Below are positions 1-49,429 of a stretch of DNA of 49,429 nt, in pieces. The notes below the pieces were generated by a model. The model ran no database searches. It had not been told where the DNA came from and was given only the letters and a program-made list of their open reading frames with translations. Position 1 is the stretch's first letter. Every line of letters starts with the position of its first letter. The stretch comes from an uncultured Granulosicoccaceae bacterium (GTDB taxonomy: Bacteria > Pseudomonadota > Gammaproteobacteria > Granulosicoccales > Granulosicoccaceae), in the NCBI GenBank assembly GCA_937951345.1, contig CALFCF010000013.1:1-49429 (forward strand), given 5' to 3'. The position numbers were made by a program, and so were the translations under genes.

Positions 1-14
1 TAAAGACATTTAGT

Positions 15-779
15 ATGTTCGAAGAACTCAACAATATCCTTACATCGCGAAACCGCAATTTACAGATCTTTTTTCGTAATGACGACGGTGGGTGGGCAGA
101 CAAGGAACTTGATCAGCTATGTGAATGGTTCACAAAGCAAAACTTGACCCTTGATATCGCCTGTATACCCACAGCACTGGATAGCGATTCTGTTGCCATG
201 CTAACGCACTGGTTGGATTTGCCTGATTCAATCATACGTCTTCACCAACACGGCTATAGCCACCAGAATCACCAAACCGAGGGTCGAGCTTGTGAATTTG
301 GTGATCAAAGAACTTTTGAGCAACAGCGTATGGATATAAAAAAAGGCAAGCAACTATTGTCAGACGTACTGGGGGAAAATATGGAGCCGGTCTTCACACC
401 TCCTTGGAATCGTTGTACTGATGCAACTATAAAAGCATTGCAGGCCGAGGGTTTTCAGTATTTATCGCGCATCACCGGTTCTACTGAACTTAAAACAGTC
501 CGTCCACTAACGACACAAAACGTCGCGATAGACTGGCTAAAAAAGAAAAATGGCGCCCGCCTGGAAGGCAAACAATTCATCGAATACATCACGCGTCAAT
601 TTGACACGAAAGACCGAGCGCTGGGGGTAATGCTTCACCACGAACATATGGGTAGCGCAGAGATGCGGCTTTTGCACGAACTGATTGAAACATTGCGTGA
701 TTCGCCAAACGTTTCATTCGGAAGCCTTGTAGAGGCAGCTACCCCTGAGGGGCGCGACGAAGTGTGCCTTAAGGATTGA
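15..779 (+). CDS. Polysaccharide deacetylase-like protein
   Basis: A 254-residue protein with the layout of the carbohydrate esterase 4/NodB-like fold. An acidic NDDGG motif lies near residue 22, a His-rich metal-site segment (HQHGYSHQNH) near 78-87, and TPPWNR near 128-133, matching the motif that follows the metal site in polysaccharide deacetylases. HHEHMG near residue 208 may supply the late catalytic His. No signal peptide is visible, so it is predicted cytoplasmic and the substrate is unknown. The reading frame stays open to the left edge of the window, so the true start could be upstream of the ATG used here. Family assignment is by motif only. Confidence 0.6.
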   Translation: MFEELNNILTSRNRNLQIFFRNDDGGWADKELDQLCEWFTKQNLTLDIACIPTALDSDSVAMLTHWLDLPDSIIRLHQHGYSHQNHQTEGRACEFGDQRTFEQQRMDIKKGKQLLSDVLGENMEPVFTPPWNRCTDATIKALQAEGFQYLSRITGSTELKTVRPLTTQNVAIDWLKKKNGARLEGKQFIEYITRQFDTKDRALGVMLHHEHMGSAEMRLLHELIETLRDSPNVSFGSLVEAATPEGRDEVCLKD

Positions 780-957
780 ACCAATCGGCTGCAGGGTAGT
801 CCGACCAGATATTGATACCCAATCTGATGAGAAGTTCCGAGACCGCTGAAATTAGTCACACTGACGCAAATTATTCGGTAAAACTCGTGTTTTTTCGATA
901 TCCATCCGCACCAATATTCGGTTAAATTCCGTATACTTGCAGCCACAGGTGATACCC

Positions 958-1398
958 ATGAAATACCGCAAGAACGAAGAATCCATCGCCGCTTTGGATG
1001 CGGAGCAGTACCGAATAACCCAGCAAAACGGAACTGAGCCCGCTTTCACTGGCAAGTACAACGACCACAAAGAATCCGGCATCTACGTCGATGTGGTCTC
1101 GGGTGAACCGCTGTTCGCCTCCAGCGACAAGTTCGAATCCGGCAGTGGTTGGCCCAGTTTTACCCGGCCGATCGACTCATCAAACGTTAAAGAGCTGAGC
1201 GACGCGAGCCACGGTATGATCAGAACCGAAGTGCGCTCTTCACACGGTGACAGTCACTTGGGACACGTTTTTCCTGACGGCCCGCCAGAGCGGGGCGGAC
1301 AGCGATACTGCATCAACTCGGCCAGTCTGCGATTTGTCGCGCGCGACGATATGGTTGCTGAAGGGTACGGTGAGTTTTTAGAGCTTCTAGAAAATTGA
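958..1398 (+). CDS. msrB: Peptide-methionine (R)-S-oxide reductase MsrB
   Basis: Repairs the R epimer of oxidised methionine. The catalytic Cys sits in [11 protein letters not shown] near the C-terminus, and GWPSF and [10 protein letters not shown] are family hallmarks. The four zinc-binding Cys of many MsrBs are absent ([11 protein letters not shown] in place of the first CxxC), as in the MsrB domain of Neisseria PilB. The resolving Cys, normally in SGCGWPSF 55 residues before the catalytic Cys, is Ser here (SGSGWPSF). I chose ATG 958 over the TTG at 937 because AGGTGA lies 5 nt upstream of it, giving 146 residues. msrA follows 48 bp downstream and is probably co-transcribed. Confidence 0.93.
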
Positions 1399-1446
1399 GC
1401 GCTCAAGGATTGAAGCATTTAGAGATGACCACTACAGGAGAACACA

Positions 1447-1965
1447 ATGACTGACCGTGCAATATTCGCCGGTGGCTGTTTCTGGGGTATGCAAGACCTG
1501 ATACGCAAACTGCCGGGTGTCGTTAACACACGTGTAGGTTACACCGGTGGTGATGTACCCAATGCCACCTACCGCAATCATGGCACGCATGCCGAGGGTA
1601 TCGAAATTCACTTTGACAGTGACAAGATTTCCTATCGGGATTTATTGGAATTTTTCTTTCAAATTCATGATCCAACAACATTGAACCGACAGGGTAACGA
1701 TATGGGCCTGTCGTACCGGTCAGCAATTTATTTTTTGAACGACGATCAAAAGGCTGTTGCAATCGACACCATCGCTGACGTGGAAGCTTCCGGGCTATGG
1801 CCGGGGAAAGTTGTTACTGAGGTCGAACCTGCAGGCGAATTCTGGGAAGCTGAACCGGAACATCAAGACTATCTTGAGAAATTCCCCGGTGGCTACACCT
1901 GCCATTTCCCCAGACCACAATGGCAGATACCCCGTCAAAACCGGCAAAAAGCTGCCGGCGAATAA
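1447..1965 (+). CDS. msrA: Peptide-methionine (S)-S-oxide reductase MsrA
   Basis: Repairs the S epimer of methionine sulfoxide. The catalytic GCFWG motif is at residues 10-14, followed by VGYTGG and the conserved [20 protein letters not shown] and YRSAIYF blocks. Its 172 residues match the short bacterial form without a signal peptide, so it acts in the cytoplasm. The C-terminal tail contains one Cys (YTCHFPRP) that could act as resolving Cys. AGGAG stands 6 nt before the ATG. With msrB just upstream it makes a two-gene repair unit; in many bacteria the two are fused. Confidence 0.95.
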
Positions 1966-2103
1966 CCCTACGGATAAACTTAAAACATTAACCACTGAAC
2001 AATGTGATGTACACGGTTGCAAACGGCCAAAGCTTCACAGACCTTCATATACACACCACCAACACAACAAATAGTAAGCATCAAAGCAAAATAGGAGCTA
2101 ACC

Positions 2104-2694
2104 ATGATGTCGAATAAAAAATCTGTACTTTCCTTAGCCTTCGCATCAGCGGCATTGTTCTCTGTCAGCGCGATCGCAGACAAGACCTATGTATCTGACC
2201 AGGGCCATACAGAAGTTCTTTTTGGTTGGAATCATGCCGGTGTAACTCGCCAGAATGCAGAATTTACCGAAGCCGTCGCTACGCTAAATCTGGGTGAAAA
2301 ACTGGAAGATTCTACTGTCAACGTGGAAATCGCAGTCGATAGTTTATCCAGTGGCTTCGGCAAATTAGACGATCACCTGAAACACAGCGATTTTCTTAAC
2401 GTTGAAAAGCACCCAACCATCACTTTCAAAAGCACTGGTGTTGAAATGACTGGTGAAAATACAATGAATGTCACTGGCGATCTGACTATTCATGGTGTGA
2501 CTCAACCGGTCACACTGGCAACAGAGATGACACTAAACGGTGATCATCCACTGGGTGGCCGTATCGACTATTACAAAGGACCTTGGGTTGCGTTTCAGGC
2601 AACCACCGAAATCGACCACACGGCTTTCAATGTGGGCGGCTTCAGTACCGGTCCGATCGCCATCACAATCAATACTGAAATGAAAGCTGAGTAA
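2104..2694 (+). CDS. YceI family periplasmic lipid-binding-like protein
   Basis: A 196-residue exported protein with a clear Sec signal peptide (hydrophobic segment ending VSAIADKTY near residue 25). The mature part has the YceI lipocalin-like pattern: HTEVLFGWNHAG at the start, SLSSGFGKLDDHLKHSDFLNVEKHPTITFKST in the middle, GDLTIHGVTQPV, and a C-terminal GPIAITI strand. YceI proteins form a beta-barrel that can hold isoprenoid-like molecules; the true role is unclear. AGGAG lies 6 nt before ATG 2104. It follows msrA by 138 bp and may have its own promoter. Confidence 0.88.
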   Translation: MMSNKKSVLSLAFASAALFSVSAIADKTYVSDQGHTEVLFGWNHAGVTRQNAEFTEAVATLNLGEKLEDSTVNVEIAVDSLSSGFGKLDDHLKHSDFLNVEKHPTITFKSTGVEMTGENTMNVTGDLTIHGVTQPVTLATEMTLNGDHPLGGRIDYYKGPWVAFQATTEIDHTAFNVGGFSTGPIAITINTEMKAE

Positions 2695-2823
2695 TTACGG
2701 GTTCAACGACAGCAAGGCTCAGTAAAGGTAAGGGTTTAACAATACTCACTTGCCGGTTATTTTCCATTGTTAGACACGCAATTCTAAGCTAAGGAAAACT
2801 AAGAAAAACTGAGCGATATACTA

Positions 2824-3114
2824 GGCCAGTTGGCAGGCGTCACAATGTGGCGCCTGTCCTGGCTTGCTCTATTCACGAAGGCGAAAACAGTGACATTGAA
2901 AATTAAGCAATTTCCAGTTAGAAAAGCAGTTTAAGCGTCGCTGCGGGTATTCGCACACTGTTTTCTATTCACCCCCAGTGCCCGTCTGCCGTCGCAGCTC
3001 ACTCGATTGAGCTCAACCCGTAGATTTCTACGAATGTCGCTGAATCGTGCGACCTGCTTAGGTAGCCTGACTCTGGTGGCGAACCCTTCATGAATAGAGC
3101 AGGCTAGGATTGTT
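2824..3114 (+). ncRNA. Candidate structured RNA (unassigned), intergenic
   Basis: The 668-bp gap between the YceI gene and panC contains nested inverted repeats that form one consistent secondary structure. A 5-prime hairpin lies at about 2824-2861 (GGCAGGCG pairs with CGCCTGTC). A closing helix of about 25 bp joins 2857-2881 to 3086-3110, with two G-U pairs in place of identity. Inside it are hairpins 2883-2892/2956-2965 (10 bp, perfect), 2996-3001/3008-3013, and 3019-3023/3028-3032, the last two enclosed by GTCGCA 2991-2996/TGCGAC 3048-3053. A TATACT at 2817-2822 could be a -10 box, and TTGTTTT follows the closing helix. It could also be a MITE-like palindromic element. I recognise no known RNA family. 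Confidence 0.45.
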
Positions 3115-3335
3115 TTGAGTCAACTAGATCATCCCACCCTGGCACGATAGTTTTCTTACATCCCAACCCCGATTCAGTCACCTCGCGCGCGTGTTTTCAA
3201 CAGAATAATCCGTCATCCGGAAGTCTCTTAACCATCGGTTCATGTCAGCAGATTTGAGCGCTGCGATTGTGATTACATGCCCCAATCCCGAGGCGGCAGA
3301 TTAACAGCCACAACCGACTACTATCTTCTATATTC

Positions 3336-3362
3336 TGCACGTACAATGCACCCATTTGGCGC
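3336..3362 (+). promoter_or_regulatory. Possible panC promoter region
   Basis: The stretch just before panC contains TACAAT about 20 nt upstream of the ATG, with no convincing -35 element. The remaining part of the gap (3115-3335) shows nothing I can assign. Confidence 0.2.
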
Positions 3363-4337
3363 ATGCCGGCAACAGATAACCCGGACTTTTCCATGACATC
3401 GTCAGTCGAACCCGAATCCAAACCGGTCGAGCGCGTCAGATCACGACAGGCTCTGGCTGAGATTGTCGACAGCTGGCGCAGGGACGGCTACAGAATCGGT
3501 GTGGTGCCTACCATGGGGGCGCTGCATGCCGGTCACTTGTCGCTGCTCAGTCATATCAAAAATCACTGCGACAAGATCATAACCACAATCTTCGTCAATC
3601 CCGCCCAGTTCGGGCCGGACGAAGACCTCGACAGCTACCCACGGGAGGAAGAATCGGACATCGCAAAACTCGCCGCAGAAGGATGCGACGTCGTGTACCT
3701 GCCCAGAGTTGAGGAAATGTATCCCCCGGGTTCGTTAACCCATGTACGGGTAGAAGAACTGTCTGATCTATTGGAGGGCCAGTTTCGGCCACAGTTTTTT
3801 TACGGTGTGACAACCGTTGTATCAAGACTTTTTATACACACACGCCCGGATGTCGCGATTTTCGGCGAGAAAGACTACCAGCAACTACAGATCATTCGAC
3901 GTATGGTTGTTGATCTCGGTTTTCCAATACGTATTATCGGTGCGCCTACGTTGAGAGCTGAGAGCGGACTGGCACTCTCGTCGCGTAATGCGTACCTCTC
4001 AGAACAAGAGCTTGCAAATGCCGCAAGCGTTTTCCGCGAGTTAAGCAAAGTAAAAATCGGAGTCGAAGCAGGCGGCGATATTGTTGATTTATTAAAGCAT
4101 GCAGAAGTTGAATTGCTGTCAAATGGTTTCAAGTCGGTTGACTATATATCGCTCGTCGATACTCTGACCTTTCAACCCATCGTCAGTCTTGAAAATACAG
4201 ACGACGTCAGAGCAGTGTCAGTCGACAATTCCAATAGCATGTCCTCAAACGAAAACAACCAGGAAGCACGACTGCTGGTCGCCGCCTGGATGGGGACTAC
4301 GCGACTCATTGATAATATGAGTGTGACCTTACCGTGA
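3363..4337 (+). CDS. panC: Pantothenate synthetase (pantoate-beta-alanine ligase)
   Basis: Joins D-pantoate and beta-alanine using ATP, the last step of pantothenate synthesis, in the cytoplasm. Family signatures are VPTMGALHAGH (His55 and His58 of the HxGH motif), FVNPAQFGPDEDLDSYPR, GEKDYQQLQIIRR near 168-180 and LALSSRN near 203-209. At 324 residues it is longer than the usual 280 or so: about 20 extra at the N-terminus and a low-complexity Ser/Asn-rich insert near residues 278-301 ahead of the conserved LVAAWMGTTRLIDN end. The usual RPxHFRGV segment reads RPQFFYGV, losing the His. ATG 3393 is an alternative start. panB and panD are not next to it. Confidence 0.93.
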   Translation: MPATDNPDFSMTSSVEPESKPVERVRSRQALAEIVDSWRRDGYRIGVVPTMGALHAGHLSLLSHIKNHCDKIITTIFVNPAQFGPDEDLDSYPREEESDIAKLAAEGCDVVYLPRVEEMYPPGSLTHVRVEELSDLLEGQFRPQFFYGVTTVVSRLFIHTRPDVAIFGEKDYQQLQIIRRMVVDLGFPIRIIGAPTLRAESGLALSSRNAYLSEQELANAASVFRELSKVKIGVEAGGDIVDLLKHAEVELLSNGFKSVDYISLVDTLTFQPIVSLENTDDVRAVSVDNSNSMSSNENNQEARLLVAAWMGTTRLIDNMSVTLP

Positions 4338-4361
4338 GGGCAAGGCCATAAATAGAGCAGG

Positions 4362-5294
4362 CTAGCTGCCCGGTGGTTTTAACACATCCGGGTTAAACTG
4401 CGCTAAAACCGGCTCGGCACCGGCGGCCAGTAACTGCTCAGCAACAACGCGCCCAAGCGCTGCCGCATTGTTACGCGAGTCGCTTGCCGATGCCCGTACC
4501 ACGATCGATCCGTCGGGCATTCCAACCAATGCATTGAGCGTTAGTTGATCGGCGTTGAGCTCAGCATAAGCTGCGATCGGCGTTGTACAACTGCCACCGA
4601 GCCTCGCGTTAAGACTTCTTTCAGCGGTCACCCGATCAGCTGCATCAGTATCGTGTAGCAAAGCTATTGCATCATTGGTTCTGCTATCACCGGTTTTGCA
4701 TTCAATACCAATAATGCCTTGCCCGCAGGCAGGCAACATTACATCAGGTGCCAGTCGCTCAGTCATGCGCGCATGCAGACCCAGTCGGATCAAACCGGCG
4801 CTTGCCAGAATGATGGCATCGTATTCGCCATCATCGAGTTTTTTTAGACGCGTGTTGATGTTACCGCGTAAAGATTTTACTGACAGATCAGGCCGACGCT
4901 CCAGCAACTGGCACTGACGACGCATACTGCAGGTGCCGACCACGGCTCCATCCGGTAAGTTATCGAGACTGTCAAACCGGTTGGACACAAAGCAATCGGT
5001 GGGATCCTCACGTTCAAGTACTGCGCCGAGATGCAAGCCTTCAGGAAAATCTGCAGGCATATCCTTCATGGAATGAACAGCCATATCTGCCTGCTCAGTT
5101 AGCATGGCGCGCTGCAGGTTTTTTACAAAAAGTCCTTTACCACCAATTTTTGCTAATGGTTGATCAATGATTTCATCGCCACGTGTACTCAATTCCAGCA
5201 GCGTTGAAGAAAGGCTGTGGCGCTGTAAACGCTGGCAAACATCATTTGCCTGCCACAGCGCGAGTTCACTTTTGCGGGTAGCGATACGTAACAT
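4362..5294 (-). CDS. hemC: Hydroxymethylbilane synthase (porphobilinogen deaminase)
   Basis: Polymerises four porphobilinogens into hydroxymethylbilane for haem and sirohaem. The 310-residue protein begins MLRIATRKSELALWQA and has the conserved arginine and lysine motifs TRGD, GKGLFVKNL, HSMKDMP, SMRRQCQL and LRGNINTRL. Cys236 in GGSCTTPIAAY is the attachment site of the dipyrromethane cofactor. It lies downstream of hemE on the same strand with a 137-bp gap and converges on panC with 24 bp between stops. hemD is not adjacent. Confidence 0.96.
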   Translation of the reverse strand: MLRIATRKSELALWQANDVCQRLQRHSLSSTLLELSTRGDEIIDQPLAKIGGKGLFVKNLQRAMLTEQADMAVHSMKDMPADFPEGLHLGAVLEREDPTDCFVSNRFDSLDNLPDGAVVGTCSMRRQCQLLERRPDLSVKSLRGNINTRLKKLDDGEYDAIILASAGLIRLGLHARMTERLAPDVMLPACGQGIIGIECKTGDSRTNDAIALLHDTDAADRVTAERSLNARLGGSCTTPIAAYAELNADQLTLNALVGMPDGSIVVRASASDSRNNAAALGRVVAEQLLAAGAEPVLAQFNPDVLKPPGS

Positions 5295-5431
5295 ACACGG
5301 TGCGTCTTATACAGACTGGTTTATGCCGGACAATTGCTGACGGCTAACGAAAACGGCCAGAAGTGTCTGTTTAATTGGCGGATAAAAGTTTATGTTAATG
5401 GCCTGGGCTATTGCCGGCAAACACTACCCGG

Positions 5432-6505
5432 CTATGTACGCGTGCTTAGTGTTCTAACTGACTCTATCATTGCTGCCAGATTGTCAGGCTCAACATATTG
5501 GTGAATACCATGGCCGAGATTAAACACGTGTCCCGGTGCGGAACCGAAACTATCCAGTACTTTCTTGACTTCCTCATGAATTTGCGCCGGGCTGCCGTAC
5601 AGCGCAGAAGGATCAAGATTACCTTGAAGTGCAACTCTACCGTCAACCTTTTTTTGCGCGTCAGACAAGTCGGTTGTCCAGTCAACACCCAGTGCATCAC
5701 AACCGGTATCAGCCATCTTATCCAGCCATTGTCCACCGTTTTTGGTAAACAATACGATCGGCACCCGTGTGCCTTGATGTTCCCGGCTAACCCCATCAAC
5801 CACCTGCTGCATATAGGCAAGCGAGAATTCAAGATAACGCTCGGTGGACAGAATACCGCCCCAGGTATCGAATACCATGACTGCCTGCGCACCAGCTTCG
5901 ATTTGCGCATTAAGATAATCCGCAACAGATCGTGCGATCTTCTCAAGCAGTGTGTGCATCAGCCGTGGCTCACTGAACATCATGCCCTTTACTTTGGCGA
6001 AGTCTTTACTGCCACTACCCTCAACCATGTAAGTGGCAAGGGTCCACGGACTGCCGGAGAATCCGAATAAAGGTACTTTGCCATCAATTTCACGCCGGGT
6101 AACGCGTATAGCCTGCATGACATAGTTCAGTTCATCGTTTGGATCGATCGTGGGCAGTGCATTGATGTCAGCTGCCGTTCTCAGCGGGTGACTGAATCGC
6201 GGCCCCTCACCAGCTTCGAAATGCAAACCGAGCCCCATCGCATCGGGAATTGTCAGGATATCCGAAAAAATGATGGAGGCATCCAGCGCAAACCGCCGTA
6301 ACGGCTGCAACGTTACTTCACAGGCGAGATCAGGCGTCTGACAGAGTGTCATGAAATCGCCTGCCTGTTGCCTGACTTCACGGTATTCAGGCAGGTATCT
6401 TCCAGCCTGGCGCATGACCCATACCGGTGTACGTTCAACCGGCTGACGTGCCAGAGCACGCAAAACCAGATCGTTCTTTAAATTGGAGTTGTTAGGATCG
6501 GACAT
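5432..6505 (-). CDS. hemE: Uroporphyrinogen decarboxylase
   Basis: Converts uroporphyrinogen III to coproporphyrinogen III in haem synthesis. The 357-residue protein has the signature [16 protein letters not shown] near residue 27, [15 protein letters not shown] containing the catalytic Asp, [22 protein letters not shown] and the C-terminal FNLGHGI. Length and motif order match the E. coli enzyme. It is the first gene of a hemE-hemC pair on the minus strand and could share a transcript with hemC. Confidence 0.97.
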
Positions 6506-7057
6506 AGAATTTTCGTGGCTAACAGACTTTACGGACGCTGGTGCAATTCTCGACTATTGGTACAACCAAACGCGGCACTAACGAAAATTCGATCACGTCC
6601 GGCATCAGGCATCGCGCATGCTGTGTGAAGCTGCATGCCGCTCCATTCTAGCACCTCGAAACGGGTATCCAGACGGGTAATCCTCAGGGAATCTGCACTC
6701 TTTACGTCGAAATTTTGTCAACAGTCACGCATCGACAATCTCGTGCAATCAGATCAGCAGTACAGCAACATCGCAGCGAGAAAACAGAACAGCCAAAGTA
6801 GAGGATTACTATCACTTGGTATATCTTAACAGAGGTATGATAGTCTTTTGACCTGTATCCTTTACCCCTGATTTTATGCACAGATTCAAGAGGTAGAATT
6901 GATAAAAGTACTTAACCGGGATCTTGACAGTCACTGTAGACCAGACCATTTACCTACCCGGTTACATGTACCCAATCTCTATATTTAGAAATTTGCTGCC
7001 ACTTCAATTAGCTCACAAAATATCGATCTTACATCGAACAATATGCGGAGAACGACC
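6506..7057. other. Gene-free divergent region between hemE and the 7058 gene
   Basis: About 550 bp between two divergent genes. It contains TTGACA at about 6924-6929 with a weak AT-rich candidate -10 17 nt downstream, pointing toward the 7058 gene. A 64-codon open frame at 6635-6829 has no coding-like features or ribosome site and was not called. No RNA gene, repeat or known riboswitch pattern is visible. Confidence 0.3.
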
Positions 7058-7591
7058 GTGAATAGATTATCTAGTTATAAGCACACACCTGCGAGACAAA
7101 TGGTCTCCGGTTTAATCAAAAATAGTAAAAATGTGCTTGGGCCGATTGTCAGGCTTTTTCTTTTCACACTCGTATCGAGCCTGGCGATAGTTGCGAACAG
7201 TTCAGCCGCCGAAGGTAAGCAGGTAACGCTGACTGGCGAAATGATTGATACGTGGTGTTACGTTTCGCAGATTATGGGTTCATCTGACGTCGTTGTCGGC
7301 ACGTCTCATCACGTGTGTGCTGTCTGGTGTGCAGCTGGTGGTATTCCGGTTGGTTTACTCGACAAGGAAACCAACAAGGTTTACATGATCCTGACATTCG
7401 AAGGCGACGACACAAGCGCCGCCAACGACAAGTTGTTATATCTGCAAAGCCATGAATTGACGGTTAAAGGTACCGCGTTCGAATTGGACGGCTTGAGTTA
7501 CCTGAATATTGATGAGGTGGTATCAGATCAGGGTATTGTCAACCTGACACACGAAAAGTTCGGTATTGTGCCTGGTGAAGCCAGACCCTGA
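7058..7591 (+). CDS. Secreted Cys/His-containing protein of unknown function
   Basis: A 177-residue protein from GTG 7058, chosen because GGAG lies 7 nt upstream; the in-frame ATG at 7043 has no such site. A long polar N-terminus precedes a hydrophobic segment (about 30-45) ending NSSAAEG, which looks like a signal peptide. The mature domain reads GEMIDTWCYVS then SHHVCAVWCAAGGIPVGLL, so Cys67, His84, His85, Cys87 and Cys91 could bind a metal or carry thiol chemistry. The rest looks like an OB-like beta domain (LTVKGTAFELDG). It heads a three-gene set with a lipoprotein carrying a similar GTVVDVQC motif and a SCO protein, which points to an envelope redox or copper role. Function not known. 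Confidence 0.7.
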   Translation: MNRLSSYKHTPARQMVSGLIKNSKNVLGPIVRLFLFTLVSSLAIVANSSAAEGKQVTLTGEMIDTWCYVSQIMGSSDVVVGTSHHVCAVWCAAGGIPVGLLDKETNKVYMILTFEGDDTSAANDKLLYLQSHELTVKGTAFELDGLSYLNIDEVVSDQGIVNLTHEKFGIVPGEARP

Positions 7592-7611
7592 GTTATTGAG
7601 GAGCATCCAAA

Positions 7612-8169
7612 ATGAAACGAAAGTATTCAGTCAAACTATCAGGCCTTGCCGCTGTCACAAGTCTTGTCGTACTGGCTGCCGGGTGCGCAACAGCACCGGG
7701 CGATATACAGAAGTGGTCAGTTACTAATGCAGAGGCCCGTGCACTCACAGGCACGGTCGTCGATGTTCAGTGCGAGTTGAGCGGTAACTGCCCAGATGCA
7801 TGTGGCGCTGGCAAGCGTCAGCTTGCGATTAAAACAGAAGATCAGGGGGTGGTGCTTGCCGCTAAAAACCTGAACTTCTATTCCGGCGCTGCTGATGAAC
7901 TGTCGCCATTCTGCGGTCAGGTTGTCGAGGTCAATGGATTGTTTACTGAAAACAGGGGTATTCGATTTTTTCAGGTCCAGAATGTACGCACTCCGGGCGG
8001 ACAGTGGCAGAAGGGAACAAGATATCTTCAGGCATGGTCAGAGCGCAGTGGAAAATCACCCAGCGTGGCGAGCAAGTGGTACAACAACGACGATCGTGTC
8101 AAAGATGTGCTTGAGAAAGACGGCAGGTTAGGGCTGGGTCAGGCAGCTGATGACGAATATTTTAATTAA
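7612..8169 (+). CDS. Cys-rich lipoprotein of unknown function
   Basis: A 185-residue predicted lipoprotein: a basic start, hydrophobic stretch and lipobox LAAGC with Cys25 as the lipidation site. The mature part has TGTVVDVQC (Cys54), then Cys60, Cys64 and Cys101, followed by a beta-rich stretch VVEVNGLFTENRGIRFFQVQNV. The GxVxDxxC pattern resembles GEMIDTWC in the protein before it, so the two may share a fold. GAGGAG precedes the ATG. Only 20 bp separates it from the upstream gene and 24 bp from the SCO gene, so the three are very likely one operon. I do not recognise the family. Confidence 0.72.
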   Translation: MKRKYSVKLSGLAAVTSLVVLAAGCATAPGDIQKWSVTNAEARALTGTVVDVQCELSGNCPDACGAGKRQLAIKTEDQGVVLAAKNLNFYSGAADELSPFCGQVVEVNGLFTENRGIRFFQVQNVRTPGGQWQKGTRYLQAWSERSGKSPSVASKWYNNDDRVKDVLEKDGRLGLGQAADDEYFN

Positions 8170-8193
8170 AGTACGTACAAACGGAAACGGAGA

Positions 8194-8904
8194 GTGAAAA
8201 CGGCTATAAACATGGGTGACTCTGCCAAAGCATTAACAGGATTACTGTCGTTTGCCTGCATGCTGCCGGCATTACTCCATGCGCACGGCAAAGAGCACCA
8301 TGACGATGCGGGTATATCGGTTGCGATTGAATCTGTCGCAACTGAAGCTGATGCCATCGGGGCAGAAACCTTGTCGCCCAACGTGAACGTTTTACCTGAA
8401 GAACTGGCCAATATCGGCGGTCCGTTCAGCCTGATTAACCATAAAGGCGAAGCTGTTACTGAGCAAACTTATACCGGCAAGCATATGCTGGTATTTTTTG
8501 GTTACAGCAACTGCCAGGTGATGTGTTCGATTTCGTTAAAACGTATCGCTGACGCGTTGACGATACTGGAAGCGGACAAAGACAAGCCGTTGTCCAAGTT
8601 TAATTCGCTGGTGATTACTGTTGATCCGGAAAACGACACGCCGCAACAATTAAAGAAGAGTCTGGCTGCCTATCACCCGGCACTCACCGGGTTAACGGGT
8701 ACGCTAGAGAATTTGAAACCGGTATATAAAGCTTATAATCAAAACCCGGCAATACTGGAATTTGATTTTAACGGCAGCCCCGTTGTTGAGCATCAATCCT
8801 ACTTCTATCTAATGGGGCCGGGCGGCAACTTGCAGACACTGTTCCCACCGATCCTGAGTGCAGAGAGTATGGCTGGCGTAATAAAAAAGTACTTGCCGAT
8901 TTAA
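8194..8904 (+). CDS. SCO1/SenC/PrrC family protein
   Basis: A thioredoxin-fold protein of 236 residues with an N-terminal signal sequence and a linker. GGPFSLINHKGEAVTEQ opens the fold, Cys107-x3-Cys111 (NCQVMC) and a distal His200 (VVEHQSYFYLM) give the three SCO copper ligands, and VITVDPENDTPQQLK is the usual mid-domain block. SCO proteins deliver copper to cytochrome c oxidase or act as envelope thiol reductases. The usual Pro after the first Cys is Gln here. The start is a GTG with a nearby purine-rich stretch; ATG 8212 is possible. No oxidase genes are close, so the partner may be one of the two Cys-rich proteins upstream. Confidence 0.85.
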   Translation: MKTAINMGDSAKALTGLLSFACMLPALLHAHGKEHHDDAGISVAIESVATEADAIGAETLSPNVNVLPEELANIGGPFSLINHKGEAVTEQTYTGKHMLVFFGYSNCQVMCSISLKRIADALTILEADKDKPLSKFNSLVITVDPENDTPQQLKKSLAAYHPALTGLTGTLENLKPVYKAYNQNPAILEFDFNGSPVVEHQSYFYLMGPGGNLQTLFPPILSAESMAGVIKKYLPI

Positions 8905-8916
8905 ACAACGGGCAAA

Positions 8917-8943
8917 CTTAAAATATTTCGAATTGCGCACTTC
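8917..8943. repeat. 27-bp direct repeat, copy A
   Basis: Matches 9014-9040 at 26 of 27 positions. The second copy covers the last seven codons and stop of the DUF1989 gene. The single difference is synonymous in that frame (CAG versus CAA), so copy A can still be read on the minus strand as the same C-terminal residues and stop. It looks like a leftover 3-prime end of a duplicated gene. Confidence 0.8.
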
Positions 8944-9013
8944 GCGAATACATGAGCATTTTGAGCCGAATTTCCACGCAGCCCTGGCAACGCAGGCGAT
9001 AAATCAGAGTTTC

Positions 9014-9040
9014 CTTAAAATATTTCGAACTGCGCACTTC
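9014..9040. repeat. 27-bp direct repeat, copy B (3-prime end of DUF1989 gene)
   Basis: Partner of 8917-8943, starting 97 bp away. It includes the stop codon and final codons of the DUF1989 gene on the minus strand. The sequence between the two copies shows no further similarity that I can see. Confidence 0.8.
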
Positions 9041-9656
9041 TTGGTTTATTACCGCAAATAGCAGTAATGTCCTGCGGACAGGCCGATAGGCAAATCACCA
9101 GATTCATCATCGCGCGCATCACGATAAAATCACCTTTTCGAGTCACGGGTGCATTGGGTTTAATGGTGCCGTCGACCTCAACCGGCGTGTTCTGCCACAG
9201 ATTAAAAGGCGAGGGCAGCTCGACCGGTTTATAGCCTGCCATCACCATCGCTTCCCAGAAATTATCAGTGCAGTTGGCGTGATAGTCCTTGCAACCCAAC
9301 AACTCGTACCGATAGCGGTCACAGGCGGCCAGCAAGGTGTCATGCGTACCACTGGCAGAATCTTCGGTTATTTTGATTATGGGACGACGTCGGTTGGTCA
9401 CCATCACATCGCCTTTTCGCGGGATTATACTTTCCAGAAATACCCGGCAGTGCTCCATCGACATAAACTCTGTCATGTTGTCAGCATTTAATGCCCAGCA
9501 ATCAACCACCTGAGTACCGTGTGTATTAACAACACGAATATGCTGACCTTTTTTAACAAAGGCTGCCTTTGCCTTTCTTGCCGGAATGGTGACGGGCACT
9601 GCAGACTTTGATGAGCCTGAACGCTTAGCCGTTGTGCGCTTCTTCTGTACAGCCAC
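9015..9656 (-). CDS. DUF1989 (urea carboxylase-associated) family protein
   Basis: A 213-residue soluble protein with a Lys/Arg/Ser-rich N-terminal tail. The DUF1989 core follows: TIPARKAKAAFVKKGQHIRVVNTHGTQVVDCWAL, EFMSMEHCR, SGTHDTLLAACD, CKDYHANCTDNFWEAM and PSPFNLWQNTPV. These proteins are often annotated as urea carboxylase- or aminomethyltransferase-associated; the chemistry is not established. The conserved Cys and His suggest metal binding. The start is GTG with AAGGAG about 6 nt upstream, and only 30 bp separates it from the end of znuA, so it is likely the last gene of the zur-znu operon. No urea or amino-acid gene is nearby. Confidence 0.75.
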   Translation of the reverse strand: MAVQKKRTTAKRSGSSKSAVPVTIPARKAKAAFVKKGQHIRVVNTHGTQVVDCWALNADNMTEFMSMEHCRVFLESIIPRKGDVMVTNRRRPIIKITEDSASGTHDTLLAACDRYRYELLGCKDYHANCTDNFWEAMVMAGYKPVELPSPFNLWQNTPVEVDGTIKPNAPVTRKGDFIVMRAMMNLVICLSACPQDITAICGNKPRSAQFEIF

Positions 9657-9686
9657 TTTAAACTCCTTATTAACGATCAGAATTCA

Positions 9687-10787
9687 TTAATGTAGTTTTG
9701 CCTCTCCCAATGCGTTAACGATGGTGCTGGCATTGTGTCTCATCATATCAAGATAAGTCGCCGCCGGACCACTTTCAGCAGACAGCGCCCCCGGAAAAAG
9801 CTCACCACCGATAACAGCGCCGGTCTCATTGGCAACCTGCTGCATGAGTCTCTCGTCAGAGATGCTTTCAACAAACACGGCAGCAATATTTTCGACACGG
9901 ATTTGTTTGATCAATTCGGCGACATCACGTGCAGAAGGTTCACTTTCGGTGTTTACCCCTTGCGGCGCGACAAAATCCAATCCGTAGTCTCGAGCAAAAT
10001 ACTGAAACGCGTCATGTGATGTAACAACGGTACGGGCATCTGCCGGAAGTGAAGCTATCATCGTTTTGATTTCTTCATCCAGCATTTCTATTTCAGACAC
10101 ATAGCTGGCACGATTTTCATAAAAAGAAGCGGCGTGATGAGGTGCAATTTTCGCCAATGCTGCAGTGATGTTATCAACGTAAGTAATCGCGTTACGTAGA
10201 CTCTGCCATCCGTGCGGATCAAATTCACCGTGTGCATGATGATCTTCAGTATGCTCATCATCATGAGCATCACTGTTCCCATGGCCATGATCATCCTTGT
10301 GTTCATCATCGTGACCCTCACCATGCTCATGGTCGCCCTTGTGCTCATCAGCATGACCTTCGCTATGCTCGTCACCATGATCGTCCTCGTGATCTTCATC
10401 ATGATGGTCACTATGTTCATCACCATGTTCAAGAGTGATGAGCTTCATTCCATCAGTTGTTACAACCAGTTCGCCGTTAAACTGGGCCGCTTCAGCCAGG
10501 CGTTCTAACCAGCCTTCAAACAAAAGCCCATTAGTAAACATGATTTTGGCTTTAGCAACCGATTTCGCATCAGACGGATTAGGTTGAAATACGTGTGCAT
10601 CGCCATCACGCCCGACGAGGGTTGTTACATCCACATGATTACCACCAACACGTTCTACCATGTCACCGAGGATTGAAAAAGTGGCAACCACCGGAATGCG
10701 ATCTTGCGCTGTTGCCGAAAACGAGATAGCTGTGGTTGCAATTAGTACTGCGCTTACAAGTGCAAAAGGAATGCGGTGATGCTTCAT
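9687..10787 (-). CDS. znuA: Zinc ABC transporter, periplasmic substrate-binding protein ZnuA
   Basis: Captures zinc in the periplasm for the ZnuBC importer. A signal peptide ends at ATAQ near residue 28. The cluster A-I fold is visible: VVATFSILGDMVERVGG, then His65 (DAHVFQPNP) as first ligand, a very long His/Asp/Glu-rich loop at about residues 120-190, His192 (DPHGW) as second ligand, and VTSHDAFQYFARDYGL with the third. The acidic His loop contains near-repeats of a DEHxxxHxDEH pattern and is longer than the roughly 25-residue loop of E. coli ZnuA. Its repetitive codons also create spurious open frames on both strands. It is 52 bp after znuB on the minus strand. Confidence 0.93.
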   Translation of the reverse strand: MKHHRIPFALVSAVLIATTAISFSATAQDRIPVVATFSILGDMVERVGGNHVDVTTLVGRDGDAHVFQPNPSDAKSVAKAKIMFTNGLLFEGWLERLAEAAQFNGELVVTTDGMKLITLEHGDEHSDHHDEDHEDDHGDEHSEGHADEHKGDHEHGEGHDDEHKDDHGHGNSDAHDDEHTEDHHAHGEFDPHGWQSLRNAITYVDNITAALAKIAPHHAASFYENRASYVSEIEMLDEEIKTMIASLPADARTVVTSHDAFQYFARDYGLDFVAPQGVNTESEPSARDVAELIKQIRVENIAAVFVESISDERLMQQVANETGAVIGGELFPGALSAESGPAATYLDMMRHNASTIVNALGEAKLH

Positions 10788-10839
10788 GATTTAAAAGAGT
10801 TTGTTAGTAACGATTTTGCAGTGGTGTTGGGTCCGGGAA

Positions 10840-11709
10840 TCAGATATTTATCGCGCGACGTCCAGCTCGTAGCGCATACACGATACCGCCCTGCGTACCA
10901 AGGATTACCGAGAAAGAATAGAAAACACCGGCGACAAGGATGATCGCAGGGCCGGAAGGCAAACTAAAATAGTAGGAAAGCAGCAAACCAGTGAAGCTGG
11001 ACAACAATGCTATCGCGGCTGCCAGCACTATCAATCCACCAATTCTGACGGTCCAGAATTTTGCCGCCGCGCCAGGCAAAATCATAATACCCACAGCCAT
11101 CAATGTGCCCAGAGCATGGAAGCCGCCAACCAGATTCATGACCACAAGTGTCATAAAAATAAAATGTGTTAATGCACTCAAGCGGCTCACCGACCGCAGA
11201 AACTGAGAATCGGCACATTCAAGCACTAGCGGTCGGAAAAATACCGCCAATACAAAAAACGTCACTGATGCGATACAACAAAGCAGCGTTAACGCCGCAT
11301 CATCAAGCGCGAGCACCGAACCGAAAAGCACATGCATTAGATCAACATTGCTGCCGCGAGTGGAAATAATCAGAACGCCCAACGATAGGGATATCAGGTA
11401 AAAGGCAGCCAGACTCGCATCTTCACGTAAAGTTGTTACGCGGGTAACAAAGCCGGATAGCAGGGCGACCGACATACCTGCGATTAAGCCACCAACGGTC
11501 ATCGCCCCGAGAGACAGACCGGCAACCAGGTAACCAATGGCGGCTCCCGGCAAAATGGCATGCGCCATAGCGTCCCCGGTCAGACTCATGCGGCGTAGCA
11601 TCAGGAAAACGCCTAACGGTGTCGCTCCTACCGAAACGGCGACACAACCAAGCAGCGCCCGTCGCATGAAACCGAATTCAGCAAACGGTGAAAACAGTAG
11701 CTCGAACAT
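10840..11709 (-). CDS. znuB: Zinc ABC transporter, membrane permease ZnuB
   Basis: A 289-residue integral membrane protein of the ABC-3 family that forms the channel for zinc (or manganese). About eight hydrophobic segments are visible. MSLTGDAMAHAILPGAAIGYL near residue 40 and the late ALGTLMAVGIMILPGAAA block are typical of this family. Its ATG overlaps the stop of znuC in ATGA, which suggests translational coupling. The order znuC-znuB-znuA behind zur supports zinc over manganese. Confidence 0.92.
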   Translation of the reverse strand: MFELLFSPFAEFGFMRRALLGCVAVSVGATPLGVFLMLRRMSLTGDAMAHAILPGAAIGYLVAGLSLGAMTVGGLIAGMSVALLSGFVTRVTTLREDASLAAFYLISLSLGVLIISTRGSNVDLMHVLFGSVLALDDAALTLLCCIASVTFFVLAVFFRPLVLECADSQFLRSVSRLSALTHFIFMTLVVMNLVGGFHALGTLMAVGIMILPGAAAKFWTVRIGGLIVLAAAIALLSSFTGLLLSYYFSLPSGPAIILVAGVFYSFSVILGTQGGIVYALRAGRRAINI

Positions 11710-12452
11710 CAGGCCGAATGTCGATCACAGGAATGGGGAGGGCCGCCACAGGCCTCGCACATTTGGCGCGCACGGAATTGATTTTCCGCAGTGAGTACTT
11801 GCTCGGTTGGTCCGTGAGCAACCAGCTCTCGAGCCAGAAGAAGCGTATCCGGAAAATGCGAACGAACGGCATCCAGATCGTGCAGAACGGCAAGCACTGT
11901 GCGACCTTCTCCATGCCAGCGTTTTATTACTTCAATCAAATCAGACATGGTACTGGCGTCGATAGCATTGAAGGGTTCGTCAAGAAGTACCAATGGCGAA
12001 TCCTGCAACAACAAACGCGCAAACAACGCCCGTTGCACCTGACCACCGGACAGTGTGCCGATTGCGCGCTTCTCAAATCCTTCCAAGCCAACATGAGTCA
12101 GCGCTTCGGCTATGCGTCCGTAATGCGTTCGACCAATTCCGCCAAAAGCACCGACCTCACGCCACAATCCCATGGCAACCAACTCCTGTACTGAAATGGG
12201 GAATGAGCGATCGATCGCTGCGGTCTGCGGTAAATAAGCAATATCCTTATTTTCAGTATTGCCAAATGCCATACGACCGGATAAAGGCGGCAGCGACCCG
12301 GTCATGCCTTTAAGTAGCGTCGACTTGCCAGCACCGTTCGGTCCAACGACGGCCGTTAAACTTCCCTGGCTGATGGTCGTATCGAGCCCCATCACAGCGG
12401 GGTTGCGGTTATAACCAAGTGAATAATCTTCAAAAGCTATCGCGTAACTCAT
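11709..12452 (-). CDS. znuC: Zinc ABC transporter, ATPase ZnuC
   Basis: ATP-binding subunit of the zinc importer, 247 residues from the start I chose (MSYAIAFEDYSLGY). The Walker A is GPNGAGKSTLL, the Q-loop is in AYLPQ, the signature is LSGGQVQRALFARLL, Walker B is LVLLDEPFNAID and the switch His is in AVLHDLDAV. The C-terminus has a Cys/His cluster (CEACGGPPHSCDRH) that could bind zinc. The frame is open back to 12620 but that part overlaps zur and has no conserved residues, so the later ATG is preferred. A gap of 127 bp separates it from zur. Confidence 0.9.
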   Translation of the reverse strand: MSYAIAFEDYSLGYNRNPAVMGLDTTISQGSLTAVVGPNGAGKSTLLKGMTGSLPPLSGRMAFGNTENKDIAYLPQTAAIDRSFPISVQELVAMGLWREVGAFGGIGRTHYGRIAEALTHVGLEGFEKRAIGTLSGGQVQRALFARLLLQDSPLVLLDEPFNAIDASTMSDLIEVIKRWHGEGRTVLAVLHDLDAVRSHFPDTLLLARELVAHGPTEQVLTAENQFRARQMCEACGGPPHSCDRHSA

Positions 12453-12579
12453 AAACCACCCGGCGTGGCTGTTGCCCAGAAAAATAACAGCCAAAGGCAC
12501 ACAGTCAGCAAAGCTGCAATAACCAGACGACGGCCTGCGCCCCAGGTGACGAGTCCTATTGAAGGAGAGCGAAACCAGC

Positions 12580-12984
12580 TCACAGGGCTGCTCCATCTCG
12601 ACAGACGACACAGCGACCATGGAGCTCGATGACCTGGCGTGTCAAAGCGAATCCGGCGGCTCCCGCTACATCTGACAACGCTTCAAGTATCTGTGGTGCC
12701 ATAGTTTCCTCAACCGCACCGCAGTCATCACAAACTGACAGAACAGGGGTTTGGCGATGCTTCTTGCTGCGGCAAGCGATGTAAGCGTTCATGGATTCAA
12801 GACGGTGTACCAACCCTTTCTCGGCCAAGGCAGTCAGCGCCCGATAAACCGTCGGTGGTGCCACTTTCGGGTTCACTTGGCGCAGTTCTCCCAGCACGTC
12901 GTAGGCTGATAATGAGCCACTACTACCCCTCAGAACTTCCAGCACTTTCTGATGCCAATCCACTGTTCGTTTTTCTTTGCTCAC
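12580..12984 (-). CDS. zur: Fur-family zinc uptake regulator Zur
   Basis: Zinc-sensing repressor, 134 residues. A winged-helix domain occupies about 10-70 (PTVYRALTALAEKGLVHRLES), followed by a dimerisation domain with the structural zinc Cys pairs Cys85-x2-Cys88 and Cys125-x2-Cys128. Cys71 and His122 could contribute to the sensory site. The start codon is GTG. It is the first gene of zur-znuC-znuB-znuA-DUF1989, and the palindrome just upstream overlaps its likely promoter, so it is probably autoregulated and represses the transporter when zinc is plentiful. Genomic context, not a residue, separates it from Fur. Confidence 0.9.
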   Translation of the reverse strand: MSKEKRTVDWHQKVLEVLRGSSGSLSAYDVLGELRQVNPKVAPPTVYRALTALAEKGLVHRLESMNAYIACRSKKHRQTPVLSVCDDCGAVEETMAPQILEALSDVAGAAGFALTRQVIELHGRCVVCRDGAAL

Positions 12985-13003
12985 GCAGAATCCGGACTTT
13001 ATG

Positions 13004-13025
13004 GTGTTATGTTATAACATATCAT
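13004..13025. promoter_or_regulatory. Candidate Zur operator
   Basis: Contains the perfect 12-bp palindrome ATGTTATAACAT at 13009-13020, about 25 bp upstream of the zur start. It resembles the core of known gammaproteobacterial Zur boxes (GTTATA-TATAAC type) and overlaps a TATAAC that could serve as the -10 element of the zur operon. This would give zinc-dependent repression of all five genes. Confidence 0.75.
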
Positions 13026-13250
13026 CTCAGATTAGACACACTGACGCAATTGCACGTAATTGGATATTGCAGGAAGTGACTGCATTGAGTGTTGCAACAC
13101 CCCGGCAGAAGCGTTGAAGTTACTGCAATTTAGACGTGATCTGATCAGCAGCCGCTCACAGGGGCCACATTTTTTCTTGCTGAATGCGGTTTCCAAAGGG
13201 ATTCCAGCGAATTCACCACCGCAGGTGCAACAGTCTATGCACCCACTTGT

Positions 13251-14117
13251 TTAGAGCTGACGGTAAAAAATCAGAAAACTCCCTCCCAGCGCCAAACACA
13301 ATCCGATAATGGCAGAAACTGTCCAGATATAGGATTCGGCCACTGTTGATACCAGCATCGCGACTATCGGAAACAACACGGTTGCATAGCTTGCTCTTGC
13401 CGGGCCGACGCGTTTTAGCAATGACAGATAAGTGATAAATGCCAGCAGTGAAGAGACTACCGCCAGGTAGACAACGCCACCCCAGAACAATCCGGATGGT
13501 GGTATCACCCATGTCTCACGCGTTACCAGGCAGAGCAGGGTGAGTATCAACGCCCCCCAAGCCATCCCTTGACCAATAATATTGGGCAACGAATAGGTTT
13601 TAGCCAGCCGCATGGAAATTAAATTGCCGAGTGAAAATAGATAAGTGCCTGCAAGAGGTAACGCAATCGCCCACCAGTCGACTGATGTGGCGGACACATC
13701 GTGTATCTCCGGTCGCAATAGTAAATACAGGCCGATTGTCCCCATTACACCGGCGAGCAGTACATGCGCTTCGAACGCTGAGCGCAAAAACAGTCGCGCA
13801 TTGATCGCACCGAAAATTGCAGCGGTTGAAAAGATAACCGCTAACAGCCCGGAGGTCAGGTAATTGGCGGCTATATAAAAGCTTAGAAAATTCATCGAGA
13901 ACAAACAGAACCCCAGCAAAGCCAGCCAGACTTGATCCTGCCATGCAATAGAACGCCATTTACGAGTAACGACTAAACCTGCACACATCAACACCGCTGC
14001 CAGAATCGCCCGGTAGGTTAACGACAGGAGCGCTGACGCATCTGCAACCTGCAGAACCATTGCATACCAGGAAAACCCCCAGGAGAGTACAACAACAAAT
14101 AGTAATAGAATGGGCAT
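13251..14117 (-). CDS. EamA/DMT family permease
   Basis: A 288-residue membrane protein with about ten hydrophobic segments and the two-repeat EamA layout: VLSWGFSWYAMVLQ and LTYRAILAAVLM in the first half, FWGGVVYLAVVSSLLAFITYLSLLKRVGPARASYATVLFPIVAML in the second. Members export metabolites or drugs; the substrate is not predictable. It follows emrA by 36 bp on the same strand and is probably co-transcribed with marR-emrA. About 165 bp downstream of it, up to the zur operator, show nothing definite. Confidence 0.85.
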   Translation of the reverse strand: MPILLLFVVVLSWGFSWYAMVLQVADASALLSLTYRAILAAVLMCAGLVVTRKWRSIAWQDQVWLALLGFCLFSMNFLSFYIAANYLTSGLLAVIFSTAAIFGAINARLFLRSAFEAHVLLAGVMGTIGLYLLLRPEIHDVSATSVDWWAIALPLAGTYLFSLGNLISMRLAKTYSLPNIIGQGMAWGALILTLLCLVTRETWVIPPSGLFWGGVVYLAVVSSLLAFITYLSLLKRVGPARASYATVLFPIVAMLVSTVAESYIWTVSAIIGLCLALGGSFLIFYRQL

Positions 14118-14153
14118 CTGCGCTTAGCTGAAAACTACAAAAGGCGCAGGATC

Positions 14154-15692
14154 TTAGTCAGTCAGTATAAGATCCTGTAGATCACCCACTTGATACACTA
14201 CAGGGTTGCGTATTTGTGCAACACTCTCTGGATGTAAGCTATTTAACTGCGCGGAAAGCTCATCAGCTTGTGCGCGTGAATCAAATAATCCGGTCGCCAG
14301 TCCGAATTCCCCATCACCATTTTGTTTATCCTGCAGCCGATACACCATAACGGCGTTGTCCAACGGCAACTGACTCATCACTTCACCCAGCGAACCAATA
14401 TCGTTAGTGCGTAACAATTCAACTGTGTAAACGTCCGGGTTTTGCTCGTTGATTTCAGCCACAGCCGTGCCTGTAAGCGTTAGATCAGGATAAGCTGGCG
14501 CCACTTTCTGTAGCGTTTTTTGCTCGAATACGCGCACCGGCTTTTTGTCACTATCCGTTATTTCGCTGATGGAGTCTGCACTCGCGTCTGTCGGTCGAAA
14601 GTTACGCAGCCAGGAAAGAATTTCACGTTGATGCTCTGTATCTATCTGTACCGTGACAGTCATTCCTGCACGCAACACAGGCGCATTTTCCGGTGAATGT
14701 ACCTGCAGACTGACCGGAACCCGTTGTACTACCTTGACCCAGTTACCGGTGGCATTTTGCGGTGGCAGGAGAGTGAACTGCGCGCCCGTTGCTGGCGCAA
14801 TACTTGATACTATTGCCTGCCATTCAACACCAGGGTAGGCGTCGACTTCTAACGTGGCTTTCTGCCCTTCCTTGACGTGCGTTAGCTGCGTTTCTTTAAG
14901 ATTTGCCTCCACCCATACCCGAGCGCTCTCAATGAGTGTAAACGCCGGATTACCGGCCTCCAGAAACTCACCTGATTGAAGTTGTAAATTACTGACCACT
15001 CCGTTTGCCGGTGCCAGGACAGTGGTTTTTGCAAGCTGCGACTGCGCCATCTCATTGGCGACTCGGGCCTGCAGATACAACGGATGATCTTCAACCGGCA
15101 TATCAGGATCACCATTGAAGCTGATCAGTGTTTTTTGTATACGCTCGTTAAGTACAACAACACGTTGCTGCGCGGCTCTTAGCTCGAACAACGCTTCATC
15201 ATGTTCCTGACCACCACCCAGGCCCTGACTTTTGAGCTTCTTTTGGCGCTCAAACTCCTGGCGCAAGAACCGCACACGGGCATTTGCCTCATCGGCACTG
15301 ACTAGTGCTTCGCGGTGCTCGGCACGCAGTGACTCGATTTCCGCACGAACCACTGCCTTCTGAGCTTCTGTCTGCATGACATCCAACTGCATGGATTCTG
15401 AATCCAGCCTAAACAGCACGGCACCCTTTTTTACAAGCTGATTATCCGTAACATGAACTTCGACTACGCGGCCACTCACATCCGAACTGACAGCGATGAT
15501 ATTGGATTTCACGTAGGCGTTTTCAGTCGATACATAACGTCCGCCGTGTAAATAGAACGCGAAAGCTATAACAAATACCACGATCGGCAGCAAAAACAGC
15601 AATGCCCGCAATTTGCTATTTTGCTTTGGGGCAGCGTTCACATGAGCCTCATCATGCGCTGATTCAACGGCGCTATCATGGTCAACACTCAT
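14154..15692 (-). CDS. emrA: EmrA-type membrane fusion protein with SPOR-like C-terminal tail
   Basis: Periplasmic adaptor of a tripartite multidrug exporter, 512 residues. One membrane helix at about 28-48 anchors it. The HlyD layout follows: a first lipoyl half (SSDVSGRVVEVHVTDNQLVKKG), a coiled-coil hairpin at about 100-200, the second lipoyl half (VLAPANGVVSNLQLQSGEFLEAG) and the beta-barrel to about residue 355. Typical EmrA ends near 390. Here about 120 residues follow; residues about 420-505 (VYTVELLRTND, then AVMVYRLQDK, then FGLATGLFDSRAQADELSAQLNSL) have the two-repeat pattern of SPOR domains, which bind denuded peptidoglycan. Its ATG overlaps the marR stop. Confidence 0.88.
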   Translation of the reverse strand: MSVDHDSAVESAHDEAHVNAAPKQNSKLRALLFLLPIVVFVIAFAFYLHGGRYVSTENAYVKSNIIAVSSDVSGRVVEVHVTDNQLVKKGAVLFRLDSESMQLDVMQTEAQKAVVRAEIESLRAEHREALVSADEANARVRFLRQEFERQKKLKSQGLGGGQEHDEALFELRAAQQRVVVLNERIQKTLISFNGDPDMPVEDHPLYLQARVANEMAQSQLAKTTVLAPANGVVSNLQLQSGEFLEAGNPAFTLIESARVWVEANLKETQLTHVKEGQKATLEVDAYPGVEWQAIVSSIAPATGAQFTLLPPQNATGNWVKVVQRVPVSLQVHSPENAPVLRAGMTVTVQIDTEHQREILSWLRNFRPTDASADSISEITDSDKKPVRVFEQKTLQKVAPAYPDLTLTGTAVAEINEQNPDVYTVELLRTNDIGSLGEVMSQLPLDNAVMVYRLQDKQNGDGEFGLATGLFDSRAQADELSAQLNSLHPESVAQIRNPVVYQVGDLQDLILTD

Positions 15693-16201
15693 GACATCAC
15701 TTCGACTTCATCGCCACGCATACGTGCATGCTCGAGTGCGGCGAGTTCTTCAATGTCGAGTGACTGCAGATTGGCCTTAATAAGCAGTAGCGTGTCAACA
15801 AACTGTTCACGCTCCGCTGCAGGGATGCCGGCAAGTGCTTCAGCACGAACGTCAGCCGCATGGCGTCGCATAGCAGCGACCACAGGTGTAACTTCAGCCG
15901 TTAGATAAATTCGTTTCACCCGCCTGTCGGACACATCAGATTTTCGATGTACCCAACCTTTGGATTCCAACCGATCCAGCAATCGCCCGAGGCTGGGTTT
16001 TTCAATCTCCATAAGGTCCGCTAATGCAGTCTGTGTTTGACCGTCTTCGCGAAACAGATGGGTCAGCACCCACCACTGCGAACGAGTCAAACCAAGATCA
16101 CGTACACGGCGATCGAACTCGGTGCGCATCAGACGGGCGACGTCGTGAAGAATCAGGCCGAAATTGCGATCCAATCGCTCTTTGAGGATCTTGTCGGGCA
16201 T
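15689..16201 (-). CDS. MarR family transcriptional regulator
   Basis: A 170-residue winged-helix repressor. The DNA-binding part is at about 45-105: LTRSQWWVLTHLF, TQTALADLMEIEKPSLGRLLDRLESKGWV and the wing SDVSDRRVKRIYLT. Helices at both ends form the dimer. The ATG at 16201 is preferred; a TTG two codons earlier is possible. Its stop overlaps the emrA ATG by 4 bp, and emrB is divergent, so it very likely controls both arms of the exporter from the 87-bp shared region, with ligand binding releasing repression. Confidence 0.9.
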   Translation of the reverse strand: MPDKILKERLDRNFGLILHDVARLMRTEFDRRVRDLGLTRSQWWVLTHLFREDGQTQTALADLMEIEKPSLGRLLDRLESKGWVHRKSDVSDRRVKRIYLTAEVTPVVAAMRRHAADVRAEALAGIPAAEREQFVDTLLLIKANLQSLDIEELAALEHARMRGDEVEVMS

Positions 16202-16212
16202 TTCCAAATTTA

Positions 16213-16262
16213 GTTATCTAAGCAATAATAAGCCATAATAATATTACTCAGGCAATTAAATC
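16213..16262. promoter_or_regulatory. Divergent marR/emrB control region
   Basis: The AT-rich gap between marR and emrB has two imperfect direct copies of TTAyyyArGCAATwAw, at 16213-16228 and near 16245-16260, spaced about three helical turns. They could be half-sites for the MarR regulator or overlap the two promoters. No perfect palindrome is present, so this is tentative. Confidence 0.35.
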
Positions 16263-16288
16263 CAGCCCTTTCGACACAACAGGTTCAC

Positions 16289-17776
16289 ATGCTTATCGCG
16301 TCACCCAATCCGTACCTGATTCTGCTAACAGCGTCGCTTTGCACGATGCTGTATTCGGCAACGGTGACCGTCGTAAATGTCACACTGCCACAGCTGCAGG
16401 GTTCGCTGTCGACCAGTCCGGATCAGATTGCCTGGGTCGTTACGCTTAATGTGGTGGGCACAGCAATCGTGACTCCGTTAAGCGGCTGGCTGACAGCCAG
16501 GCTCGGTGAACGCACGTTACTGCTCGGATGCGTTACCGGCTTCGCGATCACATCATTTCTTTGTGCAACCGCGACCTCACTGACACCAATGCTGATGTTT
16601 CGGGTGGCTCAAGGCATGCTCGGTGCGCCCATCGTGCCAGTGTGTCAGGCCATTGTTTTACGGACATTTGCCGGCGACAAAAGCGCACAGGCACAAGCAT
16701 TCTTTGGTATGGCAGTGGTGCTTGGTATGGGACTGGCACCGGTTGCCGGCGGTTACGTCGCAGAAGCTTATAACTGGCGAGCGGTGTTTTTGTTGCTTGT
16801 ACCGTTGAGTATTGCCGCACTGCTGATGATTCTGTTCTTTATCGAGCAGCGCGGGCAGGGCGAAAAATTGCGACTGGATTGGACCGGCTTTTTATCACTG
16901 GCAGCCGCAATTGCTTGTCTACAGTTGCTACTGGATCGTGGTGAGAGTCTGGGGTGGTTCGATTCAACAGAAATCATTATCTATACCGGTGCGTTGATGC
17001 TCGCGATTTATCTGTTCATCGTACAAACAGCCACAGCGAAAAATCCATTCCTGAATCGTGAGCTATTAAAAAATCGCAACTACCTGATCGGGTTACTGCT
17101 TGTATGCGCTTACGGCATGCTCAACTTCACACCGATAACACTGCTACCGCCACTGCTACAGAATCATCAAGGTTACCCTGATGCATTGATTGGTTGGCTG
17201 CTCGCCATGCGCGGTTTCGGTACGTTTGTCGGCTTTTACATCGCGGGGCGCATGGGGAAGATCGATCCGCGCATCAGCATGGTGGTAGGTTTCAGTCTGA
17301 TTGGCATTAGCGGACTGATCCTCGCCGTTGTCGAACATAACAGTCGCGTAGACTGGATTGCCTGGGCCGGACTGATTCAGGGACTGGGCAGTGGCATCCT
17401 GTGGGTGCCGGTGACACGTGCGACGTTCTGGACACTTCCGGACAGACTGCTACCGGACGGGTCAGCAATGTTTCACCTGCTACGCAATGTCGGCCAGAGC
17501 ATCTACATCGCTCTGTGCTTTGTTGTCATTGTAAGGACCGGGCAAACCAGCTATTCGGAATTAACGCAACATATCAATCCATACAACGAGGGGTTAAATT
17601 TTGACTGGGTACGCGGCTTATGGAATGTGCAAAATCTGGAGTCACTGGCATCGATCAACAATGAAGTGTCCCGTCAGTCACAACTGATTGCATTTAACAA
17701 CGCATTTCTACTTTACAGCTGGACGTGTTTTGCAGTCATACCAGTGGTATTTTTATGGAATCGAAAACGCGTTTAA
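16289..17776 (+). CDS. emrB: EmrB/QacA-type MFS drug exporter (DHA2)
   Basis: A 495-residue inner-membrane proton antiporter with about 14 hydrophobic segments. The DHA2 signature features are TVVNVTLPQLQGSL with the membrane-embedded Asp-equivalent region near the N-terminus, the cytoplasmic loop SGWLTARLGERTLLLG, the motif C-like stretch GMAVVLGMGLAPVAGGYV, and RNVGQSIYIAL late. It is transcribed away from marR-emrA, whereas emrA and emrB are usually side by side in one operon. With EmrA it needs an outer-membrane TolC-type partner, none of which is adjacent. Confidence 0.92.
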   Translation: MLIASPNPYLILLTASLCTMLYSATVTVVNVTLPQLQGSLSTSPDQIAWVVTLNVVGTAIVTPLSGWLTARLGERTLLLGCVTGFAITSFLCATATSLTPMLMFRVAQGMLGAPIVPVCQAIVLRTFAGDKSAQAQAFFGMAVVLGMGLAPVAGGYVAEAYNWRAVFLLLVPLSIAALLMILFFIEQRGQGEKLRLDWTGFLSLAAAIACLQLLLDRGESLGWFDSTEIIIYTGALMLAIYLFIVQTATAKNPFLNRELLKNRNYLIGLLLVCAYGMLNFTPITLLPPLLQNHQGYPDALIGWLLAMRGFGTFVGFYIAGRMGKIDPRISMVVGFSLIGISGLILAVVEHNSRVDWIAWAGLIQGLGSGILWVPVTRATFWTLPDRLLPDGSAMFHLLRNVGQSIYIALCFVVIVRTGQTSYSELTQHINPYNEGLNFDWVRGLWNVQNLESLASINNEVSRQSQLIAFNNAFLLYSWTCFAVIPVVFLWNRKRV

Positions 17777-17921
17777 ATAAGAAAAGTAATTGCAGCATAA
17801 ACTTTTTTGTGCACAAGAAGACCGGCGACTTTCGTATGACAGCGATCTATCTATCAGGTATTGGTTAAATATACGAACAACATCATTCGGTCTTAGCAAC
17901 CAACTAACTCGATAATTTCCT

Positions 17922-18425
17922 TCATCTGAGCCTTTGGTTATATTGTTCTAAAAGGTCTTCCACAATCGATTCGACACTCTCGTTTATATCAATCGTTTTT
18001 ACCCGTTCATCAGGCTCCGGGGGTTCGAGTATTTGAAACTGACTGTCAAGAAGAGACAACGGCATGTAGTGATGTTGTCGTTTCTCCATACGCTCTGCGA
18101 TTAATTGATAGGACCCTGATAGATGAAAAAACTGCAGTGGTATGCCGGCTTGCTCTCTAACCGTATCTCGATAAGCTCGCTTTAAAACGGAACAAGCGAC
18201 AACCAGAGGGAGTTCGTGCGTGGCGATTGTGTTACTGATAGTCATCAACCACGGTTTTCGATCATCATCGTTCAGCGGAATGCCAGTGGACATTTTCTCG
18301 ACATTTTCTGGTGGGTGCAGCCTATCGCCTTCCAGAAAAGTAGCACCTATTCCATCGGCGAATGCCTGACCAACTGATGATTTCCCGCAGCCGGACACAC
18401 CCATAAATAGGAAACATTCGCTCAA
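17922..18425 (-). CDS. gntK: Gluconokinase
   Basis: Phosphorylates D-gluconate to 6-phosphogluconate. The 167-residue protein has the P-loop GVSGCGKSS at about 9-17, FLEGDRLHPPENVEKMSTGIPLNDDDRKPWL with the substrate Asp/His/Arg residues, ACSVLKRAYRD and RQHHYMPLSLLDSQ, all typical of GntK/IdnK. Its ATG overlaps the stop of idnO, so the two are coupled. It would feed the pentose phosphate or Entner-Doudoroff routes. Confidence 0.95.
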   Translation of the reverse strand: MSECFLFMGVSGCGKSSVGQAFADGIGATFLEGDRLHPPENVEKMSTGIPLNDDDRKPWLMTISNTIATHELPLVVACSVLKRAYRDTVREQAGIPLQFFHLSGSYQLIAERMEKRQHHYMPLSLLDSQFQILEPPEPDERVKTIDINESVESIVEDLLEQYNQRLR

Positions 18426-19189
18426 AGTGATGCTGTGATCCCGCCGTCGACAAAAACCGTTGTGCCATTAACAAATGACGACGCGGCAGACGACAAAAAG
18501 ATACAAGCCCCGACCAATTCCTCGACACGCCCCCAGCGCCGGGCAGGGGTACGATTTTCCAACCAGGCCGAGAAATCTGCGTCAGCAACCAGAGCCGCAT
18601 TTAACGGTGTATCAAAATACCCGGGTGCAAGCGCATTGCACTGCAGGCCGTATTGAGCCCAGTCGGTTGCCATACCTTTGGTCAGATTGGCGACAGCACC
18701 TTTGGTAGCAGTGTAGGGCGCGATACCGGGGCGAGCCAATTGCGTTTGCACACTGGCAATATTTACAATTTTACCTTCACCACGTTTGATCATATGCCGT
18801 GCACAGGTTTGACCAACATGAAATACCGACGCAATATTGGTTTGTAACAACCGCTCAAATTCTGCTGCCGGAAATTCCTCAAGCGGTGCGCGGTACTGCA
18901 TACCGGCATTGTTAATAAGAATGTCGATTGCACCATGGCTTGCCTCGAAATCATCAACTGCCGTTCGTACAGCGGAAGAGTCTGTGACATCAAACGCCAG
19001 CGTTTGCACATCTAACCCCTCATTGCGAAGGTTGTCAGCAGTTTTCTCGAGCTTAGTGCGATCACGACCGTTAAGAACAACGGAGGATCCGGCAGCTCCC
19101 AATCCACGTGCCAATGCCAGGCCTATACCCTGGGAAGACCCTGTTATCAGACTACGTTTGTCGCTAAGATTAAATAATTGCTGACTCAT
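18422..19189 (-). CDS. idnO: Gluconate 5-dehydrogenase (5-keto-D-gluconate reductase)
   Basis: A short-chain dehydrogenase of 255 residues that interconverts 5-keto-D-gluconate and D-gluconate. TGSSQGIGLALA is the nucleotide site, NNAGMQ the structural motif, and Ser of NIASVQ with YTATK near residues 160-166 form the catalytic triad. VDGGITA closes the fold. The pairing with gntK and idnD favours IdnO over a generic SDR. I chose ATG 19189, with AGGA upstream, over the TTG one codon earlier. Confidence 0.9.
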   Translation of the reverse strand: MSQQLFNLSDKRSLITGSSQGIGLALARGLGAAGSSVVLNGRDRTKLEKTADNLRNEGLDVQTLAFDVTDSSAVRTAVDDFEASHGAIDILINNAGMQYRAPLEEFPAAEFERLLQTNIASVFHVGQTCARHMIKRGEGKIVNIASVQTQLARPGIAPYTATKGAVANLTKGMATDWAQYGLQCNALAPGYFDTPLNAALVADADFSAWLENRTPARRWGRVEELVGACIFLSSAASSFVNGTTVFVDGGITASL

Positions 19190-19432
19190 CAAATTGTTCC
19201 TGACTGGAGACAGAGCATCTTAATCATTTTTGAATATTGGCTGTTGAGAATCTCTGTACAATCTTGGCTCTTGGGGGACGCGAAAGCGAATTTCAAAACA
19301 ACCTGGGATGATGGTCATCCCGCGGCAGCACAACGAGTTGCCATGCACCCTATCCATGCTTTAGCGAGAAAAGGATGCTCGGGTTGTACCTTTGTGTTTG
19401 ATACGCTTTGAGCTACACGCCAATCATTCGAT
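19190..19432. promoter_or_regulatory. Divergent idnO/idnD control region
   Basis: The 243-bp gap between the divergent idnO and idnD genes must hold both promoters. GGATGAtggTCATCC at about 19306-19320 is a small inverted repeat (6 bp arms, 3-bp centre) that could be an operator. No regulator gene lies within the trio; the nearest is the LacI-family gene past idnD. Confidence 0.3.
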
Positions 19433-20461
19433 ATGAAAGCACTGGTTATACACGCCGCCAAAGATTTGCGGATAGAACAACACGATTACGTGCCGCCGGC
19501 AGCGGGTGAAGTCCAGATTACGATGGCCTGTGGTGGTATCTGTGGTTCGGATTTACACTACTACAAACAAGGTGGTTTCGGCAGCATCAAACTTCGTGAA
19601 CCCATGATCCTGGGGCATGAAGTTTCGGGTTATATCAGTGAACTCGGGGAGGGCGTGCAAAGTCTGGAAGTGGGGCAACTGGTGGCAATCTCACCGTCAC
19701 GCCCCTGCAATGCCTGCAGGTATTGTTATGAAGGGTTACAGAATCAGTGCCTTAATATGCGTTTCTATGGATCGGCGATGCCATTCCCTCATATTCAGGG
19801 AGCGTTTCAACAGGTACTGAATGTTGAAGCAAGTCAATGCGCCATTGCCGCCGGACTGTCACCCGCAGTCGCTGCCATGGCAGAACCCCTTGCCGTATGT
19901 CTTCACGCTACCCGTTTGGCTGGTTCGCTGGTGGGAAAGAAGGTACTTATCACCGGGTGCGGTCCGATCGGTCTTCTTTCACTGATCTGCGCACGAAGAA
20001 ACGGGGCGGATTTTATTGTGGCTACCGACGTGTCCAACTTTACCTTGGGCATTGCCGCGTCTAGCGGTGCGGACCGGGTAATCAATGTTGCAACAACTGA
20101 CAATGCCCTCGACGAGTTTTTACCTGAAAAGGGGACTTTCGATGTTATGTACGAATGTTCCGGATCAGAGAAAGCTCTCATTGACGGTATTGAGGCTATG
20201 AGACCGGGCGGGACGATACTTCAACTGGGGCTGGGAGGCGATATGACCTTACCGATGATGGCGATAACAGCCAAAGAGCTTGTGTTACGCGGCTCGTTCC
20301 GGTTTCATTCCGAATTTCACACAGGAATCAACTTGCTGCGAAAGAACTTGATTGATGTGACGCCGTTGATTACACACACGGTTGGAATCGATGACGCTAT
20401 AGAGGGTTTTGAATTGGCGTCTGACCGGGGCCGATCGGTCAAAACACAAATAGCTTTTTAA
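19433..20461 (+). CDS. idnD: L-idonate 5-dehydrogenase
   Basis: A zinc-dependent medium-chain dehydrogenase of 342 residues that oxidises L-idonate to 5-keto-D-gluconate. The catalytic zinc ligands are Cys in GGICGSDLHYY and His-Glu in LGHEVSG; the structural zinc Cys cluster is PCNACRYCYEGLQNQC; the cofactor site is GCGPIGLL. The block RFYGSAMPFPHIQGAF is characteristic of IdnD. It is divergent from idnO-gntK across 243 bp. Together the three genes make the L-idonate to 6-phosphogluconate route, without an IdnT-type permease beside them. Confidence 0.92.
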   Translation: MKALVIHAAKDLRIEQHDYVPPAAGEVQITMACGGICGSDLHYYKQGGFGSIKLREPMILGHEVSGYISELGEGVQSLEVGQLVAISPSRPCNACRYCYEGLQNQCLNMRFYGSAMPFPHIQGAFQQVLNVEASQCAIAAGLSPAVAAMAEPLAVCLHATRLAGSLVGKKVLITGCGPIGLLSLICARRNGADFIVATDVSNFTLGIAASSGADRVINVATTDNALDEFLPEKGTFDVMYECSGSEKALIDGIEAMRPGGTILQLGLGGDMTLPMMAITAKELVLRGSFRFHSEFHTGINLLRKNLIDVTPLITHTVGIDDAIEGFELASDRGRSVKTQIAF

Positions 20462-20494
20462 GAACATACAGCGCACAAATTTGGATAAAGAAAC

Positions 20495-21541
20495 TCAATT
20501 GGCCAGATTCTCCTTTAGAACAATTTCTACTCTTATCTGCTCCTGATCCATATCGAAGTTGGTTTTATCGCTCTTTGCCTTTAACACTCGAATTGCGCTT
20601 CTGACTATTTGCCCTCGGTGTTGCGTTATGACCGCATCAATGGAGCTATCCCGTAATCCATTCTTACTGTGCTCAGTCAATTCATGAACGATTACCGTTA
20701 ATTTTTTGCTAATCGCAGCTTCTTCAATAAACTCAGTAACAGCCCGATTGCCCGAACTTAAAGAATATATACCAACGATGTCTTGGTTATTTTTGATCGT
20801 ATTCTCAAGAGCACGATAAATTCTTTCTGTATTGCCGTGGCCTTCAATAGTGGGCAATACGTTTAGATGCGGAAACTCTTCGCGCAGAATTTCATCAAAA
20901 CCATGCCGTCTGTTAAGACTGTCGTAAGATTGAATCGAATTAGTCAGTACAACTATCTTTCCCTTTTCAATATTTGACGGTACAAACCGTCCCATCAATC
21001 TGCCAGCGGTTTTACCGGCGGCGACATTATCGATTCCAACAAAATGATCTACATCGCTCGAAGGCTGATCCGACACCAAAGCAACCACAGCAATTCCGGC
21101 TGCCCTGAGCTCAGCTATAGCGTCACGTGATTGAGGTGTTGTTCGCGCCATAATCGCGACACCATCAACTGATTGTCGTTTGATCTTGCGCAACTGGCTG
21201 ACCAATTTATGCGGGTCATTAGCGGCCACTTTTTTAATACGGATTTCTGTCCGGTCACTACTGATAGATAGCCGCACCGCGTTAATCTGCCTTATTAGCT
21301 CGGTTAAAAACTCAGACGAGTCGTCGGGTAGGACAAATACCAGCTGATACCTGCGCTTTTTCGCCAAATTTGCAGCGGATACGTCACGCACATAGCCAAG
21401 GTGCTTTATCGCCGCATTCACCTTATTGACCGTCTCGGTCTTCACGCCCGGTCGCTCATTGATGACCCGATCAACCGTTGCAAGACTCACTCTGGCCTCT
21501 CGCGCGATATCGCTAGTTGTCGGTCTCATCCGGGTTTGCAT
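20495..21541 (-). CDS. LacI family transcriptional regulator
   Basis: A 348-residue repressor. The N-terminal helix-turn-helix is TTSDIAREARVSLATVDRVINERPGV (about 8-33) with a hinge near residue 55, followed by a periplasmic-binding-like effector domain (YQLVFVLPDDSSEFL onward). The longer, sugar-ABC-binding-like effector domain resembles the subgroup that senses polyols and pentoses. It is divergent from the ABC operon that begins at 21699 and converges on idnD. An 18-bp palindrome lies in the shared region, so it probably controls the ABC-kinase operon and itself. ATG 21529 is an alternative start. Confidence 0.9.
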   Translation of the reverse strand: MQTRMRPTTSDIAREARVSLATVDRVINERPGVKTETVNKVNAAIKHLGYVRDVSAANLAKKRRYQLVFVLPDDSSEFLTELIRQINAVRLSISSDRTEIRIKKVAANDPHKLVSQLRKIKRQSVDGVAIMARTTPQSRDAIAELRAAGIAVVALVSDQPSSDVDHFVGIDNVAAGKTAGRLMGRFVPSNIEKGKIVVLTNSIQSYDSLNRRHGFDEILREEFPHLNVLPTIEGHGNTERIYRALENTIKNNQDIVGIYSLSSGNRAVTEFIEEAAISKKLTVIVHELTEHSKNGLRDSSIDAVITQHRGQIVRSAIRVLKAKSDKTNFDMDQEQIRVEIVLKENLAN

Positions 21542-21612
21542 GGTTTGTTGGGGCTCAGCGAAATGGCTTTGCGATGCTAGACAGAATTGTATACGGAATG
21601 TAAACTGGATTC

Positions 21613-21630
21613 ATGAGGTACGTACCTCAT
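21613..21630. promoter_or_regulatory. Perfect 18-bp palindrome, candidate LacI-family operator
   Basis: ATGAGGTACGTACCTCAT is a perfect even palindrome midway between the divergent LacI gene and the solute-binding-protein gene. Even, central-CG palindromes are the usual operator form for LacI-family proteins (here TACGTA at the centre). It is the only such palindrome in the gap. Confidence 0.75.
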
Positions 21631-21698
21631 AATATCATGACTAAAAAATACGTAGCCGCTGACTTCAATAAGCGTGAGTCACAATTTGGGGATTGATC

Positions 21699-23018
21699 AT
21701 GAAAAACAAAAAGGTATTGTCGATTTTGGTGTCAGGTGGTTTGCTTATGGGGGCATCCCACTTGAAAGCGGAGGATCTAACGCTTTGCTGGGCGGCGTGG
21801 GATCCGGCAAACGCACTGGTTGAGCTCAGTAAAGAATTTGAAGCCGAGTCTGGCCATAACATGAGCTTTGAATTTGTACCCTGGCCAAATTTTGCCGACA
21901 GAATGCTGAACGAACTGAATTCCGGTGGGCAATTGTGTGACTTGCTTATTGGCGATAGCCAATGGATAGGTGGTGCTGCTGAGAACGGCCAATACATAAA
22001 ACTCAACAGCTTTTTTGAGAAAGAAGGCATCGATATGGCCAATTTTATTCCGGCTACCGTAACTGGTTATGCAGAATGGCCGAAAGGGTCGCCTAACTAC
22101 TGGGCACTACCAGCGTTTGGCGATGTTGTCGGGTGGACTTACCGCAAAGACTGGTTTGAACGGCCGGAACTGCAGGCAGAGTTCAAAGAGAAATACGGTC
22201 GAGATCTGGATGTGCCGGCAACACTGGAAGAATTGAAAGATATTGGCCAGTTTTTTCAGGGTAGGGAGATTGACGGTAAAACTGTCTACGGTGCATCGAT
22301 TTACACAGAGCGGGGATCCGAAGGGATAACCATGGGTGTTACTAATGCACTCTATAACTACGGATTCGAATACAACAATCCTGATAAGGCCTACGACCTG
22401 GATGGTTTCGTAAACTCCGAAGGCGCAATCGCAGGGCTTGAATTCTACAAGGAACTATACGATACCGTGACGCCACCCGGGTCATCCAACTGGTATATGG
22501 GTGAGAACATTGATGCATATAAGTCGGGACAGGTTGCTATGCAAATGAATTTTGCATTTATCTGGCCTGGTGTTGAAGCCGATCCTAATGTGGGCGGAGG
22601 CAAATCAGGCTATTTCCCGAATCCTCCAGGACCCGGTGGACACTTCGCACAATTGGGTGGGCAGGGCATTTCAGTGGTCGCCGCATCAGAGAAACAGAAC
22701 GCTGCGCTTGAATACATTAAATGGTTTGCGCAGCAGGAAGTTCAGGAGAAGTGGTGGGCAGCTGGCGGTTACTCCGCTCTTAGCGCCGTTGTCGAAGATC
22801 CGGGCTTTGCCACGAGCCAACCCTATGCACAAACCTTCCTGGACTCAATGGCTATCGTAAAAGACTTTTGGGCAGAACCTGCTTACGCTGATCTGTTGCT
22901 GGCGATGCAAGAGCGTGTTCACAACTACGTCGTTGCCGGCGAGGGAAGTGCTAAGGAAGCACTTGACGGCCTTGTCGAAGACTGGGTTGAAGTATTCGAA
23001 GACGAAGGAAAGCTTTGA
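21699..23018 (+). CDS. ABC transporter substrate-binding protein (family 1)
   Basis: Periplasmic sugar/polyol receptor, 439 residues. A signal peptide (MKNKKVLSILVSGGLLMGASHLKA) precedes a typical two-lobe fold beginning LTLCWAAWDPANALVELSKEFEAESG. Aromatic-rich stretches such as YWALPAFGDVVGWTYRKDWF and SNWYMGENIDAYKSGQVAMQMNF fit a sugar-ring or polyol site. ATG 21699 has GGGGA 6 nt upstream and is preferred over a TTG two codons earlier. It is the first gene of a seven-gene operon, and the hairpin after it probably keeps its transcript level above that of the permeases. Confidence 0.9.
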   Translation: MKNKKVLSILVSGGLLMGASHLKAEDLTLCWAAWDPANALVELSKEFEAESGHNMSFEFVPWPNFADRMLNELNSGGQLCDLLIGDSQWIGGAAENGQYIKLNSFFEKEGIDMANFIPATVTGYAEWPKGSPNYWALPAFGDVVGWTYRKDWFERPELQAEFKEKYGRDLDVPATLEELKDIGQFFQGREIDGKTVYGASIYTERGSEGITMGVTNALYNYGFEYNNPDKAYDLDGFVNSEGAIAGLEFYKELYDTVTPPGSSNWYMGENIDAYKSGQVAMQMNFAFIWPGVEADPNVGGGKSGYFPNPPGPGGHFAQLGGQGISVVAASEKQNAALEYIKWFAQQEVQEKWWAAGGYSALSAVVEDPGFATSQPYAQTFLDSMAIVKDFWAEPAYADLLLAMQERVHNYVVAGEGSAKEALDGLVEDWVEVFEDEGKL

Positions 23019-23089
23019 CCAGGTGTTGAGACACAGGTAGTTAATAGTAATCCTGTATCTAAAAAATCCTGTGTCATTTTGATCTAACC

Positions 23090-23114
23090 AACAGAGCGCA
23101 AGAGGCGCTCTGTT
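23090..23114 (+). terminator. Intra-operon hairpin after the binding-protein gene
   Basis: AACAGAGCGC (23090-23099) and GCGCTCTGTT (23105-23114) form a perfect 10-bp stem with a 5-nt loop, 72 bp after the stop of the binding protein. No T-run follows, so it more likely stabilises the upstream mRNA end or partly terminates, a common arrangement in binding-protein operons. Confidence 0.7.
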
Positions 23115-23243
23115 GCGACGCACATGTATAGCTGGTGGCCGCTATTTACGTAATTCCTCCGCTGTTGTGATCAAAGAACGTCTGTGTTCACATTTAATAC
23201 CAACCGGGATGGATATCATTCTTCACGATAAATATTGATTCTC

Positions 23244-24194
23244 ATGTCGAACCCGGATTCGAGCGAAACCACAGCAAGAACAACACCCGGTAACTTCAAA
23301 TCAGCAGTCACTGGATTGTCTGACCGGGCTATTGCATGGATATTTGTAGCACCAACAATATTCCTGTTACTGGCAGTCAACATATTCCCATTGATCTGGA
23401 CCATCGTCCTGAGTTTCACCAACTATCGCGTTAATCGTCCCAATCGGGATGTTGAATGGGTAGGTCTGAAAAATTACCAAAGAATTCTGACAGACAATGG
23501 CACATGGGAAACAATGCAGGCGACTGCGCATTTCCTGATCTGGACAATCGTGCTGCAAGTGTTAATAGGATTCGCGCTCGCCTATCTGATAAATAAAAAA
23601 TTCAAAGGCAATGATCTATGGACAACTATCATCGTACTTCCGATGATGTTAAGTCCGGCCGTTGTCGGTACATTCTGGACATTTCTCTATCAACCGCAAA
23701 TTGGCTTATTTAACTACCTGGTTACGTTTTTCACAGGCGCCGACCCTGCCAGTTTTTCAATGATCGGCGACAAGCACCTTGCACCCTGGTCAATCATTAT
23801 TGCAGACACCTGGATGTGGACTCCGTTCGTGATGTTGATTTGCCTCGCCGGCCTGCGATCGATACCAGATTCCATTTATGAGGCAGCAGAGTGCGACCGA
23901 GCGAGTCGATGGCGGCAGTTCTGGACAATCACTTTTCCGCTGGTACTGCCCTTTCTGATGCTGGCAGTACTGTTTCGCGGTATCGAAAACTTCAAAATGT
24001 TCGATTTGGTTGTGCAACTCACCGGTGGTGGCCCCGGTAATACAACCACACTGACATCCATCGATTTAAAGCGCGAAGCCTTTGAAAAATGGCGAACCGG
24101 GCAATCCTCGGCGTATGCGGTCGTTCTGTTTGTGACAGTTTTCGGACTGGCATCGATCTACGTTAAAGCACTGAACAAAGTGAAAGATCGATGA
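23244..24194 (+). CDS. ABC transporter permease (MalF/UgpA type)
   Basis: First membrane subunit of the importer, 316 residues, with six predicted helices. The cytoplasmic EAA loop is EAAECDRASRWRQFWTITFPL, where the ATPase docks. The ATG at 23244 is preferred over the TTG 9 nt earlier, although neither has a strong ribosome site. The stop overlaps the ATG of the second permease (ATGA). Confidence 0.92.
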   Translation: MSNPDSSETTARTTPGNFKSAVTGLSDRAIAWIFVAPTIFLLLAVNIFPLIWTIVLSFTNYRVNRPNRDVEWVGLKNYQRILTDNGTWETMQATAHFLIWTIVLQVLIGFALAYLINKKFKGNDLWTTIIVLPMMLSPAVVGTFWTFLYQPQIGLFNYLVTFFTGADPASFSMIGDKHLAPWSIIIADTWMWTPFVMLICLAGLRSIPDSIYEAAECDRASRWRQFWTITFPLVLPFLMLAVLFRGIENFKMFDLVVQLTGGGPGNTTTLTSIDLKREAFEKWRTGQSSAYAVVLFVTVFGLASIYVKALNKVKDR

Positions 24195-25129
24195 ATTTCT
24201 CTGTCACCGAGCCATCAGTGAGGACCAAGTGGTTTGCAGGAATCACGGTGGTGCTTTACGGCCTAATCACCATCATTCCATTACTCTGGATTATCGCCAC
24301 CGGCTTTAAGACTTCAGAAGACGCAATCTCTTACCCCCCAAAGGTTGTGTTTAAGCCAACGTTGGAGGGATACGTTAATCTCTTTACCACACGAACGCGT
24401 GTCAACCAGGATGAACTTGAAGATCTTCCGCCGCCTGAAACCTGGTATGAACAGCTGGTGCGGGATCGAGGGCAGGTTATCGCAAGCCCATCACGATACG
24501 GCGAACGATTTCTAAACTCGTTAATTATCGGTTTCGGCTCAACCGCACTGTGCATGGTGCTAGGAACGGCAGCGGCCTATGCGTTCAGTCGCTTTCGCCT
24601 CCCGCTAAAAGATGATCTTTTGTTTTTTATTTTATCGACACGGATGATGCCACCTATCGCCGTTGCGATCCCGATATTTCTTATGTTCAAAAACCTCGGG
24701 CTTAGCGATACCCACCTGGGGATGATAATGTTGTATACGGCAGTCAACCTCTCTTTATCTGTATGGCTTCTTAAAGGCTTTATCGATGAGATTCCTGTTG
24801 AGTACGAAGAGGCTGCGTTGATTGACGGATATACTCGTTTTCAAGCGTTTTACAAAGTTGTGCTGCCGCAAGCAGCAACAGGCATAGCATCAACCGCAAT
24901 TTTCTGCCTGATATTCGCATGGAACGAATACGCTTTTGCCGTGCTTCTGACATCCGGCAATGCTCAAACCGCTCCACCTTTTATCCCGACTATCATCGGT
25001 GTAGGTGGCAAAGACTGGCCGGCCGTCGCTGCCGGTGCCACATTGTTTTTGGTCCCCGTCATGGTGTTCACCGTATTACTGCGAAAACACCTTTTACGCG
25101 GAATTACATTCGGGGCGGTACGCAAATGA
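24191..25129 (+). CDS. ABC transporter permease (MalG/UgpE type)
   Basis: Second membrane subunit, 312 residues. The EAA loop is EEAALIDGYTRFQAFYKVVLPQ. Between the first and second helices there is a longer-than-usual periplasmic loop (about residues 50-105) rich in charged residues and Pro (ELEDLPPPETWYEQ). It overlaps both neighbours by 4 bp, so the block is translationally coupled. Confidence 0.92.
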   Translation: MNFSVTEPSVRTKWFAGITVVLYGLITIIPLLWIIATGFKTSEDAISYPPKVVFKPTLEGYVNLFTTRTRVNQDELEDLPPPETWYEQLVRDRGQVIASPSRYGERFLNSLIIGFGSTALCMVLGTAAAYAFSRFRLPLKDDLLFFILSTRMMPPIAVAIPIFLMFKNLGLSDTHLGMIMLYTAVNLSLSVWLLKGFIDEIPVEYEEAALIDGYTRFQAFYKVVLPQAATGIASTAIFCLIFAWNEYAFAVLLTSGNAQTAPPFIPTIIGVGGKDWPAVAAGATLFLVPVMVFTVLLRKHLLRGITFGAVRK

Positions 25130-25314
25130 TCAATTTTCTGCAAGGCTTATTTCAGCTTAGACGTGGCCCATGGGAAATGATTGCCAGCATTCTTATTGCT
25201 GCAGGCGTGTTCATGCTAATGCAGCCGTACAAGCTGGAACTGTACACCTACTCGTTTGTCGTTACGCTGATCGGCACAGTGATGTTTATCATCGTTAGCC
25301 ATTTTAGAGACTAG
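25126..25314 (+). CDS. Small two-helix membrane protein of the ABC operon
   Basis: A 62-residue protein whose ATG overlaps the stop of the second permease (ATGA); the first ATPase begins 3 nt after its stop. It has two hydrophobic segments (MIASILIAAGVFMLMQ and YSFVVTLIGTVMFIIVS) with an RRGPWE cytoplasmic-like start. Small membrane proteins between permeases and ATPases are also found in the rhizobial glycerol ABC operon (GlpU, DUF2160), although I cannot show homology by eye. It may be an accessory or assembly subunit. The tight coupling on both sides makes it a real gene. Confidence 0.8.
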   Translation: MINFLQGLFQLRRGPWEMIASILIAAGVFMLMQPYKLELYTYSFVVTLIGTVMFIIVSHFRD

Positions 25315-25317
25315 AAA

Positions 25318-26415
25318 ATGGCACAGATAAGAATTGAAAATCTCCGTAAGGAATTCGGTGCTTTCACTGCGGTCGAATCATCAACCTTCAACGTCGAAGA
25401 CGGTGAGTTTTTTATGTTGCTTGGCCCGTCGGGCTGCGGCAAAACAACAACACTGCGCATGATGGCGGGACTGGAACTCCCTACCAGCGGCCGAATATTT
25501 ATTGATGACGAAGAAGTCAGTAAAAAGAAGGCAAGCCAACGGGATATCGCGTTTGTATTTCAGATGTTCGCTCTTTACCCGCATATGAATGTTGAGAAAA
25601 ACATCGCTTACCCGTTGATAAGCCAGGGCATGCCAAGGAAACAAGTCAGGCAGCGCGTATCGGAAGTTGCAAATATATTGGGTATAGAAAGCCTATTAAA
25701 ATCATCGATACGCGGCTTATCCGGTGGGGACAGACAACGGGTTGCCCTCGGTCGAGCGATTGTTCGCGAGCCGAAGGCGTTTTTTATGGACGAACCACTA
25801 GGCGCATTGGATGCTGAATTCAGAGAGCACATGGCTTCGGAATTAATGTCTCTACATAGTCGAATGAATGCGACCACCGTCTATGTTACTCACGATCAGC
25901 TAGAAGCTATGCAGATGGGTGACAAAATCATTGTAATGAACCATGGAGTAGTCGAACAGTTTGGCGTTCCGCAACAAATATATGATTGGCCTGCGACCAT
26001 GTTTGTTGCTGATTTTCTGGGGTCACCTTCAATGAATTTTTTGCACGGTAACGGAACGATAGCATCGGCATCAACTCAGGTAAAAATGAACGAAACTACG
26101 ATCAACATCCCACGCCAAACCGAGACCATGGAAGGAGAATTCGCCGTGGGTGTAAGACCGGAGCATATACAACTTGATGACGCTGCCAGCCTGCGATGCG
26201 CAATCAAAGCGACCGAGTACCTCGGCACAACGCAAATTGTTACAGCAACCACTGAATTTGGTGAGGTAAAAGCCCGTGTTGCATCCAATCTTGATGTGAC
26301 CGTGGGAGCCCAAACTGGATTGAGCCTAATTTCTGACACCATCACGGTCTTCAATAAAGCGACAGGCAAAGCCCTTCTTTCAGAAGCAAATAAGGCGGTG
26401 CTGGCACATGGCTGA
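25318..26415 (+). CDS. ABC transporter ATP-binding protein 1 (MalK/UgpC type)
   Basis: A 365-residue ATPase with a C-terminal TOBE domain. Walker A GPSGCGKTT, Q-loop FVFQMF, signature LSGGDRQRVALGRA, Walker B FFMDEPLGALDAEF and switch His VTHDQLEAM are all intact; the C-terminal VGVRPEHIQLDD marks the MOI/TOBE region. The Asp in SGGDRQ replaces the usual Glu/Gln. It overlaps the next ATPase gene by 8 bp. Two different ATPase genes suggest a heterodimeric nucleotide-binding pair. Confidence 0.92.
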   Translation: MAQIRIENLRKEFGAFTAVESSTFNVEDGEFFMLLGPSGCGKTTTLRMMAGLELPTSGRIFIDDEEVSKKKASQRDIAFVFQMFALYPHMNVEKNIAYPLISQGMPRKQVRQRVSEVANILGIESLLKSSIRGLSGGDRQRVALGRAIVREPKAFFMDEPLGALDAEFREHMASELMSLHSRMNATTVYVTHDQLEAMQMGDKIIVMNHGVVEQFGVPQQIYDWPATMFVADFLGSPSMNFLHGNGTIASASTQVKMNETTINIPRQTETMEGEFAVGVRPEHIQLDDAASLRCAIKATEYLGTTQIVTATTEFGEVKARVASNLDVTVGAQTGLSLISDTITVFNKATGKALLSEANKAVLAHG

Positions 26416-27406
26416 AATAACCCTTGAGAACATCAGCCATTCGTTCGGCAATGTTCAGGCACTTAATGGCTTGAATATGACGGTTCCTGATGGCTCTTTC
26501 GTGGTTTTACTCGGGCCGACAGGAGCAGGGAAGACAACAACTTTACGTACAGTTGCGGGTCTTGAGTCACCCGATAGCGGTACCATTTATTTCGACCGCG
26601 AGCCCATGAATGGATTAACACCCGCACAGCGTAATGTTGCCATGGTGTTTCAACAGTTTTCCCTGTATCCGCATCTCAGTGTCAGGGATAACCTGGCATT
26701 TCCGCTTAAATCGCCACTATTAAAAACACCACCTGATGTCATCGAAAAAAAAGTGAATGAGGTTGCCGGGTTACTTCAAATCGAACACAAACTGAACAAC
26801 CGGGCAACGGCTTTGTCAGGTGGCGAAATGCAGCGCGTGTCTATTGGGCGCGCGCTCGTACGCAACCCCTCGGTCTACCTGATGGACGAGCCCTTAAGTT
26901 CACTTGATGCAAAACTTCGCACAGATCTTCGAATAGAGTTGAAATCGATTCAATCAGAACGGGGAGCAACACTGCTTTATGTTACCCACGATCAGATAGA
27001 GGCAATGACCATGGCAACTCACGTTGGAGTACTCGACGAAGGCAAACTTGTTCAAATAGGCTCGCCACGAGAAATATACGAGAACCCTGTTAGCATTTAT
27101 ACAGCCAGTCGACTTGGGCAGCCGAGAATAAATATTGTCCCTGCAGATATATTCGGCAATGCTCCGCAAAACGCAACATGGATGGGTTTGCGGCCCGAGC
27201 ACATCGTGCAGGGCGAGGGCACAGAATGCACAGTATCAGGTATTCAGCGCCTCGGCGACCAAACACGCTTACATCTAAAGATACATGACCACGACATAGT
27301 TACCGTCACAGATGCTCATACTGCATTGAATACAGGTGAAACGATTCTTATTAACGCAGATAACCCTTATTTTTTCGACAAATCCGGTGACCGCATTCAT
27401 CCATAG
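26408..27406 (+). CDS. ABC transporter ATP-binding protein 2 (MalK/UgpC type)
   Basis: A 332-residue ATPase paralogous to the one before it. Walker A GPTGAGKTT, FQQFSLYP, signature LSGGEMQRVSIGRAL, Walker B YLMDEPLSSLDAKL, switch His VTHDQIEAM and the GLRPEHI block are intact. The C-terminal domain is shorter than in ATPase 1. Both copies look catalytically complete, so neither is a degenerate site. The pair is arranged like GlpS and GlpT of the rhizobial glycerol transporter. Confidence 0.92.
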   Translation: MAEITLENISHSFGNVQALNGLNMTVPDGSFVVLLGPTGAGKTTTLRTVAGLESPDSGTIYFDREPMNGLTPAQRNVAMVFQQFSLYPHLSVRDNLAFPLKSPLLKTPPDVIEKKVNEVAGLLQIEHKLNNRATALSGGEMQRVSIGRALVRNPSVYLMDEPLSSLDAKLRTDLRIELKSIQSERGATLLYVTHDQIEAMTMATHVGVLDEGKLVQIGSPREIYENPVSIYTASRLGQPRINIVPADIFGNAPQNATWMGLRPEHIVQGEGTECTVSGIQRLGDQTRLHLKIHDHDIVTVTDAHTALNTGETILINADNPYFFDKSGDRIHP

Positions 27407-27415
27407 GAATAAACA

Positions 27416-29038
27416 ATGAGTCAGTTTATTAACGAAAGGGACAATATCGTACAGGAAGCACTCGACGGTGCGTTGGCAGCCTCAGGTGGCGCACTCTCAC
27501 GTTTGGACGGCTATCCACACATACGCGTAATTACGCGATCCGACTGGGATAAATCAAAAGTCGCGCTTGTTTCAGGTGGTGGCTCTGGTCACGAGCCATC
27601 CCACGCAGGATTCGTCGGCAAAGGCTTGCTAACGGCTGCTGTGTGCGGGGATGTATTTGCTTCACCGTCCGTAGATGCGGTTCTTGCAGGCATTCTTGCC
27701 GTCACCGGGGAAGCTGGCTGTTTATTGATCGTCAAAAACTACACCGGTGATCGTCTTAACTTCGGTTTAGCAGCAGAGCGTGCCCGTGCTTTCGGCTTGA
27801 ATGTGGAAATGGTTGTTGTTGATGATGATATTGCATTACCGGATTTACCGCAGGCACGAGGTGTTGCCGGCACATTGTTTGTTCATAAAATTGCCGGAGC
27901 ACTGGCGCAAAACGACGCGTCACTGGAAGAAGTTGCAAATGCTGCAAAGCAAGTCATACAAGGCATCTTCAGCATCGGCATGTCGCTGAGTACCTGCAAT
28001 GTACCGGGTTCACCGGCCGAAGAGAGAATAGCTGACGGAATGGCAGAGCTTGGACTCGGCATTCACGGTGAGCCCGGGGTTGAACAGGTTAAATACACCG
28101 ATGCGAGCTCAGCTATTAAAGCCGTATGTGCGAAATTATCCGGCGAGACGGGTAATCATGATTACGTCGCATTGATTAACAACCTTGGCAGCGTGACGCC
28201 ACTGGAGATGTCCATCTTAACCAAGGAGTTTCTTGCTACGGATGTGGGTCAAAAAGTTAAATTCTTAATCGGACCGTCACTTCTGATGACATCACTTGAT
28301 ATGCGTGGATTTTCTATATCAATGCTTCCTGTGTCTGGTGATTATGAAGCATTACTTGGGCAAGCAGTTACACCCCAGTCATGGCCTGGCATGACGGCAG
28401 TTCAAGGTGCAAATATTCAACCATTGCCGGATGGACTGGCACCGATAAAACCTATGCCGTCAAAAAACGATGACAACAAAAAATTCATACTAAAATGTTG
28501 TGAAGTTTTCGTCGAAAACGAGAAGGTATTGAATGCACTTGATGCGCAATCCGGGGATGGAGACACCGGTAGTACGCTGGCAGCAGCCGCTCGTGCCATG
28601 ATTGCATCTTTAGATGAATTACCGTTGGCGGACCACACGCAACTTTACCGCGCTATCGGGATGCAACTAAGTCAGACAATGGGTGGCTCTTCAGGTGTAT
28701 TGCTCGCAATTTTCTTCGCCGCAGCGGGTGATGCGTCAGCTTCCGGTGAAGACTCTGTCGACGCGCTGAAAACAGGGCTTGAACGCATCCAGCAGGTAGG
28801 TGGCGCGTCTAAAGGCGACAGGACCATGATTGACGCACTCGAACCAGCCCTTGAAATGCTACCGGATGGCATCGACAAAGCTGCTGCCGCAGCGCGTGAA
28901 GGAGCCAATCTGACATCAACGTTTGCCAAAGCAAAAGCCGGACGGTCCAGTTATGTATCAGAGGAAAATCTGATCGGACACAACGACCCGGGTGCTGAAG
29001 CGATCGCTTTGTTATTGGAGGGATTAGTCATCGAGTGA
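27416..29038 (+). CDS. Fused ATP-dependent dihydroxyacetone-type kinase (DhaK-DhaL)
   Basis: A 540-residue kinase of the fused, ATP-dependent type. The DhaK part (1-330) has GGGSGHEP with His59, KNYTGD with Asp112 and GIHGEPG with His217, the residue that binds the substrate as a hemiaminal; these match His56, Asp109 and His218 of E. coli DhaK. The DhaL part (about 350-540) has LDAQSGDGDTG with Asp376, Asp381 and Asp383 for Mg-ATP. Substrates of this family include dihydroxyacetone, glyceraldehyde and erythrulose. It is the last gene of the operon, 9 bp after ATPase 2, so it most likely phosphorylates the imported polyol-derived ketose. Confidence 0.92.
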   Translation: MSQFINERDNIVQEALDGALAASGGALSRLDGYPHIRVITRSDWDKSKVALVSGGGSGHEPSHAGFVGKGLLTAAVCGDVFASPSVDAVLAGILAVTGEAGCLLIVKNYTGDRLNFGLAAERARAFGLNVEMVVVDDDIALPDLPQARGVAGTLFVHKIAGALAQNDASLEEVANAAKQVIQGIFSIGMSLSTCNVPGSPAEERIADGMAELGLGIHGEPGVEQVKYTDASSAIKAVCAKLSGETGNHDYVALINNLGSVTPLEMSILTKEFLATDVGQKVKFLIGPSLLMTSLDMRGFSISMLPVSGDYEALLGQAVTPQSWPGMTAVQGANIQPLPDGLAPIKPMPSKNDDNKKFILKCCEVFVENEKVLNALDAQSGDGDTGSTLAAAARAMIASLDELPLADHTQLYRAIGMQLSQTMGGSSGVLLAIFFAAAGDASASGEDSVDALKTGLERIQQVGGASKGDRTMIDALEPALEMLPDGIDKAAAAAREGANLTSTFAKAKAGRSSYVSEENLIGHNDPGAEAIALLLEGLVIE

Positions 29039-29054
29039 TAGATATCTTCCTGAT

Positions 29055-29516
29055 CTATACAGGCAAGGCGGTATTTGAAACTATCTCTTCCATTGAAAGT
29101 AATGATGTCACATTAAAAATGCTGACATCTGAAACCAGTGATTGATAAAACGCGTCATAAGCCTCTGCATCCTTGACACGTACTTTCAGTATGTAGTCAA
29201 TATCGCCAGCCAGACGATGAGCTTCCATTACCTCTGGTCGGGCGCGTAGAGCTTTGACAAATTTCTCCAGCCATTTCTTTTCGTGTTGCGAAGTGCGCAC
29301 CAGCACGTAGAAGCAGCTACCGAGCCCAACCGATTGCGGGTCGATTAAAGCGACTTCCTTTGTTATTACACCCAGCTTGCGTAATTTCCTGATCCGGTTC
29401 CATACCGGTGTTTTGGAAGACCCAACCTTTTTTGCCAATTCGTCCAATGGCAGTGTCGAATCACTCTGGAGTATTCGCAAAATCTTCCTGTCGAGTTCGT
29501 CGATCGTGTCTTTCAT
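29055..29516 (-). CDS. Lrp/AsnC family transcriptional regulator
   Basis: A 153-residue regulator with an N-terminal helix-turn-helix (IDELDRKILRILQSD, LDELAKKVGSSKTPVWNRIRKLRKLGVI) and a C-terminal RAM ligand domain (YVLVRTSQHEKKWLEKFVKAL, AHRLAGDIDYILKVRV). I start it at ATG 29516, which has AGGAA upstream, over the TTG at 29534. It is divergent from the sulfite reductase cluster, and regulators of this family often sit beside DUF2849-cysI-DUF934 clusters, so it probably controls them in response to an amino acid such as cysteine (inference). Its 3-prime end converges on the kinase gene. Confidence 0.9.
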   Translation of the reverse strand: MKDTIDELDRKILRILQSDSTLPLDELAKKVGSSKTPVWNRIRKLRKLGVITKEVALIDPQSVGLGSCFYVLVRTSQHEKKWLEKFVKALRARPEVMEAHRLAGDIDYILKVRVKDAEAYDAFYQSLVSDVSIFNVTSLLSMEEIVSNTALPV

Positions 29517-29569
29517 TCCGGAATTTCCTGTCAATCAAGAATTTTGTGCCTACAGCTTACCCTTATATC

Positions 29570-29581
29570 GGAATATATTCC
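29570..29581. promoter_or_regulatory. Palindrome, candidate Lrp-type operator
   Basis: GGAATATATTCC, a perfect 12-bp palindrome 54 bp upstream of the Lrp-type gene. AT-centred palindromes of this length suit Lrp/AsnC-family binding. It lies nearer the regulator gene, so autoregulation is likely. Confidence 0.5.
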
Positions 29582-29614
29582 TTATTTAGCTACGCATATA
29601 GCCTTACAACAGAA

Positions 29615-29632
29615 CATTATTCTAAAATAATG
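29615..29632. promoter_or_regulatory. Second inverted repeat in the lrp/cysI divergent region
   Basis: CATTATT and AATAATG flank a 4-bp centre. It lies about 45 bp from the 29570 palindrome, consistent with several regulator sites on one DNA face, which Lrp-family octamers use. It could also simply be an AT-rich promoter element. Confidence 0.4.
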
Positions 29633-29769
29633 ATCATATACGAACGTATTCACAAAAAAAACGTACCCAAAAATCGTTTGAAATCTCAACATATCTGCCC
29701 TGTTGCTGCCTTGCCGGGCGATTACTTGGTTGTGGCGATTTTCACAAGATTTTCACAAGACACTCACTC

Positions 29770-30045
29770 ATGACCAAACAGAGCTTCTCCAAAATCATCA
29801 CCGCCAACCTTTTGCACACCGGTGATGTTGTCTACCTGGATCAGGAATCAAATTGGGTTCATCAAATCGAGAAGGCGTTAGTCGTCTCAAGTGAGGAGCA
29901 AATAGACAGTCTCGTTGGCGCGGCTCAACAATCTGAGGTCATTGATCCGTATGCGATTGACGTTTCCACGGAAAATCCGGAAATAAGTGCGATAGGCAAC
30001 AGGGAAAAGATCCGACAACAAGGACCCAGTGTTATCGCGATCTAA
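29770..30045 (+). CDS. DUF2849 domain protein of the sulfite reductase cluster
   Basis: A 91-residue protein with the DUF2849 pattern: ITANLLHTGDVVYLDQESNWVHQIEKALVV near the start, then a short acidic region ending DPYAIDVS. This small domain is almost always encoded just before a CysI-type reductase and probably helps its assembly or redox handling; its biochemistry is unknown. It starts 57 bp before cysI and is the first gene of the cluster. Confidence 0.85.
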   Translation: MTKQSFSKIITANLLHTGDVVYLDQESNWVHQIEKALVVSSEEQIDSLVGAAQQSEVIDPYAIDVSTENPEISAIGNREKIRQQGPSVIAI

Positions 30046-30101
30046 CAGCTACGGAAATCCCGGATTCCAAAACCCGTAAAACCAAGAAAGAGTAATTTAC
30101 T

Positions 30102-31793
30102 GTGTATCAGTATGATGATTTCGATTCAGCCTACGTTGCTGAACGTGTAAATACTTTCCGCCATCAAGTCGAAAAACGACTCGATGGTCGTCTAACGGAA
30201 GAAGAGTTCAAGCCTCTGCGCCTGCAAAACGGCTTGTACCTGCAATTGCACGCTTACATGCTGCGGGTTGCCATCCCGTACGGCAGCCTGAATAGTCAGC
30301 AAATGCGGGCTTTGGCACACATCGCTGAACGTTGGGATCGTGGCTACGGTCACTTTACAACGCGACAAAACATTCAGTTCAATTGGGTCAAACTCGTTGA
30401 GACACCCGATATTTTGAAAGCTTTGTCTGATGTCGGTATGCACGCCATTCAGACGTCAGGAAACTGCATTAGAAATGTGACAGCTGATCACTTCAGTGGG
30501 GCAGCTTCAGACGAAATAGCCGATCCGCGCCCTGTTGCTGAGTTTTTACGTCAATGGTCTACCGATCATCCGGAATTCCTGTATTTGCCACGCAAATTCA
30601 AAATTGCTGTGACAGGTAGCAGTAATGACCGTGCGGTGACAAAAGCACATGATATCGGTTTACGAATTATTAAAAACAAATCAGATGAAATCGGTTACGA
30701 AGTCATCGTAGGAGGTGGCCTGGGACGGACACCAGTGGTGGGCACCGTCATTCGCGAGTTTCTGCCACAAGTACATTTGCTGAACTATATGGAAGCGATA
30801 TTACGCGTTTACAACGCAGAAGGACGAAGAGACAACAAATATAAAGCGAGAATAAAGATACTGGTAAGAGAACTGGGGATCGAGCGTTTTCGCGACAAGG
30901 TTGAATCAGAGTTTGAGCGACTCAATGATAGCGCTGATAAGCTCGAAAGTATAAACGAAAAAACAGAAAGAGAGCGTATCTCAGAATTCTTCGAACCTCC
31001 GCAATTTGATACAGATACAGATCTCTTCGAATTCGAAGCCGCACGCCGTAACAATCCGTTTTTCCGGGAATGGGTGAAAACCAATGTGCACAATCACAAG
31101 CAATCTGAGCATGCCATCGTCACAATATCGTTGAAGGCGACTGGAGCCATACCGGGTGATGCAAGCAGTGATCAAATGCGTGCAATTGCTGATCTGGCAG
31201 AAACCTATGGCTACGACGATATTCGTGTCAGCCATGAACAAAACATTATTCTCCCGCATGTGCACAAGCGCAATTTGCCATCGGTGTATGCAGAATTACG
31301 AAAGCATAAACTTCAGACAGCCAATGTCGGACTGATCAGCGACATTATTGCTTGCCCCGGTCTTGACTATTGCGCACTGGCTACTGCCCGATCAATACCA
31401 ATAGCCCAGAAGATTTCCACTCATTTCTCAGACTCAGCCTATGCAAAAGCAATCGGTGAAATGAAAATCAAAATATCCGGTTGTATTAATAGCTGTGCTC
31501 ATCATCACGTTGCGCATATAGGAATACTGGGGCTGGAGAAGGGCGGTGTGGAAAGCTATCAGATCACACTCGGTGGAGACCATCGCGAGAATTTGAGACT
31601 GGGTGATCGTGCCGGACCGGGATTTTCTGCTGACGAGATTGTCCCCGCCATCGAGCGGCTGATCGATGCCTATTTGGGTTTACGCCTCGATCCGCAAGAG
31701 ACTTTCCTGACTGCCTACCAGCGTGTCGGCATGGCACCTTTTAAAGCAGCGCTTTATACCGAGCAGGGGCCGAAACAAGCACTTGCATCGTAA
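30102..31793 (+). CDS. cysI: Sulfite (nitrite/sulfite) reductase, hemoprotein subunit
   Basis: A 563-residue sirohaem/[4Fe-4S] reductase that makes sulfide for cysteine synthesis. The first half has YLQLHAYMLRVAIPYG and RWDRGYGHFTTRQNIQFNW; the cluster ligands are Cys418-x5-Cys424 (CPGLDYC) and Cys461-x3-Cys465 (GCINSCAHHH). The genetic context (DUF2849, DUF934) points to assimilatory sulfite rather than nitrite reductase. The start is GTG with a weak ribosome site (AAAGAG). No cysJ flavoprotein is present, so electrons should come from ferredoxin, perhaps through the fused reductase next door. cysH and cysG are not in view. Confidence 0.93.
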   Translation: MYQYDDFDSAYVAERVNTFRHQVEKRLDGRLTEEEFKPLRLQNGLYLQLHAYMLRVAIPYGSLNSQQMRALAHIAERWDRGYGHFTTRQNIQFNWVKLVETPDILKALSDVGMHAIQTSGNCIRNVTADHFSGAASDEIADPRPVAEFLRQWSTDHPEFLYLPRKFKIAVTGSSNDRAVTKAHDIGLRIIKNKSDEIGYEVIVGGGLGRTPVVGTVIREFLPQVHLLNYMEAILRVYNAEGRRDNKYKARIKILVRELGIERFRDKVESEFERLNDSADKLESINEKTERERISEFFEPPQFDTDTDLFEFEAARRNNPFFREWVKTNVHNHKQSEHAIVTISLKATGAIPGDASSDQMRAIADLAETYGYDDIRVSHEQNIILPHVHKRNLPSVYAELRKHKLQTANVGLISDIIACPGLDYCALATARSIPIAQKISTHFSDSAYAKAIGEMKIKISGCINSCAHHHVAHIGILGLEKGGVESYQITLGGDHRENLRLGDRAGPGFSADEIVPAIERLIDAYLGLRLDPQETFLTAYQRVGMAPFKAALYTEQGPKQALAS

Positions 31794-31871
31794 CAATCCA
31801 GCGATTATTGCATTTCACGCTGAACAGAACTCGCACTAAACGGTGCACCTATATTTTATTGGTTTGTTTTT

Positions 31872-33065
31872 ATGCCACTTTTTACCAAAAACGGAAAGAC
31901 TGACGATAAGGACATCGATTACGTTGCCTTTGACAACTGGGACCAGACAGAACCAGCAGCTGTCGATGTGCCCATCGATGTTTTGCCGGAAAATATTGTT
32001 CCGTTAATTGCCAATATTCAATCCATAAAGATTGAGTTTCCGACATTCTCAGATGGGCGTGGTTTCACTCTGGCTCGTTCAATCCGGGACAACGGTTACA
32101 CCGGTAATCTTCGAGCATCTGGACATCTAATAACAGAGCAGTTCAGCCAGGCCATTGATTGCGGTTTTGATGAAATTCAAATTGACGAACAACTGGCTGC
32201 CCGGCAAGCAGCTAATGACTGGAGCTATGTAGAGCGCAGAACCTACCGTGACAAGCTCAGATCGAGCAATCCATCTGGCAAATTTTTTCCTGTGCCCGAC
32301 GGTGTGTGGTCAGAAACCGTAACGGCAGTGCAACACTTCTCAGACAATCTCTTCCGCTTTCGAATTACACGCCCGGATGGATTTCGCTTCCGATCCGGCG
32401 AATTTGCAATGATCGGACTACCCAATGCAGAAAACCCGGTTTTTCGGGCTTATTCCATTGCATCGCCTGCCTGGGATGAAGAACTGGAGTTTTATTCAAT
32501 CAAGGTGCCGAATGGTCCATTGACCCAATTTCTTCAACGTATAAAACCCGGTGATCAGGTTTTGATAAAACGAAAAGCCACCGGTACATTAGTTAATGAT
32601 GTTCTGTTACCGGGATCGCGCCTATGGATGCTGTCAACCGGCACGGGGATAGCGCCATTCGCGTCACTGATACGAGATCCGGAAACGTATGAGAAGTTCG
32701 AGAATTTGTACCTTGTTCATACCGCCAGAACGCATGACGAACTGCAGTGCGGTTACGACATAACTGAGAAAACAAGAATCGACCCGCTGGTTGGTGAACA
32801 CGCGGCGAAACAGATGATCCACTATGCGTCAACCACGCGTGAAACCAGTAAACAAATGGGGCGTATCACCACACTTATTGAAAATGGAAAAATCTTCAGC
32901 GATCTGGGAGTGAGCGGACTGTCACCGGAAACAGACAGGATCATGATTTGCGGATCCATACAAATGATCAAAGATTTAAAAGACATTTGTATAAAAAACG
33001 GGTTCACCGAGGGAAGTCACCGCGAGGCGGGAACGTTTGCTGTCGAACGTGCTTTCGCTGGCTGA
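31872..33065 (+). CDS. DUF934-ferredoxin:NADP reductase fusion
   Basis: A 397-residue two-domain protein. Residues about 15-130 match DUF934 (FPTFSDGRGFTLAR at 56-69, LRASGHLITEQFSQAIDCGFDEIQ), usually a separate gene placed right after cysI. Residues about 140-397 are a complete plant-type FNR of the bacterial subclass: FAD site RAYSIASP at 192-199, NADP site STGTGIAPF at 255-263, and the Phe-containing C-terminus VERAFAG. Normally the FNR (fpr) is a stand-alone gene. The fusion suggests a protein that brings NADPH-derived electrons to the sulfite reductase. It starts 78 bp after cysI and the frame is unbroken. Confidence 0.88.
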   Translation: MPLFTKNGKTDDKDIDYVAFDNWDQTEPAAVDVPIDVLPENIVPLIANIQSIKIEFPTFSDGRGFTLARSIRDNGYTGNLRASGHLITEQFSQAIDCGFDEIQIDEQLAARQAANDWSYVERRTYRDKLRSSNPSGKFFPVPDGVWSETVTAVQHFSDNLFRFRITRPDGFRFRSGEFAMIGLPNAENPVFRAYSIASPAWDEELEFYSIKVPNGPLTQFLQRIKPGDQVLIKRKATGTLVNDVLLPGSRLWMLSTGTGIAPFASLIRDPETYEKFENLYLVHTARTHDELQCGYDITEKTRIDPLVGEHAAKQMIHYASTTRETSKQMGRITTLIENGKIFSDLGVSGLSPETDRIMICGSIQMIKDLKDICIKNGFTEGSHREAGTFAVERAFAG

Positions 33066-33199
33066 AGCGTTTTCTTTTACACGATGTGTGCTACAAGTCT
33101 AACTTGACTGTTTGGTATTACCCGATTATCGCCACACATAGTGTTTGAGTCAGACAACAGTGTAGGCACAACAAAAAATACCATTAGCATCTTGAATCG

Positions 33200-34393
33200 T
33201 TAGTCTAGTGCTATGTGTAACTCGCTGTAGCCGCGAAAGCGAAGACGTTCTGATCGTTTTGATGACACAACGTTGAAGCCAGGGTACTGATTGATAAATT
33301 TTCCAACAGCAATTTTCCCTTCGAGTCTGGCCAGATTCAATCCGATGCAGGCGTGTGGCCCACCGGCAAAAGCCAGATGACGGTTGGGTTTTCTTCTAAG
33401 GTTAAATTTATCCGGGTTATCAAATTTTTGTGGATCACGATTAGCAGCGCCAATGATCAGATGCAGATTGGTTTGGGATGGAATATGGTGGCCATCAAGT
33501 TCAACATCACAAGTTGTCAGGCGGTTACCTAGCTGATTCGGACTTTCGAAGCGCAGAAACTCGTCCACAGCGGTATTTATCAAGTCTGGGTTTTCTATAA
33601 GGTTCGCCTTCTGCTGCGGATGAGCATCAACAGCTCCTATCGCATTACCTATCAGGTTAGTGGTTGTTTCATGACCGGCATTGAGTATGAATATGCAGTT
33701 ATGTAGTAGCTCAGCTGTACTTAGCTCACCTTTGTCGCTGAACATCAGCCGCGTCAATACGTCGGTATCCGGATTACCTGGATTTTTTCGTCGATGTTTT
33801 GCCAGATCATCAAGGTAGTTAGTGAATTCGACTACCGCATTATTACCAGCGATCTCACCACCAGGGCTTAAATTGTGTTCCAGTGCTCCCAGTATCGATA
33901 ACGACCAGTCTCGCAACGGTTCGCGTTCGTCGATCGGTATATCAAACAGGTTACCAATAATGTGCACCGGTATTCGCGACGCGAAATGCTTAATAACTTC
34001 CACAGCTCCATTCACACGGAAATCCGGTAACGACTCCAGTAGTGAATCAACCAGTATCAAAAGCCCTGTTTCCAATTTAGCTATTGCCGAAGGTGTCATA
34101 GCACCAGCCATTATTTTTCGCACCCGTGTGTGCAGAGGTGGATCATTGAATACCAGGGATGTTGTGTGGTGCTCAAGCAGTGGTGAATCGCCGTACTTGG
34201 GTTTGAACACCGTCTGTTTGTCAGAAGAGAAGCGGTCAGTATCTCTGTAAATGAGTTCCAGTAGATGATAGGGGGAGATCAGATAACTTCCGTCCGGTTG
34301 CGCGAGCACCGGTGCTTCCTGTAGCAAGCCACGATAAATCGGGTAGGGGTTTTCGGTAAACCCTTCAGGAGGGCGTGCAAGGTCCAGATACAT
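33200..34393 (-). CDS. Cytochrome P450
   Basis: A soluble bacterial P450 of 397 residues. The I-helix has AGHETT at 239-244, the K-helix ExxR is E278-FL-R281, and Cys349 in FAGGPHACIG is the haem ligand. Class I bacterial P450s need a ferredoxin and a ferredoxin reductase. The FNR-containing gene nearby could in principle supply electrons, but no ferredoxin gene is adjacent. The substrate is unknown. The coding sequence begins 28 bp from the left 84-bp repeat, so it lies just outside the copper block. Confidence 0.93.
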   Translation of the reverse strand: MYLDLARPPEGFTENPYPIYRGLLQEAPVLAQPDGSYLISPYHLLELIYRDTDRFSSDKQTVFKPKYGDSPLLEHHTTSLVFNDPPLHTRVRKIMAGAMTPSAIAKLETGLLILVDSLLESLPDFRVNGAVEVIKHFASRIPVHIIGNLFDIPIDEREPLRDWSLSILGALEHNLSPGGEIAGNNAVVEFTNYLDDLAKHRRKNPGNPDTDVLTRLMFSDKGELSTAELLHNCIFILNAGHETTTNLIGNAIGAVDAHPQQKANLIENPDLINTAVDEFLRFESPNQLGNRLTTCDVELDGHHIPSQTNLHLIIGAANRDPQKFDNPDKFNLRRKPNRHLAFAGGPHACIGLNLARLEGKIAVGKFINQYPGFNVVSSKRSERLRFRGYSELHIALD

Positions 34394-34420
34394 GACTGGA
34401 GAGATCTGTTTGGAGAGTCA

Positions 34421-34504
34421 GTAGATATTGTGCACCAAGTTGACCTGGCCGCTGAGTATTCTCAAGCACCTAAAGCTTTGAATACAGCGGGCAACGCCAA
34501 AGCG
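34421..34504. repeat. 84-bp direct repeat, left copy (DR-L)
   Basis: Identical at all 84 positions to 39483-39566, with the flanks diverging on both sides at once. The inner part is an imperfect inverted repeat: CCGCTGAGTATTC at 34449-34461 pairs loosely with the stretch ending in ATACAGCGG at 34482-34490. The forward frame is open through the whole copy. The last 17 bp plus four flanking bases (34488-34508) also occur inverted at 39609-39629 with 2 mismatches in 21. It sits between the P450 gene and the copper block. Confidence 0.95.
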
Positions 34505-34849
34505 GATTTGAAAGTATTCGCGCAAGAGGCAGGTAAATGGAAATGTCCGCGATAAATACCGACCCTCAATCTTCGACGACAATATTCTGCTTGTTTTGAT
34601 ACAAAGGAGTAATGACGTAGTACGACTTTTGCAGGTTTACGATCAATTATCAGACGTGACTAATGGAAAACAATGTATTGAAATCAGTGTAATCGTAACT
34701 TTATTTGACTCGACCCAAAACCGTCGAATTTTTAGAGGCTAATATATTGATTTTCATGGTATTTATTGTTTTGATCAAATGGCCTGTAACGCGCGTGCTA
34801 TAATCTATGTGTCGGTTAAACTCTCACAAGTGATTCCGGTGACGGTATA
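34505..34849. other. Leader region of the copper block
   Basis: A 345-bp gene-free region. The forward frame from the repeat runs on to a stop about 60 bp in. TATAAT at 34799-34804 is a good -10 box 46 bp before the first copper gene. TCGAC 34710-34714 and GTCGA 34723-34727 form a small hairpin followed by ATTTTT, perhaps a weak terminator for upstream readthrough. No CueR-type dyad (ACCTTCC/GGAAGGT) is seen, and no regulator gene lies inside the block. Confidence 0.4.
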
Positions 34850-35272
34850 ATGATATGTAGCTTCTTTAGTAAACGAGTCCTCGTTTATCGACTAATTCTA
34901 GTCGCGCTATGCGTGTGCCTATCATTCAGCACCGTTGCGAGCGCTATCATTATGGCTCCTCATAGCATGGCGACTCACGGTATGCCACAAGTTGTTGCCA
35001 GTGATCATATGACTCAGCATGATCAGTTTCATACAAGCAATCACGTTAAACACCACAACCCGAACCAACACGCGCAAATTCACATTTGTTGTGATGATGG
35101 CCATGAGGTTTGTTCAACGTCATCAGCCTGCGCCACTCATTGCGCCGCTTCATTTACACAAAGAGCGCTGAAACTTTGTCCCGTCATAACGATAATTGAT
35201 TTCGAAGCCGTCGCAGTATTTCTCGAGCCTGCGTCTCTTGACTTAGACGGCCCATTCAAACCCCCGCGTTAG
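34850..35272 (+). CDS. Secreted His/Met/Cys-rich protein, CopL-like
   Basis: A 140-residue protein with a signal peptide (VYRLILVALCVCLSFSTVASA) and a mature part loaded with possible copper ligands: MAPHSMATHGM, DHMTQHDQFHTSNHVKHHN, and a Cys cluster ICCDDGHEVCSTSSACATHC. Its position at the head of a copper operon and composition resemble CopL-type metal-binding proteins of xanthomonads, but sequence similarity was not tested. It could bind periplasmic copper or affect expression of the operon. The ribosome site is weak. Confidence 0.65.
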   Translation: MICSFFSKRVLVYRLILVALCVCLSFSTVASAIIMAPHSMATHGMPQVVASDHMTQHDQFHTSNHVKHHNPNQHAQIHICCDDGHEVCSTSSACATHCAASFTQRALKLCPVITIIDFEAVAVFLEPASLDLDGPFKPPR

Positions 35273-35372
35273 CCTCACTCCACCTGATGTGACGTTCACG
35301 ATTAGTCCACTTTGACTAACGTGGATACTTAAATATCCTCCAGAATTTCGTCTGGAAGTGGAGATAAAAACC

Positions 35373-35687
35373 ATGTCGAATCGATATCAGCGAGCGCCAG
35401 CGCTTGCTTGTTTTGTGCTCCTGTGGAGCTGTTTAGGCGTATCGCTAGCGCAAGAAATTCCAAAGGCAGAAGAGAAACAGGAGTCGGCTAATCCTGCATT
35501 TGTCTTCGACTATTTCTCGGTATTTGAAAATTATATTCCATTTGATGAAGTACCCGATATAAGTTGGCGTGATGCGAACGACGCCGTTGGCCAATTCGGT
35601 GGTTGGCGCGCCTACTTAAAACTGGTGCAAGAAGAAGCTAGGAGAAAAGCCGAGCAAGAAAAACAACAATCGGGGGACGATAAATGA
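35373..35687 (+). CDS. Small secreted protein of the copper block, unknown function
   Basis: A 104-residue protein from ATG 35373, which has GGAG 9 nt upstream; the earlier GTG at 35358 overlaps that site and is unlikely. A signal peptide ends LGVSLAQE. The mature part is short: an aromatic, acidic region (FDYFSVFENYIPFDEVPDISWRDAND) and a Lys/Glu/Gln-rich helical tail. It has no Cys and no Met- or His-rich segment, so it is not an obvious copper chelator. Its stop overlaps the start of the TolC-type gene, which points to translational coupling and a partner role. Confidence 0.7.
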   Translation: MSNRYQRAPALACFVLLWSCLGVSLAQEIPKAEEKQESANPAFVFDYFSVFENYIPFDEVPDISWRDANDAVGQFGGWRAYLKLVQEEARRKAEQEKQQSGDDK

Positions 35688-37093
35688 TGAAACGTGCTCC
35701 GATAATCTTGCTGGTATCACTGTTTGGTAGTGCAGGTTGTGTCCAATTTGATGTAAAACAATCGCTCTCAGAAACGAATAGCGCTTTGCCTGAATTTACC
35801 AATGGCAATCTTCAACTGCTAATTAGTGAAGATCAAAAAAACACTGCAAGAGAACGAACAAACGAATTACTCGCTGATGAGCTTAGCCAATCTTCAGCTA
35901 TAGAGGTAGCGTTGAAAAACAGTCCTGCGATACAGGCCATGCTCTCAGAATACTGGCAAGAATCTTCGGAAATAGCATCGTCCGGTAGTATTCCTAACCC
36001 TGTATTCGAATTTGAACGTGTTAGCTCTGATTCTGAACTAGAGATCGAACGGCTACTATCCATTGGGCTGCTGGATCTTATCCGTTTACCAACGTTAAAG
36101 CGCAAGGCTGAGCTAAAACTTGACGTCAATCGCTTAGCCTTGAGCAGTAATGTTGTGGAGCACGTAACGGAAGTTAGAAATGCATGGGTAAATGCCGTAG
36201 CTGAACAACAGCTGGCTACTTATGCAGCGCAGGTATTCTCCAGCGCTGAAGCCAGCGCTAAGCTAGCTGCCAACATGCAGGCAATTGGGAACTTCAATAC
36301 GCTCTCTCGAGCGAAGCAACAAGTTTATTATGCTAATGCTGCCACCAACCTAACAACTGCTCGACACTCCGCTTTGGCTGCCCGCGAAGCATTGGTGAGA
36401 ACACTTGGGCTTAATAATCGTCAAGCAACAACGCTAATACTGCCTGAACGTCTTCAAGATTTACCCGATACACCCATATCAGCTGAAGAGGTCTCATCTG
36501 TTGGGGCGACAAGTCGCCTGGATGTGCAAATGGGCTTGGCGGATGTAAAAATGGCAGGCTTCGCACAAGGCATCACCTTACTCGACGAGATTACTGATAT
36601 AGAAATTGCTGGTATCTCAGAAACGGTTTGGAACGAAGACGAAAGAGAAAGCAGTACCGGCTATGAATTAGGTATTGAGATACCGATATTTAAAAGTGTT
36701 TCACAAGTGCGTGATCGCTTAAACGCAAAATCACTATCAGTTACCAATCGGCTTGAAAGTATCACACGTTCAGCGAATTCACATCTGCGAGAAGCTTACT
36801 CTGCTTACCGCTCCAGTTATGATCTGGCTAAGCATTATCGCGACGAGATCGTTCCACTACAACAACTTATCTCCGAAGAAAACGTACTCAATTACAACGG
36901 TATGATCATCGGTGTATTTGAGCTGCTGGCCGACTCACGCACACAGATCGAAGCAGTGCAGTCCTCTATTCAAGCAACCAGACAATTTTGGATGGCTGAT
37001 GCAGCACTGCGCTCAGCCATGATTGGCAAACCAACTGCAATGGTATTTGAGATGTCTGCAGGTGGCAATGAAAGTGGAGGAGAGGAACATTAA
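35684..37093 (+). CDS. TolC-family outer-membrane lipoprotein
   Basis: A 469-residue outer-membrane factor with lipobox FGSAGC (Cys19). It has the duplicated coiled-coil/beta-barrel layout of the OEP family: AIEVALKNSPAIQAMLSEYW near 70, then long amphipathic helices, with a second repeat starting near residue 280 (SRLDVQMGLADVKM) and IEIPIFKSVSQVRDRLNA. In Cus-type systems this subunit works with CusA and CusB, but neither is encoded here. It may instead help export or secrete with unlinked partners. It overlaps the upstream gene (ATGA). Confidence 0.85.
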   Translation: MMKRAPIILLVSLFGSAGCVQFDVKQSLSETNSALPEFTNGNLQLLISEDQKNTARERTNELLADELSQSSAIEVALKNSPAIQAMLSEYWQESSEIASSGSIPNPVFEFERVSSDSELEIERLLSIGLLDLIRLPTLKRKAELKLDVNRLALSSNVVEHVTEVRNAWVNAVAEQQLATYAAQVFSSAEASAKLAANMQAIGNFNTLSRAKQQVYYANAATNLTTARHSALAAREALVRTLGLNNRQATTLILPERLQDLPDTPISAEEVSSVGATSRLDVQMGLADVKMAGFAQGITLLDEITDIEIAGISETVWNEDERESSTGYELGIEIPIFKSVSQVRDRLNAKSLSVTNRLESITRSANSHLREAYSAYRSSYDLAKHYRDEIVPLQQLISEENVLNYNGMIIGVFELLADSRTQIEAVQSSIQATRQFWMADAALRSAMIGKPTAMVFEMSAGGNESGGEEH

Positions 37094-37138
37094 TATCTAT
37101 CTACGAGTTAAACATAAATACTGTTTTCGGAGGCAAAA

Positions 37139-38536
37139 ATGACTTCGCGTAGAAAATTCTTAACCAATGCAGGTATCGCCGGAGCAGTAGCGGCGAGCAC
37201 AGTGGCAAAAAGCTCACTTGCCGGTATACCAGAAATTGTGCTTCAGGATAGCGCAGAAACCATGCCGCCACTGGTACCACCTAACGGAAGACATTACCAC
37301 CCCGTGGTGACACCTAACGGATGGTCTTTACCTTGGCGGATGAATGCTGGTGTTAAAGAGTTTCACCTGGTCGCAGAGCCAGTACTGCGTGAAATGGCAG
37401 AAGATTTTACCGCTCATCTGTGGGGATACAACGGCCAATCACCCGGGCCCACTATTGAAGTCGTAGAAGGTGACAAGGTACGAATTTTTGTTACCAATCG
37501 GCTGCCAGAGCACACCAGTGTACATTGGCACGGACAGCGCTTGCCTAACGGTATGGATGGCGTAACGGGATTAAACCAACCCGGTATCCCATCAGGCAAA
37601 ACGTTTGTGTATGAATTTACCGCGCGGCGACACGGTACCTTTATGTATCACCCACATGGTGATGAGATGACACAAATGGCAATGGGCATGATGGGCTCCT
37701 GGGTAACCCATCCTAAAGACCATGTTCATGATGAAATCGATCGGGACTTTTGCATATTGTTGTCAGGTTTTGACATTGACCCCGGTAGCGCAACACCAAA
37801 GGTCATGACTATGCTCGATTTTAATCTTTGGGCATGGAACAGTCGCATATTTCCCGGTATAGATTCCTTGAACGTTCGACACAATGATCGAGTACGGGTT
37901 CGCATTGGCAATCTAACCATGACCAACCATCCGATACATTTACATGGGCATGAGTTTGTCGTTTCCGGCACCGACGGTGGTCCTACATCTCCAGGATCAA
38001 GGTGGCCTGAAGTTACCACTGATATTGCGGTGGGCCAAATGCGACAAATCGATTTCCTGGCTGACGAAGAGGGTGACTGGGCATTTCATTGCCATAAAAG
38101 CCATCACACCATGAATGCCATGGGGCATGACGTGCCAACATTGATCGGTGTTGATCATCGAGAGGTCGCCGCGCAAATCACCGACCTAATTCCGGATTAC
38201 ATGGTCATGAGTGAGCGTGGAATGGCCGACATGACTGAAATGGAAATGCCGCTACCCGATAACACGGTACCGATGATGACAGGGGAAGGCCCGTTTGGTT
38301 CGGTAGAAATGGGTGGAATGTTTTCAATGGTTAAAGTGCGCAAGGATCAAGCACCTGATGATTACTCTGACCCGGGCTGGTTCAATCATCCAGAGGGGAC
38401 CGTAGCCTTTGAATATAATGGTCCAATGCCAGAGGTACAAAGATCATCCGATGCGGGTAACAGCTCAATGCCAACAAGCGAGAAAGCCAACCACACAACC
38501 GAAGTTCAAGTAAAAGGTTTTGAAAAAAGCGGTTAA
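37139..38536 (+). CDS. Two-domain multicopper oxidase (CopA/CueO-like function)
   Basis: A Tat-exported (SRRKFL) periplasmic oxidase of 465 residues that probably oxidises Cu(I). Trinuclear-site ligands are HWH at 129-131, HPH at 171-173, His267 and His269 of HPIHLHGH, and HCH at 317-319. The type 1 ligands are His264, Cys318, His323 and Met328. Only 93 residues separate HPH from HPIHLHG, against about 300 in CueO, so the middle cupredoxin domain is missing. A Met-rich segment follows at about 355-398 (MADMTEMEMPLP, MGGMFSM), suited to bind copper. GGAGG precedes the ATG. Confidence 0.92.
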   Translation: MTSRRKFLTNAGIAGAVAASTVAKSSLAGIPEIVLQDSAETMPPLVPPNGRHYHPVVTPNGWSLPWRMNAGVKEFHLVAEPVLREMAEDFTAHLWGYNGQSPGPTIEVVEGDKVRIFVTNRLPEHTSVHWHGQRLPNGMDGVTGLNQPGIPSGKTFVYEFTARRHGTFMYHPHGDEMTQMAMGMMGSWVTHPKDHVHDEIDRDFCILLSGFDIDPGSATPKVMTMLDFNLWAWNSRIFPGIDSLNVRHNDRVRVRIGNLTMTNHPIHLHGHEFVVSGTDGGPTSPGSRWPEVTTDIAVGQMRQIDFLADEEGDWAFHCHKSHHTMNAMGHDVPTLIGVDHREVAAQITDLIPDYMVMSERGMADMTEMEMPLPDNTVPMMTGEGPFGSVEMGGMFSMVKVRKDQAPDDYSDPGWFNHPEGTVAFEYNGPMPEVQRSSDAGNSSMPTSEKANHTTEVQVKGFEKSG

Positions 38537-38641
38537 TTATCGATTAAACAATATAAACTCTAAATGTATTATCTCTGAATAACGCTCTAGTTCTACTGAG
38601 GGTTTTCAGAGCGAAAGCTAACGACACAAAGGGGAAAAACC

Positions 38642-38953
38642 ATGAACACAACGATACAAATTATTTTCTCAGCTATATTTGCTTTAGCAACTATAGTCAG
38701 TCCGTCAACGGCGATGGCTGACGAGGAACTACCAAAAGTTATGGGAGAAGTCAAAAAGGTTAAGGCTAAATCTGGAAAAATCACAATCAAACACGAACCC
38801 ATTCCTAATTTGGATATGCCAGGTATGTCGATGGTCTTTCGAATTAATGAAGGGGTTGATATTACCCAATACAAAAAGGGCGATGCAGTGGAATTCACTG
38901 TGGTAGAGCGCGACGGAAAAATGGTGATTCTATCTATCGATAAATCTGAGTAG
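38642..38953 (+). CDS. CusF-like periplasmic copper-binding protein
   Basis: A 103-residue protein with a signal peptide ending TAMADEE and a CusF-type OB fold. The copper motif is HEPIPNLDMPGMSMVF: His51, Met62 and Met64 match His36, Met47 and Met49 of E. coli CusF, while the Trp44 that caps copper there is Met59 here. That gives a possible extra Met ligand. AAGGGG is upstream. It is 9 bp before the cupredoxin gene, so the two are co-transcribed. Confidence 0.9.
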   Translation: MNTTIQIIFSAIFALATIVSPSTAMADEELPKVMGEVKKVKAKSGKITIKHEPIPNLDMPGMSMVFRINEGVDITQYKKGDAVEFTVVERDGKMVILSIDKSE

Positions 38954-38962
38954 GGGACTACG

Positions 38963-39469
38963 ATGACCAAAGTATTTATCAAATCGATTGCTAAAACACT
39001 CTTTGTGCTAACTATCGGCATTACCATAAGCTCGTTAGTCTTTGCACACGGTGAGAATAAACATGAAAACGAAGCAGCCGACTTTGACGCGGTAACGACT
39101 GAATTTGGTAGTTATCAGCCTGATCTTGAACCAACCAAGACCATTGAAATTTCAATGGCAGATACCATGCGCTTCTCTCCAGCGATGCTCACAGTAAAAA
39201 GTGGCGATGTGGTAAAATTTTTAGTTTCCAACGAAGGTGCATTGCAACATGAATTTGTGTTGGGTACGCCAGGATCCCTAGCGGAGCATGCTGAACTCAT
39301 GATTAAATTCCCGAGCATGGAACATGAAGAACCTTATATGGCACACGTTGATCCAGGCAAGGAAATGGAAATCGTTTGGCAGTTTTCAAAAGCCGGAGCT
39401 TTTGAATTCGGTTGCTTGTTGCCCGGCCATTTTCAGGCGGGCATGAAAGGCATTATCACAGTGGAATAA
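38963..39469 (+). CDS. Periplasmic cupredoxin (CopI-like)
   Basis: A 168-residue blue-copper protein with a signal peptide ending SSLVFAHG. Type 1 ligands are His96 (LQHEFVLG), Cys151, His156 and Met161 in FGCLLPGHFQAGM. A linker with His and Glu (HGENKHENE) follows the signal. CopI-type cupredoxins protect against copper in the periplasm. It is the last gene of the copper block; the right 84-bp repeat begins 13 bp after its stop. Confidence 0.9.
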   Translation: MTKVFIKSIAKTLFVLTIGITISSLVFAHGENKHENEAADFDAVTTEFGSYQPDLEPTKTIEISMADTMRFSPAMLTVKSGDVVKFLVSNEGALQHEFVLGTPGSLAEHAELMIKFPSMEHEEPYMAHVDPGKEMEIVWQFSKAGAFEFGCLLPGHFQAGMKGIITVE

Positions 39470-39482
39470 CCATTATCACACG

Positions 39483-39566
39483 GTAGATATTGTGCACCAA
39501 GTTGACCTGGCCGCTGAGTATTCTCAAGCACCTAAAGCTTTGAATACAGCGGGCAACGCCAAAGCG
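39483..39566. repeat. 84-bp direct repeat, right copy (DR-R)
   Basis: Identical to 34421-34504 and in the same orientation, so the copper block (34505-39482, about 5.0 kb) lies between two perfect copies. The bases just outside differ at both ends. No integrase or transposase gene lies between the copies. Confidence 0.95.
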
Positions 39567-39629
39567 CATACTTGTTCTAAATCAGACACTGATTTCATCA
39601 GAATAACTAATCCGCTTTGGTGCTGCCCG
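39550..39629. repeat. Imperfect inverted repeat overlapping DR-R
   Basis: CGGGCAACGCCAAAGCG at 39550-39566 pairs with CGCTTTGGTGCTGCCCG at 39613-39629 (15 of 17), with a 46-nt centre. The right arm extends to AATCC at 39609 and then matches the left repeat junction (34488-34508) better than DR-R itself. It may be one end of a transposable unit or an inserted palindromic element. Confidence 0.6.
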
Positions 39630-39715
39630 GTTTGTTAACGCTGTAGTTTTGTTGGTTGGTAAAAACAGTCTGATTAAAAAGACGTTACACCACAAAAGTT
39701 GGCCACTAATTCCTT

Positions 39716-40357
39716 TTAAAAATTATCCGGAAAAAGGCAAACCGCATCAGCTTCCACATACGCAGTATCTGCAGTCGCCAGACACATATAGCCGCCGTTT
39801 ACGGCTTGCTGGTGCAACACTATCGCAGCATCAGCACGGCAAGCACCCCCGCTCGCGATAGAATTACTACTTGCATCACATGTAGCAGTGCAGCTTTGCC
39901 CTGCAGATAGGTTAGTGCAGCGATTGGTACGTATTTCAGATATTCGTCTAACTGGTATACCGAAATCAAGTAGCTCTCTAATTTGCTGACCACTTAGTAG
40001 CGGGCCTTCGCCCACCTCAACCAAATCAACTGCTGTTATATCTGAAAATACCGCTGGAGATCCTCCAAAAAATGCAACAACCGAATAAAATGCACGAAAC
40101 GTTGGTTGAAATTCAGTTTCATCAGTAACCGTTGTAACGTAAAAGCCATTGCCATTCACCGGAAGTGGAAGCGCATAAATATTATACGAAATGGCACCAT
40201 CCACCGAGTCCCAACGTAACAAACCGTCCTCAGCTCGCACGTTTTCCGGTGGGTCAGACGCTAATACAGCAGGTGTTTGTAAGACAAAAAATAAAGCGAC
40301 TAAAACACTTAGAATTTTTGACAACGATAAAATCGTATTTTGTTCTTTGTTATTCAC
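39716..40357 (-). CDS. Secreted protein with fibronectin III-like and Cys-rich regions
   Basis: A 213-residue protein with a signal peptide ending AVLASDPP. Residues about 38-105 (PPENVRAEDGLLRWDSVDGAISYNIYALP) look like a fibronectin type III-like beta domain. The C-terminal half has six Cys in two spaced groups (RCTNLSAGQSCTATC and GGACRADA, then MCLA and AVCLF), which suggests disulfide bonds. It is likely exported to the periplasm or outside the cell. The function is unknown and it has no obvious tie to the copper block. Confidence 0.65.
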   Translation of the reverse strand: MNNKEQNTILSLSKILSVLVALFFVLQTPAVLASDPPENVRAEDGLLRWDSVDGAISYNIYALPLPVNGNGFYVTTVTDETEFQPTFRAFYSVVAFFGGSPAVFSDITAVDLVEVGEGPLLSGQQIRELLDFGIPVRRISEIRTNRCTNLSAGQSCTATCDASSNSIASGGACRADAAIVLHQQAVNGGYMCLATADTAYVEADAVCLFPDNF

Positions 40358-40927
40358 TTTAGTCTTCTCAAGTTAGATCAACCGTTGGGTGGCAGCCTTC
40401 GTTCCGTGGCCAATAAACTCCATCTGATAAAAACACTAACACATCAGAGAACCAAACTAGCGTGAAACCCTCGTAACCTTTGTTATAAATGTTTGTTTTA
40501 TCCGAAATATTAACGAGTGTGAGACAACAACTACGATGTATTAAGCATAAAAATACATCACAGAAACCCAACAGTAGGGGAATATAGAGCCAACCTACAA
40601 GCGGTCTAACCAGCAGTATTCATACACCCGTAAATACCGGCCATGGATAAAAGGACATGAACCAACCCACCATTAAACGGATTTTTACTTGTGTAATGAA
40701 AAAGGTAATTGTTAGCCCGACTTTTAGCGCTATCGACAGGTAGAGCAGGGTGACCGACTTTAGCGTAGCGAACTTCTTTAAGGGAAATACTCTACCAAAC
40801 AAAGCACCATTGAGCTATCGGACTTAAACCGGATATAACAATCACAAACAGCGTTCCGGAACTCTTTTTGCAGTGAGTAGTTGTATAAAACCGTCCAAAT
40901 CATCCGACCTACACATTTACTCACCCG
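40358..40927. other. 570-bp region without a confident gene
   Basis: Two short minus-strand frames (40368-40571 and 40620-40802) are open. The second encodes a hydrophobic 60-residue stretch but from a TTG with no ribosome site. Neither resembles a family I know. No repeat, RNA gene or strong terminator is evident. It could be the decayed remnant of a gene. Confidence 0.4.
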
Positions 40928-41449
40928 ATGACCGATACCCCTAAACAATCACTATCGCTCTGGTGGACTGAGTTGTTGTCGTGGAGCCCGCGCCTGTTAG
41001 CGCTATGTCTGTTGTTGGTATTTTTTGGCTTGTTATTACGGTTTGTCAGTCGAGCGCTACCGCAGATTGCTGAACGATTCTCGCTTGATCAACACCTGAC
41101 ATTACTGCTGATTCGCACCTGCCGGGTAGCGATCATTGTCGTCGGCAGCATCACAGCACTGGGAACCATCGGTATAAATGTCTCAGCATTAGTAACTGGT
41201 TTGGGGTTGACCGGCTTTGCATTGGGCTTCGCGCTTAAAGATACGATCTCAAACCTGCTAGCCGGAATTCTGATCCTGCTGTACCAGCCGTTTCGACTGG
41301 GGGATTCGATAGACGTGACCGGATTCAGCGGCACGGTGGTAACCATAGATCTGCGCTACACTGAGCTCGACCAGAGTGGACAGAAAATCCTGATTCCTAA
41401 TGCAAAACTCTTTACCGACCCCATTGTTGTAGTAGAGCAATCCGCGTAA
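40928..41449 (+). CDS. Short MscS-type mechanosensitive channel protein
   Basis: A 173-residue membrane protein. Two helices lead into the MscS pore helix: SALVTGLGLTGFALGFALKDTISNLLAGILILLYQPFRLGDSI contains the Gly/Ala-rich TM3 and the start of the beta domain. The beta domain ends at LIPNAKLFTDPIVVVEQSA, so the large cytoplasmic C-terminal domain of E. coli MscS (286 residues) is missing. The frame ends cleanly, so it may be a natural short form or a truncated gene. Confidence 0.85.
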   Translation: MTDTPKQSLSLWWTELLSWSPRLLALCLLLVFFGLLLRFVSRALPQIAERFSLDQHLTLLLIRTCRVAIIVVGSITALGTIGINVSALVTGLGLTGFALGFALKDTISNLLAGILILLYQPFRLGDSIDVTGFSGTVVTIDLRYTELDQSGQKILIPNAKLFTDPIVVVEQSA

Positions 41450-41520
41450 GTATCCCTCCTTCCGCACCACAGAACCATTTCGTGGTTCAAATTACCGTAG
41501 TTACCCTACCAAAAAAATAT

Positions 41521-41557
41521 GCGAAAGAAATGCGAAAGAAATGCGAAAGAAATGCGA
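41521..41557. repeat. 11-bp tandem repeat
   Basis: GCGAAAGAAAT repeats three times in a row plus a partial fourth, about 60 bp upstream of the LysR-type gene. The period of 11 is close to one helical turn, so it could phase protein binding or bend the DNA, and copy number could vary by slippage. Confidence 0.9.
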
Positions 41558-41617
41558 GTAAAGGTGATCACCCACTTCTGAATGCGTAGATGCTCATTCG
41601 CAGTGTAAACTCCACGG

Positions 41618-42577
41618 ATGAGTAAGGAATTTACAGACCTGGATAAACGCCTTAACGCAGCAGCGATCACCACGCGTTCATCCGTCACACACTACGATAT
41701 CACCACGCTGCGCCTTTTCGTGTCAGTAGTAGAGCAGGGCAATATCGCGCAGGCGTCGCGCATCAACCACATTGCTGCATCAGCGATCAGTAAACGTATT
41801 TCTGACCTCGAAGCGCGCGTTGGTGTCAATCTGCTCTATCGCTTGCGCGGTGGTGTAGAACCGACAGAGGCTGGCAGTGCCGTGTTACGTCGAGCAAAAC
41901 GTATCCTGCTGTTGCTAGAGGATATGGAAGCTGAGTTAAGCGAATATACCAATGGTATGCGAGGACAGGTTCGATTGTGGGCGAACACCTCAAGTATTAC
42001 TCAATTCCTGCCTGAGGATTTAACGGATTACGTGGAACGCTTTCCAGAGGTTGGTATCGAACTACGCGAGGAAACCAGCCAGGCTATTGTCGATGGTGTT
42101 CGCGAGGGCCTTACTGATGTCGGCGTTTTTTCCGGACATATTGCAAGCGGTGATCTGGAAACACGTACCTATCGTCACGACAACCTCATGGTCATTCTTC
42201 CACCCAATCATCCATTAGAATCCTTTGAGCGATTAACGCTTGCCGACATTGCACCCTACGATAATGTAGGCCTGCAGGATGGCAGTTCACTACAACACAA
42301 ACTCATGAACGAGGCCGCTGCACTAGACATTCCACTGAGATTTCGCGTGAAAGTGCTGGGCTTCGATGGTATTCGCCGTATGGTCGAGGCAGGCCTCGGA
42401 TTGGCGGTGCTGCCCGAGGGCGCTGTCATTCCTTACATCAACATGGGTGGATTCTCCGCGGTTAAGTTCGACGAACCCTGGGCAGCGCGTTCGCTGATGC
42501 TGGGTTTCAGGGACTACAAGTCGTTGCCGGTAGTTGCACGCACCTTAATTGAGTGTTTAGCACCGGCTCCGTCGTAA
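41618..42577 (+). CDS. LysR family transcriptional regulator
   Basis: A 319-residue LysR regulator. The helix-turn-helix is in LFVSVVEQGNIAQASRINHIAASAISKRISDLEARVGVNLLYRL (about 33-76), with 27 extra residues ahead of it. The effector domain (VRLWANTSSITQFLPEDLTDYVERFP onward) is complete. It lies upstream of, and reads in the same direction as, the GMC dehydrogenase operon, which it probably activates. Confidence 0.92.
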   Translation: MSKEFTDLDKRLNAAAITTRSSVTHYDITTLRLFVSVVEQGNIAQASRINHIAASAISKRISDLEARVGVNLLYRLRGGVEPTEAGSAVLRRAKRILLLLEDMEAELSEYTNGMRGQVRLWANTSSITQFLPEDLTDYVERFPEVGIELREETSQAIVDGVREGLTDVGVFSGHIASGDLETRTYRHDNLMVILPPNHPLESFERLTLADIAPYDNVGLQDGSSLQHKLMNEAAALDIPLRFRVKVLGFDGIRRMVEAGLGLAVLPEGAVIPYINMGGFSAVKFDEPWAARSLMLGFRDYKSLPVVARTLIECLAPAPS

Positions 42578-42596
42578 GCAGAGTCTCGAACCAAGA

Positions 42597-42634
42597 TGCC
42601 TACCCTCGTCATTAAAGAATGGTGAAGGCAGGCA
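42597..42634. terminator. Terminator-like hairpin after lysR
   Basis: The arms 42597-42613 and 42618-42634 pair at 15 of 17 positions (two G-T pairs included) around a 4-nt loop AAAG, followed by AAATTT. It lies 20 bp after the LysR stop and separates that gene from the GMC dehydrogenase operon. Confidence 0.75.
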
Positions 42635-42715
42635 AAATTTGCGATGCTTTGAGAGGAACCGGGGTTGGATACTTGCGCGCCCTGTCAACCACATTCCCTG
42701 GAAGGTGAATCGTTT

Positions 42716-44356
42716 ATGTCCGCTGCTGCAGATGTTTTTGATTACGTCATCATCGGTGGCGGAACGGCAGGTGCACTGCTGACCAAACGCCTTAGTGAAG
42801 ATGGCGCCAGCGTTTGTCTGCTCGAAGCAGGACCACGCGACTTAAACCCGCTGATACACATTCCCGCTGGTTACATCAAGAATATCTATTCGAATCGCCT
42901 GACCTGGGGCTTCGAAGCAGAACCCGGTGCAGGTACCGCACAACGTCGGTTTTCGCTGCCGCAAGGTCGCGTGCTGGGTGGCTCCAGTTCGATTAACGGA
43001 CTCAATCACAACCGCGGGCAAAGTGCAGACTTTGATCATTGGGCCGAGCGTGGCAATCCGGGGTGGTCCTATAACGAGGTGCTTCCTTATTTTCGTCGCA
43101 GCGAATGCAGGATCGGCGAAGCCGACGAACGCTACCGCGGGCGTGATGGTGAAATACCGATAACTGACCTCGATTGGCATCACCCGGTATCCTCGGCGTT
43201 TGTTAATGGCGCACAGGAACTCGGTATTTCTAAAAATCCAGACTACAACGCAGCGCAACAGGCAGGTGCCGGATATTTCCAACGCTACATAAATAAAGGC
43301 GTTCGTGTCTCGTCTGCACGCGCTTTTCTGGGTAGCACAAGAAAAAGACCAGGCGTTAAGATTCGCACCCGCGCGCAAGCGACGAAAATCCTGTTTGACG
43401 GTAAACGTGCCGTGGGCGTACGTTATATGAAAGGAGGCCATTCCGGCGAGGAGCGCACAGTAGCAGCTCGTCGCGAAGTTATCGTCTCTGCAGGCACAAT
43501 CAATACCGCAAAATTGTTACAACTATCCGGGGTAGGAGACGCAGGATTACTGGGTGATCTCGGTGTTCCCGTGGTTCATCACTTGCGCGGTGTCGGCAAT
43601 CATTTGCGTGACCATTATGGGGTACGCATGGTGTCGAGAGTAAAGGGCATCAGTACCATTAACAACCGGGTGCAGGGACCACCGCTGCTTTTAGAGATTG
43701 CCCGCTGGTTGATTCGAAAACCGAGCCTGCTGGCAGTTAGCCCGTCACTCGCACATGTATTCTGGAAGTCTGACAAGAAGATGACCAACCCCGATTTACA
43801 GTTTGTCTTTACACCCGCGAGTTTCCGCGAAGGCGTCGTGGGGCTGCTCGACAAACAGCCCGGAATGACCTGCGGCGTATGGCAGGAACGACCGGAAAGC
43901 ACTGGTTTTGTTCGAGCGCGTTCTGCAAACCCACTAGAGACACCCATCGTTCAGCCAAATTATCTGGCGGAAGAAACCGACCAACAAATACTGCTGGCCG
44001 GTATGCGTCTTGGTCGGCGCTTGATGCGCACTGCTGCGTTGGCACCCTATTTTGAATACGAAACAGCGCCGGGAGACGACGTGCAGACAGATGACGAGTT
44101 CCTCGATTTTGCGCGCCATACCGGAACAACGGTGTACCACCTGATTGGCACAGCACGGATGGGGCCTGACTCGGATCCCGATGCGGTGGTGGATGCTCAG
44201 CTACGTGTGCATGGCGTCGACGGGTTGCGTGTCGTTGATGCCTCTATCATGCCGACCATGCCATCGGCTAATACTAATGCAGCGACACTGATGATTGCAG
44301 AGAAGGGCGCAGATATGATTCTGGGATTGGCGCCGCTCGGCACGGTTGAAGCTTAA
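42716..44356 (+). CDS. GMC family FAD-dependent alcohol dehydrogenase
   Basis: A 546-residue oxidoreductase of the choline dehydrogenase/AlkJ type. The FAD site is YVIIGGGTAGALLTKRL, GRVLGGSSSINGLNHNRG is the first GMC signature, and HLIGTARMGPDSDPDAVVD with VVDASIMPTMPSANTNAATLMIAEKGA holds the catalytic His and C-terminal FAD contact. It oxidises a primary alcohol to aldehyde and probably passes electrons to the respiratory chain. ATG 42716 has GAAGGTG upstream; an earlier TTG lengthens it without conserved residues. Confidence 0.92.
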   Translation: MSAAADVFDYVIIGGGTAGALLTKRLSEDGASVCLLEAGPRDLNPLIHIPAGYIKNIYSNRLTWGFEAEPGAGTAQRRFSLPQGRVLGGSSSINGLNHNRGQSADFDHWAERGNPGWSYNEVLPYFRRSECRIGEADERYRGRDGEIPITDLDWHHPVSSAFVNGAQELGISKNPDYNAAQQAGAGYFQRYINKGVRVSSARAFLGSTRKRPGVKIRTRAQATKILFDGKRAVGVRYMKGGHSGEERTVAARREVIVSAGTINTAKLLQLSGVGDAGLLGDLGVPVVHHLRGVGNHLRDHYGVRMVSRVKGISTINNRVQGPPLLLEIARWLIRKPSLLAVSPSLAHVFWKSDKKMTNPDLQFVFTPASFREGVVGLLDKQPGMTCGVWQERPESTGFVRARSANPLETPIVQPNYLAEETDQQILLAGMRLGRRLMRTAALAPYFEYETAPGDDVQTDDEFLDFARHTGTTVYHLIGTARMGPDSDPDAVVDAQLRVHGVDGLRVVDASIMPTMPSANTNAATLMIAEKGADMILGLAPLGTVEA

Positions 44357-44541
44357 TTCACACGTTTCAGTAAACGAGCATCTATACAAAACACTGAGAG
44401 TGTTGCTTTGAACCGTTTATTGATGCCATCTTAACATTGAGATTGTGCGCTCAGCCAAGGTCTGTGGCGCTCGAGCAACACAGAGCGGCACATAACGCAA
44501 GATCAGCGTGCAGGACTAGGCGTCCCCGATCGATTTTGAGA

Positions 44542-44557
44542 TGGCTTCATGAAGCCA
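44542..44557. promoter_or_regulatory. Perfect 16-bp palindrome before the dehydrogenase gene
   Basis: TGGCTTCATGAAGCCA is a perfect palindrome ending 22 bp before the start codon at 44580, a position where a bound protein would block transcription or translation. No GntR- or LacI-type regulator is encoded next to it, so the binding protein is unknown. Confidence 0.5.
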
Positions 44558-44579
44558 GGACAAGAAAGAGAATCAGTAT

Positions 44580-45473
44580 ATGAACGTTGGATTTGTGGGT
44601 GTTGGTCAAATGGGCGGCCCGATGGCGATCAATCTCGCATCAGGTTATAAGGTGATCGCCCATTGTCGGAATGATACCGACCGTAACGCGCTGCAAGGTG
44701 CCGGCATATCCGTTACCGAAAACTTGCAAGCGCTTGGTGAAGCAGACGTTATCTTCCTGTGTTTACCTGACACCGACATCGTTGAACAGGTTCTGTTTGG
44801 GGAACATGGTCTGGCAGAGGTTTTACGTTCGGGAACGGTGATTGTTGATACCAGCACCATTGCCTATGGTGCGACGCTTTCTATTGCAGAAAAATTGGCT
44901 TCGCATGATGTAAAGTTTATCGATGCGCCCATATCCGGCATGAGAGCACGTGCTGAGGACGGCAGTCTGACCATGATGTGTGGCGGAGATCAAAGCCTGG
45001 TCGACGAACTCAAGCCGCTGCTTTCAACCATGGCCTCAAAAATCATTTATATGGGCCCGGTGGGTAGTGGGCAACTCACCAAACTGATCAATCAACTTCT
45101 TTTCGATATTAATGCCGCCGCCCTGGCCGAGATTCTACCGCTGGCAGTAAAGCTTGGGCTCGATCCAACCAAAGTCGGTGACGTTGTAAATAGTGGAACC
45201 GGGGGCAGCTATGCCTCGGAATTTTTTATCCCGCATATTTTAAATGGCGTGTTTGACCAAGGATATCCTCTGAAAAAAGCCTACAAGGATTTAATTAGCG
45301 GATCCGGAATATCCGCTCAGCATCAAATTCCGACGCCTGTTTTATCGGCGGCAATGGCAACTTATCAGACGGCTTTATTAGCCGGACATAGCGACAAAGA
45401 TAAAGGCGGGATGATTTGCGTCTTTGAAGATTTGCTTGACGTTAAGTTTCGATCCGACGGTCAGGAAGAATAA
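44580..45473 (+). CDS. NAD(P)-dependent 3-hydroxyisobutyrate dehydrogenase-family protein
   Basis: A 297-residue beta-hydroxyacid dehydrogenase. The cofactor site is VGFVGVGQMGGPMAINLA. The substrate loop DAPISGMRARAEDGSLTMMCGG departs from the common DAPVSGG form, and the catalytic Lys is in GSGQLTKLINQLL near residue 170. Members act on 3-hydroxyisobutyrate, tartronate semialdehyde, 6-phosphogluconate or related acids. It is 5 bp ahead of the dehydratase gene, so both are in one operon. The substrate cannot be set from sequence. Confidence 0.9.
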   Translation: MNVGFVGVGQMGGPMAINLASGYKVIAHCRNDTDRNALQGAGISVTENLQALGEADVIFLCLPDTDIVEQVLFGEHGLAEVLRSGTVIVDTSTIAYGATLSIAEKLASHDVKFIDAPISGMRARAEDGSLTMMCGGDQSLVDELKPLLSTMASKIIYMGPVGSGQLTKLINQLLFDINAAALAEILPLAVKLGLDPTKVGDVVNSGTGGSYASEFFIPHILNGVFDQGYPLKKAYKDLISGSGISAQHQIPTPVLSAAMATYQTALLAGHSDKDKGGMICVFEDLLDVKFRSDGQEE

Positions 45474-45478
45474 TCGAC

Positions 45479-47182
45479 ATGACTAAAAAACAAGGTTTAA
45501 AACGTAACCTAACCAACTATGGCGATAGTGAATTCGCAACCTATCTGCGTAAATCGTTTGCGCGTTCGATGGGCATTTCCAACGACATGCTGGATAAGCC
45601 GATTGTTGGCATTGCCATGACCCCTTCGGGTTTTAATAGCTGTCATCGCGGCATGCCGGAACTGGTGGACGCCGTTTCGCGCGGCGTGCTCGCGGCAGGA
45701 GCGTTGCCTCGACCTTTCCCTACTATATCGCTAGGCGAAGTTTTCCTCAGTCCAACCTCCATGGTTTATCGCAACCTGATGGCGATGGATACCGAGGAAA
45801 TGGTGCGGGCCCAACCGATGGATGCTGTTGTCATGATCGGCGGATGCGACAAAACGGTACCAGCTCAGCTAATGGGAGCTGCATCGGCGAACATCCCGAC
45901 CATCCAACTGGTGACCGGCCCCATGTCAACAGGGAGACATCGTGGTGAACGCCTGGGCGCTTGTACGGATTGTCGCCGCTTTTGGGCAAAGTTTCGCGCT
46001 AATGAGATTGATCATGCAGAGATTTCAGAAATCGAAGGAAAACTATCGACAACCTCAGGCACCTGCGGCGTTATGGGCACGGCAAGTACGATGGCCTGCA
46101 TCGCAGAAACGCTCGGTATGTCTTTGCCAGATACTGCTGCCATACCCTCAGTGCATTCTGAGCGCTTGGTGGCTGCTGAAGAAACAGGGCGCTCCGTTGT
46201 TCAACTAATCCATGCTCCAATACTTCCAAGCGAAATCATTACTGAAAAGTCAGTTGAAAACGCTTTTCGTGTACTTATGGCAGTCAGTGGTTCGACCAAT
46301 GCAATCGTCCATCTCACTGCAGTTGCAGGTCGTCTGGGGTTAAAGATTTCCCAAGAGCGCCTCAATCAAATATCCGATGAAACCCCTGTTCTGGTTAATT
46401 TGAAACCGGTGGGTGAAGGCTATATGGAAGATTTCTATGCTGCTGGTGGTGTGCGTGCAGTGTTGCATGAGATCAAGCACTTGCTTCATCTCGATACAAT
46501 TAACGTTGCTGGACAGTCGCTGGCGGAAATCCTTGCAGAGCCGATGGATTGGGTAGATCGTCGATATATCAAATCATACGATGATCCGGTTTCCGATGTC
46601 GGTGGATTGATTTCAATAAAAGGCAACATCGCCCCCGACGGAGCGATATTCAAACGCGCGGCAGCCACCCCCGAGTTGTTTGAAGTCGAAGGTCGGGCCG
46701 TTGTGTTTGAAGATCTGGAAGATCTCTCTACCCGTATTGATGATCCTGATCTTGACGTACAGGCGAATGATTTCCTTGTCTTAAAAAACGCAGGTCCAGT
46801 GGCTGCAGGTATGCCCGAAGCCGGCTACCTGCCTATCCCGAAGAAGCTCGCTCAAAAAGGCGTAAAAGACATGGTGCGGATATCAGATGCACGCATGTCC
46901 GGCACCGCATTTGGAACCATTATCCTCCACGTATCCCCGGAAACGGGTATCGGCGGTCCATTAGCGGCGGTCGAAACAGGGGATCGTATCCGTTTCTCAG
47001 TAAAAAACAAGCGTATCGATTTATTGGTTGAAGACCAGATCATAGTCGATCGATTAAAAAACAAAAAACCCGCCAAAACACCAACTCGTGGTTATCGGTC
47101 GCTATATAGCAAGACTGTATTGCAGGCCACAGATGGTTGCGACTTTGATTTTCTCCTTCATGCTCCGGAGGAATCCAGGTGA
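45479..47182 (+). CDS. IlvD/Edd family sugar-acid dehydratase
   Basis: A 567-residue Fe-S dehydratase that removes water from a 2,3-dihydroxy acid to give a 2-keto-3-deoxy acid. Cluster Cys are in FNSCHRG, GGCDKT and SGTCGVMGTASTMAC; the C-terminal catalytic Ser region is ARMSGTAFGT. The PIVGIAMTPSGFNSCHRG start and the 567-residue length fit the sugar-acid branch (arabinonate or xylonate type) more than IlvD itself. With the flanking dehydrogenases it suggests oxidation of an aldose or polyol to an acid, then dehydration. Confidence 0.9.
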   Translation: MTKKQGLKRNLTNYGDSEFATYLRKSFARSMGISNDMLDKPIVGIAMTPSGFNSCHRGMPELVDAVSRGVLAAGALPRPFPTISLGEVFLSPTSMVYRNLMAMDTEEMVRAQPMDAVVMIGGCDKTVPAQLMGAASANIPTIQLVTGPMSTGRHRGERLGACTDCRRFWAKFRANEIDHAEISEIEGKLSTTSGTCGVMGTASTMACIAETLGMSLPDTAAIPSVHSERLVAAEETGRSVVQLIHAPILPSEIITEKSVENAFRVLMAVSGSTNAIVHLTAVAGRLGLKISQERLNQISDETPVLVNLKPVGEGYMEDFYAAGGVRAVLHEIKHLLHLDTINVAGQSLAEILAEPMDWVDRRYIKSYDDPVSDVGGLISIKGNIAPDGAIFKRAAATPELFEVEGRAVVFEDLEDLSTRIDDPDLDVQANDFLVLKNAGPVAAGMPEAGYLPIPKKLAQKGVKDMVRISDARMSGTAFGTIILHVSPETGIGGPLAAVETGDRIRFSVKNKRIDLLVEDQIIVDRLKNKKPAKTPTRGYRSLYSKTVLQATDGCDFDFLLHAPEESR

Positions 47183-47216
47183 ATAATTTCAGCCCTAACT
47201 TTCCGATGAAACCGCT

Positions 47217-48566
47217 ATGAATCTTTTCACCAAACTCCAACAACGTGGACAAGAAAATAACCCTATTAAAGTCGGGCTAATTGGCGGCGGAAAATTCGGC
47301 ACCATGTTTTTATCCCAGGTTATTCGTTTGCCGGGAATTCATGTCGTGGGCATAGCTGATTTATCACCGGCTGCCGTTCGATCAAACCTTGAATTACTGA
47401 ATTGGCCTCCTGATTTGTACAATGCCACTGGCATCGACGAAGCCGCTGGCAAAGGCACCACTTATGTTACTGATAACTGGCAGGATCTGACGAAACAACC
47501 GAATATAGAAATCATCATCGAAGCCACAGGCAACCCGATTGCTGCTATTGAGCACTGCATGGGTGCTTTTTCGGAAGGCAAGCATGTGATCAACGTAACG
47601 GTTGAAGCTGATGCTTTTTGTGGCTATGGACTGGCGTTAAAAGCGCATCAAGCCGGTGTGATCTACAGCATGGCTTATGGCGATCAGCCAGCCTTGGCCT
47701 GCGACCTGGTTGATTGGGCGCGTACCTGCGGATTCAAAGTTGTAGCAGCAGGAAGAGGGCATAAATGGTTGCCACATTATCGCCAGTCAACCCCAGACAC
47801 AGTGTGGGACCACTGGGGGCTGACAGCGGAACAGGCCGAAAGAGGGCGCTTGAATCCCAAAATGTTCAATGCCTTTCTGGATGGATCAAAGCCTGCGATT
47901 GAATCAGCCGCTATTGCCAACGGCACTGGCCTGGATGCACCAACCAATGGTCTGGAATTCCCTCCCGGTGCAATTGATGACATCCCCTCAATCATGCGTC
48001 CTGAATCCGAAGGCGGCATTCTGGAACGCAAAGGCATGGTAGAGGTTGCATCATGTCTGACACGGGACGGGCAACAAATCCAGCATGACATTCGAAAAGG
48101 TGTTTGGGTTTGTTTCGAAGCAGATACCGAATACCTTAAAAATTGCTTTGAAGAATACAAAGTTGTGACTGATCCGTCCGGCAGGTATATGACCAATTAC
48201 AAACGCTGGCATTTAATCGGGCTGGAACTAGCGGTTTCGGTTGCAGCTGTGGGCTTGCGAGGTGAAGCAACCGGTTTTGCCACCTCGTTTAGAGCGGATG
48301 TAGCGGCAATCGCCAAACGCGATCTCGCTGAGGGAGAAACGCTCGATGGTGAAGGTGGCTACACTGTCTCTGGCGGATTACGCCCGGCTTCAATTTCGGT
48401 TGAAAAAGGATATTTGCCTTTAGGGCTGGCGCATAACGTCACACTCAAAAGCTCCATTTCAGAAGGTCAGCCAGTGACATGGCAAGACGTAGACATCGAT
48501 ACCACGACAACGGCCTATAAACTACGTAAAGAGATTGAATCAAAGGTGGCTGGGATTAAAGACTAG
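47217..48566 (+). CDS. NAD(P)-binding oxidoreductase with C-terminal SAF-like domain
   Basis: A 449-residue protein. VGLIGGGKFGTMFLSQV at the start is a Rossmann site, followed by EATGNPIAAIEHC and GKHVINVTVEADAFCG, as in homoserine dehydrogenase-like proteins. The C-terminal 80 residues (AKRDLAEGETLDGEGGYTVSGGLRPA and YLPLGLAHNVTLKSSISEGQPVTW) look like a SAF domain. Such proteins occur in sugar-acid catabolism clusters, but I do not know a proven reaction. It is 34 bp after the dehydratase and probably the last gene of its operon. Confidence 0.8.
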   Translation: MNLFTKLQQRGQENNPIKVGLIGGGKFGTMFLSQVIRLPGIHVVGIADLSPAAVRSNLELLNWPPDLYNATGIDEAAGKGTTYVTDNWQDLTKQPNIEIIIEATGNPIAAIEHCMGAFSEGKHVINVTVEADAFCGYGLALKAHQAGVIYSMAYGDQPALACDLVDWARTCGFKVVAAGRGHKWLPHYRQSTPDTVWDHWGLTAEQAERGRLNPKMFNAFLDGSKPAIESAAIANGTGLDAPTNGLEFPPGAIDDIPSIMRPESEGGILERKGMVEVASCLTRDGQQIQHDIRKGVWVCFEADTEYLKNCFEEYKVVTDPSGRYMTNYKRWHLIGLELAVSVAAVGLRGEATGFATSFRADVAAIAKRDLAEGETLDGEGGYTVSGGLRPASISVEKGYLPLGLAHNVTLKSSISEGQPVTWQDVDIDTTTTAYKLRKEIESKVAGIKD

Positions 48567-48603
48567 GGAACCTCTGATTTGCATATAATCCATACAAACA
48601 AAA

Positions 48604-49209
48604 ATGAAAAACTTTTGTGATAGTGATTTTCCGTGGTGTCTGAGAATTGGTGGTTTTGGTAGCACACCCATCTATCTTCATCTGTCTGTCTTTGCGTTTT
48701 TACTTCTCTTCTGGTTTAAATCCAGTTTTCTTGTTGCACTTTGGGCGACAGTTTTAATGTTCCTACTAGTTTTTATTCACGAGTTGGGGCACGCGCTGGT
48801 TTGCCGACTTGTGGGAGCAAATGTTGATATGATTTTTGTGGGTTTGTTTGTGGGGTTTTGCATATATACTCATTGGGACGATGAGCAGGACGAGCGTGAC
48901 TTTATACTGATAGCCTGGGGCGGTGTATTCGCTCAGCTAGGCGTATTGTTAGTGTCTCTACTGGGATTCGCCTTGTTTGCTGATTCGTCTGTGCTTATGC
49001 CGTCCTATAGTCGAGCAGACGGCATGAGTTTTACACACGTGACCTGGCTGGTGTTGGTTGGCTTTAACGCCGGACTGATCCTCTTAAACCTTCTTCCTGT
49101 TGACCCTTTGGATGGTGACAAAGCCTGGCAGATGAATCCATGGAGAGTCGCCAGAGCCATGTGGTATGGCTGGAAAGTCCAGCAATCCCGTAAGTCCGCT
49201 AACAAGTAA
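48604..49209 (+). CDS. M50-like membrane metalloprotease (site-2 protease family)
   Basis: A 201-residue polytopic membrane protein with the zinc-site motif HELGH near residue 60 and a later NLLPVDPLDG near 163-172, where site-2 proteases place the third zinc ligand Asp. About five hydrophobic helices are visible. No PDZ domain is present. The substrate is unknown. It starts 37 bp after the previous gene. Confidence 0.8.
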   Translation: MKNFCDSDFPWCLRIGGFGSTPIYLHLSVFAFLLLFWFKSSFLVALWATVLMFLLVFIHELGHALVCRLVGANVDMIFVGLFVGFCIYTHWDDEQDERDFILIAWGGVFAQLGVLLVSLLGFALFADSSVLMPSYSRADGMSFTHVTWLVLVGFNAGLILLNLLPVDPLDGDKAWQMNPWRVARAMWYGWKVQQSRKSANK

Positions 49210-49288
49210 TACCATCGCAAGCATACCGAGTTACCCATCAGAAGTAGACACAATAATTTATCTCTTATTGTGGATTCTATATTTCAAA
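49210..49288. other. Short flank before the IS66 end
   Basis: Non-coding. The 8 bp next to the element (ATTTCAAA, 49281-49288) would be the left half of an 8-bp target-site duplication, the usual length for IS66. Confidence 0.35.
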
Positions 49289-49429
49289 GTAACCGCCTTA
49301 TTAACGGCATCTAGCGCATTGCTTGTCAATCTTCCATGCTTATCTCCAGTCACAACGGAGAAAGCCCATGCCCCAATCCCAGATCACCGAACGCCAGCAA
49401 TACTGGCGTGATCATGTATTAGCCGCAGC
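49289..49429 (+). mobile_element. Left end of an IS66-family insertion sequence (cut by window edge)
   Basis: The inverted repeat would begin GTAACCGCCTTATTAACGGC at 49289; IS66-family ends start GTAA. A tnpA-like gene starts 80 bp inside, the usual IS66 layout. The rest (tnpB, tnpC and right end) lies outside the window. Confidence 0.75.
49368..49429 (+). CDS. tnpA: IS66 accessory protein TnpA, N-terminal fragment
   Basis: The first 20 residues (SQITERQQYWRDHVLAA is the visible motif) match the conserved start of IS66 TnpA, a small DNA-binding accessory protein. GGAG lies 8 nt before the ATG. The gene continues past the window edge. Confidence 0.75.
   Translation, partial: MPQSQITERQQYWRDHVLAA

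Follow-up and report, generated by a model that had tools for sequence, protein, structure and literature searches.

An 84-bp sequence, which we call R, stands twice in direct orientation around a six-gene copper operon of an uncultured Granulosicoccaceae bacterium. With slightly less than even confidence, we favour the reading that the two copies are the passive scar of a rearrangement by which a copper operon, truncated and moving horizontally, came to lie between a P450 gene and orf213. This reading is built on established features of the locus, namely the R repeats, their uniqueness, the truncation of the operon, its incongruent kinship and an IS-bracketed parallel in the same genus. The window, that is, the whole stretch of DNA analysed here (49,429 nucleotides), is one whole contig of a draft genome of 4,486,775 bases in 115 contigs.

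The repeat pair and the copper block

R1 (34421-34504) and R2 (39483-39566) agree at 84/84 positions in the same orientation, as a sequence-only reading of the window had reported, and lie 5062 bp apart from start to start. The flanks diverge as abruptly as that reading described: the first bases outside R already differ, R1 standing between TCA and GATT and R2 between ACG and CATA. Its argument that perfect identity over 84 bp excludes chance holds, and the identity is compatible with the recent event or gene conversion that it invoked. The R pair is the only direct repeat of at least 30 bp in the window. In 825 kb sampled from this genome, the remaining close exact repeats of at least 75 bp fell into a short-period tandem array, a pair spaced by 186 bp or one repetitive region with a spacing of 1.5-1.8 kb. 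The features of the locus are as follows.

34421-34504, plus strand: R1, direct repeat copy 1, about 28 bp upstream of the start codon of the P450 gene (minus strand)
34421-34552, plus strand: reading frame open across R1 and on into the block (VDIVHQVDLAAEYSQAPKALNTAGNAKA/DLKVFAQEAGKWKCPR*), with gene-like codon usage and no homologue found
34850-35272, plus strand: CopL-like secreted metal-binding protein, with which the block opens (NF033807, 22.9 bits, below the cut-off of 40)
35358-35687, plus strand: small conserved copper-operon protein of 109 aa, no family, at the same place in the operons of relatives
35684-37093, plus strand: TolC/OEP outer-membrane efflux protein (PF02321)
37139-38536, plus strand: multicopper oxidase (MCO) with a Tat-type signal (PF07732, PF07731, TIGR01409)
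38642-38953, plus strand: CusF periplasmic copper-binding protein (PF11604)
38963-39469, plus strand: CopI-like cupredoxin, with which the block closes (PF00127; scores for CopI models under the cut-offs)
39483-39566, plus strand: R2, direct repeat copy 2, beginning 13 nt past the CopI stop codon
39550-39633, no strand: long imperfect palindrome spanning the right end of R2 and the flank beyond it (DNA fold z -5.9, RNA fold z -4.9)
39609-39646, minus strand: diverged inverted partner of R (39-nt alignment, 77%; score 36, with 500 shuffles reaching at most 28)

Between R1 and R2 lie six ORFs in operon order and no additional gene. They had been described as six copper-handling genes and nothing else. 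The count stands and four of them are copper or efflux genes by Pfam, but the CopL-like and CopI-like calls fall below the NCBIfam cut-offs and the 109-aa ORF belongs to no family. A multicopper oxidase, a cupredoxin, CusF and an outer-membrane protein are found in one operon, the combination that defines a copper-tolerance operon, and the gene order of the block recurs in many family relatives. The operon itself probably encodes an ordinary periplasmic copper-detoxification system. The base composition of the block is similar to that of its surroundings.

Occurrence of R in other genomes

A search of the whole genome for the 84 bp, proposed in the sequence-only reading as a check for a dispersed repeat family, returned two copies in the 4.49-Mb draft, both in the window, and no such family. 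R was found neither in 47 family relatives nor, two short weak matches aside, in 191 other genomes sampled across the class. As there are only two copies in the genome and none in relatives, R is not a repeat family. Both weak matches were taken as chance, one (G132, L004) lying inside an ORF of the opposite strand, the second (G101, L005) in an unrelated region. As a piece of a known gene, phage or plasmid, R had no credible match in Pfam, NCBIfam, PHROGs, PDB, plasmids, phages or viral contigs, and as an RNA it had none in Rfam. Compared with three dispersed families of its own genome it showed no likeness, and it has no similarity to the IS end of G001, the same-genus genome described below.

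Two other repeats were noticed in the window. Positions 2934-3050 belong to a dispersed family whose copies share up to about 140 bp exactly and occur on many contigs of the genome and at the contig ends of C36. A 127-bp repeat at 44422-44549, between the GMC and dehydrogenase genes, has five more copies (83-90%) on other contigs.

Signatures of mobile elements

The block had been said to contain no integrase. It contains none, and no recombinase was found among the ORFs of the window as a whole, Pfam included. There is no tRNA or IS in the window, and six-frame translations of the flanks gave no transposase remnant. R has no terminal inverted repeats, neither IS sequence nor 8-bp target duplication was found at the locus, and the R junctions show no microhomology. 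The RYYYAAC...GTTRRRY arrangement of integron attC sites was not found on inspection of R and of the palindrome at 39550-39633. With R present twice only and with neither a transposase remnant nor terminal inverted repeats, the locus does not have the form of a composite or IS6-type transposon. R, which is not dispersed, likewise lacks the inverted ends of a MITE or TIME-COMP, and no recombinase lies in or beside the block as in an integrase-type island.

Two of the origins suggested earlier gain no support from these searches. A mobile palindromic element is not supported, given the copy number, the missing terminal inverted repeats and the missing target duplication; nor is an attachment-site pair, given a window with neither recombinase nor tRNA, and the lack of a third copy or empty site. 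A broader version of the latter idea would make the block a small non-autonomous integrative element, with R as an att site duplicated by a recombinase encoded elsewhere (attL-block-attR) and excision as a 5,062-bp circle. The exact R-block-R geometry agrees with it, as do the folding of R as single-stranded DNA (better than shuffles, z -3.9) and the known circularisation of recombinase-less islands (PMC5426353); at least five tyrosine-recombinase loci, on other contigs of the genome, could act in trans. We nevertheless consider it unlikely: no third R occurs in the genome or in relatives, other copper loci do not carry R, no recombinase or tRNA is near, and as RNA R folds barely above shuffles (z -1.25). 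Its more specific form, a 5,062-bp integrase-less copper cassette that integrates and excises at the 84-bp site via a host recombinase in trans, is quite unlikely.

Copper loci of relatives

Copper genes without the repeats in related strains had been named as a finding that would refute the sequence-only reading. Nearly all relatives with readable flanks, in other species and genera, show just this, and since they carry the operon without R, R is not part of the copper unit itself. In the 98 copper loci compared (76 of which extend 4 kb or more upstream and 3 kb or more downstream), the longest exact flanking direct repeat outside the window was 31 bp. Direct repeats around copper loci are not a general rule, exact ones reaching at most 31 bp in other loci and diverged ones occurring in few; some of the latter are mere gene paralogues, such as CusF in locus L119. 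Around a Rhodoferax copper operon (L100) there is an 83-bp, 82% direct repeat (5832-5914 and 10742-10824) with a third copy at 4731-4805, which may be a shared promoter or a dispersed repeat.

A sensitive comparison of flanks in the 15 family loci where these were usable revealed one further case. In G001 (L131), of the same genus, the copper operon lies between 48-bp direct repeats (6515-6562 and 12078-12125) with 42/48 identities (88%). One copy starts 4 nt past the last cupredoxin stop codon; the outer copy abuts a decayed, frameshifted transposase (12126-12701) of the IS240/IS6 type (DDE_Tnp_IS240, PF13610, 30 bits against a cut-off of 27). The 48-bp repeats read as the decayed ends of two directly repeated IS6-family copies, one of them cut to 48 bp; directly repeated copies of this kind typify the family (PMC7986276). 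They are unrelated in sequence to R.

The copies of R might similarly be the remains of a decayed transposon-type element that bracketed the operon. G001 shows such an arrangement within the genus, cargo is enclosed by directly repeated elements in the IS6 family (PMC7986276), and in Polynucleobacter hallstattensis (L118) the operon lies between 222-bp, 86% MITE-like repeats with inverted ends and a third copy nearby (7817-8033, 12720-12940 and 1732-2056). However, R resembles neither the G001 IS nor the three dispersed repeat families of its genome, its flanks hold no transposase remnant, and 84/84 identity is odd for a decayed sequence. We give this origin a small chance.

Probable movement of the operon and its shortened right end

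The kinship of the operon differs from that of its left flank. In a comparison of few genes, with a G041 contig that begins inside the oxidase gene, the MCO C-terminus, CusF and CopI proteins are 85, 83 and 83% identical to G041, a member of another genus, versus 73, 63 and 59% to G001. The sulfite reductase protein of the left flank is 51% identical to its best match in G041 versus 63% to G002, of the same genus as the window. Since the operon is closer to another genus while the sulfite reductase is closer to the same genus, the operon looks horizontally acquired. The DNA similarity to G041 ends exactly at the CopI stop codon. Beyond it, G041 encodes a second cupredoxin and a cytochrome c, and operons in other relatives likewise extend past CopI. 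Thus, the operon of the window has been shortened on its right side, 13 nt before R2. To judge from G001, separate rearrangements seem to have brought in copper operons repeatedly in this family.

G002 shows no synteny across the loci that flank the block: there, the P450 relatives lie apart from the LysR/GMC locus. The LysR/GMC/dehydratase region of the window (41601-48559) is 84% identical to G002 in DNA, the sulfite reductase just 69%, and the similarity of the former begins abruptly, 17 nt before the LysR start codon. Next to the LysR/GMC locus, the G002 contig (L180) encodes a reverse transcriptase of the group II intron type and a long protein with DSDGDGIPD repeats (78-1481 and 10715-13618).

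Origin of the repeats

R1 looks like the copy in native context. It is favoured as such because an open frame continues through it into the block, as far as 34552, with codon usage at the 99th percentile of open wrong-frame stretches, and because the match between R1 and the inverted partner of R extends four bases (GATT) past the end of R, where R2 has CATA. The palindrome, made of the right end of R2 and the inverted partner, links R to the right flank, and can be read as deriving R from the target, that is, as a target duplication. Neither set of signals settles the order of events.

R2 might also owe its origin to local templated copying or gene conversion of 84 bp from R1 (or R1 to the same from R2), in an event independent of how the operon arrived. 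The palindrome at R2 is a plausible fork-stalling site, and the abrupt boundaries and native appearance of R1 would suit such copying. This explanation is improbable, as it leaves to coincidence that R2 falls at the operon end, 13 nt past the last stop codon, and that in G001 too the operon lies between direct repeats. An assembly artefact, with the copies of R collapsed into one node and P450-R-block-R-right flank picked as the wrong path, is about as improbable. The genome is a single draft of 115 contigs and an exact 84-bp repeat is close to short-read assembler word lengths, but one contig spans both R copies, and the sole alternative circuit through the same joins would be a free 5-kb circle, for a block without a replication gene.

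Under the scar reading, which we tentatively prefer, a segment from R to just past CopI would have come in by insertion, or by a tandem duplication that was later trimmed; either course would repeat the leftmost 84 bp of the segment behind CopI. Such a scar could also stem from a decayed transposon, on the pattern of G001. We infer both the order of events and the passivity of the repeats. Several points count against this reading: neither an empty site nor a donor locus carrying R was found, the junctions lack microhomology, R2 is tied to the right flank by the palindrome, and R is unlike the IS of G001. An over-length insertion, or a duplication plus trimming, also requires two breakpoints.

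Deletion of the block by recombination between the repeats, as predicted in the sequence-only reading, is possible in principle. Homologous recombination or slippage between R1 and R2 would remove the 5,062-bp unit, leaving a left flank-R-CATACTTG join on the chromosome and a CopI-R-GATT join in any circle. Because R is long enough for homologous recombination, loss of the block now and then is plausible.

Comparison with known systems

The locus provides a small testable case of metal-tolerance operons moving between marine bacteria and leaving direct repeats behind. It also bears on whether such repeats let a population switch an operon off by deletion, as the R pair could still permit the copper genes to be lost in one step. 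In three species, 10-18% of the variable segments have direct repeats at their ends, mostly of less than 30 bp (PMC2884548); R is longer than most of these repeats.

In the IS6 family, directly repeated copies flank cargo in pseudo-compound transposons and translocatable units (PMC7986276). The copper locus shares cargo between direct repeats, and the G001 operon has IS6-family remnants, but at the locus itself neither IS sequence nor terminal inverted repeats were found, nor an 8-bp target duplication. TIME-COMPs are composite structures bounded by MITEs (PMC13367494), and likewise hold a resistance block between two short identical sequences, whereas R, at 84 bp, has no terminal inverted repeats and is not repeated elsewhere. 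Proteobacterial copL/TolC/multicopper oxidase/cusF/copI operons have the same gene content and order in family relatives; that of the window is shorter at its 3' end and bracketed by R.

Low-frequency excision is known for recombinase-less blocks enclosed by long direct repeats; an example is the 13-kb microcin H47 island of E. coli, which has imperfect repeats of 144-148 bp and for which excision and empty sites were demonstrated (PMC5426353). The copper block resembles it as a small block with long direct repeats and no recombinase of its own, and differs in that its repeats are perfect and 84 bp long and that it is known here from sequence alone. Unconventional circularizable structures with resistance genes, including circular forms, were reportedly described by Palmieri et al. 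in 2013. The copper block, so far a sequence record, shares with both systems the long direct repeats of recombinase-less circularisable blocks; like the latter, it holds resistance genes between direct repeats and no recombinase.
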